From Chryseobacterium limigenitum (lineage in GTDB: Bacteria > Bacteroidota > Bacteroidia > Flavobacteriales > Weeksellaceae), in assembly GCF_900114875.1 (NCBI RefSeq), contig NZ_FPKW01000002.1:398590-462589 (forward strand): a stretch of DNA of 64,000 nucleotides. The letters are read 5' to 3'. Every line of letters begins with the position of its first letter. Position 1 is the stretch's first letter. Of the stretch, positions 1 through 64,000 are shown piece by piece. Below the pieces are notes generated by a model. The model saw only the letters and a list, made by a program, of their open reading frames with translations, was not told where the DNA came from and did no database searches. The position numbers and the translations under genes are program-made.

Positions 1-744
1 AAGCCCGATATTATCTTTTGCTGAACCTAAGATACTCATTACGGCAGTTCCATGATCAAGCCAGCTATAATAAGTACTTGTTGGTGTTGTTAATGATGAA
101 TTTGGAGAAACTCCGGATTCTAACTGAACAGTATTTCTGTCAACCAACATCTCATGAGTCTTATGAAAACCATATTCTACATCACGAACTCTTACATTTT
201 GTCCTGTGATTCCTCTTGACCAGGCATAATTTACATTAATTCCGGGATTTTCAAATAAATAGGTTTGAGAAGCCTCTAAATTAGGGGTAATAACAAAAGT
301 AGCTGTTGCAGGCGGTTCAATAGGTTCATTACTTAATATTGAAGCATATTCTATCTCAGAAAATTTTTCAAAACTTTCTGCTAATTTTAAAATATCTTCA
401 TTATTTTTCAATGAGGTTTCAACTTTGAAAATTCTTTTTAGCTTCTCAATTGATTCTCCCGAATTTTTATTCTGTTTACTGCTTTCGATCATTTCGTTCA
501 GCTTTCTGTCGCTGAAACCGAGGTCGTTCACAAATGAAATTCCGTTTGCTTTCACAAATTCTTTGAATGCAGGATTTTTGCTTTGTGTATAATTAATAAT
601 ATCAACAGCATTTGCATTTTTAGAGAAAGCAATATAAAGACTGTGTGAATTTGAGTTTTTCTGTAATTGAAATTCTCCCTTTCTGTTCTGTCCGAAAGAT
701 AGAAAGAAGCAGAAAATCAATATAATAAAGATTCTGTTTTTCAT
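1..744 (-). CDS. Subtilisin-like (S8) serine protease, N-terminal part
   Basis: The minus-strand frame is open from the ATG at 742-744 to the window edge, so the C-terminal part is missing (about 248 codons present). The first 19 or so residues form a signal peptide ending near SFGQ. An N-terminal stretch of about 140 residues resembles a propeptide. It is followed by two segments typical of S8 proteases: VRDVEYGF (catalytic Asp) and DHGTAVMSILG (catalytic His). The Ser segment lies outside the window. Flavobacterial secreted subtilases often carry a T9SS sorting domain, but that end cannot be seen here. Identification rests on the Asp and His motifs in the right order and spacing. Confidence 0.8.
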   Translation of the reverse strand, partial: MKNRIFIILIFCFFLSFGQNRKGEFQLQKNSNSHSLYIAFSKNANAVDIINYTQSKNPAFKEFVKANGISFVNDLGFSDRKLNEMIESSKQNKNSGESIEKLKRIFKVETSLKNNEDILKLAESFEKFSEIEYASILSNEPIEPPATATFVITPNLEASQTYLFENPGINVNYAWSRGITGQNVRVRDVEYGFHKTHEMLVDRNTVQLESGVSPNSSLTTPTSTYYSWLDHGTAVMSILGSAKDNIGL

Positions 745-807
745 AGGCGTTTTTCAGGTTTTTAGGTTTTGTTTAATTCTGTAATTAGGGAATAAATATA
801 GTGATTT

Positions 808-858
808 TAAGTTTATTGCATAAAAAAACGTCTCTCAAGTTTTTGAAAGACGTTTTTA
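808..858. terminator. Bidirectional rho-independent terminator
   Basis: The stem AAAACGTCT / AGACGTTTT is flanked by A and T runs on both sides, between the convergent-facing end of the FKBP gene and the upstream region of the protease gene. It probably terminates the FKBP transcript. Confidence 0.7.
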
Positions 859-873
859 GATAAAATCAATTTC

Positions 874-1557
874 TTATTTAAAATCTACTAATTCTACATC
901 GAAGATTAGTGTTGCTCCTGGAGGAATTACTCCGCCAGCTCCGTTATCTCCATACGCTAAATCGGAAGGAATATAAAATCTGTATTTAGCGCCTTTGCTC
1001 ATCAGCTGAATACCTTCTGTCCAGCCTTTTATAACCCCTGAAATATTTAATTCAATAGGTTTTCCGCCATGATTATCTGTAGAATCGAAAACGGTTCCGT
1101 CCATTAGTTTTCCGGTATATAATACATTGGCAGTGCTTGAAGCGGTAGGTTTTGCTTTTCCGTCACCCGGTGTCAAAACTTCATACTGTAAACCGCTTGC
1201 GGTAGTTGTTATCTTTTTGTTTAGCTTGTTTTTTGCAAGAAATTCTGCTCCTTTCTTTTTATTTTCGTCAGCTTTTAATTTGTCCTGAGCTTGTTTTTTC
1301 TCATTTTGCTTCTGCATGAAACCTTGTAAGAAAGTGCCCATTTCTTCTTTTGGCAATAATCTTGGCTTATCCGAAAGCTCATCTTTTATTGCCTGAGCCA
1401 AAAGGTCAGGATCTATAGCAAATCCTTGTTTTTTAAGGTTTTGAGCAATATCAAGACCGATGTAATAAGACGCTTTTTGATCGTCAGTATAAGATTTTTG
1501 AGCGTAAGAAAAATTAATTCCTGCAAGAAGAACTAAAGTAACTAAGGTTTTTTTCAT
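874..1557 (-). CDS. FKBP-type peptidyl-prolyl cis-trans isomerase, exported
   Basis: This 227-residue protein has a signal peptide of about 19 residues ending at SYAQ, an N-terminal FKBP dimerisation domain (about 22-115, helical and charged) and a C-terminal FKBP catalytic domain (about 125-227). The catalytic domain shows YTGKLMDGTVFDST, VIKGWTEGIQLM and GATLIFDVELVDF. Domain order and length fit the FkpA/Mip class of periplasmic proline isomerases that assist folding of exported proteins. It lies 30 nt downstream of dtd on the same strand and could be cotranscribed with it. The stop is TAA. Confidence 0.9.
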   Translation of the reverse strand: MKKTLVTLVLLAGINFSYAQKSYTDDQKASYYIGLDIAQNLKKQGFAIDPDLLAQAIKDELSDKPRLLPKEEMGTFLQGFMQKQNEKKQAQDKLKADENKKKGAEFLAKNKLNKKITTTASGLQYEVLTPGDGKAKPTASSTANVLYTGKLMDGTVFDSTDNHGGKPIELNISGVIKGWTEGIQLMSKGAKYRFYIPSDLAYGDNGAGGVIPPGATLIFDVELVDFK

Positions 1558-1587
1558 TTTTTGTATAAATTATTATCTGTTGTAAAT

Positions 1588-2037
1588 TTAAGCTTTTGTA
1601 ATGGAATCCATGACAATTGTCACAGGTCCATCGTTGATTAGAGATACTTTCATATCGGCTCCAAAGATTCCGCTCTCTGTTTTCAGTCCTGATTTTGCAA
1701 TTTCATCTTTAAAATAATCAAAAAGAGGAATAGCTTTATCAGGTTTTGCCGCTTTGATGAAAGACGGACGATTTCCTTTTTTGTAATCAGCAATTAACGT
1801 AAACTGACTGATGCAAAGAATTTCTCCCGAAATATCTTTTACAGAAAGGTTGAGTTTATCATCTTCATCCCCGAAAATTCTAAGATTTAAAATTTTCTGA
1901 ACCATCCAATCTGCATCATTTTTTTCGTCATTCTCATCAATACCAACCAAAAGCATCAGCCCTTTTCCGATTTCTCCTACAATTTTGCCATCGACTTTTA
2001 CGTTCGCTTCTGAAACTCTCTGTATTACGACTTTCAT
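1588..2037 (-). CDS. dtd: D-aminoacyl-tRNA deacylase
   Basis: At 149 residues this matches the usual Dtd length. It begins MKVVIQRVSEANVKVDG, contains the SQFTL segment (active-site Thr region) and ends with the NDGPVTI segment that carries the Gly-Pro motif. Dtd hydrolyses D-amino acids wrongly attached to tRNA in the cytoplasm. The start lies two bases from the stop of the upstream lipoprotein gene, so the two are probably one transcript. Confidence 0.95.
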   Translation of the reverse strand: MKVVIQRVSEANVKVDGKIVGEIGKGLMLLVGIDENDEKNDADWMVQKILNLRIFGDEDDKLNLSVKDISGEILCISQFTLIADYKKGNRPSFIKAAKPDKAIPLFDYFKDEIAKSGLKTESGIFGADMKVSLINDGPVTIVMDSITKA

Positions 2038-2039
2038 TT

Positions 2040-2492
2040 TTAATAATATATATTTAAAACATTACTATTTGCGTCATAATTAGACAGATAAGTCTTTGGT
2101 GGAACATTGGCAACGGCTGTTGGCTGGCCGGTCAGTAAGATCCATTTTGCATTGTCTTTCGGGCAGACCACACTGATGTCATCCTTTACCTCAAGAGTAG
2201 TGTTGGTATCCGGACAAATATGAGGTGCATTTCTGTCATAGATTTTAAATGTCGTGCTTGAAGCTCTTACAACGATCAGCCCTCTGGTGCCCGAACTTTG
2301 TTCGTCAATGTATTTCCAGCCTCCAACTTGGTTCAGAGAATAGTAAGCAGGAAGGTTAAGGTTTAATATTACGTTGATGGGAGCGTTCGGAAAACAACTG
2401 ACTGTATCTTCCCTGCTACCGCATGAATTTATAGTTAAATTACTGAATATCAGTAAGGTGAAAATAGATAAGATTGAGAAACTTTTTTTCAT
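2040..2492 (-). CDS. Small lipoprotein, function unknown
   Basis: This 150-residue protein has a hydrophobic N-terminus and a Bacteroidetes-style lipobox, INSCGS, with the lipidated Cys near residue 24. The mature part contains several Cys and no domain I recognise. It is directly upstream of dtd and may share its promoter. Cell-envelope location is inferred from the lipobox only. Confidence 0.75.
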   Translation of the reverse strand: MKKSFSILSIFTLLIFSNLTINSCGSREDTVSCFPNAPINVILNLNLPAYYSLNQVGGWKYIDEQSSGTRGLIVVRASSTTFKIYDRNAPHICPDTNTTLEVKDDISVVCPKDNAKWILLTGQPTAVANVPPKTYLSNYDANSNVLNIYY

Positions 2493-2601
2493 TTCAATTT
2501 AAATTTTTATATATTTGTAAAACTTAAACGATTATTACAACAAAACATTGTCCGGCAAATGTCGGATTATTTTTTTATACTAAAACTAAATTTTGAAAAT
2601 T

Positions 2602-3072
2602 ATGGCAAGCTATGTAACAAAGGAGGGTTTAGAGAAAATGAAAGCTGAGCTGGAACAGTTAGAAACTGTAGAGAGACCAAAAATTACTCAGCAGATTGCA
2701 GAAGCCAGAGACAAAGGAGATTTGTCGGAAAATGCAGAATATGATGCTGCTAAAGAAGCACAAGGTATGTTGGAAATGAGAATTTCTAAGCTTAAAGACG
2801 TTGTTTCTTCTTCAAAAATTATAGATGAAAGCCTATTAGATACTTCAAAAGTTTCAATTTTAACAACAGTGAGACTTAAAAATAATGCGACAAACTTAGA
2901 GCAGACTTTTAAATTGGTACCAGATAACGAAAGTGACTTAAAAACCGGAAAGATCTCAGTAAATACTCCGATTGCTAAAGGTTTGCTGGGTAAAGTTATT
3001 GGCGATACTGCCGAAATTGTTTTACCAAACGGAAACAAATTGTCTTTCGAAGTATTGGAAATTACTTTATAA
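2602..3072 (+). CDS. greA: Transcription elongation factor GreA
   Basis: The protein is 156 residues if the start is the ATG at 2602 (MASYVTKEG), which I prefer to the ATG at 2593 because it matches the family's N-terminus. The N-terminal coiled coil contains SENAEYDAAKEAQ, with the acidic tip used to stimulate RNA cleavage by stalled RNA polymerase. The C-terminal half is the FKBP-like domain (GLLGKVIGDTAEIVLPNG). The HIT gene follows after 38 nt on the same strand, as in many flavobacteria. Confidence 0.97.
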   Translation: MASYVTKEGLEKMKAELEQLETVERPKITQQIAEARDKGDLSENAEYDAAKEAQGMLEMRISKLKDVVSSSKIIDESLLDTSKVSILTTVRLKNNATNLEQTFKLVPDNESDLKTGKISVNTPIAKGLLGKVIGDTAEIVLPNGNKLSFEVLEITL

Positions 3073-3110
3073 ACTAACATCTAAATTCTAACATCTAATT
3101 TCTAATAAGA

Positions 3111-3500
3111 ATGAGTACAATATTCACAAAAATCATTAATGGCGAGATTCCATCATATAAAATTGCAGAAAATGAAGATTTTATTGCATTCTTAGATGCA
3201 ATGCCTTTGGTGAAGGGACATACTTTGGTTGTTCCTAAAAAAGAAGTTGACCTTATTTTTGATCTTGACAGCGAAGAGTATAAAAATCTTTGGGGTTTTG
3301 CTCAGGAAGTTGCCAAGAAAGTCAAAAATGCTATTCCCTGCGTAAGAGTAGGAGTGGCAGTTGTGGGATTAGAAGTTCCTCATGCACATATTCATTTGAT
3401 CCCATTAAATAATGTGGAGGAAATGAATTTTAAAAATGAGCGATTAAAATTAACAAACGAAGAATATACCGAGATTCAAAACTCAATTATTAATTCTTAA
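3111..3500 (+). CDS. HIT-family (histidine triad) nucleotide hydrolase
   Basis: The 129-residue protein carries the histidine triad HAHIHLIPL near residue 93 and an N-terminal FTKIINGEIPSYKI segment typical of HinT-like AMP-lysine hydrolases. It probably hydrolyses nucleoside phosphoramidates. It lies close behind greA and ends just before a hairpin. Confidence 0.93.
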   Translation: MSTIFTKIINGEIPSYKIAENEDFIAFLDAMPLVKGHTLVVPKKEVDLIFDLDSEEYKNLWGFAQEVAKKVKNAIPCVRVGVAVVGLEVPHAHIHLIPLNNVEEMNFKNERLKLTNEEYTEIQNSIINS

Positions 3501-3510
3501 AAAAATAAGG

Positions 3511-3546
3511 AGATCGTAAAGAAGAAATTTTTTACGATTTTCTTTA
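3511..3546 (+). terminator. Rho-independent terminator after HIT gene
   Basis: The stem ATCGTAAA / TTTACGAT with a short loop is followed by TTTTC, between the HIT gene and clpX. It suggests that clpX has its own promoter. Confidence 0.6.
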
Positions 3547-3565
3547 ACATATATAATAGTATAAG

Positions 3566-4753
3566 ATGAATTCAAACCAATGTTCTTTCTGTGGCAGAAA
3601 AAGAAGCGAAGTTCAAATGCTTATTTCTGGTCAGAACGGTTTTATTTGCGAAAATTGTATAGAACAGGCTCATTTAATTGTAAAGGATGGCGGTTCTAAA
3701 ACAGAACAGTCTCCGGCAGAAAATATTGACGAGCTGAAAAAGCCTAAAGAAATCAAAGAATTTCTTAATCAGTATGTGATAGGACAGGATCAGGCGAAAA
3801 AGCAACTGTCTATTGCTGTTTACAATCATTATAAAAGACTGCTTCACGCTCAGAACGAAAACAGAGAAGTGGAGTTGGAGAAATCAAATATCATCATGAT
3901 TGGTGAGACGGGTACAGGAAAAACGTTATTGGCTAAAACTATTGCCAGAGAGTTGAATGTTCCGTTTTGTATCGTAGATGCGACGATTTTAACAGAGGCC
4001 GGATATGTAGGAGAAGATGTTGAAAGTATTTTGTCGAGACTTCTGATGGTTGCTGATTATGATGTTGAAAAAGCAGAAAAAGGAATCGTATTTATTGATG
4101 AAATTGATAAAATTGCCAGAAAATCTGATAACCCGAGTTTGACAAGAGACGTTTCCGGAGAAGGTGTTCAGCAAGGTTTATTGAAATTATTGGAAGGAAG
4201 TATTGTGAACGTTCCACCCCAGGGAGGAAGAAAACATCCGGATCAAAAATATATTCAGGTAAATACTCAAAATATTTTATTTATTGCCGGCGGAGCTTTT
4301 GACGGGATCAAGGAGATCATCGAAAGAAGAATGAATAAGCAGGCAATAGGTTTCAGCTCAGAAAAGATCAATAAAGTGGATGAAGATGATTATGTATTAA
4401 CAAATATTAATGCAATCGATCTTCGTACTTTCGGATTAATTCCCGAACTTTTGGGCAGATTTCCAATCATTACTTATCTCGACAAACTCACGAAAGAAGT
4501 AATGGTTCGTATCATGAAAGAGCCCAAAAATTCAATCGTGAATCAATTTGTGGAGCTTTTTAAAATGGATGGCACGAATTTAGTATTCACAGACGGTGCA
4601 ATTGAAAAAATTGTAGAAGAAACTATGGAGAAAGGTTTGGGAGCCAGAGGGCTTAGAGGAACCACTGAGAAAGTACTTGAAGACTACATGTTTTCAATAG
4701 GAGAGGAGAAAGAAATAGTATTAACCGAAGATAATATTTTTGTTAATAAATAA
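3566..4753 (+). CDS. clpX: ATP-dependent Clp protease ATP-binding subunit ClpX
   Basis: This is a complete 395-residue ClpX, an AAA+ unfoldase that feeds substrates to ClpP. The N-terminal zinc-binding domain has four Cys (CSFCGRKRSEV and CENCIEQ). Walker A is GETGTGKT, the pore loop is GYVGEDVES, Walker B is IVFIDEIDKI, and LLGRFP marks the sensor/arginine-finger region. Length and motif order are normal. The gene reads through without any in-frame TGA and ends at TAA, so it follows the standard code. Confidence 0.98.
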   Translation: MNSNQCSFCGRKRSEVQMLISGQNGFICENCIEQAHLIVKDGGSKTEQSPAENIDELKKPKEIKEFLNQYVIGQDQAKKQLSIAVYNHYKRLLHAQNENREVELEKSNIIMIGETGTGKTLLAKTIARELNVPFCIVDATILTEAGYVGEDVESILSRLLMVADYDVEKAEKGIVFIDEIDKIARKSDNPSLTRDVSGEGVQQGLLKLLEGSIVNVPPQGGRKHPDQKYIQVNTQNILFIAGGAFDGIKEIIERRMNKQAIGFSSEKINKVDEDDYVLTNINAIDLRTFGLIPELLGRFPIITYLDKLTKEVMVRIMKEPKNSIVNQFVELFKMDGTNLVFTDGAIEKIVEETMEKGLGARGLRGTTEKVLEDYMFSIGEEKEIVLTEDNIFVNK

Positions 4754-4783
4754 AATATATTTTTTTCCTTGAAAAAAAAATCT

Positions 4784-4791
4784 TACCTTTG
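4784..4791 (+). promoter_or_regulatory. Bacteroidetes-type -7 promoter box
   Basis: TACCTTTG matches the TAnnTTTG consensus about 40 nt before the start of the surface protein gene. A matching -33 TTG at ideal spacing is not clear. Confidence 0.5.
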
Positions 4792-4830
4792 CAGGTGAAG
4801 ATTGTATTAACACACAAATAATTATATACA

Positions 4831-6801
4831 ATGAGAAAAAGTTTATTTGCTATTGGTTTATTAGCAGCAGTTAGTTCTGTTCAGGCGCAGAATGTTCTAT
4901 TACATGTAGATGACACTGCTTCTACGTACGTAAGTAAAGGTACACTGGTTTATTCCGGTGGAGGCGTACAAATGAAAGGAAATGGAGTTGTTGAAAATCA
5001 CGGTAACTTTATGGTTAGCGGATCAGCAACGGATTCGTTTAAAACAATTACTGCAGGAGGTGTAGATAAAACAGAAGCTAACGGAGGAAGTAACTTCGTT
5101 AACAAGCTTAATGAGCCCAATAACTACACGTTAGCGAATGCTAATGATGGAGGTGTTACCGCTCCTGTTTATACCTACGGACAGTTATATATTACTGGTG
5201 TTCCACAAGGTAATATTACAGGTATTGTTGACGAAGAGATGAGACAAGTAAAACATGGGGATTACCAGCAAATGGGGCTTCCGTTTTTTAACAAGTCTAT
5301 TGGTTCTTTAGGAACAGAGGTCGGTAAAACATTTAGCACTATAAGAGGTTCTAAAAATGATGTTTTATACTGGCATAACACTGATGTAAAAGCAGTGAAT
5401 TTTGGAGATATTAACTATACATTCGGTCAGGCTGCTCCTTCAACAGCTTATTATATGATAGGCGGACAAGGTTTAGATCTTACGACTACCAGAACAATCA
5501 AAGGTCGTCCTGTTTCTGATGATGGTACATTTGCTAATACACCTGTTACATTGAGTAATGCGGGTGCAAGTGTGAATTTTGGGACTTTTGGACAAGGGCA
5601 TAATAGTTATAATGAAGCATATAATACTTATGTAGGTGATGAATTTAATGAATCTGCAGGTAAATGGCAGGGTAATTATGGGAAAAATATGTACCAATTT
5701 GCTAACCCATACCTTACTAATTTAGATCTAACTAACATCGGAATTGCTGAGGCTGGTGGTGATGGTGTAACTCTGAATAATATTTATGGTGTAAGAACAG
5801 AAGCAACTGGAGTTCAGTATACAGGAACCGGTAGTACAGCTGCTACTTATAAAGTAGTAACTTTTCTTTCTGGTGTTCCAACTGGAGATGCTTCATCTTT
5901 AGTGGTGAGACCTTTCGGTGCATTTACTATTAAGCTTACTGATAATGTTAATACAGGTAATACTGCCCTTAACTTTGGTAATTTAAGAAGATTTAATTAT
6001 CATGGTAGAGCATCAGCTACTCCTTATAGTGTTACTGCTGCTAAAAATGGATCAACAGGAACTGTTAAACAATTAGGAGTTATTGCTCTTGATATTAACG
6101 GAAAAGAACTGGACAGAACATATTATGTTGTTTATCCAAATGGTACTACAGGACATACTTCAGCTCAAAAGACTCAATATACAGCAAGTACTGCTAATCT
6201 ATTAGGTACTTTTGAAGAAGCTACAACTGGTGGTATTGATCCTAACTACAGCTCTAACTATTGGTTATATATTAACGAAGCTAATGAAAACGACTTTACA
6301 GGTAAAAACGTTAGCTTGATGAACTATAGTGCTCAAATTAAATCTTATAAATTTGAGATCAGAGAAAATGCTGAATTAGTTTCTAATGGAACACATCAGC
6401 TTTCAACAGGTATAGGTTTCTATTACAAAGCTCCAAATGGAAATGTAATGCAGGCTAAACAAGGTGAAACAATCCCTGTTACTACCAATACTTTACCTTA
6501 TGACTTATTCTATGGTGAGCCTAAACGTGATGTTTTAGCAACTCAAAATCCTGTTAAGTCTTCAAGAACAATGGTTGTTTATAACCCGGAAATTACTAAC
6601 TATATTGTTAGATTTGATCCAAACTGGAAAAAAGCAGATATTGAAGTTTATGATATGAGTGGTAAACTGGTAATCTCTAAAAAAGCAGTAAATACTTCTA
6701 CAGATTTTGTAATTGAATTAGATAACTCTATTAAAAATTCTTACGTTGTAAAAATTGTTTCAGATAAGGGAGAAACTGTTAATACCAAAATCTTAAAATA
6801 A
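4831..6801 (+). CDS. T9SS-sorted surface/secreted protein
   Basis: This 656-residue protein has a signal peptide (about 1-19, ending VQAQ) and a long region rich in Gly, Asn and Thr. A C-terminal domain of about 80 residues contains EVYDMSGKLV and ends in VKIVSDKGETVNTKILK, which is the type A sorting domain (Por secretion tail) of the Bacteroidetes type IX system. The product is therefore expected to be exported and attached to the surface or released. The central part has no enzyme motif I can name. The next gene starts after 5 nt, so the two are likely cotranscribed. Confidence 0.85.
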   Translation: MRKSLFAIGLLAAVSSVQAQNVLLHVDDTASTYVSKGTLVYSGGGVQMKGNGVVENHGNFMVSGSATDSFKTITAGGVDKTEANGGSNFVNKLNEPNNYTLANANDGGVTAPVYTYGQLYITGVPQGNITGIVDEEMRQVKHGDYQQMGLPFFNKSIGSLGTEVGKTFSTIRGSKNDVLYWHNTDVKAVNFGDINYTFGQAAPSTAYYMIGGQGLDLTTTRTIKGRPVSDDGTFANTPVTLSNAGASVNFGTFGQGHNSYNEAYNTYVGDEFNESAGKWQGNYGKNMYQFANPYLTNLDLTNIGIAEAGGDGVTLNNIYGVRTEATGVQYTGTGSTAATYKVVTFLSGVPTGDASSLVVRPFGAFTIKLTDNVNTGNTALNFGNLRRFNYHGRASATPYSVTAAKNGSTGTVKQLGVIALDINGKELDRTYYVVYPNGTTGHTSAQKTQYTASTANLLGTFEEATTGGIDPNYSSNYWLYINEANENDFTGKNVSLMNYSAQIKSYKFEIRENAELVSNGTHQLSTGIGFYYKAPNGNVMQAKQGETIPVTTNTLPYDLFYGEPKRDVLATQNPVKSSRTMVVYNPEITNYIVRFDPNWKKADIEVYDMSGKLVISKKAVNTSTDFVIELDNSIKNSYVVKIVSDKGETVNTKILK

Positions 6802-6806
6802 AATAT

Positions 6807-7019
6807 ATGAAAACTATAAATAAACTAGTAGGTACTTTTTTTCTTTTAATTGCATTTATGGGGAATGCGCAGAAGACAATCGTTGTAGATGACCCGACTG
6901 TACAAGGAGTTGGTCCGGGTGTATCTTCACCAATTGACATGTATGTTTACGCTTTAGGAGCTGTTGCAATCATGTTCATCGCATTTTATACAAAAAAATA
7001 TAAAAGCCAAAAAATATAA
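6807..7019 (+). CDS. Small exported membrane protein
   Basis: This 70-residue protein has an N-terminal signal peptide ending GNAQ. A mature stretch rich in Pro and Gly is followed by a C-terminal membrane helix (about 48-63) and a basic tail KKYKSQKI. It directly follows the T9SS protein gene and ends before a terminator, so it may be an anchor or accessory of that protein. Function is unknown. Confidence 0.7.
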   Translation: MKTINKLVGTFFLLIAFMGNAQKTIVVDDPTVQGVGPGVSSPIDMYVYALGAVAIMFIAFYTKKYKSQKI

Positions 7020-7035
7020 AATTTTATTAAAATAT

Positions 7036-7070
7036 TTTAAACTCTCTGATTAGTCGGAGAGTTTTTTTAT
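7036..7070 (+). terminator. Rho-independent terminator
   Basis: The stem AACTCTC / GAGAGTT with the loop TGATTAGTCG is followed by seven T residues. It closes the surface-protein operon just before the TlpA-like gene. Confidence 0.8.
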
Positions 7071-7079
7071 TTTTACATT

Positions 7080-8366
7080 ATGAAAAAGATTTACATACTA
7101 TCAGCAGTATTATCTGCATTTTCTTTACAGGCTCAGTTCACTGTTACTGTACAGACGCCTGCAGATTTTAAAGAACAAGACGCTATTCTATATACTTTAA
7201 ACGGATCGAAAGATATTATTGCCTCTAAAGAGCAGGTTAAAAATAATGTATGGACTTTTAAATACCCAAAAAATTATTCGGGTATGATGAAGATCTATTT
7301 TCCCACTACTAATAATTCGATTAGTTTTATCTCAGAAAATAAAAACGTAAGTATAAAATTAGAGACTCAAGATAATAAGGTTAAGAATATTGTTTATCAG
7401 GATGAATCTAATGATTTAATGAGTAAATTACAGGAAGGATCTCAGAAGAAGGAATTGATTTTACCTGCTTTAACTCAAATTAAAGAGTATTATAAAGACA
7501 ATACTGATTTCGGGAAAGCTTTAAAAACTGAAATAAGCAGACTTTCTGGAGGCCTTAATTCTGTTGATCAAGCTCAGCATCCTTTTATTTATTACTATAA
7601 TACTAATTATAGCAAGTTTTTATCTGCTGATAACTCTAAAAAGGTTACTCAGGAAGACATTGCTAACTTCCTGGATAAATCTAACGATCTTCTTGAAACA
7701 TCATCATTATTAAGACCTATACTTGTTGCTTACCTGAATACCGGAGGGAACACGAATGTTGGCGCTTCCGTAGACAAACTTTTAGATACTTTAAAGGTAG
7801 AAACACCGCGTGGACAGACCGTTTTATCTGAATTGATTGACATATTTGATGTATATGATATGAATGAATTCAAAGATAAATACCTAGGTCTTGCTAAAAA
7901 TCTTAAATGTACGATCAATGACAGGTTGGCTTCAACAATTAAATCGAATACTAATGTAGAGATTGGAGCAACTTTCCCAAATAATAAATTCCAATCTCCT
8001 TTGAATACAACAGCAAAGTCATTGTATGATGTAAAAGCTGACAAGAAGGTGATTGTTTTCTGGTCGTCTACCTGTTCACACTGTGAAAGTGAACTTCCAA
8101 AATTATTGGAAAAATACAACGATTTAAAAGCTAAGAATATTCAGATTGTTGGGCTTTCTCTGGATACAGATAAAGATTCATACAGCAAAAAAATAAGTGT
8201 ATTTCCATGGATCAATGATTCTGAATTAAAGGGATGGAACAGTAGTTATGTAGATACTTACAATGTTCATGCAACTCCGACTTATTTTATTTTAGATGCT
8301 AACAATAAGATAATCAGTAAACCAGATCACGTAGGTGATGTTTTGGAATATTTTAAGATAAAATAA
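7080..8366 (+). CDS. TlpA/ResA-like thiol-disulfide oxidoreductase, exported
   Basis: The 428-residue protein has a signal peptide (about 1-18, ending LQAQ) and an N-terminal beta-rich region of about 100 residues like the DUF4369-type part of other Bacteroidetes TlpA proteins. After a helical middle comes a C-terminal thioredoxin fold (about 290-428) with the active site SSTCSHCESELP and the cis-Pro segment ATPTYFI. CxxC proteins of this type reduce or rearrange disulfides in the periplasm. Confidence 0.88.
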   Translation: MKKIYILSAVLSAFSLQAQFTVTVQTPADFKEQDAILYTLNGSKDIIASKEQVKNNVWTFKYPKNYSGMMKIYFPTTNNSISFISENKNVSIKLETQDNKVKNIVYQDESNDLMSKLQEGSQKKELILPALTQIKEYYKDNTDFGKALKTEISRLSGGLNSVDQAQHPFIYYYNTNYSKFLSADNSKKVTQEDIANFLDKSNDLLETSSLLRPILVAYLNTGGNTNVGASVDKLLDTLKVETPRGQTVLSELIDIFDVYDMNEFKDKYLGLAKNLKCTINDRLASTIKSNTNVEIGATFPNNKFQSPLNTTAKSLYDVKADKKVIVFWSSTCSHCESELPKLLEKYNDLKAKNIQIVGLSLDTDKDSYSKKISVFPWINDSELKGWNSSYVDTYNVHATPTYFILDANNKIISKPDHVGDVLEYFKIK

Positions 8367-8390
8367 TTTTGGTGGTAAGTAAATATTTTC

Positions 8391-8398
8391 TATATTTG
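8391..8398 (+). promoter_or_regulatory. -7 box of the tRNA-Met promoter
   Basis: TATATTTG fits TAnnTTTG and lies 12 nt before the tRNA. A TTTGG at 8368 could serve as the upstream element. Confidence 0.5.
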
Positions 8399-8410
8399 CA
8401 CCACCAAAAC

Positions 8411-8484
8411 GGCGAGGTAGCTCAGTTGGTTAGAGCGCAGGATTCATAACCCTGAGGTCACGGGTTCAATTCCCGTCTTCGCTA
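8411..8484 (+). tRNA. tRNA-Met (anticodon CAT)
   Basis: A full cloverleaf can be drawn: acceptor GGCGAGG/CTTCGCT, a D-arm with AGTTGGTTA, an anticodon loop TTCATAA giving CAT, and a T-arm ACGGG-TTCAATT-CCCGT. No CCA is encoded. I cannot exclude a tRNA-Ile with lysidine-modified CAT. The gene is the left border of the accessory region, as is usual for integrative elements that use tRNA 3' ends. Confidence 0.95.
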
Positions 8485-8792
8485 CAAATAATAAGCTGGT
8501 AATCAGTGTTTTAGCTCTCTTTTTTAAGAGAGTTTTTTTGTGCCTTGAACTTGGGTACAACATAGGTACAACATTTTGCGGTTTTAAATGGTTTTAAATG
8601 AATCGATTCGGTCTGTTAAAAAATATTTAGAACTGTTGTACCCGATAGATTATACGTTTTTTATTAGCTTTTAGAGGTTTTCTTAAAAATTGAGCCTTAG
8701 TTTAGTTATTGATATTTCTTTTCTTTCTCCAGAAGTTTTATATTTTTATTATATTCAATAAATACCATTTGATATTAAAATTTTATTGACTC
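8485..8792 (+). other. tRNA-proximal attachment-like region
   Basis: This non-coding stretch holds a terminator hairpin (CTCTC/GAGAG plus T-run, about 8514-8539). Two close copies of GGTACAACAT follow (8555-8575), then GGTTTTAAATGG, and an inverted TTGTACCC near 8636. The same sequence block, on the opposite strand, recurs at about 41485-41625. This is the expected place for an attL site of an integrative element, but no integrase gene is adjacent. Confidence 0.55.
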
Positions 8793-9960
8793 ATGAAATT
8801 ACCTACTGATATAGAGGACCAGTATCTAAAAGATGTTCTTTCGAATACTTCTTTAAAGGATCTGCCCAACGAAGAATGGAAACTTATTGAAGGTTTTGAG
8901 AACTATGCTATTTCCAATTACGGAAGAATAAAGAGCCTTGAACGCTGTATTGTAAACTCATATGGAGGGAAATGGAGATTAAAGGATTCTATTAAGAAAC
9001 CGCGTGTCTTCAAATACTTTAACAAGTATTTAAAAACCGATTTTTACAGCGTCCGAGGTTCGCTGTCTTTAGAAGGCAAGGAATATGGAAAATCCATACC
9101 TCGTTTGGTTTATTATCACTTTGTTGAAAAATTTGATATGGATGATAGATCACTTCTTATATCATTCAAAGATAATAACCAGTTCCATGTACATGCCGAT
9201 AACTTGGAAAAACTATCCGTGAGCGACTTGCATTATAAAACAATGAAACTAGGAAGGGGCAAAAAAAGAAATTTTGACCGAGCTGTAAATCAGTATACGG
9301 TTGAAGGCAGTTTTGTTGCTTCTTATGAAAGTATGGACGCTGCAGCAGGTAGTCTTGGTATTAACCGTACATATGTTTTGGCTGCAATAGAAAAAGAAAG
9401 GCTGACTGCAGGGGAGTTTCGGTGGTTCTTACAAGATTATGTTCCTTCAAAAGAGGATTTTACACCAATTGTCGAAAATAAATCGGATAAAATACTTAAT
9501 ATATCTCTTTGGAAAAAATTAGGACAACCTGCAATTGATGAAAATAATCCACCTGCCTGTATGAACTTGTCACTAAAAGATCTTCCGGGCGAGGTATGGA
9601 AACCTATTCCCGGTGCGGAGGATCAGTTTCACATTTCGAATAGAGGAAGGATAAAACGGTTGAACACCTGGACGACACAAACCAAAACCAAGCTTTTTTT
9701 AAAGGAACGCATTATATCGCTTTTAATGGACTTCTATTCTGAGCAATCGTATTCTTTACAGACTAATTTGTATTATAATGGCAAACGCATTAATTAAGGC
9801 TTAACAAGTATCTTTATTATTGTTTTGTAGAAGAATTTGATATGAGTGACAGAACCCTAGCTGTTGTTAATCAAAGTGAGCCATTGTGGAATATTGATCT
9901 GGCAAAACTTTCATTACGTCATATTTATACTTTTTTTGAGGTAGGTGAACCAGACAAGTA
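8793..9960 (+). pseudogene. NUMOD4/NUMOD1 DNA-binding protein, broken
   Basis: A 334-codon frame (8793-9797) has two NUMOD4-like segments, EEWKLIEGFENYAISNYGRI (about 27-46) and EVWKPIPGAEDQFHISNRG (about 266-284). Between them is a NUMOD1-like helix-turn-helix (about 165-215, VNQYTVEGSFVASY). NUMOD modules help homing endonucleases bind DNA; no HNH or GIY-YIG catalytic core is seen. The frame ends at TAA after NGKRIN. The natural continuation (KYLYYCFVEEFDMSDRTLAVV) runs on in another frame to about 9960 and copies the first repeat's YYHFVEKFDMDDRSL. A TAA plus frameshift near 9797 therefore breaks the second repeat. Confidence 0.65.
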
Positions 9961-10132
9961 AAAGCTTTCATTTATCTAGATTTGTGAGGGCTATGTATAA
10001 GAAAGTTCTTTAACTCTTTTTTATTCACACATAATTTACAAGGAGAAAACTCAATTCGTTTTTAAATTTATATTTCAAAACAATAGTTATAAAAAACTCA
10101 TTATGAGGAAATTGCATATCATTTCTAAGCAG

Positions 10133-11323
10133 TCATGGTATTAACCCTAGTTGTTTAGCAATATCTTTTTTGTATTTTTCAAAAGTTTCGTTTGTATCTT
10201 CTTTATCAAAAATAATTGAACCAAAAATCTGTTTTTTAAATGTTTCTCTGTCTATTAATATTCCATTTTCCTGAAAAATTTTTTCAATTTCGTCTAGCTG
10301 AGAATCAGGATATTGTTTTCTTTTTTTTATTAAATTGAATGAGATGCTTTTATGAAACTCATATCTTGGTTTTATTTTGAATATTTCTAAAAATTCATTT
10401 ATACCATCTAAAGATTGTATATTTTCAACTCTTATTTCAACATCATCAATTTGCTTAATTTTTTTGATCTTACTTTCAAAATCAGGATCATTGACATCAA
10501 AATTCATCTTAAATTTTATTAAATCATCTGGAATAAACTCATCAGAAGTTGGGCAAATTTTTGCAAGAGCTTTATTTATTGTAAACTCTTTCATATGCTT
10601 AAACTTAGAGTTACAAGAAGAACAAGAAGGAACTAAATTATAGATACTCAAGGAAAAAAAGGGAAATTCACTTTTTGGTAAAACATGATCTAATGTAAAA
10701 TGATTTTTTTTAATTACAATATTTTTTAAATCGATACTTGAAGAATTAGCAATACTTGCAGAATTCCACCAGTTGAATAATTTGGGATAAACCCTTGGTC
10801 CTAATACTAACTTTAACTCATTTATAATGTTGTTTGAGTATCTTTTTCTCATTATCTCTTCTGCTGTATTCTCTGAAATTTCATCAATCATTATTAATAC
10901 TTCTTTAGGAGCTTTAGAGATAAACTCTTCTTTAGAATTGAATTGATAATGTTCTTCAACAGTATTTACATGATCAATATTACAATAATGGCAAGATTTC
11001 AAATCAATATTATTATTCATGAAAAAACCAGAAATTAAAGGTTGACAATTTTCATAAATTGATTTTACCTTTCCATTCTGCTTTACAATAAAAAATTTTT
11101 CAATTTTTTTTCTATGAGTTGATTTTTTTATAACATCTTGAATGTCTATTAAGGTAGAAAAATCACTTATTATAATTTTTTCTAAACTATAAGTTTTATC
11201 AATTTTTTTAAGAAGAGGATTGATTTTGGACTCATCAATTTTATCTTTTATGAGATTATAATAAGTATTATTGAAGCTCTCTTTCTCAGCTTTATTCTTA
11301 TGTGGGTATTTTACTTTTCTCAT
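10133..11323 (-). CDS. HNH endonuclease, Septu PtuB-like
   Basis: The 396-residue protein has an HNH core at about 210-250: LDHVLPKSEFP (the Asp-His pair), then NLVPSCSSCNSKFK with the Asn and a CxxC zinc knuckle. A second Cys pair (CHYCNIDH, about 120) may form another zinc site. Its ATG lies 2 nt after the stop of the AAA ATPase gene, so the two form one operon. An ATPase plus HNH pair in this order is the layout of Septu (PtuA/PtuB), which degrades nucleic acid on phage infection. PtuB is often shorter, so a different ATPase-HNH system is possible. The stop is TGA. Confidence 0.7.
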   Translation of the reverse strand: MRKVKYPHKNKAEKESFNNTYYNLIKDKIDESKINPLLKKIDKTYSLEKIIISDFSTLIDIQDVIKKSTHRKKIEKFFIVKQNGKVKSIYENCQPLISGFFMNNNIDLKSCHYCNIDHVNTVEEHYQFNSKEEFISKAPKEVLIMIDEISENTAEEIMRKRYSNNIINELKLVLGPRVYPKLFNWWNSASIANSSSIDLKNIVIKKNHFTLDHVLPKSEFPFFSLSIYNLVPSCSSCNSKFKHMKEFTINKALAKICPTSDEFIPDDLIKFKMNFDVNDPDFESKIKKIKQIDDVEIRVENIQSLDGINEFLEIFKIKPRYEFHKSISFNLIKKRKQYPDSQLDEIEKIFQENGILIDRETFKKQIFGSIIFDKEDTNETFEKYKKDIAKQLGLIP

Positions 11324-11325
11324 GA

Positions 11326-13536
11326 CTAAGAATCTTTATTCAATTGCTCTTCAATTTTATCTAATTGGTTTTTTAATTCTTGATGCTTTTCGATTAAATA
11401 TTTTGGATTAAACTTTTTGTCTAATTCCTCAAATTGATTTTGTAAAATATTTCTAATATACTCTTCACCAATTGATAATATAATTCTTTTAAAGTATTCC
11501 CTTTGATTAAAAAAATCAACTTTGCTTAATTCTTCCTTTCTTTTGTAGAATGCTAAAAACTCATTTATTTTAGAAATTGCAAATTCTCCCTTGGTGCTTT
11601 CCAGAAAAAAACCATTGGTTAACATTTCATGTATGTTACCTGCAAAAGTATTATCTTCTTCGTATATCTGCGGTTGAGATTTTTGAGTCGTTTTATTAAT
11701 ATCTAAAAATAATATATTCTGTTTTGGAATATCTGAAAGTATAAAGGGAGAGTGAGTAATAAAAATTATATTAATATTTGGTATACAATCAAAATATCTG
11801 TTCTCAAAGTCGATTTTTTTGATATATTCTAATAAATCATAAATAAAAGTTCTTTGTAATTCGGGATGATAATATAATTCGATTTCGTCCAATATAATGT
11901 TGAAGTTATTATATACAATAAGATCATCTTTATTTGGATTTTTATTTACTGATAAAAGATTCCTAAGATGATATACAATAGAGTTTAAACTATAGATTTT
12001 TTGTTTTTCACCAGAGCTTAAATTAGAAAAGTTATTATCATCATTTTCTTCATCAAAATATAGTTCTATTTTGAAAAATGATGGTGGAATGTATTCTATT
12101 AAATCTACAAAATCATTTAATTCATGATAGGAGTTTACCTCGTCTTCAAGGCTTGATATTGGAATTGTTTTTTCTTTTTCTAATATATTGTCATCAACAT
12201 ATTTTTGATATTCATAAAAATTTAATGCTTGCTTTATTTTAAGTGAAATATGACTTCTATCTTGGAATAAGTCTATAATTAGATCATTTTCAAGCTCTGA
12301 ATTAACAAACTCATTATCTTTAGTAGCAATATACTTTTTAAAGGTTGGATATCTTTCAACGATGTTAACAATTTTCTTTAAAATATATTCTAATGTTTTT
12401 GTGTAAATTTTATCAGGTTTTAAAGAAAAGTCGATTTTTTCCAAATCTATACTTTTACCTTCTATAGGTTCCGTGAAAAAATAAGTGTGAAGCTTTGGAA
12501 AAAAATGATATTTAAAATGCTCCCAATAAACTAGTGTATCTGGAAGTTTTTTATCAATAAAACCCAGTTTAATTCTCTTAATTTCTTTTTCCTGAGCAAT
12601 TTCTTTGTTATTGACGTCTTTTGCTAAAATAAGTGCTAATAGTCTTGAACGAACTAAGTAATTTTCAGAATTAATATCAATAATTCCTTTATCTCTAAAC
12701 GGATTAAGGACAATAGGAGTTTGGTATGAGTCATTTTTATGGAATAGTTTTTCAATCCAAAACCCCGAATCATTGGAATTTAATCCATATAAAGAGTAGT
12801 TAACAGTAAGGTTGTAAAATATTTTCTCTGAAATACCTTTGAATTCATCTTTATTTTTAATTAAAGTTTTCTCCAAAATATTTATTATTCCATCTTTTAC
12901 TGGAAATAATTCAATTATATTATCATCTAATTTTAACAAAAATAAATTATCATCTATCTCGTAATATATTTCTATTCGAATATTTTTTATATTCTTATCG
13001 TATTCACTTTCTGCGACATCTTTTTTTAATCTATCGTTTAGTTCAAAAATAGTATTTCGGTACTGAAATTCGAGTTCTTTTTCTCTATTGTCTATATGCT
13101 GAATAACGTTTTTTTCGTTTCTGATAATTTGTGCAACGAGTTCTAATTTTTGAGATAATTTTACGTCTTGTAATTCTGCTCTGTCACTTTTTTCTTGCTC
13201 TTCTTTTTCAAAATCTATAATTTTGGTTTCCCTTGAAATTTTATAAAAAGTTACATACAAAAGCTCCATTAAGCTACTTTTTCCGCTTCCATTTTTTCCT
13301 ACAATTGCAGAAATATTAATACTTAATTCTTTAGTTTCTCCGTTTTTGTGTTTGATAGATTGATCATATAAATTTTGAATATCATCATTATTTTTATTTA
13401 TAATTACATTATCCGTGTTCTCAATTTTAAAATCATAATTGTTATTGAATTTATAAAAACAATCTGTACTTAGATTTTTTAGAAAGATATTTTCCTTGCT
13501 GTATATTGGTCTTATTGCTATTAATTTGAAACTCAT
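11326..13536 (-). CDS. AAA/ABC-type ATPase, Septu PtuA-like
   Basis: This 736-residue SMC/ABC-like ATPase has Walker A at about 83-92 (VGKNGSGKSS), a central coiled coil, the signature LSSGEKQKI (about 512), Walker B IILDEIELYYHPELQ (about 553) and the H-loop FITHSPFILSD. This is the overcoming-lysogenisation-defect type of ATPase found in defence systems such as Septu and PARIS. The gene is first in a two-gene operon with the HNH nuclease, which is the main reason for the Septu-like call. Expected role: sense infection and control the nuclease. AT content is very high, as in neighbouring defence genes. Confidence 0.72.
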   Translation of the reverse strand: MSFKLIAIRPIYSKENIFLKNLSTDCFYKFNNNYDFKIENTDNVIINKNNDDIQNLYDQSIKHKNGETKELSINISAIVGKNGSGKSSLMELLYVTFYKISRETKIIDFEKEEQEKSDRAELQDVKLSQKLELVAQIIRNEKNVIQHIDNREKELEFQYRNTIFELNDRLKKDVAESEYDKNIKNIRIEIYYEIDDNLFLLKLDDNIIELFPVKDGIINILEKTLIKNKDEFKGISEKIFYNLTVNYSLYGLNSNDSGFWIEKLFHKNDSYQTPIVLNPFRDKGIIDINSENYLVRSRLLALILAKDVNNKEIAQEKEIKRIKLGFIDKKLPDTLVYWEHFKYHFFPKLHTYFFTEPIEGKSIDLEKIDFSLKPDKIYTKTLEYILKKIVNIVERYPTFKKYIATKDNEFVNSELENDLIIDLFQDRSHISLKIKQALNFYEYQKYVDDNILEKEKTIPISSLEDEVNSYHELNDFVDLIEYIPPSFFKIELYFDEENDDNNFSNLSSGEKQKIYSLNSIVYHLRNLLSVNKNPNKDDLIVYNNFNIILDEIELYYHPELQRTFIYDLLEYIKKIDFENRYFDCIPNINIIFITHSPFILSDIPKQNILFLDINKTTQKSQPQIYEEDNTFAGNIHEMLTNGFFLESTKGEFAISKINEFLAFYKRKEELSKVDFFNQREYFKRIILSIGEEYIRNILQNQFEELDKKFNPKYLIEKHQELKNQLDKIEEQLNKDS

Positions 13537-13703
13537 TATTCTGATTTATAGATTTTTATGTTAAATATATCTTTTCTTTATATGAGGAATATCTGTCCTG
13601 TTTTCCTGCAAATGCATTTCAAAACTGCGATACAATAATAAGTCTTACAAAGAGATTCATTGACTTGTTGTACACTTAATGATTTACTGTATAGTTATGA
13701 TAA

Positions 13704-14426
13704 TCAAGAAAAATCAGGCATTCTATCAATAAACATACACTCATAGATTTCATTTTTTCTGTCAAAATACTTATAATCACACTCTTTAATTATCTTATCA
13801 CCTTTTGACCATCTTATTTTCCAATGATTATCCCCAAAGAATAGGAAAGGAAATTTTAAACCCCGTGAATTGCTATCAATAAATTCAAGTTTCCATACCC
13901 AATTTGCAGAAGTATCTTCAAAGAAAGAACTCTTATCATTCCAGACTTCCAAATATTCCTGTTCATTGGTCTTAATCATTTGATTATGGTCAGTGTTTTC
14001 AAGAATAGGGTTAATTATTTTATACATATAGGTTTTTTCACTTCTATTTTTCCTTGAGTTTTCAGGAAAGCATTCAAACCCGATTTTTTTCCAATAAAAT
14101 TGTGATTCTTGAGGAGAACAATATAAATAGAGTGCCTTGTATTGAGTATTATAAAATTGTTTCTCTATTTCATTAAGGATTATTTTTCCTACACCTTTAT
14201 TTCTAAACTCTTTCTTGACCTCGGCTAAAGATATAAACATGGATATTTCATTTACAATGAGAGCATAATAGGCAATTACTTTATTGTCGAGTGTTGCAAT
14301 AATTAAAGAATTATTTTTATAACAACTATAAACAGTACCCATACTTGAGTCAGGATAATCTATCCAACTCCTTATTTCACATACATCCTGTTCGGTTGAT
14401 GTAAAAGATACTTTGATGTCTTTCAT
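13704..14426 (-). CDS. GNAT acetyltransferase fused to a C-terminal domain
   Basis: Residues 1-135 form a GNAT fold: VKKEFRNKGVGKIILNEIE is the acetyl-CoA-binding loop, and LYLYCSPQESQFYWKKIGFE is the family's C-terminal signature. Residues about 150-240 form an extra Trp-rich domain (WVWKLEFIDS, WKIRWSKGDK) that I do not recognise. The gene lies alone between the Septu-like and Gabija operons. It may be a stand-alone enzyme, or a GNAT toxin or modifier acting as defence cargo. It ends at TGA, with TAA two codons later. Confidence 0.7.
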   Translation of the reverse strand: MKDIKVSFTSTEQDVCEIRSWIDYPDSSMGTVYSCYKNNSLIIATLDNKVIAYYALIVNEISMFISLAEVKKEFRNKGVGKIILNEIEKQFYNTQYKALYLYCSPQESQFYWKKIGFECFPENSRKNRSEKTYMYKIINPILENTDHNQMIKTNEQEYLEVWNDKSSFFEDTSANWVWKLEFIDSNSRGLKFPFLFFGDNHWKIRWSKGDKIIKECDYKYFDRKNEIYECMFIDRMPDFS

Positions 14427-14523
14427 TATTTTAGTTTTTATTTGGCAGACATTCTTTGCACCACAGCCATGAGCATCAAAATGAAGAATATTTATGTCTA
14501 ATCTTTAATGAGTAAGTCCCAAT

Positions 14524-16407
14524 TTACTTTATTAATTCTACTTCATCTTCGGTAAACCATCCATAATCAATCACATTCTTTTTTAATTCTTCAGGAATAT
14601 CAGTATAAGAAACTAATGCTAAGCTTTCTTTAGCTCTGCTACAAGCTACATAAAACAATCGCATTGTTCTATCTATTCCAGTTTCTTTGCCTTCGTCCAT
14701 ATTTTTTTTATCATTACTTGTTAGCGGCTTTATTCCAAACAATTTATCATAACTAAACATAAAACCTCTTGACTCATCATCATCAATAATAACCATCACA
14801 CGGTCAAATTCTAAACCTTTAACACCTTGATGTGTTCCAAATTTAGATTCTTCATTGATGTATGAATTATACTTTATAATTTCAGAGAAATTTGCTTTTA
14901 ACGCTTCTTCCCAAGCAATCAAAACTTCATCATCTTCGTCAGTTTCTTCCTCTTGTTCATTTTTGTCAGATTGAATGCCAACTCTACTTAAAGCTAACTT
15001 TAGAGTTGAGGAAATTTTAAACAGATTAGTTTCATTTATTTTTTTCAATATTTCTAATAAAGTTGGATGATTTTCATCATTCCAAAGAGATAAAAGTTCA
15101 TTAACCTTGTTATTTACAGAATGTAGAACTTCTAATTTATTGGATTCTTTAAACAATGTCTGTTTGTTAATTAATCCCGAATGTTGCTTTATTATATTGG
15201 CTATCTCAAATTTATTTTTTTTAATATGGGCATTATATAATGATAAAATTATTCTGGAAAACAAGTTAACAGAAGTTGAAGTTCCATCTAATAATCCGGT
15301 TTTAAGTCTGTCAACCTTATACAATGGAGCAAAAAAAGTAGAAAATCCCATTCTTTTTGCAGCCATATGATGTTCTAATGTTAAGGTCATAACGTCTGAA
15401 TGATCACCAAACCACTTGTCATCATTAGTATATCCTTTCATTTTCTGACGTATTTCGTCTTCAATTTCTGATTTCTCTTTTGAACGGGAAATTGCAAAAA
15501 ATTTCACAACTCCGCCAGAGTTTTCACTTCGTGGAACTTGTTCCTGCCCATCTATGTCTTTCCTTATTTTATTTATCAAATCAATGATTCTTGATTTTGA
15601 ACGATGGTTCATTTTTTTTGCAGGTTTAGTCCAACTATCCGGTAATCCAACTCCCAAATTTTCTTTTCCTTCCGAATAAATCCTTTGCATGGTGTCTCCA
15701 AACAATCCTAATGTGACTTTTCCGTCATTATGATTTTGAAGTTCAAACAAAGCCTCTATTAATTCTTTTTTAGTGTCCTGGCTTTCGTCTATAAGTATAA
15801 TAGGGAATCTATTTAGTAAGATTTGTTTGAACAAATCCTTTGATTTAATAAAATCAGCAGTAATAGAGATTACCTCACTATGATTCAAAGAGTCTTTAGT
15901 AATATTATCACCATTTGGATTATATACAAACTTCTGAATATTTTGTAATGAAGAAAGTCTGTCCTTTTTAGATTCTATTCTTTGAGCTCTGCTTACAGAT
16001 GTCTTATTATTTAAATCTCTACTCCTTGATTGTTGTTCTTCCAGATCTGATATTTCGGAGGTCAAATTATCTTTAATCCAGTTTTTTATATCAAACGTAA
16101 AATTTTTTATCAGCTCCCAACAGAAACTATGAATAGTGCCTACACTAAAAATCGAACTATATTCTAATCTATGGGTAATTTCATCGGCAGCAGCATTGGT
16201 ATAGGTAATTGTTGCCACTTTTTTATTTCTAAGTTTAAAATTCTGACCATACTCTTGTTTAAATCGAGAAAGAACATTTACAAGTGTTCTAGTTTTTCCA
16301 GAACCAGCACCAGCGAAAAGAAAAAAGCTTTTTGGTAACGATGGATTAAAGCTTTCAAAAATTTCATCATCAACAGATCCATCAATATCATTATTATATT
16401 GAATCAT
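14524..16407 (-). CDS. gajB: Gabija protein GajB, UvrD/Rep-like helicase
   Basis: The 627-residue superfamily 1 helicase shows motif I (FAGAGSGKTRTL, about 32), Ia (ATITYTNAAADEI), II (ILIDESQDTK, about 208), III (LGLFGDTMQRIY), V (THQGVKGLEFDRV, about 527) and VI (RLFYVACSRAKESL). Its ATG lies 10 nt after the stop of a GajA-type ATPase-TOPRIM gene. In Gabija, GajB joins a GajA tetramer and activates nicking and degradation of phage DNA. All helicase motifs are intact, so the protein should be functional. Confidence 0.9.
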   Translation of the reverse strand: MIQYNNDIDGSVDDEIFESFNPSLPKSFFLFAGAGSGKTRTLVNVLSRFKQEYGQNFKLRNKKVATITYTNAAADEITHRLEYSSIFSVGTIHSFCWELIKNFTFDIKNWIKDNLTSEISDLEEQQSRSRDLNNKTSVSRAQRIESKKDRLSSLQNIQKFVYNPNGDNITKDSLNHSEVISITADFIKSKDLFKQILLNRFPIILIDESQDTKKELIEALFELQNHNDGKVTLGLFGDTMQRIYSEGKENLGVGLPDSWTKPAKKMNHRSKSRIIDLINKIRKDIDGQEQVPRSENSGGVVKFFAISRSKEKSEIEDEIRQKMKGYTNDDKWFGDHSDVMTLTLEHHMAAKRMGFSTFFAPLYKVDRLKTGLLDGTSTSVNLFSRIILSLYNAHIKKNKFEIANIIKQHSGLINKQTLFKESNKLEVLHSVNNKVNELLSLWNDENHPTLLEILKKINETNLFKISSTLKLALSRVGIQSDKNEQEEETDEDDEVLIAWEEALKANFSEIIKYNSYINEESKFGTHQGVKGLEFDRVMVIIDDDESRGFMFSYDKLFGIKPLTSNDKKNMDEGKETGIDRTMRLFYVACSRAKESLALVSYTDIPEELKKNVIDYGWFTEDEVELIK

Positions 16408-16417
16408 TAGATTTAAT

Positions 16418-18559
16418 TTAATTGGTTAATCCTTGTTTACTGTTCTTTAATTGCTCTTCGACCCAATCTAATCCTTCCTTGATATATGAAGGTGTATTTA
16501 TTTTCTCAGGATCTTCAAAATATAACACGTCTAAAGCAAACTCTGCTTTTTTAGCTTGCTTATTGGTTATAATTTTGTAGGCTTCTTCTGCCGATTCTTT
16601 TAAATTCTCTTTTTTTGAAACTTCTACCATTTTCTTCAAAAGACCTGTAGATCCTGTTATCGCCTTAAAACTCTCTTTATTCTCAATTACCAATGCATCT
16701 TCAAATGTATACGGATAAGTTATACTCTTTTTTCCTCCAGCTTCCAACTCTATTGCTTTTTGATAGGCAACTCTAATCGGTAAATCTTTTTTCACCTTTT
16801 CATCGGGCTTTAAGTTTAATAAATCATCTAAGAGTTCTTTTTTTGGATGCCATTTTTTTAAAGTATCGTTATTTGTTTTAAGATTTTTTCCTAACTCCGG
16901 TTGGCATTTAGTTCCATTATCGGTAGAATCAACATCTGTAATGATTAAACAAATTAAACCTAATGTTTCAATTAGAGGTTTTAACCTATGTGCATGACTT
17001 CCACCAATTTCTAAAATTGTTATGTAACAATTATCCAGTTCCTTATGATGATTTCTAATAAAATGAGGGATAAGAATTCTTTCCGCCGGTCCTTCTACTA
17101 AGATAACAGCGTCTGCAAAGAAAATATCATTATGTGTTGTGTTTAAATACCTAATTACAAATTTTTCAGTTTCATTTTCCGTTTTACCAAAAACCGATTT
17201 TAAACTAATGACTTCCGAGGTAGGTAAGACTAAAGAATTATTTCGTTTAAAATACCTTAAACTTTCAAACTTTTGATGGGCAATATAACTGGAATGGGTA
17301 CTAATAACCAATTGAGTAGTGAAATCTTTCACATTTCCTAAATTGTCATTGTTCCTTAAAACATTATAGGCCTTTTTAATAAATACTTGCTGCACTTGAG
17401 CGTGTAAGTGAGCTTCAGGCTCTTCTATTAAGACTAAGTGTAATGGTTCAATAACTGCATCTTCGATAATAGAGTTCTTTCCGACCTTCATCCATTCATC
17501 TCTGAATCTTATTAATTTGAAAATAATTGAAATTAAATTTTGATAACCTAGTCCATTATATTTTTCAGGTAAAGACAATTCCTCGTCAAGATAATATTTT
17601 ACCGCAGAGTCATGTTGGAGACCATCTGAAGTGTTAACTTTCGTAGATAATTGGATTTGCGGATTGCCAAATCCCGGATAATTCAACCCTTCAAGTTCTG
17701 AAAGAGAAGTTTTAAAGCTTTCTTTTAAGTTTTTATCAAAATCATCTTGGGCTTTATTGATTGATTCCAATGCATCAATATCTTTTTCACTAGGTTCTAA
17801 TGTTGGATTGAGATGCTTATCATAATAAGTTCTCAACTGAGATGATAAATTTCGGGTATTAATTTCTGTACCCTCTGAATTTGGATCACTAAAGCCTCGT
17901 TGGGCATTAATAATATCAATTCTTACAATATTTTTCAAAACATCTCCTTCTAATGCAGTATTATTTTCTGATAAGTCTTGTTTTTCATTTGGTTTATCAG
18001 GATCAAGCAAATAGGTTTTGAGAGTAAAATGAGTACTTAATTTTCGTTCACAAAAATCCCAAAAAGTTTTAGGCCAAAGTTTAAAGTTTTTCTTTTTTTC
18101 AGTCAATAATTGATTTGATTTATTATATGAAGTAATAAATTCTTGGATTAGCCCATCCATATCTTTAGGCTCATATCTTAATCTAATTCCTAATAAACCT
18201 CCTTTCCAATCTAAAGTTGGTATTATATGGCTAACATAATGAAGCTCTGAATCGTCAACATAAATCCACAAATCCAATACAGGCAAATATGATTCTAATA
18301 CTTTTACTGATTTATCTTCATCATTGAGTTCAGCATGTTTAAGCCAATTTTCTCCTATCTGATTTAAATTTTTCCAGTTGCATAGAGTGAAATCTTGAGT
18401 TTTAAAGCTTTTTGTTTTGAGAAAAATCATTAGAGCATCCATAGCAGTTGTCTTGCCACTATTATTTGCTCCCACAAAAATTGTTTCTTTCTCTGAAAAA
18501 TCAATTCTACACGACTGTAATTTTCTGAAATTTTGGATTTGTATAAAGTTAATTTTCAT
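16418..18559 (-). CDS. gajA: Gabija protein GajA, ATPase with TOPRIM nuclease
   Basis: The 713-residue protein starts with an OLD-type ATPase: Walker A FVGANNSGKTTAMDAL (about 28-43), Walker B LVLIEEPEAHLHAQ (about 373) and the H-loop LVISTHSSYIAH. A C-terminal TOPRIM domain has the Glu motif AVILVEGPAERILIP (about 475) and the Asp pair LIITDVDST (about 528). This ATPase-TOPRIM order followed by a UvrD-like helicase is the Gabija signature. It is longer than the first described GajA (about 580 residues), with extra sequence at the C-terminus. It leads the operon. Confidence 0.9.
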   Translation of the reverse strand: MKINFIQIQNFRKLQSCRIDFSEKETIFVGANNSGKTTAMDALMIFLKTKSFKTQDFTLCNWKNLNQIGENWLKHAELNDEDKSVKVLESYLPVLDLWIYVDDSELHYVSHIIPTLDWKGGLLGIRLRYEPKDMDGLIQEFITSYNKSNQLLTEKKKNFKLWPKTFWDFCERKLSTHFTLKTYLLDPDKPNEKQDLSENNTALEGDVLKNIVRIDIINAQRGFSDPNSEGTEINTRNLSSQLRTYYDKHLNPTLEPSEKDIDALESINKAQDDFDKNLKESFKTSLSELEGLNYPGFGNPQIQLSTKVNTSDGLQHDSAVKYYLDEELSLPEKYNGLGYQNLISIIFKLIRFRDEWMKVGKNSIIEDAVIEPLHLVLIEEPEAHLHAQVQQVFIKKAYNVLRNNDNLGNVKDFTTQLVISTHSSYIAHQKFESLRYFKRNNSLVLPTSEVISLKSVFGKTENETEKFVIRYLNTTHNDIFFADAVILVEGPAERILIPHFIRNHHKELDNCYITILEIGGSHAHRLKPLIETLGLICLIITDVDSTDNGTKCQPELGKNLKTNNDTLKKWHPKKELLDDLLNLKPDEKVKKDLPIRVAYQKAIELEAGGKKSITYPYTFEDALVIENKESFKAITGSTGLLKKMVEVSKKENLKESAEEAYKIITNKQAKKAEFALDVLYFEDPEKINTPSYIKEGLDWVEEQLKNSKQGLTN

Positions 18560-18697
18560 TCAAGGTTGTGATTTAGTAGATTATCAAAAATACTAAATTA
18601 CAATATAATTTCATTGTGGGAATCCGTAAAAATTGATCTATGTATTTTATTGATCCGAGAAGATGTAAATGATTTATAAGAAAAGCATTTAACTAAA

Positions 18698-18877
18698 ATG
18701 AAAAAATTATCTATTCAAAATTTTGATTTTATTTTAGCAGAGAAATTATTTAACAAAATAAAAGATAAATTTTCTCCTACTGCCCGATATGGATTAGGTA
18801 TAATTAGCTTTATTTCTTCAATTGTTTTATCGGCAAATTTAGCGATAAGTTTATTCATAGCTCAAATTTACCATTAA
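18698..18877 (+). CDS. Small predicted membrane protein
   Basis: This 59-residue frame on the opposite strand lies between the gajA start and the end of the DUF4297-STAND gene. It begins MKKLSIQNFDFILAEKLFNK and has a hydrophobic helix (about 34-55: GLGIISFISSIVLSANLAI). No strong ribosome-binding site is visible, as is normal in flavobacteria. It could be a small membrane toxin or effector, or chance coding; its position inside a defence block is the main reason to list it. Confidence 0.4.
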   Translation: MKKLSIQNFDFILAEKLFNKIKDKFSPTARYGLGIISFISSIVLSANLAISLFIAQIYH

Positions 18878-18919
18878 AAATAGCAATAAGATACAATGCT
18901 GATTGTACAAAATATTTTT

Positions 18920-21900
18920 TTAAAGATCATTGTTTTCAATTAATACATTTTGGGCTATTTGTTCATAGATTTCTTTTGTAATATCTTCTTTTGTGTAAAG
19001 GAAATTTGGTTCTAATCCCTTATGAACGAAATCAAGAAAGCCTACTGATGGAGCTACAACACTATTCATGTTTGTTTTTATAATTAAATCCAGTTGAAGT
19101 GTTTTTAACCATTCCATTTCAATATTAGAGTCCTTATTCAAAAATTTTCTGTATTCAGACAGTTTCCAAAGGTCAATTAAAATTTCAAATTTTTTATCGA
19201 GATCTTTATTTACAGATAGTTCAGGCAAAATAACTCCTTGCAAACTCCTTATAGTCTTTTCGTTAATTGTAACGGGTAAAGGAGCTAAATTTTCCATATC
19301 TATATCTTCTGTTCCATCAATCATATTATCATAGGCGGAAATTAGGTCTTTTTTCAATCTAAAACCATTCCGTGCTATATTGTTATTAATACTGATGATT
19401 GTGATAAAATGGTAATCAATATCTCTCAAAATACCTAATGCAAATAATAAATTTTCAACATTTTGTGTGTCTGAAAAATCAAAATTCATTATTCCAATTG
19501 TTAAATAAGTAAGAGTGTCTGTTTCTTCTATTTGGTCAGGATAAACAAATTTAAAATTTGAAGATGCTTCTATAAGTGCTAATGAATTATTGAGGTTATC
19601 CAATTTTATATTCTTAGCATTGAGCCACCATTCTTCAACAGCTTTTCGACCAACTGGAACCGGTATTTTATTTTCTAATGGAATTTGTGATAAGTAGTAT
19701 AAGATAGAAGCATATAATCTTTCATAATGTTTATTCTCTTCTAGGCATATATTTTCTGAATCAAAATATGCTATGGTCTTTTTCTCTATTGCCCTGAAAG
19801 CATTTTGCATATCATTAAGACTAAAATAAATGGCTTTGAAGTTTATTAACGCAAGATTTCTATCATGTTCGACTTTTGGTAAGAGAATATTAAATATTTG
19901 ATTGTTGATATTTGTAAGTGAAGAAATCCAGCTGTTTATCTCTTTTTCACCTTCAATACCAGGTTTTGCCTCATTGTATCTTTTAAAAGTCGGATATTTT
20001 TTCTTAAGTATTATAGAGTTATTAAGAATACTTCTGCTTTGATCTAAAGAAGTTACATTCTTTTTTATTTTATTCTGATTTCCTTCTAGAAGAGCATCAA
20101 TTATTCTAATCACATTTTTTGTCCATTCAATAGATATTTTTCGGATGTTCAATATACCTTCTTGCCAACTATAAGCAGAAGATTCTTGATACATTTTTTG
20201 GATTTCAGCATACCAGATTTGATTCAGATGAACTTCAAATGAGTTGCCAATTATTTCAGGGCTAATTTGTTTCATCGAATCCTGTTTAACTATTGAAATC
20301 ATTTCTTGAGATGGAAAAGGAAGCATCAAACCTTCAGTACAATATTTTTCGTAAAACGGTAAAAAAATGTATATATCGTCAATTCTAGACATACTCAGAT
20401 TGTTTGCGTGTTTTGCATCTTTGTCGAATAGAAGATATTTAATCTGTAATTGATTATTTTGTTCCTCTATACTTACAGAATCTGTATTGACCTTGAGATA
20501 GCTAAAAATCGGATCTTTATTTTCTATAACGAATTGTTTGTAAACTAATGGGTTTCTGAGCTGTAAGAATGACATAAATTCTTTTGCCTCTTGAAAATCC
20601 ATTTTTATTAACTCATCTATACTGATATTTTCTTTGATTAACGAAAGATTAAAAGGGATTTTTAAGAAATTATACCACTTTACCAAAAATCCCAGTCCCT
20701 TGTAAGAATCAAGTGATAATGAGCGTTTCTGTAAACTCTTGTTTAGTGCTTTTGCAAAAATTATTACATCCGAATTATCAAATTGATATTTTGGCAATTC
20801 GCTTTTTAATTCAGAAAGGTATTTGAAATTGCCACCTTTATCCCCTAATATTTCTGCCATTTCATTTAGAGTGTTAAGCTCGGTAAAAGGGGTGGAGGTT
20901 ATAGTAAATAATTCTATACCACCTACCTTATATGCATCGTCAAACTTTAATTTATTCTCTAACCAATATTGTTTTGGCTCAGCATGCATAATTCCATCTA
21001 ATGCAATAACGATGTTTTCAAACGAATCTTCAGAGATTATTTCTGCTAAAGCTTGGTAAAACGAATTTTTGTCTTGATTAGTTAATAGGATATGTATGTT
21101 GCTAAAGAAGTCTTGTTTATAATCATCTGTAATTATTTTGAATAAATTTTTAAGAGATTCTTCTACGGGTAAATTTTTATGTAATAAGTCTGTCAGGTGA
21201 AAAGACCGAACAGGATGAAGTCCTTCTACATAGTTGCCTCCAAAATTTAAAAAATATTCTTTTTCTAATTCATTGAGCAATTCACCTCGATCCTGTTCAA
21301 AACCGATTTCAGATTTTATGTAATTAATTAAGTTTATGGTTTTTAATTTAATATTTAAACAATCTGCAAGAGAAATCATACGTAAGATTTCTAATTTTGC
21401 CCCTGATGATCGAGAATTAGCTAAATATTTTAATTGAGTAGAGAGTCTTTCCTGGATCATTTGACCTCTTGTAAGTAAGTATGTGTATTCAATCAATAAT
21501 CCTTTAGGATGAATCTGTTCCCATACTGGCTGCCATTTTTGTATATCTGGGTGTATTTTTCGTTTTCTTTTGAATTCCTCAAAAATTTCTTTAGCTTCAG
21601 TCATAGAAAGTGAAATATCAACCGTCATTAAATTAACTTGTGAAATATCTGCACCGAATCTAAACCAATCTTCCTGTCTAGTTGTAATAAGATACTTAAT
21701 AGGAAGATCTCTTGTCCTTGATACTATTTCAAACCATGCTTCGACTAAAGTATTTAAACCATCAATTACTAAAAGAGGCTTTTCTCCAATCAGTATTCTG
21801 GATTCCAAAAACTCCGTTATTGAGTTAGCTTCATTGAAACTGTTACAGTTGCGTAACTCATATATAGAGTAATTATTTTTTTCTTTTAAGTCTAAACCTG

Positions 21901-22831
21901 TTTGCCATGCTAAAGTAGATTTTCCTTGCCCACTTGATGATTTGATTACAGTAACATCCGAACTGAGTATATTATCACAAATTGTTTTTTGCCAAATTTT
22001 TCTTTTTACGGGTAATCCTAAACTGATATGGATAGGTCTTGCAGCCTTCCCATCATAAAAGTCATCTGAGTTGTGGCTTTCTATCGCTGAATATGATACT
22101 TTTGTAATCCAATTATTTTGAAAAGCTTTATTTACAGGTGCTTTCGAATAAGAATCTTTTACGTCTTGAAAAAGCTTATTGATATCAATGTTTGTCACTA
22201 TTATTCTATCCTTTGACCATACGAAAACATTATAAAATAATGATCTTAAAAATTGAAATTCAGTTCCTTTATTTATTCCCCAATTTTTAAATAATAAGAT
22301 AAGAATGTCATTAAATAATTCTGTTGAAGTCTTATGCTCATAAGATATACTTTGTAAAAAATCCTGATAATTTACACTATATTTTAGTGTTTTCAATTTT
22401 GCCATCCAAAAATCGGAAAGTTCCTTTTTATGTATAAGTGAATGAAGGTTTCCTTTTGAGATTTCCATATTATATACTAGCTTAAACTTACTGATAGGAT
22501 TTAATTCGTAGGTTTCTGCAAAATTTTGTAATACTCCTAAGTTCCAGAAATCGCCTGCATCCATTTTATTTATGGATGATTTGATCTGAATATACTCATT
22601 ATCCATTAGAATATTTTGAGATGTACTTAAATCAATATCTTCAATTCCTTCCATTCTGATTGATTTCCTTTCAGAAGGGTGGTTAAGTTCTTTAAGTAAT
22701 AAATAGGATGCATAAAGAATTTGGTAATGAACACCTCTGAAGTTGATGGAACCTCCAGTTCTTTTTTTTAGCAAAATTTCTAATTCTTCAGTAATCTTAT
22801 TTAATGTTGGTGCTTTGTATTGGGTGTTCAT
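18920..22831 (-). CDS. DUF4297-like nuclease fused to STAND NTPase (Avs-like)
   Basis: The 1303-residue protein has an N-terminal region (about 15-130) with GGSINFRGVHYQILYA, then IEDIDLS and NEYIQIKSS. This fits the D...(E/Q)xK core of Cap4/DUF4297-type PD-(D/E)xK DNA nucleases. A STAND-type NTPase follows: Walker A KSSSGQGKSTLAWQ (about 303), Walker B PLLVIDGLNTL and sensor YLITTRQEDW. The remaining 800 or so residues are helical and probably form a sensor of repeats. This is the layout of Avs-type anti-phage sensors, in which the repeats detect a phage protein and the nuclease then destroys DNA. It appears to act alone. The start at 22831 gives the full nuclease domain. Confidence 0.75.
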   Translation of the reverse strand: MNTQYKAPTLNKITEELEILLKKRTGGSINFRGVHYQILYASYLLLKELNHPSERKSIRMEGIEDIDLSTSQNILMDNEYIQIKSSINKMDAGDFWNLGVLQNFAETYELNPISKFKLVYNMEISKGNLHSLIHKKELSDFWMAKLKTLKYSVNYQDFLQSISYEHKTSTELFNDILILLFKNWGINKGTEFQFLRSLFYNVFVWSKDRIIVTNIDINKLFQDVKDSYSKAPVNKAFQNNWITKVSYSAIESHNSDDFYDGKAARPIHISLGLPVKRKIWQKTICDNILSSDVTVIKSSSGQGKSTLAWQTGLDLKEKNNYSIYELRNCNSFNEANSITEFLESRILIGEKPLLVIDGLNTLVEAWFEIVSRTRDLPIKYLITTRQEDWFRFGADISQVNLMTVDISLSMTEAKEIFEEFKRKRKIHPDIQKWQPVWEQIHPKGLLIEYTYLLTRGQMIQERLSTQLKYLANSRSSGAKLEILRMISLADCLNIKLKTINLINYIKSEIGFEQDRGELLNELEKEYFLNFGGNYVEGLHPVRSFHLTDLLHKNLPVEESLKNLFKIITDDYKQDFFSNIHILLTNQDKNSFYQALAEIISEDSFENIVIALDGIMHAEPKQYWLENKLKFDDAYKVGGIELFTITSTPFTELNTLNEMAEILGDKGGNFKYLSELKSELPKYQFDNSDVIIFAKALNKSLQKRSLSLDSYKGLGFLVKWYNFLKIPFNLSLIKENISIDELIKMDFQEAKEFMSFLQLRNPLVYKQFVIENKDPIFSYLKVNTDSVSIEEQNNQLQIKYLLFDKDAKHANNLSMSRIDDIYIFLPFYEKYCTEGLMLPFPSQEMISIVKQDSMKQISPEIIGNSFEVHLNQIWYAEIQKMYQESSAYSWQEGILNIRKISIEWTKNVIRIIDALLEGNQNKIKKNVTSLDQSRSILNNSIILKKKYPTFKRYNEAKPGIEGEKEINSWISSLTNINNQIFNILLPKVEHDRNLALINFKAIYFSLNDMQNAFRAIEKKTIAYFDSENICLEENKHYERLYASILYYLSQIPLENKIPVPVGRKAVEEWWLNAKNIKLDNLNNSLALIEASSNFKFVYPDQIEETDTLTYLTIGIMNFDFSDTQNVENLLFALGILRDIDYHFITIISINNNIARNGFRLKKDLISAYDNMIDGTEDIDMENLAPLPVTINEKTIRSLQGVILPELSVNKDLDKKFEILIDLWKLSEYRKFLNKDSNIEMEWLKTLQLDLIIKTNMNSVVAPSVGFLDFVHKGLEPNFLYTKEDITKEIYEQIAQNVLIENNDL

Positions 22832-23328
22832 AGTGTTGGTGTATAAGTAAAACTTTGATGCTATTTACAAAAATAAACCATTTACGAATTAATCTAATAC
22901 GTTAAACCGTATTAGATCTCACAGATTACGAATTTAGGAGCATAGTTTTTGGGACTAACTTTCTATAGAAATTGAGATTTTTGTCAATAAATCTATATTA
23001 CTGGCTTTTCCTATCTAGTTCTTGGGGGAAAATAAAAGTTTGAACAGGTTCAATATAAGATATACCTGCAATCAAAAAATAATAAACTTTACATTACAAA
23101 AACATTGAAAAAAGCTTTAAACCACAGTTAGAAAGCCATATTTTTATCCTTTGCACAATGCAACTTGTGCAAGGTAAAAGTATTTTTCTTGTCGGAGGTG
23201 TGATTTTATAGTTTTTTAATTTTAAAGTTTTTTGGAAATAATTGTTCTAGATTTTGGAACAGTTGGGGAATCTTTATTCATGAAAAATTGATATGGAATG
23301 CCATACCAATTTAATGTGTTGAAAGTAC
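22832..23328. other. Intergenic region with a palindrome
   Basis: About 500 nt lie between the two STAND-gene units. It holds promoter-like AT-rich DNA for the large gene to the left. The perfect inverted repeat TTGCACAA-N6-TTGTGCAA (23151-23172) looks like a dimeric repressor operator. No convincing coding frame was seen. Confidence 0.5.
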
Positions 23329-23691
23329 TTACGAAGAAAAATCCTCATCTGTGATAATTCCGTATCCTTCAGAATACAGCTTAAGAAATAAGAGATTATT
23401 GAGAATTTCTGGAGCTACAATAATATATTGCTCCTTGTTTTTACAAGAAAGCCAGTTTTCATTGCTCTTTTCAATATCAATATCCCCAACTTTAACACAG
23501 TTACTTCCTTTTTCATCGATACTTTCTTTTTCTGAAGGAACAATTACAATCATTTCTTTAACATCTTCAGTAGATAGCTCTTCAAAGGGTTTCTCTGGCT
23601 GATACTTTATAATAGGAGTGCATCCCATGTTCATAATATCAGACAAAATTTTCTTGACTTCAATGTCTTCGACTTCGACTTTAATTTTCAT
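23329..23691 (-). CDS. Small acidic protein, unknown
   Basis: The 120-residue acidic protein starts MKIKVEVEDIEVKKILSDIM and has no domain I recognise. It follows the second STAND gene on the same strand after a gap of about 120 nt containing short inverted repeats (GGTATAGCCATGCTATA, about 23730-23746), so it could be an accessory of that gene. It is of no known function. Confidence 0.55.
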   Translation of the reverse strand: MKIKVEVEDIEVKKILSDIMNMGCTPIIKYQPEKPFEELSTEDVKEMIVIVPSEKESIDEKGSNCVKVGDIDIEKSNENWLSCKNKEQYIIVAPEILNNLLFLKLYSEGYGIITDEDFSS

Positions 23692-23811
23692 TATAATTTT
23701 GTTTTGTTTTCCGACAAGAAGGCTGTCGGTATAGCCATGCTATAAATTTATAATTATAACATAACTCATTTATAATGAATTGTTTGTAAAAGTCAATCCA
23801 ATTTCATGAAG

Positions 23812-26800
23812 TTAGATTTTCCATTCGGGATAGATGCCGTTTTCTACGATTTGTACTATTAATTTTTTGAATGAATCAGGGATGTTTTTTTCATTATATC
23901 CTTTATATATTTCAATAGCCGTTTTCTTAGAAAGATCTTTTAAATTAGGGTGTCCCAAAGCTATTCTTAAAAGTTTTATATAACCCGAACCTTCTAGAGT
24001 TAATTGTTTAACCTGCTTACTTCCTTCTTCTAATATTTCTAAACAAATATTATGGACTTTATTAGGATGATTACGATAAGCAAGTAAAGTATGGAAAACA
24101 ATATTTTTTTGTGTGATTTTCCAGTTTATAATAATCTTTTTTGTTTCTTCTCTCCACAAAGGATGTTGATAAAAATTGACCTTCAATAAATTAATATAAT
24201 TTGAAAAACTGCTGATTTTTTGTTTTAAAAAGCCATAATTAGCAGGGTTAAAGTGACTTTTTAAATAAATATTTTCATCTGATATTGTTTTATAATTTTT
24301 AATTTTATGGTATCTATTAATAATAGTTGTTATCAACTTATTCAATTCATTGCTTATTTCTTGATAATGAGAGAAATAAACTAAGCAATTGTAAATTATC
24401 TTATGATTCAAATTCAATTCTTCATCATTTAGAATTTCATTGTAATAATATTTTTTTATGTCATCATCCTTACAATACTCTAAACACTCATAAATAATAA
24501 GTTTATCAATCGTTTTCCAACGATAATTTTGAAAAATTTGATTTGACAAGTTCTGTTTTGCAGAATGAGTTGCGAAGGAAAAACACTTTTTAAAAAGATA
24601 ATAATCTATTCTTTTATAGGTGTCCTCATCATTAAAAAAAGCTTTGCTAAAACTAGCATTCAAGGAAAGACTGTCTGCAACTAATAAAGATTTAATAACC
24701 AAAGCGTTACTTGCATTTTTCCAATTATTATTACCGAGTAAAAATTTAGCAAAATAATATTGCTTTATATTTGTTGTATATGATAGACAATTGCAGATAA
24801 ATTCATTAGTAAATCCACACCAATTATCGCTACTTAATGCCCAATTGGAAAAAACTCGTTTCTTTTGACTTGAAGCAAATTGGAAACTTTTTTCAATCAA
24901 ATGGCTTCCTATTTTTTTATAGTCATATTCCAAAATTTTGTTACAAAATGTTGCTTTATATTCTGAAGATATTAAGGAAATTAAATTATGCTCTTCAATG
25001 TTTTCCAAGTGATCCTTTTGTAAGAGCTTCTTAATAAAATAATATTTAGTAATTTCATCACTGTTATCACATAAGTAATGATTAAATAATTTATTAATCA
25101 AACCCCAATTATTTTCAGATAAAGACTTTATTAGGAAATATTGCCTAGAGTCATTATTAGCATATTGTAAACAAATATCAATAATTTCATACGAAATGAA
25201 TGTTTCTTTTTCATGTAAGATACCTTCTATAAATGAATTGACTTTCTCCCTATTCACAAAATAGCCCATTATACACGAAATGAAATCTGAACTATAGTCT
25301 TCTAAATTTGAACTATTCAGAATTTTATGTAGATTTCCAGATATTAACAATTCATTTTTAATTTGTCGAAAATATTTCTTCCAAAAGAATGTTGAGAATC
25401 TTGAAAATATTTTATTCTTCCAAAATAATTGTCCCAATTCAATCATAGTATTATCGTCTAGGTCAAGTTCTCCTAATTGATACATATAATGAGGCTTTAC
25501 ATTACCTTTATTGATTAAAATTTTAATACAATCTATGATTTCACTTTCGTCTACAAAAATATTTTTTTCTTCTCTTAAGAGTGTCGAAAAATAGTTAGAT
25601 GCAGAGTAATCATCTCCTTGTTCAATAATCACTTTCAAGAAATCAAGTTTAATATCAAACTCCTGCCATTCTTCAATAAGAATATTTTTGAATCCTAAAT
25701 CTGCAAAGATATCATGATGAAACCGGATGAGATCATGTGCATTAAAATCTTGCCTACTATGATTTTTATTGATGTAAGATTTCAATCTGTCAAGTATAGC
25801 ATTGCTGACATTCCATCTACGAAATTTATTAAAAATTTGTGTATTGTCTTTTTTATTATAGTGATCTGCAATTTTCAGGAATGTTTCATAAGAAATAAGT
25901 ATTTTATGTTCCCCATATATACATCCCCAATAGTATAGAGCTTTAGCAAGCCCAACATGTTTCTTTTTAATAAATCTCAGATCACTCTCAATAACTCTCT
26001 GAAATACCTGCTGTGGCTCAGAAAGATCTAGTGTTTCGTTTTTAAATTCTTTTTGGTCTATACGAGCCAAAATAAAAAGCAGTAAGAAAAGAGAAGATTT
26101 ATAGTCTTTATTTTCACCTAATAATCTTTCTGAAGCTAGTTTCCAGTCGGGATACTTTTCAACAATTTTTTCAATGATTTCTACGTTTTCATCCGAAGAT
26201 AAATGCAATTCAAAGCCGTTATTTCGATGGTTTTTATATGATTCATCAATTGTTCTGTCTCCGATAACAATTCTTATATTATTAATGCTTTTTGCTTTTT
26301 TAAGAATGTCTATTCCAGTTTTTTTATTTTCCTTTTTAAATATTCGATACCAATCTTCAATGATAATCAGAAACTTTTGAGTTTCATTTTTCTCTACTAT
26401 ATTTTTAATTGCAGGAAATCCCTTTTCTATAAATGCTTCAATATTAACATCTTCCACCCAAACAATATGGATTGGTTCATCGTGAAGATCAACAGCAATT
26501 CTTCTGAGAGTTGTCGATTTTCCTGAACCGGCTGAACCACAGATTACTGCGGTTACTTTCTCATCTTTTTCTTCAATAAAGCTATTTGTGATAACCTTCT
26601 TTAAATCATCATAGCCATTTCTTATGATATCATATTCGTTTATAATTCCATACCATTGGCAATCATTATTTTGTGTTGCACCATAAAATTTAGTCTCAGT
26701 AAAGTGTTTCCTTGTTTTTACTTTTTCAATAAACGCTTTATCAATAATTTTTATTCCTTCTATTGTTAATCTTTCTGCTGAAACATAATAATCTCCTTCC

Positions 26801-27204
26801 TTATCCGAAAGTACATCATTCAAAAATGCTTCATCTTCCTTTAATACCTTTGTTAAAATCTTCTCATCAAAGCAGTTGAATAATTTCTTATACCCGTCAA
26901 AATAAAAATTGTATAGATCTATAGCTTGTTGAGAATTTTCTGTAGGCAATCCATTTTTACGGTGTAGTCGAATTGCTCTTACTCCATAGGCAACATTTTT
27001 CGAAGATGGTGTTCCTACTAAAAACTGTTTTAAGGGAAGATAGCCAATTAAGTTTCTAACAATCTTCCGAGTATCTTCGTCTGATTTCCCATAGCATAAC
27101 TTGAGCAGATCCAACTTATTTTCCATAAAATGGGCAACTGATCCTGCATCGCTTGACGAAATACCTTTCACGAGCTTTTCGATATCTTCAAAACTTTTTT
27201 GCAT
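23812..27204 (-). CDS. Large STAND-like P-loop NTPase with helical repeats
   Basis: The 1130-residue protein has an N-terminal region of about 215 residues without a recognised enzyme motif. The NTPase domain follows with Walker A AVICGSAGSGKSTTLRRIA (about 219-237), Walker B KFLIIIEDWYRIF and sensor IRIVIGDRT. About 700 residues of helical repeats follow, with regularly spaced segments containing Trp/Tyr and CLxY (for example FICNCLSYTTN and IYECLEYCKDD). Sensor NTPases with C-terminal repeats are common anti-phage proteins, and it sits in a defence block. The effector is unclear: it could be the N-terminal region, which may be a novel domain. Confidence 0.6.
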   Translation of the reverse strand: MQKSFEDIEKLVKGISSSDAGSVAHFMENKLDLLKLCYGKSDEDTRKIVRNLIGYLPLKQFLVGTPSSKNVAYGVRAIRLHRKNGLPTENSQQAIDLYNFYFDGYKKLFNCFDEKILTKVLKEDEAFLNDVLSDKEGDYYVSAERLTIEGIKIIDKAFIEKVKTRKHFTETKFYGATQNNDCQWYGIINEYDIIRNGYDDLKKVITNSFIEEKDEKVTAVICGSAGSGKSTTLRRIAVDLHDEPIHIVWVEDVNIEAFIEKGFPAIKNIVEKNETQKFLIIIEDWYRIFKKENKKTGIDILKKAKSINNIRIVIGDRTIDESYKNHRNNGFELHLSSDENVEIIEKIVEKYPDWKLASERLLGENKDYKSSLFLLLFILARIDQKEFKNETLDLSEPQQVFQRVIESDLRFIKKKHVGLAKALYYWGCIYGEHKILISYETFLKIADHYNKKDNTQIFNKFRRWNVSNAILDRLKSYINKNHSRQDFNAHDLIRFHHDIFADLGFKNILIEEWQEFDIKLDFLKVIIEQGDDYSASNYFSTLLREEKNIFVDESEIIDCIKILINKGNVKPHYMYQLGELDLDDNTMIELGQLFWKNKIFSRFSTFFWKKYFRQIKNELLISGNLHKILNSSNLEDYSSDFISCIMGYFVNREKVNSFIEGILHEKETFISYEIIDICLQYANNDSRQYFLIKSLSENNWGLINKLFNHYLCDNSDEITKYYFIKKLLQKDHLENIEEHNLISLISSEYKATFCNKILEYDYKKIGSHLIEKSFQFASSQKKRVFSNWALSSDNWCGFTNEFICNCLSYTTNIKQYYFAKFLLGNNNWKNASNALVIKSLLVADSLSLNASFSKAFFNDEDTYKRIDYYLFKKCFSFATHSAKQNLSNQIFQNYRWKTIDKLIIYECLEYCKDDDIKKYYYNEILNDEELNLNHKIIYNCLVYFSHYQEISNELNKLITTIINRYHKIKNYKTISDENIYLKSHFNPANYGFLKQKISSFSNYINLLKVNFYQHPLWREETKKIIINWKITQKNIVFHTLLAYRNHPNKVHNICLEILEEGSKQVKQLTLEGSGYIKLLRIALGHPNLKDLSKKTAIEIYKGYNEKNIPDSFKKLIVQIVENGIYPEWKI

Positions 27205-27327
27205 ATACCATCGTATGTTTTAACTTCTAAATATACTCAATTTACCGTTTCTAAAAAAAGGATTAAAAATCCCTAGACATAATGTAATACATTATTTATC
27301 CTCAAAAATATTTTTTTTATCACTTGT

Positions 27328-28434
27328 TTACTGATTGACTTTGTCTAATGAAGGATCTACTTCCAAAAACAATGATATGGGAGTATCTTCATCATTATCA
27401 TCTTCATCATCGATGTCAGGACGGAAAATAACAGACCAGTCTCATAGTTGGCAATGCATGATGGAAGAGAGTCCTCTTTCATCGATCTTATACGGAATCC
27501 ACATTTCCACACCCGTCAGAGCATGGAGACAAGCCAATATATCCTTGACCTTGTCCTCATTTTGGGGACGATCCACAAAATCAGCATCAATCCACACATC
27601 CCATCCCAACTGCTTGGCAATAGTCTGCATCAACTTAAATTGAAAGAGATTGCTTTCTTCCAGCGAGTTAAACTCTTTGGCATCCGACTTCTTCAAAATC
27701 TCTGCATAGATTGGGTTTTTATTAAGATTGGCAAACGATTTTCCTTTCGTATAATCTTCAGGATCGTTATTCAAATCTTTCATCATAAACTGAGGTTTTA
27801 TAGTAGGGTTGTCCATAGAAACAAATGCTACTCCATTGATATTATGAATGGTAATACCATTTTTATTAACTCTACTACTGTAGTTAAGTTTTGCAAATTT
27901 GTTATATAAATCTATTTTCTTTTCATCGTGAGGTTTAACATAGTCATACATACGTTCAATAGCCTCTTTATTAAGAGTTTGATCCATTTTTTCAAGCGAT
28001 CACATATCATTTTGTCCTTTAATGCGGGATTTTACATAATTCTTGATTTTTTTCAAAGACAAATAAGTGCCATCCAAGTATAATACATGATCTTCACGCT
28101 TAATATCCAATGTGTTTGGGTCTTTGGCAGATTGTATCCATACAGGAAATTTTCACTGATATCTTTTGATGATTTTATCAAAAAGAACGGTATGTTCCTT
28201 CATAAATTCAAGAAAATCTTTTCATTCTTCGGGTGTTAGTGTTTGTGATTCATCATCCAGTTTATCAGCAAGCTCTCTGATATGCTGTTCTTTAAATTTA
28301 CTGTTTGAGGCTACATGATTTATAATTTTCTTAGCAAAATCACTTTGCAGAGCTTCATAAGGCTTGGTAATAGCACAATGCTTAATCTCATTATCAAGAG
28401 CAAGTTTATTTAAAGGAGTTTTAGACATATTCAT
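27328..28434 (-). CDS. Unknown protein readable only with UGA as sense codon
   Basis: Read from ATG 28434 to TAA 27328, this is one frame of 368 residues with four in-frame TGA codons (28222-28224, 28153-28155, 28000-28002, 27442-27444) and no TAA or TAG. A second ATG, two codons on (28428), gives MSKTPLNKLALDNEI. The product is hydrophilic, with segments such as LGWDVWIDADFVDRPQ and an acidic tail rich in Asp (DIDDEDDNDED). I recognise no family, so the residue at the TGA sites cannot be tested; Gly and Trp both give plausible sequence (QL-x-DWSVIF). Normal GGN codons are also used. Under the standard code it would be a set of fragments. Confidence 0.55.
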
Positions 28435-28840
28435 GATAACGCATAAATAAAATAGTGATTTTATGATGATTCTAATCATTTTTATGGGTTTGTCAATAAA
28501 ATTCAAAGAATTTTTACATCCGTTTTTCAAGTTTAAACGGGAAAACTCAGACTTTAAATGTTAAAGTTTGTTATAATGTGTTAAAATTTGCTCATCCATA
28601 TTAACATAAAATTACTTTTTAAGAGAAAAACCGTTAAATTTTCACTTCATTTTGCCTCAATACTTTACAAAACAATTTTCCTCAGATTTTCCAAAACAGG
28701 GTGTTTTTTCTTCAAATTTTCCTTGAATTTTCACATCTAACTAACTGTTTATCAATTGATTGTATTGTTTTTTTTGCCTTACATTTGTCACGGAAAACAA
28801 CAGCAAATAGGTTTTTAAAAAACAAAAAAATTATAGAGAT
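28435..28840 (+). promoter_or_regulatory. Intergenic region with a strong Bacteroidetes promoter
   Basis: TTG at 28760 and TACATTTG at 28780-28787, spaced 17 nt apart, form a near-ideal TTG-N17-TAnnTTTG promoter for the plus-strand cluster that begins with the SprT-like gene. The rest is AT-rich, without clear coding. Confidence 0.65.
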
Positions 28841-29611
28841 ATGAAGACACAAAATTTTTCCCCTGTTACAGATCTTCAAAAAAATGAAATTTGTATCGTA
28901 CGAAATAAAACTAGAGCGGTTGAAACTTTAAAATATGATGCTGAAATAATAGGCGATTTTTCAAAACCTACTCTATTACAGTTTAAAGCATTACAAGATG
29001 CGTATGATTTCTATAACAAAGAATTATTCTATCCTGCTTTTGGGCAATTGTTAAGTCCTGTAATGCTGTCTTTAAATGATAACTACAAAAGAGTGTCTTA
29101 TGGATATTATGCCTTTGATAAATATAAAGACGAAGAAGATAATCTTCTTTCACTTATTAATCTGACTCCTGAATATCTGAACCGCCCTTTTATAGAAGTA
29201 ATGGGAACTCTTGTACATGAGATGTGCCATCATTATCAATATACTTTAGGGGTCAAAAAACGAAAAAGAGCCGCTTACCATGATAAAGAATTTGCAGAGA
29301 TTATGGAACGTGTAGGACTTATTTGTTCTACTACAGGCGAACCAGGAGGAAGGCAAACAGGAAGAAGAGTAAGCCATTATGTACTTAACGGAGGGGCATT
29401 TGAAAAATTAACCCTAGATGCTCCTGAATCCCTTAAAACGCCTTTTACAATAAATAAGAACCTTTTTGGAAGAGATAGAAATTTTAGTGATGAACACTCA
29501 AAAAACCTGAAACTAAAAATAAAATACGAATGTCCAAATTGTAAAAACAAGGTATGGGGGAAGCCAAATTTACAAATCAACTGCGTTCCCTGTGATACGA
29601 TCTTAAAATAG
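28841..29611 (+). CDS. SprT-like zinc metalloprotease
   Basis: The 256-residue protein contains the metalloprotease motif VHEMCHHYQ (HExxH-like, about 126-134) followed by HDKEFAEIMERVGL, as in SprT/Spartan proteins. A C-terminal zinc ribbon has CPNCKNKVWG and INCVPC. SprT-like proteases are carried by many mobile elements and may cleave DNA-bound proteins. It has its own promoter and ends before a terminator. Confidence 0.85.
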   Translation: MKTQNFSPVTDLQKNEICIVRNKTRAVETLKYDAEIIGDFSKPTLLQFKALQDAYDFYNKELFYPAFGQLLSPVMLSLNDNYKRVSYGYYAFDKYKDEEDNLLSLINLTPEYLNRPFIEVMGTLVHEMCHHYQYTLGVKKRKRAAYHDKEFAEIMERVGLICSTTGEPGGRQTGRRVSHYVLNGGAFEKLTLDAPESLKTPFTINKNLFGRDRNFSDEHSKNLKLKIKYECPNCKNKVWGKPNLQINCVPCDTILK

Positions 29612-29677
29612 CAATTACAACACATCACAAACCTACGCTTCTGCAACTATTATTCAATCTACTACCGTTGCCGTAGG

Positions 29678-29720
29678 TTTATAAGCCGTCTCAATGCTCT
29701 CTAATTAAGAGACGGCTTAT
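29678..29720 (+). terminator. Rho-independent terminator
   Basis: The long stem ATAAGCCGTCTC / GAGACGGCTTAT lies between the SprT-like gene and the next gene. Confidence 0.75.
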
Positions 29721-29757
29721 TCTTCAACAACAAAATAACCTCAAATATATAAAAGCT

Positions 29758-30144
29758 ATGAAAAAATTTATACAAAATCTCTTCGGTAAAAAGACAGCAT
29801 CTCTTGCCAATTTTCCAATAACATTGCTCTTTTCTACACGGAATGCAGATGGAAAGGTTGTTGAATCTGAGGTTTTTGAGCAATGGCTGTATTATGTGAT
29901 CAACAGAATCCCAGCAACTATGGATTGTATTTCTGATACGGTTACCAATCTCTCAATGTCAAAGCATTATCAAGCTATTGAAGAAGAAATACTGATCGTA
30001 AAAATTCAAAGTTCCGATTATTCGATTACCTCAGATGAGCTGGAACAAATTATTGCTTCATTCTTAAAGTTCGGCAAAAATATCTTTCAGAGTTACGTAA
30101 ATTATTCTGTGAATGGTATAAACTATACACTTCCCGTTTCTTAA
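29758..30144 (+). CDS. Small protein, unknown
   Basis: The 128-residue protein begins MKKFIQNLFGKKTASL and has mixed alpha/beta composition with no signal peptide, membrane helix or motif that I recognise. It is the second gene of a same-strand cluster with membrane and vWA proteins. Function unknown. Confidence 0.65.
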   Translation: MKKFIQNLFGKKTASLANFPITLLFSTRNADGKVVESEVFEQWLYYVINRIPATMDCISDTVTNLSMSKHYQAIEEEILIVKIQSSDYSITSDELEQIIASFLKFGKNIFQSYVNYSVNGINYTLPVS

Positions 30145-30227
30145 ACTGCAATTTCTGACCAACAGTTAAACTGTATGTTCCATTGCAACAGCCCCCAAGT
30201 CATATTCCTCTTGTTTTCTAAATTATT

Positions 30228-30236
30228 GGGGGGGGG
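30228..30236 (+). repeat. Run of nine G
   Basis: A G9 tract lies in the AT-rich leader about 38 nt before the membrane-protein gene. It could vary in length and alter expression, or be an assembly uncertainty. Confidence 0.6.
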
Positions 30237-30273
30237 TCTTCTAAAATAGTCATTAAAAATAAAATATCAAATC

Positions 30274-31056
30274 ATGACACCTGTTTATCCACATTCAGAC
30301 GAGTCTACCAAGGGAGTGATGTACTTCATCGCAGGTAAAGAAGGAACTCCGGCTTCTTCTTTAACCGACAGTCGCAATGTCACTCTCTTGGCTACCACAT
30401 CTCTCACCATTGCCATTTTATTTGGTGGTTCTATCGGATTACTTATGAACAATTATCTTGATAACGGCATGGTTAGCTTCGGTATTTTCCTGCTGATCAG
30501 CTTTCTGCTAATACTGGTCAATAAAATGCTGTTCCAATTCCAGTCACAGCATCAGGGAAAGTTAGTTGTAATACTAACCTATATCATTTTTTATTTAGTG
30601 CTTTCTTACGTTGCAGTGGTTCAACTTATGACGTTCTATTATCTTCAGCCAGAGATCAATACCATCAATAATTCCGAGAGCAGTATCTCCATGTTTTCCG
30701 CAATGATCCAAGTTATAGGCCATTTAGAATTGGAGCAGAAGAAATCTCTACAACAATTCCAGTCGATATGCTTTATAATACCCTTCGTATTGTCCCAAAC
30801 ATTACTACTCATCAATTATATGATCCTTCGGAACAGAACCATGAGCCACCCCGAGTTTCAACTGGAACAAATTAGGCTGGAAATTCAACAGGCAATTCAA
30901 AAAAAACAAAAAGAATATGTCCAATTATTTCAAAATCCAACATCGACTGATGAGCTTTTTGAAGAAGGTAATTCTGAAGAACAACGCTCAGAAACTGCTC
31001 AGAGATTACTTCAGGAGATTGCCTCTCTTAAATCGGGACTTCAATATCTGGATTAA
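30274..31056 (+). CDS. Membrane protein with C-terminal coiled coil
   Basis: The 260-residue protein has four predicted membrane helices (about 32-52, 58-77, 90-112 and 166-186) and a charged, Gln/Glu-rich C-terminal coiled coil (about 195-255). No enzyme motif is visible. The arrangement recalls DUF4407-type membrane proteins, but I cannot confirm that. The next gene starts 26 nt later and has the same helix plus coiled-coil make-up, which suggests that the two form a complex. Confidence 0.65.
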   Translation: MTPVYPHSDESTKGVMYFIAGKEGTPASSLTDSRNVTLLATTSLTIAILFGGSIGLLMNNYLDNGMVSFGIFLLISFLLILVNKMLFQFQSQHQGKLVVILTYIIFYLVLSYVAVVQLMTFYYLQPEINTINNSESSISMFSAMIQVIGHLELEQKKSLQQFQSICFIIPFVLSQTLLLINYMILRNRTMSHPEFQLEQIRLEIQQAIQKKQKEYVQLFQNPTSTDELFEEGNSEEQRSETAQRLLQEIASLKSGLQYLD

Positions 31057-31082
31057 AAAAATTAACATAAAAATTATACATC

Positions 31083-32912
31083 ATGCAAAAGTTAAAACAA
31101 TTCTTGGCTTCGCTTCTTCCCACTTTCAGAAAAAGAGATGAGCTGGCTCGATCTAAAGATTTCCTACAGCGCTTAATAAATTCAGAAACAGAAGATTTAC
31201 GGAAGTTAGCCTTGACTAAAATTCCTCAAAAAATTTCAATTTTTGAATTTAAAGATAGTTCTATCGCAAGGTTTATCTCTGAACTGAACGCCATTAAAAA
31301 CAAACACCTGGCTCAATGCAAAAACTTTAAAACTGACCTCAAACGCTATTTAAACTTTGTTTTACTTGAAGATAAAAGCAATGAAATAATGGCAGTTGTG
31401 GAGCAGAAAGAATTGGCTGAGGAAAAATTAAGATTACACCAACTTCATCAAAATCATTCTGATCTTTTAGCAAGTGATATTCATACCACCCAATCGGATA
31501 TTGCATCAAAAAAATTACACTCAGAAGCTTTAAAAGCTACCGATCATTTAAAAATGGTAGAGATGAAAGGGACGGCTATTCATCTAGCACACGCAGAACA
31601 CGTGCGATTAAAAGAATTGAGTATTGAAAATTCTAAGAAGGCTTTAGAGGAATTGGGTTCCTTACCGAAAGAACTTGAAGCACCTCACTATCCTGATGCT
31701 CCTGAATTTGATTTGAATGTGAACGTGGGTGTGAGTACTGAAAGTAACACGAACGCCACTTCTTCTTTTGACGCAAAAAGTACCCCAAATGATGTAGCAC
31801 CATCTCAAAAGAAAATTGAAAAAATTGCTGAGAAGCTAGCCAACTTCGCCCGTAAAATAGAATTTACTAAACCTGTTGATGAATTTACGTTGTTATCAAA
31901 TCATTTAGAAAAACAAATGACTTATGGTTATCGATTCGGAGAAATTTATAATGATGAAGAAACGCCTGAAGAGGATATAGTGCTCGAAAATGAAACCTCT
32001 CAATCGATTCATATTCCGCCCATAAAAGAAAATTCAGTGTTGGCTACCGTAGAAAAAAAGGAGGTTTTTATCATCAATGGAATCAATTTACTGGCGGTAA
32101 TTCCTGAAACCATTATTATGGCTACTGCGGTAAGTTTTATTTTTCATGTAGATCGCGACAGTTGGGAGTTTTGGCTAATGGGTATGGCTTTCCTATTATT
32201 CTCTAAGAATATTTCCATTCTGCTTATCAATCCGGTTTTGAAATACTTTAAAAGTAACGGTCAATTATTCCGAATAAAGAAAATGGCAGTCAACAGGCTG
32301 ATGTTTACGGTTTTCGTGCTCTCGTTTTTGTATTGTATTTCGGTATCCAATTTATTCCTTGAAATGTCCTACAACGAGCAACTGACCCAAAAGTATGTTT
32401 TGCTTAAAAAGGAATATGTAAGTGCAACAAAAAATACCGCTCTGCAAGATGATGTTTCCACCGCTTCAACACAGGAAATGAAAGATAATGAACAACAATT
32501 AAAGCGTCTAAAAGACAAACTATTTGTCGCAAATGACGAACCTACACTTCTACAGATCATCACAATTTGTTGTACTATGGCGATTACGCTTTTATGTTCC
32601 AGTTTATTGAATGCTATCGGATTCATCTTGGGTACATCGCTTTTCTTAAGAAGAAAACTAGAGAAAACAACAAACAGCATAACACATTTGCAGGAGCTTT
32701 TTGATACCACTAAAACAGAACTGGGATTATTCCGTGCTAAAAGCCACCGTATTATAAGACTGTATTTTGAATTGGAGTATCTACACCGCTTGACGGATAA
32801 TAACCTGTCTCCGCATACCACCATCCATCAGTCAAAAAATTTCGAGGAAACTTTATTACCACTTAATGGTAAAAACCGCTCTTCCCACAATTATCAAAAT
32901 CATACTTCCTAA
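31083..32912 (+). CDS. Large coiled-coil membrane protein
   Basis: The 609-residue protein has an N-terminal half (1-230) dominated by long charged helices, probably coiled coil. Four hydrophobic helices lie at about 335-355, 360-385, 400-425 and 475-505, with a charged helix between the last two (about 430-470). The C-terminus is another coiled coil. It probably forms an oligomeric membrane scaffold with the preceding gene's product and the vWA lipoprotein. I do not recognise a family. Confidence 0.65.
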   Translation: MQKLKQFLASLLPTFRKRDELARSKDFLQRLINSETEDLRKLALTKIPQKISIFEFKDSSIARFISELNAIKNKHLAQCKNFKTDLKRYLNFVLLEDKSNEIMAVVEQKELAEEKLRLHQLHQNHSDLLASDIHTTQSDIASKKLHSEALKATDHLKMVEMKGTAIHLAHAEHVRLKELSIENSKKALEELGSLPKELEAPHYPDAPEFDLNVNVGVSTESNTNATSSFDAKSTPNDVAPSQKKIEKIAEKLANFARKIEFTKPVDEFTLLSNHLEKQMTYGYRFGEIYNDEETPEEDIVLENETSQSIHIPPIKENSVLATVEKKEVFIINGINLLAVIPETIIMATAVSFIFHVDRDSWEFWLMGMAFLLFSKNISILLINPVLKYFKSNGQLFRIKKMAVNRLMFTVFVLSFLYCISVSNLFLEMSYNEQLTQKYVLLKKEYVSATKNTALQDDVSTASTQEMKDNEQQLKRLKDKLFVANDEPTLLQIITICCTMAITLLCSSLLNAIGFILGTSLFLRRKLEKTTNSITHLQELFDTTKTELGLFRAKSHRIIRLYFELEYLHRLTDNNLSPHTTIHQSKNFEETLLPLNGKNRSSHNYQNHTS

Positions 32913-32929
32913 TATTTAAAATTATCACA

Positions 32930-33748
32930 ATGAAAAAATTCAATCAATTCTTCATCAGAATTAAAACCGACTTAGTAAAAACCAAATTTTTAGTTGCAGT
33001 TTTCTGTTTTCTGCTTTTATCCTGCAACAAAAAGCAGGAAAACAATTCCCAACAGGAAAAATCCGTCATCGTTGTCGTCCAGGATCTTTCAATGTCGATG
33101 AATCCTTCTTCATCTGAAATTGCTCAGGAACGGAAGTTTGTATCCCGATTTTTAGAGAAAGGAATGACCTCTAAATTCGATTTAATGTTACTGTATTCTA
33201 ATTCGACTTCAAATTCGGTCACCAATAATTTTAAAATTGAGTGGCAAGTAACAGAGAAAGCATCTTCGGGCTATCAAAGCAAAAGTGCTAAAATGCTTGA
33301 GGAGTCTGCAATAGAATCCGAAAATGACGAACAAAAATCGACAATGATTAATAAGATGTGTAAAAAACTCTTTGATGAAATGCCGAAGCAAAAGTCTTCA
33401 CAAACAGAAATCATTGAGCTTATTGCAGAGTTTGAGAAATTAAATGGTAGATATTCTGATATTAAGGTTCTCTTCATCAGCGATTTGATACAATCCAGCA
33501 GTCTGGCTAATTGGGATTCAGACTTCCCGAAAGACAAAAAAGATGCAGAAAATAAAGCACAAACTGATACGGAAAAGCTGAAAAATAAATTTGGTCTTTC
33601 CGACACCGCTCTAGGTAAGGTGACCCAAATTTCCGTTCTGATTCCAGCTTCGGTGGACAAAAAGAAAACCATAACGCCACAATATTATTACAATACGTTG
33701 TTTGGGAATTTTAGCTACCATAAACCGATTGAGTGGAATTCGTTATAA
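32930..33748 (+). CDS. von Willebrand factor A-like lipoprotein
   Basis: The 272-residue protein has a lipoprotein signal (LLLSCNKK, Cys near residue 32). A vWA-like domain follows: the strand VIVVVQDLSMSM has the DxSxS-type metal-site motif, and VLFISDLIQSSS fits the later Asp strand. vWA domains bind partner proteins through a metal ion. It follows the coiled-coil membrane protein by 17 nt and is probably the envelope-facing member of the same complex. Confidence 0.7.
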   Translation: MKKFNQFFIRIKTDLVKTKFLVAVFCFLLLSCNKKQENNSQQEKSVIVVVQDLSMSMNPSSSEIAQERKFVSRFLEKGMTSKFDLMLLYSNSTSNSVTNNFKIEWQVTEKASSGYQSKSAKMLEESAIESENDEQKSTMINKMCKKLFDEMPKQKSSQTEIIELIAEFEKLNGRYSDIKVLFISDLIQSSSLANWDSDFPKDKKDAENKAQTDTEKLKNKFGLSDTALGKVTQISVLIPASVDKKKTITPQYYYNTLFGNFSYHKPIEWNSL

Positions 33749-33828
33749 CCTAATTCAACTTTCACAGAGGCGGTTGAAATATTACTGCCTCTATTTTAAA
33801 TAATCTACAATCATGAAATAAAAACATC

Positions 33829-34431
33829 ATGGAAAATTTATTAAATAAAAATGACATAAACATATTTTTAGACCTTGAGTTTGCAAAATATAATAAGCAG
33901 AGAAAAGAAGAATTGATTAGAAATTTTTCTACTATGCCTTCTGATGAACCATTCTCACAAAGGCTCAATGACTGGCTTGTCTCGTGGTATAATGATCAGA
34001 AGGATCATGTACACTTTGAATTCGTTACTGAAGACGATTTCAATCCGAAAGATATTAAAGGTACTTTAAATCGATACATAGAACGTTTTGAGAAGGAACG
34101 GGTTATCAGAATTTGGACCGGATCGTCAGATAATTCGATGTTCGGAAATGAAGCAGTCAATGTTTTATATCGTTGTTTCCACGACTATGTTCATATAACC
34201 CAAAAAGCAGGCTTTGATTTCGCTGGAGAGTCTTTTACGGCTTTAGTCCAAGCCTCTCTTATTCCATCAGACTGGTTGCTGGAAAAACAATTGATTATGA
34301 CAGATATCGTAGGTTTAAATCTCTATCACCGAGCCCATAACAAGGAATATGTTGTAGATCAACGCCAATTCATAATAGACTTTTTGAAAAATCCAGCTGA
34401 TGCAATATTTAGAAAGCAGATTGCTAAATAA
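33829..34431 (+). CDS. Conserved-looking protein, unknown
   Basis: This 200-residue soluble protein has a distinctive segment, LYRCFHDYVHITQKAGFDF (about 115-133), with several His and Asp that could bind metal. It has no signal peptide or membrane helix. It belongs to the same-strand cluster between the vWA lipoprotein and an HTH gene. Function is unknown. Confidence 0.65.
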   Translation: MENLLNKNDINIFLDLEFAKYNKQRKEELIRNFSTMPSDEPFSQRLNDWLVSWYNDQKDHVHFEFVTEDDFNPKDIKGTLNRYIERFEKERVIRIWTGSSDNSMFGNEAVNVLYRCFHDYVHITQKAGFDFAGESFTALVQASLIPSDWLLEKQLIMTDIVGLNLYHRAHNKEYVVDQRQFIIDFLKNPADAIFRKQIAK

Positions 34432-34506
34432 ATCATTCTGTAAATATTTAATTAGAAAATACCGATTAATAAAAAAGCAGTATCAATTACCTTAAAAAAC
34501 AAAGCG

Positions 34507-34803
34507 ATGAATTTTAATTTTAACGACCCTAATAAGCCTATCCAGATTATTCAAATTGATACTCTAAGTCTTTTTGAAATCATAAAACAACTCAAGCCCT
34601 TATTGTCAGAAAAAACAACTCCCAAAAAGTGGCTTACTCTTAAGGAAGCTAAAACCTTGCTGGGAATTAAATCTTCGACTACTATTCTGAAGCTAAAGAA
34701 CGAGGGCAAGTTACGTTATTGCAATCTCACAAGTAAAAAAATATTGTACGATTATGATTCTATTATGGAATATCTAAAGTCAAATGCGGAGGATACGTTT
34801 TAA
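34507..34803 (+). CDS. Excisionase-type helix-turn-helix protein
   Basis: In this 98-residue protein, residues 40-90 form a MerR/HTH_17-like winged helix: WLTLKEAKTLLGIKSSTTI, then LKNEGKLRYCNLTSKKILYDYDSI. Such small proteins in Bacteroidetes mobile elements act as excision or regulatory factors. It is the last gene of the plus-strand cluster and faces the CHAT operon. Confidence 0.75.
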   Translation: MNFNFNDPNKPIQIIQIDTLSLFEIIKQLKPLLSEKTTPKKWLTLKEAKTLLGIKSSTTILKLKNEGKLRYCNLTSKKILYDYDSIMEYLKSNAEDTF

Positions 34804-34966
34804 AGTCCCTTTACTATACCAAATTTTGGAGATGCTAACGATTACAATTCAATAATCAAATTTTATAAAGCCACAGTATCTTTTATTTTGTTGAGCCCAA
34901 AATTTTCTTTCAAAGCATCTCGAATAAAATTGTGCTTATGTAATGTTTAAATACTTACACTTAGGG

Positions 34967-36019
34967 TTATAATTCTACTGAAATTCCGCTATCGGTTGTT
35001 GTTGGATAGTGCGATTTGAATTTCATTTCTTCCTGAATTTCTTCAGTTCTCCACAACGAATTATATTCTGACGTATAATTGAAGTAAATATTGCATGGAG
35101 CATTCCCTTCAATGACGGATCTTATGCATTCCTCATGCGGTAAATGATATCTGTCTCCATTGGTTGAAACCAAAATATGTTTTGCTTTAATTTCATTAAT
35201 GATACTTTTATCAGTACTTCGCTTGCTTCCGTGATGAGCCAGTTTCCAGGCATCCAGTTTCAGCTTATCCGATTGAGATTTCAGAAGTTTTATTCCTGAC
35301 AACAGTGCTGCTGAAGGAGAATCTCCTGCAAAAAGGCATGATTTGTCTTTATATTTTCCGATAAAAGCTATAGAGCTGTTATTGGCTACACTTTTATCAG
35401 CTCCGCCTCCGAGTATATTTGCAGGGAGAGATACCGGTTCATCATATCTGGTATCGTTTTTCAGTTGTTTTTCAATAGTTCCTTTTTCATTGATTTTTTT
35501 GAGCTCTTTTTTCCAATCAAGGCACAACTCCCTTAACGCTTTTACAGAAGGAGCTAATAAAGTTATTTCAAAACCTCCTGCAAGTGTAATTTGAGGGAGC
35601 TGCGCAGTATCTCTCACAGCTATTGCATTTCCTGAAAAGACACTGTTGTGAGACAGTTTATTCTTAATAATAAGATGGCTTAAATATTCTCCTTGTAAAA
35701 CTCCAAGAAGACTTTCCATAATATCTTTTTTATTAAGCTGCTCAAAGCCGTTAAACCATACTTCTTTTACCTTATAGGGGAGTGGTGAACTATTAAGGAA
35801 AGTTACGATTCCGTCAATATGATCAATATCAATGTGAGTGATTATTAGCAATTCAATTTCTTTCATTTTGGGAGCAACCTTCTTTAAGCCTGCAATCATT
35901 TTTTCATATCCGTAGTACGGACCTCCGTCAATGAGGATATAATGAGGTTCTTTCGGTGTACCATATTCTATCAGGATAGCATCACCGAATAATGCGGGAA
36001 GTAAATGAATATTATACAT
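34967..36019 (-). CDS. MBL-fold hydrolase, ComEC/Rec2-like
   Basis: The preferred start is the ATG at 36017-36019 (MYNIHLLPALFGDAILIEYG), giving 350 residues and a start just after the CHAT gene's stop. Metallo-beta-lactamase motifs are clear: ILIDGG, the HxHxDH-type THIDIDHIDG (about 62) and LAHHGSKRSTD (about 275), a pattern typical of the ComEC C-terminal domain. Stand-alone MBL proteins of this type are frequent partners of defence and conflict proteins and may cleave nucleotides or DNA. It is the last gene of a four-gene operon. Confidence 0.85.
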   Translation of the reverse strand: MYNIHLLPALFGDAILIEYGTPKEPHYILIDGGPYYGYEKMIAGLKKVAPKMKEIELLIITHIDIDHIDGIVTFLNSSPLPYKVKEVWFNGFEQLNKKDIMESLLGVLQGEYLSHLIIKNKLSHNSVFSGNAIAVRDTAQLPQITLAGGFEITLLAPSVKALRELCLDWKKELKKINEKGTIEKQLKNDTRYDEPVSLPANILGGGADKSVANNSSIAFIGKYKDKSCLFAGDSPSAALLSGIKLLKSQSDKLKLDAWKLAHHGSKRSTDKSIINEIKAKHILVSTNGDRYHLPHEECIRSVIEGNAPCNIYFNYTSEYNSLWRTEEIQEEMKFKSHYPTTTDSGISVEL

Positions 36020-36020
36020 A

Positions 36021-38480
36021 TTATTTAGCGATTTTAATTTTCCAGTCTGCGTCACCATGTGCGAGCAGAGTAAGAGCCATCATCATTCCTTTTGCAAGAA
36101 GCCTTTGTCTGAGACGAAGTACAATTTCTCCGAATCGTTTACTTTTTCCGGCTTCACTTCGCAGGATTTCAACAAGTTCACTGACTATTACTGTTGCTGC
36201 TTCACCTGTTATTTTTGTAAAGTTTGATAGTACCATGGCAGCTCCTTTTCTAATGATAAAACTTACGGTATCAAATAAATAGGCATTGGTATTTACAGTT
36301 TCACATCCTATAAGGATAACAAATGGAGGTTGGGATTTGTAATTATTTGTATTAAGATACCTTTCGTCAAAATGGGTCATGGGTAAAAAATCTCCGCTTG
36401 CAATTTCCAGAGCATCTACCGCAGCAATATCATCATTTTCAACGTGCACTATCAGAATTAAGGTGTCGGGATCTGTTACCGGAATTGTATTTTCCCAGTC
36501 TATCCAGCTTTTAATTTCGACAGGAGTTTCATGAGCCTTATGATTCAATGTATTTTTCATTTTATCATAACTGCCTGGAACTGCGGCATCAACCCGTTCT
36601 GTACTTGCATACATCATTTTTTTTAAAATATCAATGGAGGGTCTTGAATCATCGGGTTCAAAACGGAGAATGAAATCTGAGCCTTCTTTGTTCAGATCTT
36701 TAGGAAACTGGTGTCTTTCTATAACCTGACTCAATCCCCAAAAACCAAACGGACAAATCGTATTATATTCCTCATCCTGTGTTTTTAAGCATCCGCAACA
36801 TTTGCCTTTTTCCAATGCTTCTTTTGCATGGGTACATAGAGATGCGTCACGTGTAGGAGGTTTTAAAGTATAAGCAAAATCAATAGGTATGTATTCTTCT
36901 CTATTGCTCAGTAATTGTAAAGGGCCGTCTAATTTAATTTCTTTTAAAAATTGCTGATATAGCAAATACCCATTATTGGCAAGCTGAATGAATAATGTAA
37001 TGTTATCAGGGTCTTCCAGAGCAGCTGGGTTATTCATTAAAGCTCCTCTTTCAATAAGCTCTTTAATTCTATCTATTATTACTTTCAGGCTATTGGTATA
37101 GGTAAGGTTTTCAGATTTTCGCTTTTGAAAAGTGGTTAAGGAATTTTTTTTGCCATTTTTTTCTATGGTAATACTTGCACTGAACAGACTTTGTTGGGAA
37201 AGGTTGTCTAAATTCTTTAAAATTACTGATGTCTTTAACTCAGGTCCATTTTGAAAGCTGGAATTATTTGATTGTCCAACTGGAATGCGGTATAGGACTT
37301 CATGAATTTTTTTGCCCTTATAGTAGGCTCCTATTTTAGCCTCTAATATTGCTTTTTTTGTACTTGTTGTAAAATCTATTTTAGCAATTGAGCTTTCTCC
37401 TTCACGGGGTAAGGTAATGCTCTTACGATGTAATTCTTTACTATTTTTGAAAGAAATAACAAGATCAATATTGATTTTTTTTAATTTTTTATCCTCAAAT
37501 ATTTTCTCAACTTCAATTTTCTGATCTGCAATTGTCCAACCATGAGAGATATCCTTATATCCAATATTTACCCACAGTTGATAAGAAGTTTGCGGTAATA
37601 AATACTTATTTGCAAATGATTTATCTTTCTTGTTATATACGGAAGCTCTTAGATATCTTGGTCCACTTGGTTTTGTTTGATACTCTCCTTTATCTTCGGG
37701 TACAACTTCTATAAGTTTAGCGGATTCAAGCTCTGCATTGACGTTGTTAACAGAATAGGAAATATCCGTAATAGAATTAGCCAATTCCCCCTCAAGATCA
37801 TAAGAAAAATTACTACTGTTTTTTTTTATGAAAGCAGAAAGCTCTCGGGAATGCATTGTTTTTGATCCAAATCCGGGAATATTAATTTTGAATTTCTCAT
37901 TGCGCGGAAATGAAGGTGAGCCAGTCCGTTTTCCTATTTTTGTAAGATAATCGGAAAGTTTTGTTTTGGTATTAAGATTAGGAGATATATAGGATTGCAG
38001 AATCTCTGCATCAGAGGCTTCAATAGCTTCTACAACTCCTTTATTCTGAGAAAGCTCTGTCATAAACCCATCATACCATTCCGGGATTTTAAGGTCAGAA
38101 TGAATAAAATAAAGACCTCCGGCTTCCGTTCTCTTGGTCCATAATTTTGCAAATTGGCTCAATGGAATTAGCTCTTTATTTTTACCCAGAAAATTTTTTT
38201 CCTCAATGATAATGATAATATCTGTATTGGTAATTTGAGTTTGAGGAGAACCTTCAAAAAAAATTAAAGCTTCTTTATACCCTTTAAAAAGCAGAATGTT
38301 AGAGAAAAAAAAATTTTGCAGATGGCTTTTTTCAGGTTTGACAATATCATAATAACTTAAAGTTTTTAATGACCTAGAATTTTGAAATTCCAGGTCTAAA
38401 CTATTGCTTATGTATAATTTTACAGGCCACTCCCATGTAATATTTTTAGCCTTGGGAAGTTTTGTATTTTCATTATCCAT
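36021..38480 (-). CDS. CHAT-type caspase-like protease with long N-terminal region
   Basis: Of 819 residues, the N-terminal 480 or so are beta-rich and unrecognised. A Cys cluster at about 552-575 (KCCGCLKTQDEEYNTICPFG) is followed by FWGLSQVIERHQF, which I associate with CHAT-like proteins. The C-terminal 170 residues fit a CHAT protease: LILIVHVENDD (His strand), PPFVILIGCET (catalytic Cys in the GCET motif) and GAAMVLSNFTKITGEAA. CHAT proteases are activated to cleave a partner effector in several defence systems. The gene lies 10 nt from the 261-residue protein and 1 nt from the MBL gene, so they form an operon. Confidence 0.75.
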   Translation of the reverse strand: MDNENTKLPKAKNITWEWPVKLYISNSLDLEFQNSRSLKTLSYYDIVKPEKSHLQNFFFSNILLFKGYKEALIFFEGSPQTQITNTDIIIIIEEKNFLGKNKELIPLSQFAKLWTKRTEAGGLYFIHSDLKIPEWYDGFMTELSQNKGVVEAIEASDAEILQSYISPNLNTKTKLSDYLTKIGKRTGSPSFPRNEKFKINIPGFGSKTMHSRELSAFIKKNSSNFSYDLEGELANSITDISYSVNNVNAELESAKLIEVVPEDKGEYQTKPSGPRYLRASVYNKKDKSFANKYLLPQTSYQLWVNIGYKDISHGWTIADQKIEVEKIFEDKKLKKINIDLVISFKNSKELHRKSITLPREGESSIAKIDFTTSTKKAILEAKIGAYYKGKKIHEVLYRIPVGQSNNSSFQNGPELKTSVILKNLDNLSQQSLFSASITIEKNGKKNSLTTFQKRKSENLTYTNSLKVIIDRIKELIERGALMNNPAALEDPDNITLFIQLANNGYLLYQQFLKEIKLDGPLQLLSNREEYIPIDFAYTLKPPTRDASLCTHAKEALEKGKCCGCLKTQDEEYNTICPFGFWGLSQVIERHQFPKDLNKEGSDFILRFEPDDSRPSIDILKKMMYASTERVDAAVPGSYDKMKNTLNHKAHETPVEIKSWIDWENTIPVTDPDTLILIVHVENDDIAAVDALEIASGDFLPMTHFDERYLNTNNYKSQPPFVILIGCETVNTNAYLFDTVSFIIRKGAAMVLSNFTKITGEAATVIVSELVEILRSEAGKSKRFGEIVLRLRQRLLAKGMMMALTLLAHGDADWKIKIAK

Positions 38481-38490
38481 GACTTTACAT

Positions 38491-39276
38491 TCATTTTATA
38501 GGTGTCATTTCAACATCAACTACTTCAGAAGCCTGATTTTTTGGTACAGAAGATCCAAGTACAGAAGATTTAATTTCCTGCTCTCTCTTTTTATCTCTTA
38601 CGGTAAGTTCAAATTCAAAATCAACATTGGTAGTAGTATATTTGTGTTTGTTGATTCCCAATTTGTCAAAATCTCCATGCAATGTGGTATAGCTGTTAAT
38701 AATACTTCCGATTGGCTTGTCTTCCACATTTTTAAGGTATTTACCTGCTACTTTGGCAATGCTGGTGATAAGGTCTAAAGCTGCTGTTACAGGAGTAGCT
38801 TTTGAAGCCATGGAAGCTATTTGTCCGGCAATAGATTTATAATCTGAATCATCTTTAATCTGTGACATGATTTCTCCAGCTTCACGAAGTCCTTTTTTAG
38901 ATTTTACCACAGAGCAGAATACATGGATCTGATTTGGTGATTTCGATGAGGTAGCAGAAGATTGCCAATAATAAATAGTTTTATTGATTGGTAAATATTC
39001 ATGATCGCCTATTCGCGGAAACCCCTGAAGGTCTATGCCTCCGATCATTTGATTTCCTGCGTCTCCCACTACAATAACAAGGCAATAAAGGCTTGCTCTG
39101 CCGGGGAAGAAAAGAAAAGGCTCCGTTTTGTTATCTTTAATGTAAGGGGGAAGTAATCTTAGTTCCACTCCGCTTACGGAGGATGAATGATCTATATCTC
39201 CTAAAACAGAAGAAGGAGGTGTTTCAACAAGAGGACTTCTGTAAAGAATGTCGTCGGAAAAAAATTGAATAGCCAT
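38491..39276 (-). CDS. Unknown protein encoded next to the CHAT protease; candidate effector
   Basis: The 261-residue protein has a beta-rich N-terminal half (about 35-125, with GRASLYCLVIVVGDAG). A small-residue, amphipathic helical stretch follows (about 148-184, IAGQIASMASKATPVTAAL), then a beta hairpin and a charged C-terminal tail ending MTPIK. I know of no family. Because it sits between a CHAT protease and a membrane amidohydrolase, it could be the protease's substrate, but no cleavage site can be proposed. Bacterial gasdermins are of similar length, yet I see no gasdermin features. The stop is TGA, with TAA one codon later. Confidence 0.55.
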   Translation of the reverse strand: MAIQFFSDDILYRSPLVETPPSSVLGDIDHSSSVSGVELRLLPPYIKDNKTEPFLFFPGRASLYCLVIVVGDAGNQMIGGIDLQGFPRIGDHEYLPINKTIYYWQSSATSSKSPNQIHVFCSVVKSKKGLREAGEIMSQIKDDSDYKSIAGQIASMASKATPVTAALDLITSIAKVAGKYLKNVEDKPIGSIINSYTTLHGDFDKLGINKHKYTTTNVDFEFELTVRDKKREQEIKSSVLGSSVPKNQASEVVDVEMTPIK

Positions 39277-39302
39277 AATTTTGTGATTTTAAGGTTAATA
39301 TT

Positions 39303-41072
39303 TTATAAAAAATTAAGTGGATTAATGCGTGCAATCTGATCAAATTCTTCTGTTGATAGACCTCCCATCATATCGGCAAGCATCTGCTTATCGGTTTTAT
39401 GCTTTCGTACCATATAAAAGTCTGTGCCAAAAAGTACCCGCTCTTTTAGCTTAGGGTTTTTGAGGGTTTGACGTAGAAGAGGCAGTATATTTGCATCACT
39501 GTGTAAAATATAGCTGATATCTGCATAGACATTATCATGCTGTAACATCATACTGCAGATCAGGGAATACCAGTCGGTGTATTTCCATAGCTGTTCTACT
39601 TTTATTCGGGATGCTTTACCGTTTGCACTGAGAAAATCTATACCTCTGTCAGGATAAACATTAATCTGATGTGCCCAATTGTCCCGGTCTTTTTCCATAA
39701 ATTTCACCCATTCTTCATCTCCTCCGAAATGAGCGAAGCATATTTTTAAATGACTCAGGTCGTTCTCAATAGTTTCTTTATCTTCGTTGTATCCAAAAAG
39801 TTCACGAATATTTTTATCTTTTGATTTTCCAACTAATTTTGCAAGCCATTCTTTTTTCAGTAGGCAGGCATAATTCATGGGATGAGTAAAGATTTCCTGA
39901 ACATCTTGTGCATTTATCTGTGGTAAAAGTAAGGGTTTAAAATATTTTTCATTTTTCGGATCATCATCCTGATTGCCTTCATATTGTTCAAAAACAGGAT
40001 GTTCATCCCAGCTTTTCTCTTTGCTTCCCCTATAAAAGATTGACCCTATAATGCAATGTGTCATTATAGGGATGTCATTATCAGCAGCATACTTCCATAA
40101 TGGTAATAATCTTTCATCAAAGGGATAATATCCTAAGGCGGGATAAATTTTAAAACCACTAAATTTATGTTCTTCTATGTAAGTTTTAATAAAGCAGGGT
40201 TCTAGAATCACTTTATCTTTCAGGATGCTGTAATCAAATAAATTTTGTGATCCAACCTTTGTACGACGGGGATCAACAAAAACAAACGGATAAATTTTTT
40301 CAGGATGACATTGTTTTATTTTAAGCAATTCTTTCATTTGCTCTGCATAGCTTTTCAAAGGCTTCCCTGCTCCCATAAATTCCATGTCCATAGGTAATAC
40401 AATGATTGCTGAATTATCGGGATATTGTCTGCGTAATCTTGAGAAGATTCTGAACTGATCTTGATATCGTGCAAAGTGAACAATATTCATATATCGTTTT
40501 GCCAGCTCTTTGGTTTGCTTCCCTGGCAACATTCCCATGAGTTTGGAGAATTTTCTCAAGATAAATAAAAGTAGATTTCTTCCAGAAGGAAAAAATATGA
40601 ATAGGACAATAAGCAATAGGCTTTTAAGCCACCAGTTTTCTGCTATTACTCCTAAAAAAGACTCCTGAATCCAACTTGTTGCGGTATCGGCATATTTTGT
40701 TGACAAATCGTTGGATATCATCCAGTCTTTAATGAAATAGCGGTACAATTCATAAAACATCAGCGAGAAAATAAAAAGCCCGATGAAAAATTTTAGAATT
40801 GCCAATATAGTATATCTTACCAATGCAATTCTGATTTTATAAAGAGTCTGCTTTAATATAATATACCAGCGTTGATATGGCCATTTGTAAGGACTATTTT
40901 CATTGTTGAACCACCACTTTACCAAAACTACCATTTTACTTATGTTGAGAAGTCTGTAAAATGGTTCAGGAAGAAAAGTTTTGGCTAAATAAGGAGGAAC
41001 ATAATCAGAAGTGAAAATGTGCGCATGGCAATTAATGATGGGCGGCTTTTTGTCAGAAGATTTCTTTTCCAT
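39303..41072 (-). CDS. Membrane-anchored amidohydrolase-fold protein
   Basis: The 589-residue protein has amidohydrolase metal-site motifs in order: INCHAHIF (HxH, about 14), FSGFKIYPALGYYP, IMTHCIIG (His, about 348), CFAHFGG (about 455) and LFGTDFYM (Asp, about 548). Inserted after the first motif are two membrane helices (about 100-122 and 155-180), so the barrel appears tethered to the membrane. This is unusual for amidohydrolase_2 enzymes. It heads the four-gene operon with the CHAT protease and MBL hydrolase. The substrate is unknown. Confidence 0.75.
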   Translation of the reverse strand: MEKKSSDKKPPIINCHAHIFTSDYVPPYLAKTFLPEPFYRLLNISKMVVLVKWWFNNENSPYKWPYQRWYIILKQTLYKIRIALVRYTILAILKFFIGLFIFSLMFYELYRYFIKDWMISNDLSTKYADTATSWIQESFLGVIAENWWLKSLLLIVLFIFFPSGRNLLLFILRKFSKLMGMLPGKQTKELAKRYMNIVHFARYQDQFRIFSRLRRQYPDNSAIIVLPMDMEFMGAGKPLKSYAEQMKELLKIKQCHPEKIYPFVFVDPRRTKVGSQNLFDYSILKDKVILEPCFIKTYIEEHKFSGFKIYPALGYYPFDERLLPLWKYAADNDIPIMTHCIIGSIFYRGSKEKSWDEHPVFEQYEGNQDDDPKNEKYFKPLLLPQINAQDVQEIFTHPMNYACLLKKEWLAKLVGKSKDKNIRELFGYNEDKETIENDLSHLKICFAHFGGDEEWVKFMEKDRDNWAHQINVYPDRGIDFLSANGKASRIKVEQLWKYTDWYSLICSMMLQHDNVYADISYILHSDANILPLLRQTLKNPKLKERVLFGTDFYMVRKHKTDKQMLADMMGGLSTEEFDQIARINPLNFL

Positions 41073-41750
41073 TACCGTATATTTTTACAGATGATGAACA
41101 ATAAGTAACGGAACGGTAAATAATTTGCTTTGAAAGAAGCAAGTAGGTAGAGGTGGATTTCATAATAAAATGGTTTTTAGTTTATAGCTAATGTACAATT
41201 TTTTCAGAATAAAAGTATATTTTCACCCACTAAATTATATGAACCCCAACAAAACTTATGAAAAAAAATTCTAATGAAAATCTTCTCTTATAAATTATTG
41301 TAAAAACAAATAAATTACACAAAGCCATTTAAAAAGAATTACCCTCAAAAAATTCTTATAGATGAAATTGAAAAAGAAGTCTATCAAAAGTCCGTTTATA
41401 AAATTTCTGAAATCAGCATTATGATTCTGCTTATTTCTATAGATTATAATATTTTCGATTATTCCGATAACACTAAGTTATATCATTTTAAACCATTTAA
41501 AACCGAGAAATGTTGTACCCAAGATTTCCGGGCATAAAAAAGTCCTCTTAAAAAGAGAGCTAAGTCATTGATTGTCATATAGTAAAATAGACGGAACTTG
41601 AGCCCGTACATCCTTGTGGATAAAGGTTTTAAGTCCTATGAATATTGGTTCTAAATATCGTACAATGGCTTATTTGGGGGAGTTTGTGTCGATATAGGAG
41701 TCCCGTAATAAACCAAGATAAACCATCATAAACCGCCATTTGTTCAAAAC
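41073..41750. other. Intergenic region with att-like, tRNA-3'-like remnant
   Basis: On the minus strand at about 41625-41575 there is ACGGG-CTCAAGT-TCCGT followed by CTATTTTAC, which looks like a tRNA T-arm and acceptor end without the rest of the tRNA. It is followed (41565-41485, minus) by AGCTCTC, a hairpin, TTGGGTACAACAT and GGTTTTAAATGG. This is the same order as behind the tRNA-Met at 8.5 kb, but inverted. The region is probably an attachment site left by an integrative element. The rest (41073-41480) is AT-rich, without a gene I can support. Confidence 0.5.
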
Positions 41751-42977
41751 CTACCCCTCCCCAAACTCCTTCAACAATTTTTTATCAATCAACCCTTCCA
41801 GAAAAGGATTTACAATCCCCTGCTGATAAGATTTATTGATAACATTGTACATGAAAAGATTGGTTTCTTTCTGTTCCTGTATAATTTCTTCAATCAGTTC
41901 GGGTGTTAAAAACTGAGCTCTTAACTCCTCTACTCTCTGCTTTTTCGCAAGATTTTTTTGTTTTTCCAGTTCGGTTTGTTTAGATTCTAGCTGTCCAACA
42001 TTTTTTTTCTTTTGCTTTTTTTCCGAGAGACTTTCAATTTCTTGTTTGTAATATCCGTTTTGCAGAGCCTTTAGAAAAAATCAACTTTTTTGTTTTACGG
42101 ATGTGGTTTTAAAATAATCTTTGCAGAATTTCAAAGTTTGTTTGACAAACTCTTCTTCAAATTCGGCTAAAATTTGATTTTCCAAAACCGATTGAGACAC
42201 GCCGAAAGACTTGATTTCATCGTGCCATTTATTTTCCTTACCGCTTTCATTCTCATTTTCCGTGTCATTATTGGTATTATCACTTTCAATGACCGTCTTT
42301 TTATTTTTGTGTATCGTGAAAACCAATTTTTCCACACTTCTGGAAAATTCAGAGATCTCCTCAAAAGTAAAACGGATGTCGGTATGTTTTTCAATATCTT
42401 CCTGAGCCTTAAGCAAAACCCTCTTTTTGAAGTTGGCATACTTTGCATATTTATCTTCTACACAAAGAATTTCTTTCAGTTCCTGAACTTCAAAAATTCT
42501 TTTTCCGATTCATTCGTAGCTCTTTAAAAGCTCATAAAAACGGATGCTGTGACCGGAAGAAATTTTCAGAATATTTTTTAGGTCGTACAAGAGAAATTTC
42601 GATTTCAATTGCAGAAGATAAGGTTTAAGAACCGGATGAAAACTCGCTTCCAAGACTCCTCTGCCGTCAACGGAATATTTAAATGACGAAACCAGAGCCG
42701 TTTTAATTTCTTTGTCTTTACCTTCCTCTTTTACAGGAATGGTAATAATCTTTTTGAGCATTGAAGTGGTCAGCGAATTAATCTCCGCATAAATATTCTT
42801 GTTTTTGATCCCGAAAGTTTGGATAATATTTTTAATCGGAATATTGTAGGTTTTAAAATCTTCGTCCTTGTCCTGGATCATACTGATGATCAAGGTAAAT
42901 AGCCTCATTTCCATCAGATTAAAAGAATATCTTGCAGTGACGAGCTCATGGGATTTTTTTACGGTAAGTTGGGTCAT
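41751..42977 (-). CDS. Rep_3-type plasmid replication initiator, two in-frame UGA
   Basis: Read from ATG 42977 to TAG 41751 this is a 408-residue initiator with TGA at 42510-42512 and 42081-42083. The N-terminus (TVKKSHELVTARYSFNLMEM) and the segment IRFYELLKSYE are typical of Rep_3 winged-helix initiators. Frame is kept through both TGA codons: KSYE-x-IGKRIFEV and KQKS-x-FFLKALQNG. Family knowledge favours Gly at the second (GFFLKAL-like end of the second winged helix). It then continues into a charged helical tail (about 300-408). Iterons for binding lie just upstream. Under the standard code the protein would stop at residue 155. Confidence 0.75.
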
Positions 42978-43215
42978 TTCTTTGATTGTACAAAGTAAAA
43001 TGTAGTATGTAGAATGTATTTTACAATTAGTTTTTGATTTATTATTCGTACATTATTTAAAAGCTACCTTTACAAGCTACTGTAATTTTTAAATGTTATA
43101 TTTCAATATATTTTTCCGTTAAACCCTAAATTTGTTATACTTCACAGAATCCTTGAATAAGTAGCCATTCCACCTTGTTTATGCAGCTGTAGTGCCTTAA
43201 TTCCGGTACTTTTTA

Positions 43216-43278
43216 CCCTGAATTTGTTATATTCCGCCCTGTTTTTGGTATCCTTTGCCCTAAATCTGATACCCAATG
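43216..43278 (+). repeat. Three 21-bp iterons
   Basis: Copies start at 43216, 43237 and 43258, with the core CCCT(A/G)AAT(T/C)TG(T/A)TA. Spacing of 21 bp (two helical turns) is typical of initiator binding arrays. Confidence 0.7.
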
Positions 43279-43474
43279 CTTCGTAAAGCCTTTGCAGTAG
43301 CCAATCTCAAAGCCTATAAACAATATAAGAACGTAAGTGATATAACATCTTAAACAGAGATAAAATAAAAGCTTAGTTGTTGTTAATTTTTAGATTTTTT
43401 TATCAATAACGGCTGAAAGCAAGAGTTTAAATACAATTTATTGAATCATTTCTTATTTTTAATCTGTAAAATAA

Positions 43475-43687
43475 GCTACATTTTCAGGGTATATTCAAAA
43501 GATTGTTTCAGGTTTAACAAAGGTTTTTTTCGGTGTTTGAATTGGCTTTGATAAAGAGATTCAGTGTCTAAAGTCTATTGATAATCTTTAGTTTTAAATT
43601 TCACGAATAGCTACATTTTTAGGGTAACTAAAGTTTTTCCATTTAAAATCTAAAATTTATAATTTCGGGGGGCTACATTTTCAGGGT
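43475..43687 (+). repeat. Three copies of GCTACATTTTYAGGGT
   Basis: Copies lie at 43475-43490, 43610-43625 and 43672-43687; two are identical over 16 bases and one differs at a single base. They lie between rep and the HTH-membrane gene and are probably a second set of initiator or regulator sites. Confidence 0.7.
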
Positions 43688-43703
43688 GGTAGACTCCTCT
43701 GCT

Positions 43704-44240
43704 CTAAAATTTCAGATTTCCTGTTGCAACAAGAACCACAAACAAAACTAAAATAATAGTTACCGCAATGGCAATAATAAAGTAAGTCGTTGCTTTGTTG
43801 GAGACACCCAATAATTGACCATACATTTCCTGGATCTGATTTTTAGCTTCCTGTTGATTGTTTTGCAGCTGGAGATTGTTTTCTTTGTAGATATTGATGA
43901 CTTCATAGTTTGATTTGATTACTTCTTCCTGCTCCTTAACTTTGAGCTGCAACATAAAATTTTCCTGTTTGATTTCCGTTGCCACTCACTCCTCTGCTCT
44001 GTTTGGTTGATGGTTGTCAGTCGTTGGTTGTCAGTCGTTCGTTACCGATTCGGTGGTAGATTCTAAAGGTTTACCCATTGCATCTGCCATTTTTTTCAGA
44101 TCGTCCCGGTTCAGATAACTGCTCTTTCCTTTGGAATCTACTTTGTTAATGAATTTGATATTCAACTTGTTTGCCCGGTTGTACAATGTAGTTGAACTCA
44201 CACCCAACATTCTCTCTGCCTCTGCTTTTGAAATTTCCAT
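43704..44240 (-). CDS. HTH protein with coiled coil and membrane anchor, two in-frame UGA
   Basis: From ATG 44240 to TAG 43704 there is one frame of 178 residues with TGA at 44031-44033 and 43986-43988. Residues 1-65 form a helix-turn-helix (KAEAERMLGVSSTTLYNRA, then KVDSKGKSSYLNRDDLKKMA). Next come a Gln/Thr-rich linker that carries both TGA codons, a coiled coil (about 92-145, with NNLQLQNNQQEAKNQIQEM) and a C-terminal membrane helix (about 153-175). The linker includes a 14-bp tandem repeat, so the residue at the TGA sites cannot be judged. Alternatively these are two genes, HTH (44031-44240) and membrane coil (43704-43985, GTG start). It lies just upstream of rep and may control replication or partition. 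Confidence 0.5.
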
Positions 44241-44857
44241 AAGATGTTATTAATGATAAATGATTTTGTATTGATAATTGACCGATAACTTTTGGTTATC
44301 ACGCAGTCTAAAGTCAGTGCAATACTTGCTTTTCTAATGCTTTATTACAACGGCATCAATGCTTGTAAAGCCTTTGTTACAGGATTTGCAAAACTTTATA
44401 AAACGTTGGAAGATGGATTGTCAAAGGTTTTAAAGACGTTTTTAAAACCCTTACGGATTTATAAGCATTGAAAACACTTTTTCAAGGTCTTTACCTTAAC
44501 AATCCCTTGACATTCATTGTATAAGGTTTGTTCATGTTTTAACAAACTTGAGTTTTGCTTTGCCAAGGCATTGTAAAAGCAGGGCAGAGGAGTGTGTAAA
44601 CCCTTATCAACACATTGTACAGCATTTTGCAAAGACGAGGAATCAACTGGTTCTCTTGATGAATTAAGCATTTACAAAGGATGTACGAACCTTCATAAAA
44701 CCTTATTAAAGCAGAGCGGAGGAGTCTGAATTGATGTAATAATCTAATAATGAAACAGTTTAACAATGCTTTGATTATGTTATAAATATAGCGTGTTTTT
44801 AATTGATGCATTGGTAAATTGATATATTGTTACATTGCTGAAAGCTGTGTTATATTA
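44241..44857. other. Intergenic region with GCAGAGGAGT-type repeats
   Basis: No credible gene is seen. The motif (A)GCAGRGGAGT occurs at 44584-44594 and 44711-44724 (with a short insertion). The region also has many short inverted words such as TTGTAAAGC and CAAAGGTTTT. It may be a transfer or control region of the plasmid module. Confidence 0.4.
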
Positions 44858-45925
44858 TTAAAACCATTGCTTTTTAATCTCAAGAGCAATCTTTGCGGTC
44901 ATCAGAGGCGGAACACTCATCCCACAAACATAGCGGACGGAAGTTCCACAGAAATCAAAATCACTTGGAAAACTGCTCATACGGATGTATTCTGTATCAT
45001 TGAGATTGCGAACTTCATTGTAATAAACGGCAGTTCAACTCGAAGTTAAAGTAGGAGCAACAATGTTATCATATAATATATAAGTGCTGAAAAAAGCATT
45101 GTAAGTGTTGAGGTTCCTGTATTTGGCATCCGCAAATTTCAGATTTTGGTCTCCAAACTCTACATACTGCCGTCTTTCGACAATGGAAGGTCGGAGATGG
45201 GGATGAGAAGTTGAGTTTCTATCAACAATTTCTCCGAAATAAACAGGTGGCTCGTTAAAATTTAAAACTAAGTCCGGGAGTTCTAAACTTTTCCTTCTTG
45301 CAATAAAGAAAATACGTTCACGAGCTTGCGGAACACCCATCGTTGCTGAATTGAGTCTGAAAACCTGTATTTGATATCCTAAATTTTCTAATCTTTCAAA
45401 GACTTCAATCGCATATTTTTTGGCTCTTCCGGCAACGAGTCCCGGAACATTTTCCATTACAACAACTTTGGGATTCAATTTTTCTACCGTATCACAGAAT
45501 ATAAACACAAGTTCATCCAAAATCTGTTTTTTCTGTCACTCTTTAAATACTTTTTCCTTTCCCCGATATTCCTCACGTTTTCAGGACATCGAAAAGGTAC
45601 TGCAAGGTGGAGAACCATCCAGAATATCCAAATTAAACAATTCTTTGGGAAGATTAGAACGTAGATTAAAATCCCTGATGTCTTCGTGGTAGTAATATTT
45701 GGGGGAGTGATTGGCTTGGTAGATCTTGGCCATTCTCCCATCTATTTCTACACCGCCCAAATGTTGAAAACCTGCGAGCTTATATCCCATCGTAGAACCG
45801 CCACCGCCTACAAAAGTTCAGAATACTTTCAGATTATGAACTGGTGGGTAATCATATTTTAAGTTTCGGTCATATTTTAAATTTTTCGTAATCTTTTCTG
45901 ATTTTGTGAATGGGAATTTCTTCAT
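44858..45925 (-). CDS. DNA (cytosine-5) methyltransferase, four in-frame UGA
   Basis: From ATG 45925 to TAA 44858 there is one 355-residue frame with TGA at codons 36, 115, 130 and 297 (45818, 45581, 45536 and 45035) and no other stop. Motif I is FVGGGGSTMGYKLAGF, motif IV DGSPPCSTFSM (catalytic Cys), motif VI VVMENVPGLV and motif VIII QARERIFFIA; the C-terminus has VCGMSVPPLM. Close relatives, as I recall them, have Gly at SM(A/S)-G-xRE, RE-G-Q and T(A/S)S-G, exactly where codons 115, 130 and 297 are TGA. Standard GGA, GGT, GGC and GGG codons also occur. No restriction enzyme is adjacent, so it may be an orphan or anti-restriction methylase. The true start could lie further upstream. Confidence 0.8.
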
Positions 45926-46127
45926 TTTTGAAGACCCTTTGTTTCATTCTTGGTTTGATTTTGCGCATCACGACATTTTTTCTTTGATGGTTGTATTTTG
46001 GTTTTCAGATGTTCATTTCATTTTTGTTTTAAGCAACTAAAAGATTTAGAAATTAAGAGATTTAGTGATTAGATAATTAATACATTCGCTATATTGTTAA
46101 ACTGTTACATTGATATATTGTTACATT
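45926..46127 (-). other. Short region upstream of the C5 methyltransferase
   Basis: A small overlapping frame begins ATG-CGC-AAA (about 45970 downward) and reads KPRMKQRVFKNEEIPIHKI, ending after two TGA codons. It may be a short leader gene or the methyltransferase's own N-terminal extension in another frame. The evidence is too weak to call a gene. Confidence 0.3.
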
Positions 46128-46919
46128 TTATATCGGATAATTCGCCACCAACACTTCCGTTTTCCTTTTGTTCAGAGCTTTTTTGCTATTGTGAGAAGCT
46201 GACAAAGGTTGGTCAAAGTTTTTTACATACCATTGATGCTCCTTTACAAACCTGTCGAGTATTTTAGATGGAAAATTACTTAGTAAAAATTTTCATTTGA
46301 TTTGAGATAATACCGTCAGATCTCTGATAAAATCATCTTCGTGATAACCTCCGTAATGTCATTGGTTCGTTCCGATATAAGGAGGGTCGCAGTAAAAGAA
46401 GGTATCTTCATGATCTCTCGACTGGATGACCTTATCCGCCTGATTCTGTTCAATTTGCGTGTAAGAAAGACGGTTACTCATTTCTTCTTTAAAATTTTGT
46501 ATTTTATTCTGAAATGTTGTAGGGCATTTGTTGTCCTTCGAATATCAAAAGCTACCTATACGACTGCAAAATCATTGATTGCATGAGACGTAAAATGCTC
46601 GTGCTCTTATGACGGGACTGTCTGCAAAAAGCCGGGGAGTTTCATAAATGAAAAGTGCTTTTTTATAGGTTTCTCTACTGTGAAGGGTAGCTTCGATTTT
46701 TTCGTGTAATGCTTTGTAGTTTTTCTTCAAAACTTCGTAGAAATTAACGACATTCATATTGGTGTCATTGATAATTTCCGAAGGAGAAGGCTCTTTAGCC
46801 CGAAACAGTGCGCCGCCTCAAAAATAAGGTTCTACATAGATTCTATGGGGAGGCGTCAATCAAAGAAGTTTTTTGACTAAATTCTGTTTCCCACCGTAAT
46901 ACGTAATCGGGGTTTTCAT
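46128..46919 (-). CDS. D12-class (Dam-like) DNA adenine methyltransferase, six in-frame UGA
   Basis: One 263-residue frame runs from ATG 46919 to TAA 46128, with TGA at codons 20, 34, 116, 125, 187 and 209 and no TAA or TAG. It starts MKTPITYYGGKQNLV (AdoMet motif) and has the catalytic DPPY (FFYCDPPYIGTNQ). Motif I reads YVEPYF-x-GGALF, where x=TGA; the family has Gly there (EPFxGGGA). Likewise SQIK-x-KFLLSNFPS matches IKGKFLLS, and TNQ-x-HYGGY matches a conserved Gly-His. So at least three TGA codons fall on expected glycines. Under the standard code the longest fragment would lack both active-site motifs. Confidence 0.85.
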
Positions 46920-47133
46920 TTTTGCTTTAAGCAGGGGAGTTTTATTTTTTATTGTTATTTTATTTTCAGAGAAATTGTTCATTTTCACTTTTTGTAAATA
47001 AAGTAAATGTATCTATTGCAGGGGAGTGTTGCTTAAGAAAATAAAATAGCCCGAGTAAAAAACTTGGGCTATTTCCATGAGTTCATTTTTGGAACGGAAA
47101 CCATTCCCAACCTTTGAATACCAAAGGTTTTAC
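46920..47133 (-). terminator. Intergenic segment with a terminator hairpin
   Basis: The stem AAATAGCCC / GGGCTATTT (47043-47077) is flanked by A and T runs. It separates the Dam-like gene from the acidic protein upstream. Two more copies of GCAGGGGAGT lie at 46931 and 47018. Confidence 0.65.
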
Positions 47134-47733
47134 TTACTTTTTTTCAGGTCTCTTATCTTCCTGCTTCTTACCGAAATGCGGTTTTTCTGAAGCAGGTTTA
47201 GAATCAGACTTGAAATTCTGTTTTTCTTCCAATTTCTTACCTTCAGATGATACATCCGAAGGTTTCGTAGATTCCGAAATTGGTTTGTCGGAATTTTCAG
47301 AAGCAGAATCTTGTTTTTCAGAAACAAATTCAGTCGTTGGAGTATGCTCCGGATTTTCTGATAGGATCACTTCTGAGTTTGATTCCAAGTTTTCTTCTGT
47401 TTCCTTTTCAAGAGCAGGATGGACTTTGGAATGCATCCACTCTTGCAAGGTTGGAAGTTGTGACACTTCCTTGCTCCATCGGCTCATCACATACGAGATA
47501 ATTTTGAAATCATCTCCGATAAGCTGTAAAAGTTCATTATTCTCCATTTCCACGAGGTTGAATTCCGATGGAACTTCGCCCTCGAAGTTGTGGGTAATAA
47601 TTTCGATCAATTCTTTTCGGGAAAAATGTTTGACCATTTCCGTACTGATCGATTGATACTGAGGTTCAGATTTTACTCTGTCCTTTAGCACTGCTGAGAA
47701 TATTTTCAAGAGTGCCGTTTTGTTTTCGTTCAT
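47134..47733 (-). CDS. Acidic protein with disordered tail, unknown
   Basis: In this 199-residue protein, residues 1-95 are helical (MNENKTALLKIFSAVLKDR, then WSKEVSQLPTLQEWM). The rest is low-complexity, rich in Glu, Ser, Lys and Pro, ending EDKRPEKK. The start region is similar in pattern to the protein at 49010-49594 (NENRLLVQCFMKML; ELxxIxxW; DDxxIxSYxxxRW), so the two may be paralogues. No in-frame TGA. Typical accessory gene of Bacteroidetes plasmids; function unknown. Confidence 0.65.
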   Translation of the reverse strand: MNENKTALLKIFSAVLKDRVKSEPQYQSISTEMVKHFSRKELIEIITHNFEGEVPSEFNLVEMENNELLQLIGDDFKIISYVMSRWSKEVSQLPTLQEWMHSKVHPALEKETEENLESNSEVILSENPEHTPTTEFVSEKQDSASENSDKPISESTKPSDVSSEGKKLEEKQNFKSDSKPASEKPHFGKKQEDKRPEKK

Positions 47734-47796
47734 ACTATTGGATTTTAATTGTTAGACATTTTGTTTAAAGATTTTGTTTTAGAGTCTTGTTTCTTT

Positions 47797-48012
47797 TTAA
47801 TTCATATGTAGCACCATAAAGCGCTCTCCTTCAACGGAAGAACCGTCTTCAGATAGCTTTCCGCTTTGGATAAGAGATTGTCTCACTTGATCAGCCTTTC
47901 GGTAACTTTGATAAAAGGATTTCGGCTGAAAATGAACGATATCTATACAACTTGTTTTGTGTACGATGATAAAAACGGTAAGAACAAATACACTATGATC
48001 CTGCCTGTTCAT
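47797..48012 (-). CDS. Small unknown protein
   Basis: The 71-residue frame has a protein-like C-terminal half (YQSYRKADQVRQSLIQSGKL). Its ATG overlaps the TGA of the preceding small gene (ATGA), which suggests translational coupling under the standard code. No domain recognised. Confidence 0.45.
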   Translation of the reverse strand: MNRQDHSVFVLTVFIIVHKTSCIDIVHFQPKSFYQSYRKADQVRQSLIQSGKLSEDGSSVEGERFMVLHMN

Positions 48013-48221
48013 ATTGTTATCGTATAAATGATGACAAACTGAGTGGTATTTTCATTCGGAATGATTTGTTCAATTTTTTTATCTTCATTAAAGAGTGTTC
48101 CAAGCCCGAAATTCAAAAAGTCTACAAATTCCATAGGTTCTTCTGGAAAAGATTCAAGATAGTTTTGATGCATTTCAGCATTAATAATCATGATTTGCTT
48201 TACTGTTTTTTTGTTTTCCAT
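48009..48221 (-). CDS. Small unknown protein
   Basis: The 70-residue frame begins MENKKTVKQIMIINAEMHQN and contains an acidic, Phe-rich segment (PEEPMEFVDFLNFGLG). It is preceded by the leader CTAAAACAAAATG, which recurs before several genes of this module. It ends at a TGA that overlaps the next ATG. Confidence 0.5.
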   Translation of the reverse strand: MENKKTVKQIMIINAEMHQNYLESFPEEPMEFVDFLNFGLGTLFNEDKKIEQIIPNENTTQFVIIYTITI

Positions 48222-48251
48222 TTTGTTTTAGGTAATGTTTTTTTTAGATTT

Positions 48252-48506
48252 TTATTCTACTAAATCATCAAGTCCCATTCTTTTGTAGATTTCGAGATTA
48301 TGCTCGAAAGCTCCTTTGCAACGGTGGGTTGGCTTTCTGTCTTCACCTTCCGTTCCGTGGCAGATTTGATGGGCTTGAAGTAAAGTTCTTGCAATGACAT
48401 CATTGGCTAATTTTACATCCTGCCATTCTCCCTTTTTATTTGGTTTAAATGGACAGGTTTTGCAATAATTTTTCATCACCGGAACTTTTTCAGGGTCTAT
48501 TTTCAT
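48252..48506 (-). CDS. Small Cys/His-rich protein, possible zinc or iron-sulfur binding
   Basis: I prefer the ATG at 48504-48506 (MKIDPEKVPVMKNYCKTCPF), giving 84 residues. Four Cys occur as CKTC, C(HGTEGEDRKPTHR)C, with His nearby; this is the spacing of a small metal-binding domain. Such proteins are frequent in phage and plasmid modules. Function is unknown. Confidence 0.6.
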   Translation of the reverse strand: MKIDPEKVPVMKNYCKTCPFKPNKKGEWQDVKLANDVIARTLLQAHQICHGTEGEDRKPTHRCKGAFEHNLEIYKRMGLDDLVE

Positions 48507-48544
48507 AAGATTGATTAATAATGAATGACAATTGATAAAAGTTT

Positions 48545-48979
48545 CTACTTCATCCAGTATTTTTCGGATTCCTGAAATCCAACCCAATTATTGTCGTCAA
48601 ATCCTCTGCAACCAAGTTCGTGACGGATGATTTTTTCCAATGGAATCTGATATTTCAGAATGAATTTGAGCAGTTCGCCCTCCATCACTTGAAATTTACC
48701 AATGATCTCCTCCCAATGGGACAAGATTTCCGGGTCACCTACAATTCCTTTCAGATCGCCAAACGTCCAATGTTGGTAATTTTCGGGAAGTGAATAGTAC
48801 TGATGTGTGATTTCCATTTCTTCGGCGGTTTGCTTGTCTGCAACGGCATAGTTGCCTTCCTCCGGTCCATCAAACACCACAAATTGCTTATTAACATTCC
48901 TATGCTCAAATTCCAGCCATAACGCCCTGTCTCTGGCTTTATCCAGATTATCATAAGATTCTAATATTGATTGTTTCAT
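48545..48979 (-). CDS. Hypothetical protein of the plasmid module
   Basis: The 144-residue protein has an N-terminal segment LDKARDRALWLEFEHRNVNK, VVFDGPEEGNYAVAD, and a Trp/Phe-rich C-terminus (NNWVGFQESEKYW). It has about eleven glycines, all GGN, and no TGA, in contrast to the methyltransferase genes nearby. No family recognised. Confidence 0.6.
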   Translation of the reverse strand: MKQSILESYDNLDKARDRALWLEFEHRNVNKQFVVFDGPEEGNYAVADKQTAEEMEITHQYYSLPENYQHWTFGDLKGIVGDPEILSHWEEIIGKFQVMEGELLKFILKYQIPLEKIIRHELGCRGFDDNNWVGFQESEKYWMK

Positions 48980-49009
48980 TTTTGTTTTATAAAATAATTG
49001 GATAAAAAG

Positions 49010-49594
49010 TTACAGGCTTAGGATTTGGAGCTGAGTTTCGGGAAAATCTTCTTCACTCATCAGTAGTGCTATTTTCTCCTGAGCTTCCCAATGGGTTGGG
49101 TAATATTGGGAAAGCGGAAGCGTGATGTATTTATCTTCTTCCTTTACAGAAGATTCAAATACGGCATACAAGGGTTGAGGAGTTCCCGCCTTTCGGCACA
49201 ATGCCTTAAAGTTGCTGTGGTCGTACTCATCCCAGTCCGCCAAAATCTTGGTCATTAAATAATGTGTTTCGATCTGCAACTGACAAAGTACTTCATAGAC
49301 TTTCTGTGGAGTGATTTTCTCTTCCGGTTCTTTGTTCCATCTTTCGATGAAGTAAGACAGAATATGAATATCATCAGCGATGGCTTCAAGCAAATCTTGT
49401 TTGTCCATCGTTTCAAAATCATACGATTCAGGTGCTCTATCTGGGTACATCCACTTAAAGATTTTTTGAAGTTCATCTTTACTTAAGATACTGCCGAATA
49501 CGGAACTGATGTTTTCCACACGATCTCCTTCGATTCTTTGCTGGAGCATTTTCATAAAGCATTGTACCAAGAGGCGGTTTTCGTTTTTGTTCAT
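49010..49594 (-). CDS. Hypothetical protein of the plasmid module
   Basis: The 194-residue soluble protein begins MNKNENRLLVQCFMKMLQQR. It shares spacing of helices with the acidic protein at 47134-47733 (IFKWMYPDRAPESY; DDIHILSYFIERWNKEP versus DDFKIISYVMSRWSKEV), which suggests an old duplication. No enzyme motif. Confidence 0.6.
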   Translation of the reverse strand: MNKNENRLLVQCFMKMLQQRIEGDRVENISSVFGSILSKDELQKIFKWMYPDRAPESYDFETMDKQDLLEAIADDIHILSYFIERWNKEPEEKITPQKVYEVLCQLQIETHYLMTKILADWDEYDHSNFKALCRKAGTPQPLYAVFESSVKEEDKYITLPLSQYYPTHWEAQEKIALLMSEEDFPETQLQILSL

Positions 49595-49637
49595 TGTTTT
49601 TAATAGATTTTAGAGGTTAGACCATAATACTTACTGC

Positions 49638-50246
49638 TTATTGCGTTGAGCATTGAAAAAGAAATTCGTTTTCATCAGGAAGATCATCCAAAGGAAATGA
49701 GGCAATGATTTTGACAGGATAATAATCGTTTTCTCCGTCATAAATACTGTAGAAACGATCTTCTTCTGAAATACAGGAAGTGTTGAGACCTTTGTAAACT
49801 TCAAAAGTATTTTTATCATAATCAATCACATAAGCCCATTCGCAGAATAAACTGTCGGAGGCAAAATCGTAAGCATCAGTAGTTGCGATTTCGTCAAGAT
49901 GACGAAACTCCAACAATACTTCCAAGATTTGTCCTTCGATTAGTTTTCCGTAGCGTTCACGGTAGCGGAAAGGGTAGCGTTTTTTGAACGCATCCTTCTG
50001 CTTTTCGTTGAGAATTCCGTTGGTACAGCTGATAGATTCCAGAAATTCGTCTTGTCGTTTTTGGTCTTTTTTATTCCAAAGACGTACTTTGGGTAGGATT
50101 TCTTTCAGATTTTCGGTGTTCTCAGGATTGCTAAAGAATTGTAACAGCTTGAGACCGAGTGAATCCGGATAGCCATCGAATTGTCCATAACAGGCTACTT
50201 TCACTTCTTGATTGTGAACCACCACGGTTAGGTTTCTTGTTCCCAT
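49638..50246 (-). CDS. Conserved-looking protein of unknown function
   Basis: Starting at ATG 50244-50246 (MGTRNLTVVVHNQEVKVACY) gives 202 residues. The N-terminal NLTVVVHNQEVKVACYGQFD recurs, as I recall, in uncharacterised phage and plasmid proteins. The C-terminal half has the strands WAYVIDYDKNTFEVYKG. No catalytic motif is evident. It is the first gene of the minus-strand run, next to a long divergent leader region. Confidence 0.65.
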   Translation of the reverse strand: MGTRNLTVVVHNQEVKVACYGQFDGYPDSLGLKLLQFFSNPENTENLKEILPKVRLWNKKDQKRQDEFLESISCTNGILNEKQKDAFKKRYPFRYRERYGKLIEGQILEVLLEFRHLDEIATTDAYDFASDSLFCEWAYVIDYDKNTFEVYKGLNTSCISEEDRFYSIYDGENDYYPVKIIASFPLDDLPDENEFLFQCSTQ

Positions 50247-51258
50247 TTTGTTTTTGTTTTTCTTGATTGTTGTTAATTTTTGTGTCACTAGTTGATTGTT
50301 ACGTTGTTGATTTTTTCATTCTTTGTTATAAGGGGTTTTAATTTGTTGATGGTTAGTTTGTTGATTTGGATTGTTTCATTTTGTTTTAGAGATTTTTTGT
50401 GTTAAGAATTTTTTTCAGTTGACTGTTTTTGAGTTTTGATTTTGAATAGGTTTTGTTAATTTTTTGTGTTTTGATAGATTTTGATAAATTTTGAATTGAT
50501 AGTTTGTTTTACATTGTTTTAGATTTTCGGTTGTTTGTTTTTCGTTTTGTTTTAGGATTTTGATTTTTTTGGTAGATTGATAGGTGTTACATTTTTTTTG
50601 TTTTAGATTTTGTTTTCTTTAGTCTTTACATTTTTGTTTTAATTGATTTGGTATGTTTTGCCGGCGATGGTGCTTGTATGGATTTTTGGTTGACTTGCAA
50701 GAGAAGTTGATGTAGTTTGACTTTACATTTTTACTTTTTATAGATAGGAAGATGGTAATTAGGGAAAGTGGAAAAAGGGAGATATTATGGCATAGAAATT
50801 GCAGTTAAAAGCTCGATAAACAGGGCGATTTCTGCTTTTCTTTGGAGGTTGCCAAAAAGGTAGTCTAAAAGGTTCTCAATAAGGTATTCTAAAGTATATT
50901 GACATTTTATCGACACTCGACACACCTTAATCGAAAGAACTTGACTTCGCATAAAAAATCCATAAGTAGCACCATCACTTTTATGAGAAACAGTTCCGAT
51001 ATATTTTAACAATCCATTCCAGGAAATTCAATCAAAAGCCAAGAATCCTGCTCTTTATTTCCTTTACAAAACCATGCTTTTTTAAGCCAAGTTTTAATTC
51101 CAAAAAAACAAATGCATCCGTATTCTGTTTTATTTCTTCTTCCGGATCAGGCAATTTGTTAAGCGATACAACTTAATTTTTTAAAATTCATACCTGAATT
51201 CTTTAAAAATTTAATCTGAAAATTCAAACCGAAACTCAACCCCAAAAATTATTTTATC
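50247..51258. other. Long divergent intergenic region, T/G-rich
   Basis: About 1 kb separates the minus-strand run from the VirD4-like gene. The first 450 nt are strongly strand-biased (T and G on the plus strand), with repeated TTTTGTTTTAG words that match the gene leaders of this module. A small 75-codon minus-strand frame (50785-51012) and a preceding fragment (reading LPDPEEEIKQNTDAFVFLEL, about 51165-51106 minus) look protein-like but are broken, so they may be remnants of a gene. Confidence 0.45.
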
Positions 51259-53169
51259 ATGAATTCAACCATTCAATTCTGGAACAAAACTTCTTTTCTG
51301 TGGAAAATTAGAACCCAAGAACCTTATATTTTAGCAGGAAGTTATTTACTTGCCGGACATCCTTCGGGTCGGGATGCTTTGCTTTCAGAACGAATAAAAG
51401 CAATCGATAAAAATCTCTCCCGACTGGATAAAAGCTCGATTCATTACCGTAAAGAACTTCAAAAAAGATTTCTGACCTTCAAGGAATTTGAAGAAATGAG
51501 AACCAAGAAAACGGTAAACAAAGAAAAATTGGAAAGAACAGTATCCGTTTCGCCTGCTTTGGAATATTGGAATCTTTTATTAAAACACCCGAAATTTTTA
51601 TCTTTTTTTACCGGCGATGATGAACACGACTATCAGAAACTTCTTTCATTTTGTCTTCCTTCGCTACACCCATTATTTTTTGCTCCAAAGCCTGTCCCAT
51701 TTCCCGTTTCCGCTTTAGACAGGCATTGTTTCCTTAGTGGTAGGACAGGCTCAGGAAAAACGGAATTTATGAAAGCAATTGCTTACCAAATTCAGCATCA
51801 ATCCCAATTGAAACAGCAACACTCAATAATTCTTTTGGATCCTCATGGAGATCTATCTGAAAGCCTATTAGCATTCCGCCTCAATCTTCAGAAACCTGAA
51901 CGTGTGTGGTATATTGATCCTCAGTTGGAAAATAGAAAAATTCCCTGCATCAATCCATTTTGGCAGCGTGTCGCGGAACCCTTCTTAATTGACGTAATGT
52001 CCCAACAATTTGCCAAAGCATTTTCAGAATTAATTCCCGAAGCAGGAATGTCTCTCCAAATGGAGGCTTTGCTTAAACCTTGCCTTTCTGTTTTGCTTGA
52101 AAGAGGAGGATGCGGATTATCCGACCTACAGGTCTTTATGGATGATACCCAAAATGCAAAATGGGTGGAATTGGGAAAGAAATCTTCGTTTCAGGTCTAC
52201 CGTCAATTTTTTGAAACGGCATTCCTCAGTAAGAAGTATGCTCCTACCAAACTGGCCATATACACGAGATTGCAACATCTCCAAAACAATATGATGTTCT
52301 ACCACATGATGAATGGAAAAAGCAATATCGACCTAAAGAAAGGAATGCAAGAAGGAAAGGTGATGTTGTTCAACCTATCTAAAGGAAAATTGGGAGAAGA
52401 TGCGAGCAGAGCACTCGGAAGATTTGTTTCGGCAACCATTCTGAGCATCGTATTTCAGAGGGCGTTCGAATCCGAACATTCAAGAAAGCCATGTTATCTT
52501 TTAATTGATGAATTCCATAATTTCACGACAGAAAGCGGAAGTATCCAAACGATATTTTCTGAGGCCAGGAAGTACAAACTGCGTTTGATCGTTGGAACAC
52601 AAAGTGTCGGTCAGATCCCATTATCATTAAAGAATTCAGTTTTGAATAACTCGGCTGTTAAATTGGCGGGAATCAACGGTTTGCCTGCGCTTAAAGAATT
52701 GGCTGGTGATTTTGGAGTTTCTTATGCTGCGATGCAGAGTCTGTTACCTTATGAATTCTATTTAAAACATGATCATTTTTCTGCGGTAAAAATTAAAAGC
52801 CCCGATTTTCTGATCAAACAGCCGAAAAGATATTTTTGCAACAAGGAAGAACTGAAAAAACTAAAAGCCTATTTGTTGTCCGAATCGGGAATTTACAGAG
52901 ACATTATCAATGTCAATACTATTCCAACACAAATGCAGTTTCAAAATAAAAGTCAAAATCAATCGAACGAATCTACACCAAATCCGGTTCATTCGCCAAC
53001 TTTGATTTCTTCAAAAACCAAATCGACTTTAGAAAATACCACTCATGAAACTATAAATCCTGCATCAGATTCCGAGGCTACAATTCGGCCAGCAACAGAA
53101 AATTCTGAAACCGTACCTCAAAATTCCACAGAGTCCAGCGGAAGTATTAAACCTAAGTTTCATCTGTAA
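51259..53169 (+). CDS. VirD4/TraG- or HerA-like DNA-transfer ATPase
   Basis: The 636-residue protein has Walker A FLSGRTGSGKTEFMKA (about 157), the Walker B-like strand SIILLDPHGDLSE, a second acidic strand CYLLIDEFHNFTTESG (about 413) and the sensor LIVGTQSVGQIP. This is the TraG/VirD4 or HerA-FtsK type of motor that couples DNA to a conjugation or mobilisation machine. The last 90 or so residues are Ser/Thr/Asn-rich and disordered. There is no membrane helix, unlike classical VirD4. It is followed by a replication-relaxation gene. Confidence 0.82.
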   Translation: MNSTIQFWNKTSFLWKIRTQEPYILAGSYLLAGHPSGRDALLSERIKAIDKNLSRLDKSSIHYRKELQKRFLTFKEFEEMRTKKTVNKEKLERTVSVSPALEYWNLLLKHPKFLSFFTGDDEHDYQKLLSFCLPSLHPLFFAPKPVPFPVSALDRHCFLSGRTGSGKTEFMKAIAYQIQHQSQLKQQHSIILLDPHGDLSESLLAFRLNLQKPERVWYIDPQLENRKIPCINPFWQRVAEPFLIDVMSQQFAKAFSELIPEAGMSLQMEALLKPCLSVLLERGGCGLSDLQVFMDDTQNAKWVELGKKSSFQVYRQFFETAFLSKKYAPTKLAIYTRLQHLQNNMMFYHMMNGKSNIDLKKGMQEGKVMLFNLSKGKLGEDASRALGRFVSATILSIVFQRAFESEHSRKPCYLLIDEFHNFTTESGSIQTIFSEARKYKLRLIVGTQSVGQIPLSLKNSVLNNSAVKLAGINGLPALKELAGDFGVSYAAMQSLLPYEFYLKHDHFSAVKIKSPDFLIKQPKRYFCNKEELKKLKAYLLSESGIYRDIINVNTIPTQMQFQNKSQNQSNESTPNPVHSPTLISSKTKSTLENTTHETINPASDSEATIRPATENSETVPQNSTESSGSIKPKFHL

Positions 53170-53236
53170 ACACAAGTTCTTATAAGAATACAAGGCATTT
53201 TTATGCTGTATTTTAATTTTTAAAAAACTCAAAAAA

Positions 53237-54088
53237 ATGGTTACCAAAAGATTATTCTTTCAAACACTTTCTCCTTCACAGGAAAAAATTCTTTTAGCTT
53301 TGGCTCGTTACAAATACCTTACAGCAGGGCAATTGCTCGGTCTCGGAATTATGTCGGACAGAGCGAATCTCAACAAGCAAATTGCAGAACTCAGACTTCG
53401 GAAAGATCCGTTGGTGGGTTCTATTGCATTCGGAGTTCATCCTGCAATAGGGAAACTCGAAAATGTACATTTTCTCAAGGCTCATGGTGCTGAAATTGTT
53501 AAAGATTATTTGAGAGAAGATGTTGTCAGGTTTCCGAAAAATGAAGGTCAATTTTATCAAAAGGATTACTTCCATAGAATGAACACTATTAATGTTCAAA
53601 TCGCTTTGCACGAAGGAATTTCCAAAAATGAGGGTTGTGAAATGCTCCTATTCTTAACGTATTTCGATAAGGTTTCTACGGGAAAGAAGAAAGGGTATAG
53701 AGCGGAATCTTCCATCCAAGTCTCTGAAAATGATTATTTGATTGCCGATGCACTTTGTATGCTTCAAACACCGAACAGAAAAGAGTTGTATGCCATTGAA
53801 ATGTGTAACGGAGACGATACAAGTCGTGTTCACAAATCGTTGTTTCATCATTTGAGGGCATTGTCAGTAGGGCAACCGAGCAGAATGTTTGGGTTGGATT
53901 ATGGAAGCCGTATTCTCTGTATCTTCGAACTGGAAGTGTATAAACAAATGGCGATGAAGAGATTGTTTGAAGATAATAGCTTTGCGGAAGCAAAATTCCA
54001 CTTTTTATTCAAATCCTTAGAGGAGATTGGGCAAAATGCTTTTGAGGATTGGTGGTTGTTTGATGGGGAGAAAGTAGGATTATTTTAA
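53237..54088 (+). CDS. Replication-relaxation family protein
   Basis: The 283-residue protein starts with a winged helix (SPSQEKILLALARYKYLTAGQLL, about 13-35), followed by LHEGISKN and an alpha/beta domain with DALCMLQTPNRKELYAIEMCNGD. This combination matches the replication-relaxation proteins (Pfam Replic_Relax) found with mobilisable elements. It follows the transfer ATPase by about 67 nt and probably works with it. Confidence 0.75.
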   Translation: MVTKRLFFQTLSPSQEKILLALARYKYLTAGQLLGLGIMSDRANLNKQIAELRLRKDPLVGSIAFGVHPAIGKLENVHFLKAHGAEIVKDYLREDVVRFPKNEGQFYQKDYFHRMNTINVQIALHEGISKNEGCEMLLFLTYFDKVSTGKKKGYRAESSIQVSENDYLIADALCMLQTPNRKELYAIEMCNGDDTSRVHKSLFHHLRALSVGQPSRMFGLDYGSRILCIFELEVYKQMAMKRLFEDNSFAEAKFHFLFKSLEEIGQNAFEDWWLFDGEKVGLF

Positions 54089-54199
54089 GAAAAATTATTA
54101 AATTCACTAACAATATAATAGAATACTCGTTATTTTGTTTAAAAGTGTACTAATTTTGGAAATTATAGTGTCTTAAATCCTAATTTCCATTTTTCACAG

Positions 54200-56194
54200 A
54201 TGATTAAAATTTATTTTTTATTTATATTCTTATTATTCAACATAGTTGTTTTCTCTCAAAAACAAAATATGTTGGATAGTTTAAAAACCGAGTTAAAAAA
54301 AAGACCCGATTATTTTTTCTTACAGCGTGAAATTATCAACCATTATATTAATGCATCTAATATACCTGAAGCTAAAAAAGAAATAGAATTTGCAAAAACC
54401 AGATTTAAAGACAATCAGGACTATGTAATTTACTTCAAGCTTAATGAAGTATATCTCTGTCTGATAACAGGAGATATGGAAAATGCCGATAAAAAGTTAT
54501 CCTATTATGAAAAGAATATTTCATACGCTAAACTACCTATTACTGCTATTCATATCCATTTTTTTAGAGGTGTAATAGCATCATCCAACGGGACTCAAAA
54601 TAGTGCAAAAGATGAGTTTGAAAAAAGTATTCAAATCATTAACACAAATAAATTGGAAAAAAAGTATTTTTTAAATTCTTTTAATTTTTATGCTAATTCA
54701 CTGATAAGGATTGGGAATTATGAAAAAGCATTGGGAATTCTGTTTGAAATCCTTGAGGTTAAAGAATTTAAAGTGCGGTTCCCTGTGTATAATAGTATCG
54801 GGGTTTGCTACTACAATCTTAAGCAGTTTGATAAAGCAGAGTATTATTATCAATTAAGTGTTCAGAATTCTGATGATGCCAATAAGGCTCAATTATCTTG
54901 TAATCTTGCCCTTCTTCTGATTGAGCAAAAAAAAAGTAAAGAGGCTGAAAAGTACATTAACAGGTTGGACTTCAAAAAACTAACATCAATAGACTCCAGT
55001 TTTGTCTTCAATGTTTTAAGTGAAATTGAGAAGAGAAATAAAAATTATTCGAAAGCTATTGATCATATAAACACGGTTATTCGTATTGACGAGAGACTTG
55101 ATAACAAAGCTTCTTTGGGAAGTGACTACCTGTCAATAGGTAGTTTGTATAAAGAAACCGGCAATTTGAAACAAGCCGATTTTTATTTCAATAAATCATA
55201 TCAATTACTCAATCAGTTTGAGGATAAAAATAGCAAAAAATTGCTTTTGGAAAACCTCATTGGGCTGGAATTACTTAAAAATAATAATCCAAATGGCACT
55301 CGTTATTTCGGCGAGTTTCTGAGAATTTCTGATTCAATCAACTCAGAGGCGATACAAAAAAGCACCAATGCATTAAACTTAAAATTTGAGACCTCCAAAA
55401 AAGAATCACAAATCAAAACACAGCAACTTCAAATAGAAAAGCAAAAGAATAATACCAATATGGCACTCATGGGTATTGCCTTGATGTCATTACTTTCTGT
55501 GGGAGGCTATGCATGGATTAGAGCAAGGCAGAAGCAGAAGCAACACCTAATGGAAAAACAAATAGAGGAGTTTGAATATGATATTTCAAAGCTAGAACTT
55601 TCCAATATTAATAACCAATTGAATCCTCATGAAATTGCAGGAATTTTACAGAGAGTAGGATTAGAAATTTATTCGGAATCGTCAGAGGCTTATCAGACCA
55701 TGACAAAGCTACATCGTATAATAAGGCCGTCTCTAACAACCACCCTTACGGAAAACTTTCAACTCCAGCTTGAGCAAATTGAAAATTTATTATCATTTGA
55801 GCAGTCAAAAATAAATATTCCTTTTGACTATTCCATCCAAAACCAAATCCAAAATACTGAGATTGCAGTCCCTAAATTATTGCTCGTAAACCTTGTAAAC
55901 AACGCCATCAATCATGGAATACGAAAAAACCAACCTCACGGGGGAAATATTACTGTCAATGTAAAGGAGGATTCGGATTATCATTATTTTACAGTGGAAG
56001 ATACTGGTAAAGGAAGAGACATAAGCCAGCCGTTGCAAAAAGGTTTGGGATTAAGTTCGTATGAAAAGCTGTTTTTTGTACTTAACAAAAAAAATACACT
56101 GAAAGCGTCTTTAGAAATTATAGATAAAATACCGCAAACAGGAACAATCATAAAAGTAAAAATTCCGAAAAACTACCAATACACAATCAACTGA
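54200..56194 (+). CDS. TPR sensor histidine kinase (LytS-like)
   Basis: The 664-residue protein has a signal peptide (about 1-19), periplasmic tetratricopeptide repeats (about 35-380, with repeated YxxAxxYYxxS patterns), a membrane helix (about 418-440), a coiled coil and a kinase domain. The phospho-acceptor region is NNQLNPHEIAGILQR and the ATPase has NLVNNAINHGI (N box) and VEDTGKGR (G box). Typical relatives have NPHF(I/L)FN after the His. Its TGA stop overlaps the ATG of the response regulator (TGATG), so TGA is a genuine stop here. Confidence 0.85.
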   Translation: MIKIYFLFIFLLFNIVVFSQKQNMLDSLKTELKKRPDYFFLQREIINHYINASNIPEAKKEIEFAKTRFKDNQDYVIYFKLNEVYLCLITGDMENADKKLSYYEKNISYAKLPITAIHIHFFRGVIASSNGTQNSAKDEFEKSIQIINTNKLEKKYFLNSFNFYANSLIRIGNYEKALGILFEILEVKEFKVRFPVYNSIGVCYYNLKQFDKAEYYYQLSVQNSDDANKAQLSCNLALLLIEQKKSKEAEKYINRLDFKKLTSIDSSFVFNVLSEIEKRNKNYSKAIDHINTVIRIDERLDNKASLGSDYLSIGSLYKETGNLKQADFYFNKSYQLLNQFEDKNSKKLLLENLIGLELLKNNNPNGTRYFGEFLRISDSINSEAIQKSTNALNLKFETSKKESQIKTQQLQIEKQKNNTNMALMGIALMSLLSVGGYAWIRARQKQKQHLMEKQIEEFEYDISKLELSNINNQLNPHEIAGILQRVGLEIYSESSEAYQTMTKLHRIIRPSLTTTLTENFQLQLEQIENLLSFEQSKINIPFDYSIQNQIQNTEIAVPKLLLVNLVNNAINHGIRKNQPHGGNITVNVKEDSDYHYFTVEDTGKGRDISQPLQKGLGLSSYEKLFFVLNKKNTLKASLEIIDKIPQTGTIIKVKIPKNYQYTIN

Positions 56195-56952
56195 TGAAAT
56201 ACCATTATATTATTATTGAAAATGAAACCGATGTTGAAGAATTTATAACTACTATTTTAGGAAACTATAAAAAGTATAAAAAAATAGGAAGTGCAGTAGA
56301 TTACCAACAGGGGCTTGCTTTAATTTTGGAGAAAAAACCTGATCTTATTTTTTTGGATATGAAGCTGGAAGGGGAAAAAAGCGGAATTGATCTTTTGGAT
56401 GCTTTACGGCTTCATTATATACAAACCCCTCCTGTTATCGTAATCAGTGGACATGATGAATATGCCAAGTTTAGCCTAAATAAAAAAGCATTATATTTTA
56501 TTTCTAAACCAATTGATTTGAGTGAGATGAGTATTGCGTTGGCTGAATTTGAAAAGCAGTTTAATAGTAAGAGAAAGAGACTTTCAATCAAAACAAATTA
56601 TGGTCGTGAGCTGATAGAATTTGATACTTTGGTCTATCTGGAAGCCTCCAAAAATTACACTGAACTATATATAACAGGAGCAAAAGCCAAGCATATCTAT
56701 GCTAAAAATATAGGCGAAATGGAAAAACTTTTAAACGGGGATTTTTTAAAAATACATGAATCTTATATTGTGAATGTGAAATTTATTGCCGAAATATCCA
56801 CCACAAAAAAAGAAATAAGACTCAAAAATTACATTCCTTCTGATGGTATTACATCGCCTAAAAACAGAAAATCAGAAGAGCAGGGCTCTCAATCGGTATA
56901 TCTTCCGATTGGTTTAAAGTACCTTGAAAGGGTAAAAAACCATTTGCTGTAA
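56194..56952 (+). CDS. LytTR-family response regulator
   Basis: In this 252-residue protein, residues 1-120 form the receiver domain with the phospho-acceptor Asp in LIFLDMKLEG (about 54), VIVISGH and the Lys in FISKPIDL. Residues about 135-252 form the LytTR DNA-binding domain (LEASKNYTELYI; FLKIHESYIVNVKFI). It overlaps the sensor kinase gene and forms its partner. Genes under its control are not evident, though the secreted CHAP protein follows about 300 nt downstream. Confidence 0.92.
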   Translation: MKYHYIIIENETDVEEFITTILGNYKKYKKIGSAVDYQQGLALILEKKPDLIFLDMKLEGEKSGIDLLDALRLHYIQTPPVIVISGHDEYAKFSLNKKALYFISKPIDLSEMSIALAEFEKQFNSKRKRLSIKTNYGRELIEFDTLVYLEASKNYTELYITGAKAKHIYAKNIGEMEKLLNGDFLKIHESYIVNVKFIAEISTTKKEIRLKNYIPSDGITSPKNRKSEEQGSQSVYLPIGLKYLERVKNHLL

Positions 56953-57258
56953 TTGTTTTTTATATCGTTTGTCCTTATTATATATACATAGATTCATTTT
57001 TTTATACTTTTCGTCATTTTTTCATCGGAAACGCCTTCTAACACCTGCTTTTCGCAGGTTTTTTCTTGTAGATTTGAAATATTACAAATCTCTTGAAAAT
57101 GCAATGCCAATGGATACACTATAATATATTCTATCAATGATTGTTTTCGAAAAACAATGTATTGCGTAGGAAACTCATCCTATGTCACCAGAAACTTTGT
57201 CGGTGGATAAAGAAATGGGAGGAATAAACAAAAATATCAACCAAAAAAATTAATAAAA
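56953..57258 (+). other. Intergenic region with terminator and inverted repeat
   Basis: The stem ACCTGC / GCAGGT followed by T6 (57041-57066) ends the two-component operon. A further inverted repeat, ATTGTTTT-CG-AAAACAAT-like, lies near 57139-57158 and may be a regulator site for the CHAP gene. Confidence 0.6.
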
Positions 57259-58287
57259 ATGAGAATCCTGAATTTCATAGTAGTAAGTCTACTTTTTATC
57301 CTATTTTCATCGTGTAATCAAGATGATGAGATCATTAACTCAATTTCTGACACTGCACTATCTTCGGCAAAAGTATCTGCCTTAGCATCGACAACAACTA
57401 CTTATTATTCATCACCAACTGTTGGGAGTTATACACCCAATAGTTCTATTAGCACAACACTCACTGGAACAAGTGGGTGTAGTAGTTTTAGTGGCGGAGT
57501 AATAAAAGCAAGAATAAAATCTCAAACGGGTTCAACATTTGTAATCGAGATTAGAAAACAGAACAACACTACATTTGGTGTTGGTGGAATCGCCTATGTA
57601 AAAGTAGGATCAGTATGTGGAAGTATTGCAGGACAAGTAAGTTATTCTAGTGGACCAAGTTCAATTGAAATTACAGTAAACGCAACATTCTCACGAGGAG
57701 TTGTACACTTTTATCCTGTTGTTGTATCAAGTTCTGGAGGAACGCGTTATTTTTCTGAACCTATCATGATTTATACCATACCAATGTATAACATCAAGAC
57801 TTCTTATACAATACGAGAAACATTAGGTACGGTCAATGGAACTATTGTAAAGGCATCTAATCCGAATTTACTGAATAAATATGATCTGGATGTACAATGT
57901 ACAGAGTTTTGTTGTCGTTATTATGCTCAAGTCTATGGAAAAAACATTATCAATCCTAACACAACTAATGGAGGTCATGCTAAAGATTGGTATAACACTG
58001 CATCTGTAAAAGGATTACAAAAAATTCCTATAGGAAATACACCACGAGTTGGAGATATTCTTTGTATGGAAGGTGGTGGTGGCAATGGGCACGTTGCTAT
58101 CATTATAGAGGTTGGAACTTCTTTGATAAAAGTCGCCCAACAAAATGCGGGTATTCCATCAGTTAATGCATCTAATTATGACACACATTGGCAGCATGCC
58201 ATAGGTGGAGGTTTATTGTACAACTCTTCTACTAAAATAATCACACCTCCTAATGGATATACTGTTGAAGGATTATTAAGATTGTAA
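57259..58287 (+). CDS. CHAP-domain amidase/endopeptidase lipoprotein
   Basis: The 342-residue protein has a lipoprotein signal (FSSCNQDDE, Cys at about 20) and an N-terminal Ser/Thr-rich beta domain (about 45-170). The C-terminal CHAP domain (about 205-315) has its catalytic Cys in QCTEFCCRYYA, the His in GNGHVAIIIEV and a polar residue in KVAQQNAG. CHAP enzymes cut peptidoglycan cross-links. Surface attachment suggests action on other cells' walls or on its own envelope; a contact-dependent antibacterial role is possible. It may be regulated by the adjacent LytTR system. Confidence 0.8.
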   Translation: MRILNFIVVSLLFILFSSCNQDDEIINSISDTALSSAKVSALASTTTTYYSSPTVGSYTPNSSISTTLTGTSGCSSFSGGVIKARIKSQTGSTFVIEIRKQNNTTFGVGGIAYVKVGSVCGSIAGQVSYSSGPSSIEITVNATFSRGVVHFYPVVVSSSGGTRYFSEPIMIYTIPMYNIKTSYTIRETLGTVNGTIVKASNPNLLNKYDLDVQCTEFCCRYYAQVYGKNIINPNTTNGGHAKDWYNTASVKGLQKIPIGNTPRVGDILCMEGGGGNGHVAIIIEVGTSLIKVAQQNAGIPSVNASNYDTHWQHAIGGGLLYNSSTKIITPPNGYTVEGLLRL

Positions 58288-58307
58288 ACTTAATATTTAA
58301 AAATAAG

Positions 58308-58430
58308 AGGCTGTCCGAAAAGTTTGGACAGCCTCAATTTTTGCTGATTTTATTCGTACCCCTATACAGGAGCAGTATATAAATATCCGAATCTCAGAAG
58401 GTGTTACCGACTTTTCGGACACTCCCTTTT
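58308..58430. mobile_element. Terminator and IS-end-like inverted repeats (remnant)
   Basis: GAGGCTGTCCGAAAAGT (58310-58326) is matched in inverted orientation by ACTTTTCGGACACTCCC (58410-58426), 14 of 17 positions identical. The ends resemble insertion-sequence termini and enclose about 85 nt without a transposase, so this is a small non-autonomous remnant. The left end also forms a hairpin (GAGGCTGTCC / GGACAGCCTC) that can act as terminator of the CHAP gene. Confidence 0.5.
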
Positions 58431-58434
58431 CCCA

Positions 58435-59091
58435 TTATAAGGATTTGAATGTAGATAATATTTTGAGAAAATAATCACTGCTTCATCGAATAGGGTATAA
58501 ATCAGTAGGCATGTCTCATGGTCAAGAATAAGTAAAATTATATTTAGTATTTGATCATAACATTTCAATATCACAAGAAGGATCTGGGTATGGAGTACAC
58601 CTTGTGTATTCTTTCTTGTATCATTCTGGAGTCCAAATGCCTATATTAAACAGCTGAGCATATCATTTAATGTAAGTATTAGGATTACTATTTATTGGTT
58701 TATTAGGGTCTTCAATTCCATATCGCCCAGATGCACTAGTTGGAATAGCTATCTTTATACTTCACATAAATCCGCTATAAGCCTCTTGTAATTCTTTACT
58801 AGCAGGATAAACAAATACTTTATACTTTTCCCAACCTTTCGGTAATGTAAGTTGAAATCCATATTCTTTATTTACATAAACAAGAGGACTACTTTGGTTT
58901 CATGTATCTACTGATCATGAGGATATAATATTTCAAATATCAACAATAGCTCATGGTGCTATTATAGCTCAAGTTTTAGTAGTTAAGACAACAGTATCTT
59001 TCAGATTTCAAATGTTGTTTTGAAATAACAGCAGTCAAATAATTCCCAATACCAATCCCCCAATAAGATAATAATAAATCTTTGTGTTCAT
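58435..59091 (-). CDS. Secreted/membrane-anchored protein with 14 in-frame UGA codons
   Basis: From ATG 59091 to TAA 58435 there are 219 codons: 14 TGA, no TAA or TAG before the end, and 9 ordinary GGN Gly codons. The start MNTKIYYYLIGGLVLGII is a signal anchor. The next 45 or so residues hold seven TGA codons, then YVNKEYGFQLTLPKGWEKYKV, a segment style I know from small secreted proteins of candidate-phyla (CPR) bacteria. With TGA=Gly the protein has about 10% Gly; with Trp it would have more than 7% Trp, which is unlikely. TGG is used where Trp fits (KGWEK, GIWTPE). The gene would be unreadable under the standard code. Confidence 0.8.
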
Positions 59092-59420
59092 TGTTTACAA
59101 TTATAAATAAAAGACTATATAATAGAGGAACGATATAATATCTATTATGTGATCATTTTCAAGACATTTATGTAAAATATAGCCCGTCAAATTTTGCGGT
59201 TAATATTTCTTTCAAAAAGACAAATATTTGCTCAGGCAGGTTGCTTGTTTACCATCCTACTTAATTCGTAAAGGAAGCAATTTAATTTCACAAGCTTAAT
59301 AAGATCTATGTAACCAAATGTATCAATGCGTCACTAAAGTCACTCAAAAATACTGGTTAAGTAAGCAATAATTTTAAGATACTGAAGCTTCCGAAGAATA
59401 AAAAAGCAAAAAGAGAGCTG
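59092..59420. other. AT-rich intergenic region, no feature seen
   Basis: No credible coding frame, repeat or terminator was found between the UGA-rich gene and the XRE regulator. It should contain the promoter of the UGA-rich gene. Confidence 0.4.
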
Positions 59421-59801
59421 TTATAGCTCTCCGTATTTTGATTCGTATTTCTGTACTATCTTTTTCTGTTGGTTTAATAGTTCTTCCAACAGTACTATCT
59501 TATCTTCATAAAGTTTTTTTATCAAATCCACATCTTCTCTTCCTAATCCCACAATAATACTTCCGCTATAATTCCCTTCTACATCGCCTACACTATTAAA
59601 ATATTTCTGGCTGTCAAACTCTTTAATATCTTCAGGTTTCACTTCCAAAACTTCAGCAATCTGCTGTAATTTTTCATCTGGTAACTTTGAACTTTTTTCT
59701 ATTTTGGAATAGGCAGCTTGGCTGATATCAAGCTTCTCTGCCACATATTCTTGTGTTAGATTTTTAAGTTCTCTTATGTTTTTTATTTTGTTTCCAATCA
59801 T
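59421..59801 (-). CDS. XRE-family transcriptional regulator
   Basis: The 126-residue protein has an N-terminal helix-turn-helix (NLTQEYVAEKLDISQAAYSK, about 14-33, then LQQIAEVLEVKPEDI). A Gly-rich linker follows, and the C-terminus (about 90-126) is a coiled coil for dimerisation. Two GCAGGTTATA repeats directly upstream of its start look like its own operator, so it is probably autoregulated and may also control the divergent secreted protein. Confidence 0.88.
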   Translation of the reverse strand: MIGNKIKNIRELKNLTQEYVAEKLDISQAAYSKIEKSSKLPDEKLQQIAEVLEVKPEDIKEFDSQKYFNSVGDVEGNYSGSIIVGLGREDVDLIKKLYEDKIVLLEELLNQQKKIVQKYESKYGEL

Positions 59802-59802
59802 A

Positions 59803-59834
59803 GCAGGTTATAAATTATAACATGGCAGGTTATA
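59803..59834. promoter_or_regulatory. Direct-repeat operator upstream of the XRE gene
   Basis: GCAGGTTATA occurs at 59803-59812 and 59825-59834, 22 bp apart (two helical turns), just before the regulator's start codon, with TTATAAATTATAA between them. Confidence 0.55.
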
Positions 59835-59920
59835 TATTAAAACTATACAAACTTACAAAATCAAAATGATGTAGCCATTTTTGTACTTATAATTTTTCAA
59901 ACTAACTTTAAAAACTATAT

Positions 59921-60358
59921 ATGATGTTCAAAACAAAAAATCTATTGGTATTCTTTTTACTGACCTCAATGTCATTGTATTCACAAACCAGACTTCCCGG
60001 AGCTTCAGGAGGAGGTGGCGGTGGCGAAGGCTCTGTTGTAAATCTCAACAAAGAAGTTCAGCTTAAAAAAGATATTGACGATGTAGGACTTACTGTAGCC
60101 AACAGATTGATGAATTGTTGCTCAACTTGGGGTGGTAAAAATGTGTATTCCCAAGTGGATTATTCGGATGTAAGACAGAATACCACCACGGGTGCTTTTA
60201 CAGTACCCATGGTGGTCGGATGGTATGGCTCATTAACAGGAACTCATTATTGGATTCAAGGCAAACTCATTATTAATTCTAATGGTGCCAAAGAATGGTT
60301 GAAAACCAATGATAGTGGAGGATTCAAATCCGGATGTTCGAGAGATTGCTCATTCTAA
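59921..60358 (+). CDS. Small exported protein with Gly-rich linker
   Basis: The 145-residue protein has a signal peptide (about 1-21, ending SLYSQ), a Gly-rich stretch (ASGGGGGGEG) and a mature domain with four Cys (MNCCSTW and GCSRDCSF) likely to form disulfides. No family recognised. It is divergent from the XRE regulator, whose operator lies between them. Confidence 0.65.
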   Translation: MMFKTKNLLVFFLLTSMSLYSQTRLPGASGGGGGGEGSVVNLNKEVQLKKDIDDVGLTVANRLMNCCSTWGGKNVYSQVDYSDVRQNTTTGAFTVPMVVGWYGSLTGTHYWIQGKLIINSNGAKEWLKTNDSGGFKSGCSRDCSF

Positions 60359-60418
60359 TTTTCAAGACACAAATAAGGGTTGGACAATGTTCAATCCTTT
60401 TTTTAATCATTATTTACT

Positions 60419-61294
60419 ATGGAATTAATAGATATTTTGGTCGCATCGGTATTATTCCTGATTATGTTTGGTATTGGTGTTTCTCTAAACTGGAAAGACA
60501 CGTCAAACGTACTGTCATCACCAAAACCTTTAATTGTTGCATTAATATCACAGATGATTTTGTTGCCTGCAATAGCTTTTGCATTGTGTAGTATTATTGA
60601 TGTTCCTAATTATATCAAAGTTGGAATTGTAATTTTGGCAGCAAGTCCGGGAGGTACAACAGCCGGTTTTATTACTTACCTGTTCAAAGGCAATACGGCA
60701 CTTTCCATCATTCTTACCACTATAAATGCTATCCTTACCATTTTTACGATTCCTGTACTTGTCAATTTTGCACTGAAACTCTATTACGGAAGTACCACAG
60801 AATTTCATCTTCCCTTTAAAGATACCATGATTGAAATCTTTGTATTGACTGCAATTCCTGCTTCTTTAGGAATTCTGTTACGAACAAAAAATCAGAATCT
60901 AGCCGAAAAAATTGGGAAATATGCCAAACCTGTTCTTATCATTCTTTTAGGATTTGTTTTTCTACTCAAGTTTTTCGGTGGACAAGGCAAAGCAGGAATA
61001 ACCCATGGTGAGATTATCGAAATACTTCCGTCCGCATTACTTTTAAATATCGTTTGCTTCTCAACGGGTTTTTTAATGGCAAAATTGTTCAGACTCGGAG
61101 TTAAAAATGAAATTAGTCTTTCCGTAGAGAGTGCGGTTCACAATACCACCATGGCTTTTCTGATTTCGGGAACTTTACTTCACAACGAACAGTTCGGAAA
61201 AGTGTCACTTGTATATGCCATGTTTTCATTCTGGACAGCCTTGCTATTTTGTTTCATCATTTCAAAACTGCAACAGAATACCACACGGTCTTGA
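60419..61294 (+). CDS. Bile acid:sodium symporter (BASS) family transporter
   Basis: The 291-residue protein has about nine membrane helices. VILAASPGGTTAGFITYL (about 76-93) and ESAVHNTTMAFLISG (about 237-251) are the two conserved unwound-helix segments that bind sodium and substrate in BASS/SBF transporters. The substrate cannot be told from sequence. It ends at TGA, and its downstream neighbour starts normally, so the standard code applies. Confidence 0.9.
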   Translation: MELIDILVASVLFLIMFGIGVSLNWKDTSNVLSSPKPLIVALISQMILLPAIAFALCSIIDVPNYIKVGIVILAASPGGTTAGFITYLFKGNTALSIILTTINAILTIFTIPVLVNFALKLYYGSTTEFHLPFKDTMIEIFVLTAIPASLGILLRTKNQNLAEKIGKYAKPVLIILLGFVFLLKFFGGQGKAGITHGEIIEILPSALLLNIVCFSTGFLMAKLFRLGVKNEISLSVESAVHNTTMAFLISGTLLHNEQFGKVSLVYAMFSFWTALLFCFIISKLQQNTTRS

Positions 61295-61335
61295 ATAACA
61301 TCAGCAATTCTTACAATTAAAAAACACCAACATCT

Positions 61336-62097
61336 ATGAAGTCATTTCTCATTCTTACTTTACTCATTCCAATAACTTATTTCCACGCCCAACTCAATCA
61401 GCCGCAAACTTGGAAAGACTTTGTTTTGCAAGGAAAGGTGAAATTCGTTGAGGAAAACTATGTTGCCAAAAAGAAAAAAAATAGAGAAACCACTACCTTG
61501 AAGTTCAGCCCGAAAGGAAAAATTTTGAAGAAAGAAGAAATTAGTAAAGACAGAAAATCCAGCACTATTTTTTCGTACGATTCACAGAACAAACAGGAAA
61601 AAGTATGGTTTCGGAATTTTGATAAAAATGAACTCGTTACCGAAAGCATAATGACATTTAGATACAGGAACGATTCAGTTTTTGTAAGTACGGACATTAC
61701 TGATAATAGTAAAAAATCCAATAAATCTTTTACAGCTATTCTGAAAGATGATCTTCTTGTAAAATATTTCGGAGAAAAGAAAGGAGAAAGCAGGGTAACC
61801 GATTTTGTATATGATGATCATAGCAATGTGCTTACGCAGACCAATTATAAAAACGGAGAACAAAGCAGTAAGTATGAATTTACATATAACTATGATGAAA
61901 ACGGAAGTGTACTGACACAAACAGATCTTAACGAAAACACCACCATCGAATTTTTTCCGAATGGACTAAAGAAATCACATCAGGAATTTACTTATGAATA
62001 CATCTATGATTCATCAGGAAACTGGATACGGAAAATTATATTCAAAAATGGAGAAAAATATTCGGAAAGCATAAGGAAGATTACCTATTTTGAGTGA
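61336..62097 (+). CDS. Exported protein with YD-type repeats
   Basis: The 253-residue protein has a signal peptide (about 1-18, ending YFHAQ). Its beta-rich body shows repeated Y-D-x-x-(G/S)-x motifs: FVYDDHSNVLTQTNYKN, YDENGSVLTQT and YIYDSSGNWIRK. These resemble RHS/YD repeats or the related repeats of flavobacterial surface proteins. Probably an envelope or secreted protein; it ends at TGA. Confidence 0.7.
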   Translation: MKSFLILTLLIPITYFHAQLNQPQTWKDFVLQGKVKFVEENYVAKKKKNRETTTLKFSPKGKILKKEEISKDRKSSTIFSYDSQNKQEKVWFRNFDKNELVTESIMTFRYRNDSVFVSTDITDNSKKSNKSFTAILKDDLLVKYFGEKKGESRVTDFVYDDHSNVLTQTNYKNGEQSSKYEFTYNYDENGSVLTQTDLNENTTIEFFPNGLKKSHQEFTYEYIYDSSGNWIRKIIFKNGEKYSESIRKITYFE

Positions 62098-62124
62098 AAA
62101 CTTGAATTAAATAAGCTCATGATG

Positions 62125-62388
62125 CTATCCAAACAAATCAGAGTGACTCCCAATTTGTGATAAAAAGCAAATATCACCTTCTATATAATAGATTAATAGG
62201 ATATCCGGAGAAAGATGAAGTTCTCGAAAATTTTTAAAAGCTCATTGAAGCTTGTGGTTCTTTCGTTTAGGAGAAAGGTTTCAAGACAATAATTGTGAGA
62301 TACATTCTGAAAATTTTTCCAAAACCTTTGGCTGTGTTTGATACATTTTAAACTGTCTCTTGAATTTGGAAGTCCTTTGAAATTTCAT
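62125..62388 (-). CDS. YafQ/RelE-type toxin, two in-frame UGA
   Basis: From ATG 62388 (TAAATG junction with the antitoxin) to TAG 62125 the frame gives 87 residues, the usual YafQ length. It starts MKFQRTSKFKRQF and ends in the family's typical DILLIYYIEGDICFL and GSHSDLFG. TGA occurs at codons 36 and 49: LLS-x-NLSPKRKNHKLQ-x-AFKNFRELH. YafQ proteins have Gly at both places (nG.pLp.kyrdH.L.G.w..RE.H). YafQ is a ribosome-dependent mRNA nuclease. If UGA is not read as Gly here, the toxin cannot be made. Confidence 0.82.
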
Positions 62389-62643
62389 TTAGGCTAAAAG
62401 TTCGGACAATAAATCTTCTGCATTATCAAATACAGGACTGTTTTTCTTAGCTTCTTCAACATCCAAGTGCCATTCTTCTGCTTTTTGCAATTGCTTAAAA
62501 TATTCATATTCTGTCGGGGTAAGAATTACCGCCTCAAGTTTGTTATTGAGCAGGACATATTTGGCTCATGTATGTAGAGAATCAATAACCGATTTGGTTT
62601 TATATCTTAAATCACTTACCGAAATCATTTGGTCTGCGAGCAT
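62389..62643 (-). CDS. Phd/YefM-like antitoxin, one in-frame UGA
   Basis: The 84-residue frame runs from ATG 62643 to TAA 62389, with one TGA at 62566-62568 (codon 26). The body ISVSDLRYKTKSVIDSLHT-x-AKYVLLNNK, followed by LEAVILTPTEYEYF, matches the Phd/YefM fold, in which a Gly is usual just before the second strand (LxxG..xVx.NN). The toxin ATG follows the stop codon directly, so the pair is a classical type II toxin-antitoxin operon. The antitoxin would bind DNA through its N-terminus and neutralise the toxin with its C-terminus. Confidence 0.8.
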
Positions 62644-62878
62644 TTGTAATTTGTAAAGGATAAATAATGATGGTATTTATAATCAAATTTTGATGGATTG
62701 CAAGGTTTTTTAACCCAATAAGATACCGGTTGAAATTGTTTTCAACATCTTAGTTTGTCAGTAAATAAGGGGCAATACTGTTAATTTCATTGTTTCTGCA
62801 TCGGGTAAATATAAAAAATCCCTTGCTTTTTTTGTTTTTTTAGATATGGTACATCCCTAACTTAAAACAAGAAAATTT

Positions 62879-63277
62879 ATGGAAAGCAAAAACTTTCATT
62901 TTGTGAAGTATGAATTCGGAACAGTAGAGGCAGAGAACGGACAACAAGCCGGGCAAATGGCAGCTCATCCTTTAGCTCCTAAAAAGAGCGAGGTTTTGAT
63001 CATTGTATCTCAAAAGATGGGAACTCCTGTATTTCCGAATCTGGGACATCAGGAGATTGTTGAAAGACTTTCTCATCTGGAAACGGTTCTCATCTGGAAG
63101 GAAGAACACTTTGAGCAAAAAGCCAAAGAGCTGGAAGACAGAGCAGGGTATTCCTTGTTTGACCACAACAAATTCATAACAGCTCTTTATGAAATGATTA
63201 ACAACCACAACCGTGACGAAGGTATCTCTTGGTCAACTGTTGAAAGCTATCTGAATGAATTTTGCATGAAGGGCTAA
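62879..63277 (+). CDS. Hypothetical protein
   Basis: The 132-residue soluble protein begins MESKNFHFVKYEFGTVEAEN and has mostly helical character with LETVLIWKEEHFEQKAKELE as a clear helix. No motif recognised. It ends before a terminator. No in-frame TGA. Confidence 0.7.
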   Translation: MESKNFHFVKYEFGTVEAENGQQAGQMAAHPLAPKKSEVLIIVSQKMGTPVFPNLGHQEIVERLSHLETVLIWKEEHFEQKAKELEDRAGYSLFDHNKFITALYEMINNHNRDEGISWSTVESYLNEFCMKG

Positions 63278-63578
63278 AAACGAACTCCGACTAGTATTCT
63301 AATCGGAGTTTTTTGAATATTTATAACAAAAAATGTTTTTAATGAAAAAAATCATTCAGAAAAACAAACTTGAAATTAAAGTTAATTTATTAAGCTATTT
63401 TTTTAAATAAATAGTATTAATTTGATACTTATAATTGATTTTTATTAAAATATTGAAAAAATAATATATATACACTAATTTTTTTGATTGTGATTTTAGA
63501 TATAATTGTACTGGTTTTCAATTTATTAACAATTGCGATAATTTTCTTTTTCACTACTTTTGCACAAACTCAAATTAG
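63278..63578 (+). promoter_or_regulatory. Terminator and promoter region before the last gene
   Basis: The stem AACTCCGA / TCGGAGTT followed by T6 (63281-63316) terminates the hypothetical gene. TTG (63533-63535) and TACTTTTG (63555-63562), with 19 nt between, form a Bacteroidetes promoter for the following gene. Confidence 0.75.
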
Positions 63579-64000
63579 ATGACAAAAATATATTTCGTAT
63601 TTATTGCCTTATCGTGTATTTTTTTCAATGATGTTAAAGCTAATAGCTTTTATCATACTGGTGATTCACTTCAGATTAATAAAAATTCTTTAAACTATAA
63701 GAGCGTTGGTAAAAACGTCTCTGTTTTCCCATTAGATAATTTTTCTTCATTCATTAATAATGATCCGGAAACCGATAAAGAAATCGGTAAAGCCATAGGT
63801 GCTTTTGGAGAGTTAGAAAAGAGCGGAAATTTTACGAATACCATTAATCCTAACGAACTTACAGAATTCCCGATAGGTCTTAAAGAGAATGTATCAAATG
63901 TTGAATATGGTATTGTCGTAACAAAAGCAACCTTTACTCCTGAGTATGCTTTAATAAATGTATATGCAAGAGTTGTAACGCCACAAGCTGGTGCAGAAGG
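63579..64000 (+). CDS. Exported protein, N-terminal part
   Basis: The frame starts at ATG 63579 and is open to the window edge (140 codons). It has a signal peptide (about 1-21, ending NDVKA). The remainder (VGKNVSVFPLDNFSSFINND, then YGIVVTKATFTPEYALINVY) shows strand-rich sequence with no motif I can name; the C-terminus is missing. It could be a large surface protein of the T9SS type. Confidence 0.8.
   Translation, partial: MTKIYFVFIALSCIFFNDVKANSFYHTGDSLQINKNSLNYKSVGKNVSVFPLDNFSSFINNDPETDKEIGKAIGAFGELEKSGNFTNTINPNELTEFPIGLKENVSNVEYGIVVTKATFTPEYALINVYARVVTPQAGAE

What the first reader, a model, noticed from the sequence alone, without database searches (positions are those of the whole stretch)
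46128..46919. Dam-like methyltransferase with six UGA codons at glycine positions
Reading TGA as sense gives one intact D12-class adenine methyltransferase with no TAA or TAG interruption. Three of the six TGA codons fall on positions I know to be glycine in this family: YVEPYF-x-GGALF, SQIK-x-KFLLS and TNQ-x-HYGGY. Random decay would also give frameshifts and other stops. This is the best evidence in the window that UGA means Gly.
Basis: partly seen in the sequence, partly recalled or inferred. Interest (0 to 1): 0.93.

Follow-up and report, generated by a model that had tools for sequence, protein, structure and literature searches.

The report
Mobile element using UGA for glycine
A likely mobile DNA element in this bacterial chromosome has the stop codon UGA where related proteins have glycine, in its replication, regulator and DNA-methylation genes but not in its other main genes; we found no tRNA that reads UGA in the host, so these genes would stay silent until one is supplied.

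Summary
Window 46128-46919(-) is an intact D12 adenine methyltransferase gene with six in-frame TGA and no TAA/TAG. It belongs to an element (about 41751-54088) in which Rep3, a MerR/excisionase-like gene, a C5 methyltransferase and Dam carry 17 TGA, while the small genes tabulated, a TraG/HerA-type ATPase and its partner carry none. TGA-bearing Dam genes occur in 7 of 173 genomes of the host's genus and in three other Bacteroidota MAGs. TGA swaps with GGN between copies; Dam TGA columns coincide with glycine columns of TGA-free homologues (11 of 18, P=1.6e-12; Trp 0); dN/dS past the first TGA is about 0.1. So UGA stands for Gly here, under selection. It is not the genome's code: host ORFs end in TGA and RF2 is present. 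No UCA tRNA was found in elements or host. I infer an operon-level 'code lock', opened by a UGA-reading glycine tRNA supplied in trans. Sister elements' recombinases sit inside a larger clade that is probably also UGA=Gly.

The parts
46128..46919 (-). Dam-like D12 adenine methyltransferase gene, 6 in-frame TGA (codons 20, 34, 116, 125, 187, 209)
44858..46036 (-). C5 cytosine methyltransferase gene, 7 in-frame TGA; start uncertain (the first three TGA lie in an N-terminal extension without homologues)
   Evidence: PF00145 E 3.8e-44
43704..44240 (-). small MerR/excisionase-like gene, 2 in-frame TGA
   Evidence: phrog_66 E 2.5e-4, weak; conserved in L035 and L036
41751..42977 (-). Rep3 plasmid replication initiator, 2 in-frame TGA (codons 156, 299)
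   Evidence: PF01051 E 1.1e-36, PF21205 E 1.2e-14
47134..50288 (-). block of seven small ORFs (47134-47733, 47797-48012, 48009-48221, 48252-48587, 48545-48979, 49010-49594, 49638-50288) without internal TGA; 48009-48221 ends in TGA
   Evidence: five of the seven tabulated over the elements: 0 TGA in 309 Gly-type codons
51259..53169 (+). HerA/TraG-type ATPase (possible coupling protein), no TGA here; TGA-bearing in the recombinase-type sister elements
   Evidence: PF10412 E 4.8e-9, PF01935 E 2.8e-8
53237..54088 (+). ATPase partner, possibly relaxase-related, no TGA here
   Evidence: no Pfam match itself; its relative in G000:C34 matches Replic_Relax PF13814 at 23.3 bits, below the cut-off 25.3
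41483..41573 (-). inverted, 75% identical copy of the 101 bases just past tRNA-Met (8501-8601), beside the left end of the element; possible trace of recombination

Best explanation
UGA stands at glycine sites in one block of genes of a likely integrated mobile element, while its other main genes avoid UGA and its host keeps the normal UGA release-factor gene. Shown: the modular split, the Gly identity, and purifying selection past the UGA codons. Inferred: in an ordinary host cell the Rep3 initiator, the two methyltransferases and the regulator stop at the first UGA, so the integrated element lies dormant and is copied passively. Full-length proteins are made only when a glycine tRNA with anticodon UCA is supplied in trans, most likely by a co-resident or infecting helper element, and the element then replicates and methylates its DNA. 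UGA would act as an operon-wide translational lock that reports the presence of the helper.
For: Gly identity. Function past the stops: dN/dS window vs L035 after the first TGA 0.083 Dam, 0.098 C5, 0.105 Rep3, 0.097 regulator. Modular split: five small genes 0 TGA of 309 Gly-type codons; ATPase and partner 0 of 299 in seven Rep3-type elements; Dam 67 of 163, C5 45 of 193, regulator 16 of 55, Rep3 18 of 104, serine recombinase 62 of 204. Standard host. No decoder in elements or host. Same element family linked: the marker small gene is found in 6 of 173 genus genomes, all six among the 7 with TGA-bearing Dam. Old and persistent: 28 recoded Dam rows form one starred clade.
Against: No helper and no tRNA-Gly(UCA) linked to these hosts was found, so the decoding step rests on inference alone. 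The Rep3-type and recombinase-type elements lock different gene sets (ATPase and partner are UGA-free in one, UGA-bearing in the other), so the lock has no single fixed logic. 11 of 45 Dam TGA sites are not Gly-consensus, among them codon 20 of the window gene. Nothing here shows expression. Excision, circular forms or transfer were not seen.
Confidence: 0.5

Rival explanations
1. Two-code shuttle: the element passes between Bacteroidota and bacteria whose own code reads UGA as Gly (Absconditabacteria/Gracilibacteria, class JAEDAM01). The UGA-free genes would serve it in Bacteroidota, the UGA genes in the code-25 cell; no helper tRNA is needed.
For: Recombinases of the sister elements lie inside a clade of 31 (support 0.997) whose other 12 members are Trp-rich and Gly-poor, as code-25 genes look when called with table 4 (the source of those 12 is inferred, not named by a call). 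No decoder was found in Bacteroidota hosts.
Against: In the scan of one genome per GTDB species the three TGA-bearing Dam loci come from records titled Bacteroidetes or Flavobacterium, none from JAEDAM01, though only exact peptide patterns were scanned and 80 of 95 loci kept. Two elements in one genome share an 89% tract amid 66-78%, so they meet in this host.
Confidence: 0.3
2. The UGA codons are read at low level by near-cognate host tRNAs, a built-in brake on Rep, recombinase and methyltransferases.
For: No dedicated tRNA found; no need for a partner; the UGA-bearing genes could be needed at low dose.
Against: Near-cognate reading of UGA is expected to insert mostly Trp, Cys or Arg (recalled); the sites are Gly in homologues and Trp is absent there. 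Up to 17 TGA in one 591-aa ORF would leave almost no product. The base after TGA is spread like that after GGN.
Confidence: 0.07
3. Decaying pseudogenes or a sequencing or assembly error.
For: TGA is a stop in this host; the G539 copy is really broken (5 TGA plus 1 TAA, shortened); three of the matched stretches (G277 ATPase, G463 and C47 partner) hold a TAA or TAG.
Against: The same six TGA in L035 at 12% divergence; TGA at Gly columns with P 1.6e-12; dN/dS about 0.1 past the TGA; no TAA/TAG in any of the seven Dam genes aligned; independent genomes, one in 2 contigs.
Confidence: 0.02
4. UGA means Trp in this element (code 4).
For: Database proteins such as P0002 show W at the six sites, which looks like table-4 gene calling.
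Against: 0 Trp among TGA-free homologues at the Dam TGA sites; 0 of 4 Trp-consensus columns has TGA; other copies have GGN at these columns and never TGG.
Confidence: 0.02

Closest known systems
NCBI genetic code 25 (Absconditabacteria/SR1 and Gracilibacteria, class JAEDAM01)
   Same: UGA used as a glycine codon beside GGN
   Different: Here only some genes of an element use it; the host has RF2 and no UCA tRNA was found; passages of PMC8629427 describe code-25 genomes as having tRNA-Gly(UCA).
Alternatively coded phages with suppressor tRNAs (code 15 and code 4 phages such as crAss-like and Lak phages)
   Same: Mobile DNA in a standard-code host with part of its genes written in another code (passages of PMC10746230; PMC9523058 and others seen as listings only)
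   Different: Glycine instead of Gln or Trp; plasmid/integrative genes instead of phage structural genes; no tRNA of its own found in the sister elements searched
Rep3 plasmids and integrative mobilizable elements of Bacteroidota
   Same: Rep3 initiator (38.9% to a plasmid of Aureispira), HerA/TraG-type ATPase, serine recombinase in sister elements
   Different: Initiator or recombinase gene interrupted by conserved UGA; found inside chromosomal contigs
D12 adenine methyltransferases (DpnM, E. coli Dam)
   Same: PF02086; PDB 2dpm E 8.7e-11 and 2g1p E 8.8e-7
   Different: Six codons are UGA, five of them at Gly or Gly/Ser positions

Membership tests
D12-class adenine methyltransferase | Pfam PF02086 above its cut-off | tested here: met
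   88.8 bits, cut-off 22, with UGA read as Gly
D12-class adenine methyltransferase | methylates adenine in DNA | not testable with these tools
   needs expression and assay
Code 25 organism | UGA=Gly in the genes of the genome at large | tested here: not met
   long host ORFs in the window without TGA, several ending in TGA
Code 25 organism | release factor 2 absent | tested here: not met
   prfB at 496.6 bits, cut-off 370
Code 25 organism | tRNA-Gly with anticodon UCA | tested here: not met
   none among the 56 tRNA matches in G000 (150 of 410 candidates were scored; two matches gave no readable anticodon); pattern searches negative
Alternatively coded mobile element | in-frame stops conserved as one amino acid in part of its genes | tested here: met
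Alternatively coded mobile element | carries the suppressor tRNA that reads the codon | tested here: not met
   (control: host tRNA-Asn found at 78.1 bits)
Integrated plasmid / integrative mobilizable element | plasmid replication initiator | tested here: met
   Rep3_N and Rep3_C above cut-offs, UGA read as Gly
Integrated plasmid / integrative mobilizable element | site-specific recombinase and att repeats | tested here: inconclusive
   serine recombinase in sister elements C34, G277, G463, L039, C47 but none found in the window element; no shared 14-mer between the two flanks tested
Integrated plasmid / integrative mobilizable element | relaxase | tested here: inconclusive
   only a sub-threshold Replic_Relax match in the C34 relative

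The most novel reading that the evidence does not exclude
A two-language mobile element: operon by operon it is written either in the standard code or in UGA=Gly, so that the genetic code itself, not a repressor, decides in which cell or at which moment its replication, recombination and methylation genes can be made; it lives in standard-code Bacteroidota and is unlocked by a partner (helper phage or plasmid, or a code-25 epibiont) that brings UGA=Gly decoding.
Probability: 0.5. Interest if true: 0.95.

Novelty: new variant of a known kind. Interest (0 to 1): 0.88.

Why it matters
Codes that differ from the host's are known for phages and for some cellular lineages. A UGA=Gly lineage of plasmid-like or integrative elements inside standard-code Bacteroidota, split by operon and without a tRNA of its own, would be a new way to control a mobile element and could link the code-25 world to ordinary bacteria. 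It predicts where a UCA tRNA-Gly should turn up, and it warns that gene callers write such genes with Trp or as broken genes.

Tried and rejected
Tried without result: a UCA tRNA in the window, sister elements and host genomes, by ARAGORN, Rfam, own scripts, DNA patterns and an unfiltered covariance model. One genus-wide pattern hit that looked possible (G526) was fetched and is not a tRNA. The conserved stretch upstream of the small-gene block looked like a possible RNA; in C34 and G277 it reads as protein on the other strand (read by eye, not tested further). Serine recombinase and Rep3 scans of IMG/VR found no relatives; the A2 scan found two distant ones. UCA tRNAs in IMG/VR contigs could not be tied to Bacteroidota or to Gly.

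Rejected: pseudogene, UGA=Trp, single-assembly error, genome-wide code 25 (reasons under rivals and membership). I first took the T9SS-tail gene in G000:C34 (29419-30807) as recoded; its three TGA all lie in the first 85 codons, so its start is probably wrong. I do not use it as an argument, but it is still among the 30 genes counted.

Full report
What is in the window. Code 25 gives an unbroken 263-aa ORF at 46919-46128 with TGA at codons 20, 34, 116, 125, 187 and 209. It is a D12 methyltransferase, related by sequence to solved DpnM and Dam structures. Three more ORFs on the same strand become whole only when TGA is sense: a C5 methyltransferase (44858-46036, 7 TGA), a Rep3 initiator (41751-42977, 2 TGA) and a small MerR/excisionase-like gene (43704-44240, 2 TGA). 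In 41751-46919 the share of sequence in open frames of at least 120 codons rises from 0.28 in code 11 to 0.74 in code 25; in window 1-41000 it is 0.89 and 0.93. The host is standard: long ORFs without TGA, several ORFs ending in TGA, RF2 present.

Is UGA glycine? The same six TGA stand in L035, whose Dam gene differs at 97 of 792 bases. Of 148 tblastn matches in 144 fetched loci, 7 had a stop inside: four (L035, two in L036, L039) carry 6-8 stops, which are all TGA in the later translations, and three viral loci have 1-2 stops at other sites. A search of 395 genomes of the phylum gave two more loci with 6 TGA each, G000:C34 and G277. In all 173 genomes of the genus, 21 have a Dam match, at 24 loci: 9 loci in 7 genomes carry TGA (G000 and G418 two each; the G539 copy is also broken by a TAA), 14 have no stop and 1 has a TAG. 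Against 134 TGA-free homologues, 34 of 45 TGA sites in seven genes are Gly-consensus; residues there are 65.7% Gly (background 5.7%) and 0 Trp. By column: 11 of 18, P=1.6e-12. Between TGA-bearing genes of four families, 70 of 108 aligned non-TGA codons at TGA columns are GGN and none is TGG (the L036 C5 stretch used there starts upstream of its ORF and includes one other stop). The C5 gene agrees: codons 73, 152, 167 and 334 are Gly in 98, 104, 104 and 103 of 104 homologues without Trp at Gly columns (4 of the 104 are gaps at codon 73); codons 8, 23 and 31 lie in an extension that none of these covers. Of the 120 listed homologues each, 24 Dam and 16 C5 proteins have Trp at Gly columns; I take these as UGA genes translated with table 4, as P0002 shows at exactly the six sites.

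Selection past the stops. dN/dS between window and L035 after the first TGA is 0.083 (Dam), 0.098 (C5), 0.105 (Rep3) and 0.097 (regulator). In 30 recoded genes from seven elements TGA (207) is second only to GGA (259) among Gly-type codons, with no marked bias of the next base (one of the 30, with 3 TGA, has a doubtful start).

Modular code. tabulates 12 elements. Five small genes, where found (2 to 5 of them per element, none in C47): 0 TGA among 309 Gly-type codons. ATPase and partner: 0 of 299 in the seven Rep3-type elements (window, L035, G455, G418a, G418b, G494, L036; in G418b the partner match covers no Gly codon), but 6-9 and 3-5 TGA per gene in C34, G277, G463 and L039 (in C47 only the partner was found, 5 TGA). 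Three matched stretches hold a TAA or TAG (G277 ATPase; G463 and C47 partner), so some copies are damaged or misaligned. Dam, C5, regulator, Rep3 and recombinase carry TGA in every element where they were found. One small ORF (48009-48221) ends in TGA; its C34 relative has TGA at the same place, followed in both by an open stretch of similar letters but different length. That fits UGA as stop there but does not prove it.

History. With Trp at Gly columns masked, the recoded Dam rows need 3 label changes on the tree (27.9 in shuffles); 28 rows, all recoded, form one starred clade. L036b (a very long branch) and P0116 lie outside it, and P0108 is sister to the unrecoded P0043 (the bootstrap had not fully settled). 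The elements' serine recombinases and their near relatives (19 rows of 480 aa or more, support 1.0) lie inside a clade of 31 (support 0.997) whose other 12 members are Trp-rich and Gly-poor. One further row, P0327, met my crude composition rule and was left out; with it the group is not one clade. I infer that those 12 are UGA=Gly genes of code-25 organisms called with table 4; no call names their source. Two elements of G000 share an 89.3% identical tract (window 47220-50247) amid tracts of 66-78%, which suggests recombination between them.

What reads UGA? Nothing that I could find. ARAGORN finds only tRNA-Met at 8411 in the window and no tRNA in the fetched stretches of the sister elements, apart from tRNA-Asn on L209 and on L530. 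A tRNA covariance model run without filters over L035, L036, L039, L206-L209, L254 and window 40500-58000 finds the L209 tRNA-Asn at 78.1 bits and otherwise nothing above 12.0 bits. The later stretches L525-L530 were scanned by ARAGORN only. Of 56 tRNA matches in G000 (150 of 410 candidates scored) and 70 in G277 (150 of 259 scored), none has anticodon UCA where one could be read; a few odd matches give no readable anticodon. A UCA pattern in G277 and the genomes of L035, L036 and L039 gave only strings that I judged by eye not to be tRNAs. A pattern for a class I UCA tRNA with U73 matches 65 of 173 genus genomes; I read the listed strings by eye only: four lie in a tRNA-like RNA (see noticed), one in G526 was fetched and rejected. 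A tRNA of unusual build could have escaped.

How it most likely works. Shown: two sets of genes, one UGA-free and one UGA=Gly, the second under selection, in a host with RF2. Inferred: in the ordinary host the second set is not made at full length, and a UGA-reading glycine tRNA must come from outside. Whether it comes with a helper (my choice, by a small margin) or by passage through a code-25 cell is open.

Literature. I saw passages of PMC8629427, PMC10746230 and PMC13092985; other papers only as search listings with the start of their abstracts. Seven searches listed no paper whose title or abstract start reports UGA=Gly elements in Bacteroidota. The code screen of PMC8629427 left out Pfam models of transposons and other mobile elements (passage), so it may have missed such cases.

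Noticed in passing
window 11326-27204: Defence island: Gabija (GajB 14524-16407, GajA 16418-18559), an ATPase like PDC-M62A (11326-13536) and two large nSTAND NTPase genes (18920-22831, 23812-27204).
   Followed up: partly
window 8411-9797 and 41483-41573; G455:C1:1674774-1675715: A NUMOD4 (homing-endonuclease type) gene follows tRNA-Met; the 101 bases after that tRNA recur inverted (75%) beside the left end of the element, and in G455 DNA like this gene lies next to Rep3.
   Followed up: no
L271 103-211 (-) = G277:C1:239502-239610: A 109-nt RNA with a tRNA-like body whose anticodon loop is replaced by a conserved insert of about 40 nt; 37 of 60 genus genomes match, 32 of them over at least 94 of 109 bases, G000 not.
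   Followed up: partly
L179 660-2941 and 9135-9277 (G000:C18); L251 3711-5732 (G277:C5): Arrays of 13 and 16 tRNA genes; in G000 followed some 6 kb on by odd tRNA-like pieces overlapping a Y RNA-like match below Rfam's cut-off.
   Followed up: partly
L206 2972-8632 (G000:C34:22971-28631): A 1204-aa ORF with 28 in-frame TGA (TSP1 domain) and a 669-aa ORF with 5 (Peptidase_S74), beside the second UGA element of the same genome.
   Followed up: no
window 59404-63325: 92% identical to the DNA that directly adjoins the same element in G455, so the window element may continue here behind an insert at about 54.1-59.4 kb.
   Followed up: no
L389 1342-1417 (-); L358, L380, L409, L414, L419, L439: IMG/VR contigs with predicted UCA-anticodon tRNA genes; the one in L389 has U73, G1-C72 and C2-G71, as expected of a glycine tRNA.
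   Followed up: partly
G539:C1:2283949-2284590 (L501): A broken relative of the Dam gene (5 TGA and 1 TAA, N-terminus missing), showing what real decay looks like; the marker small gene is absent from that genome.
   Followed up: no
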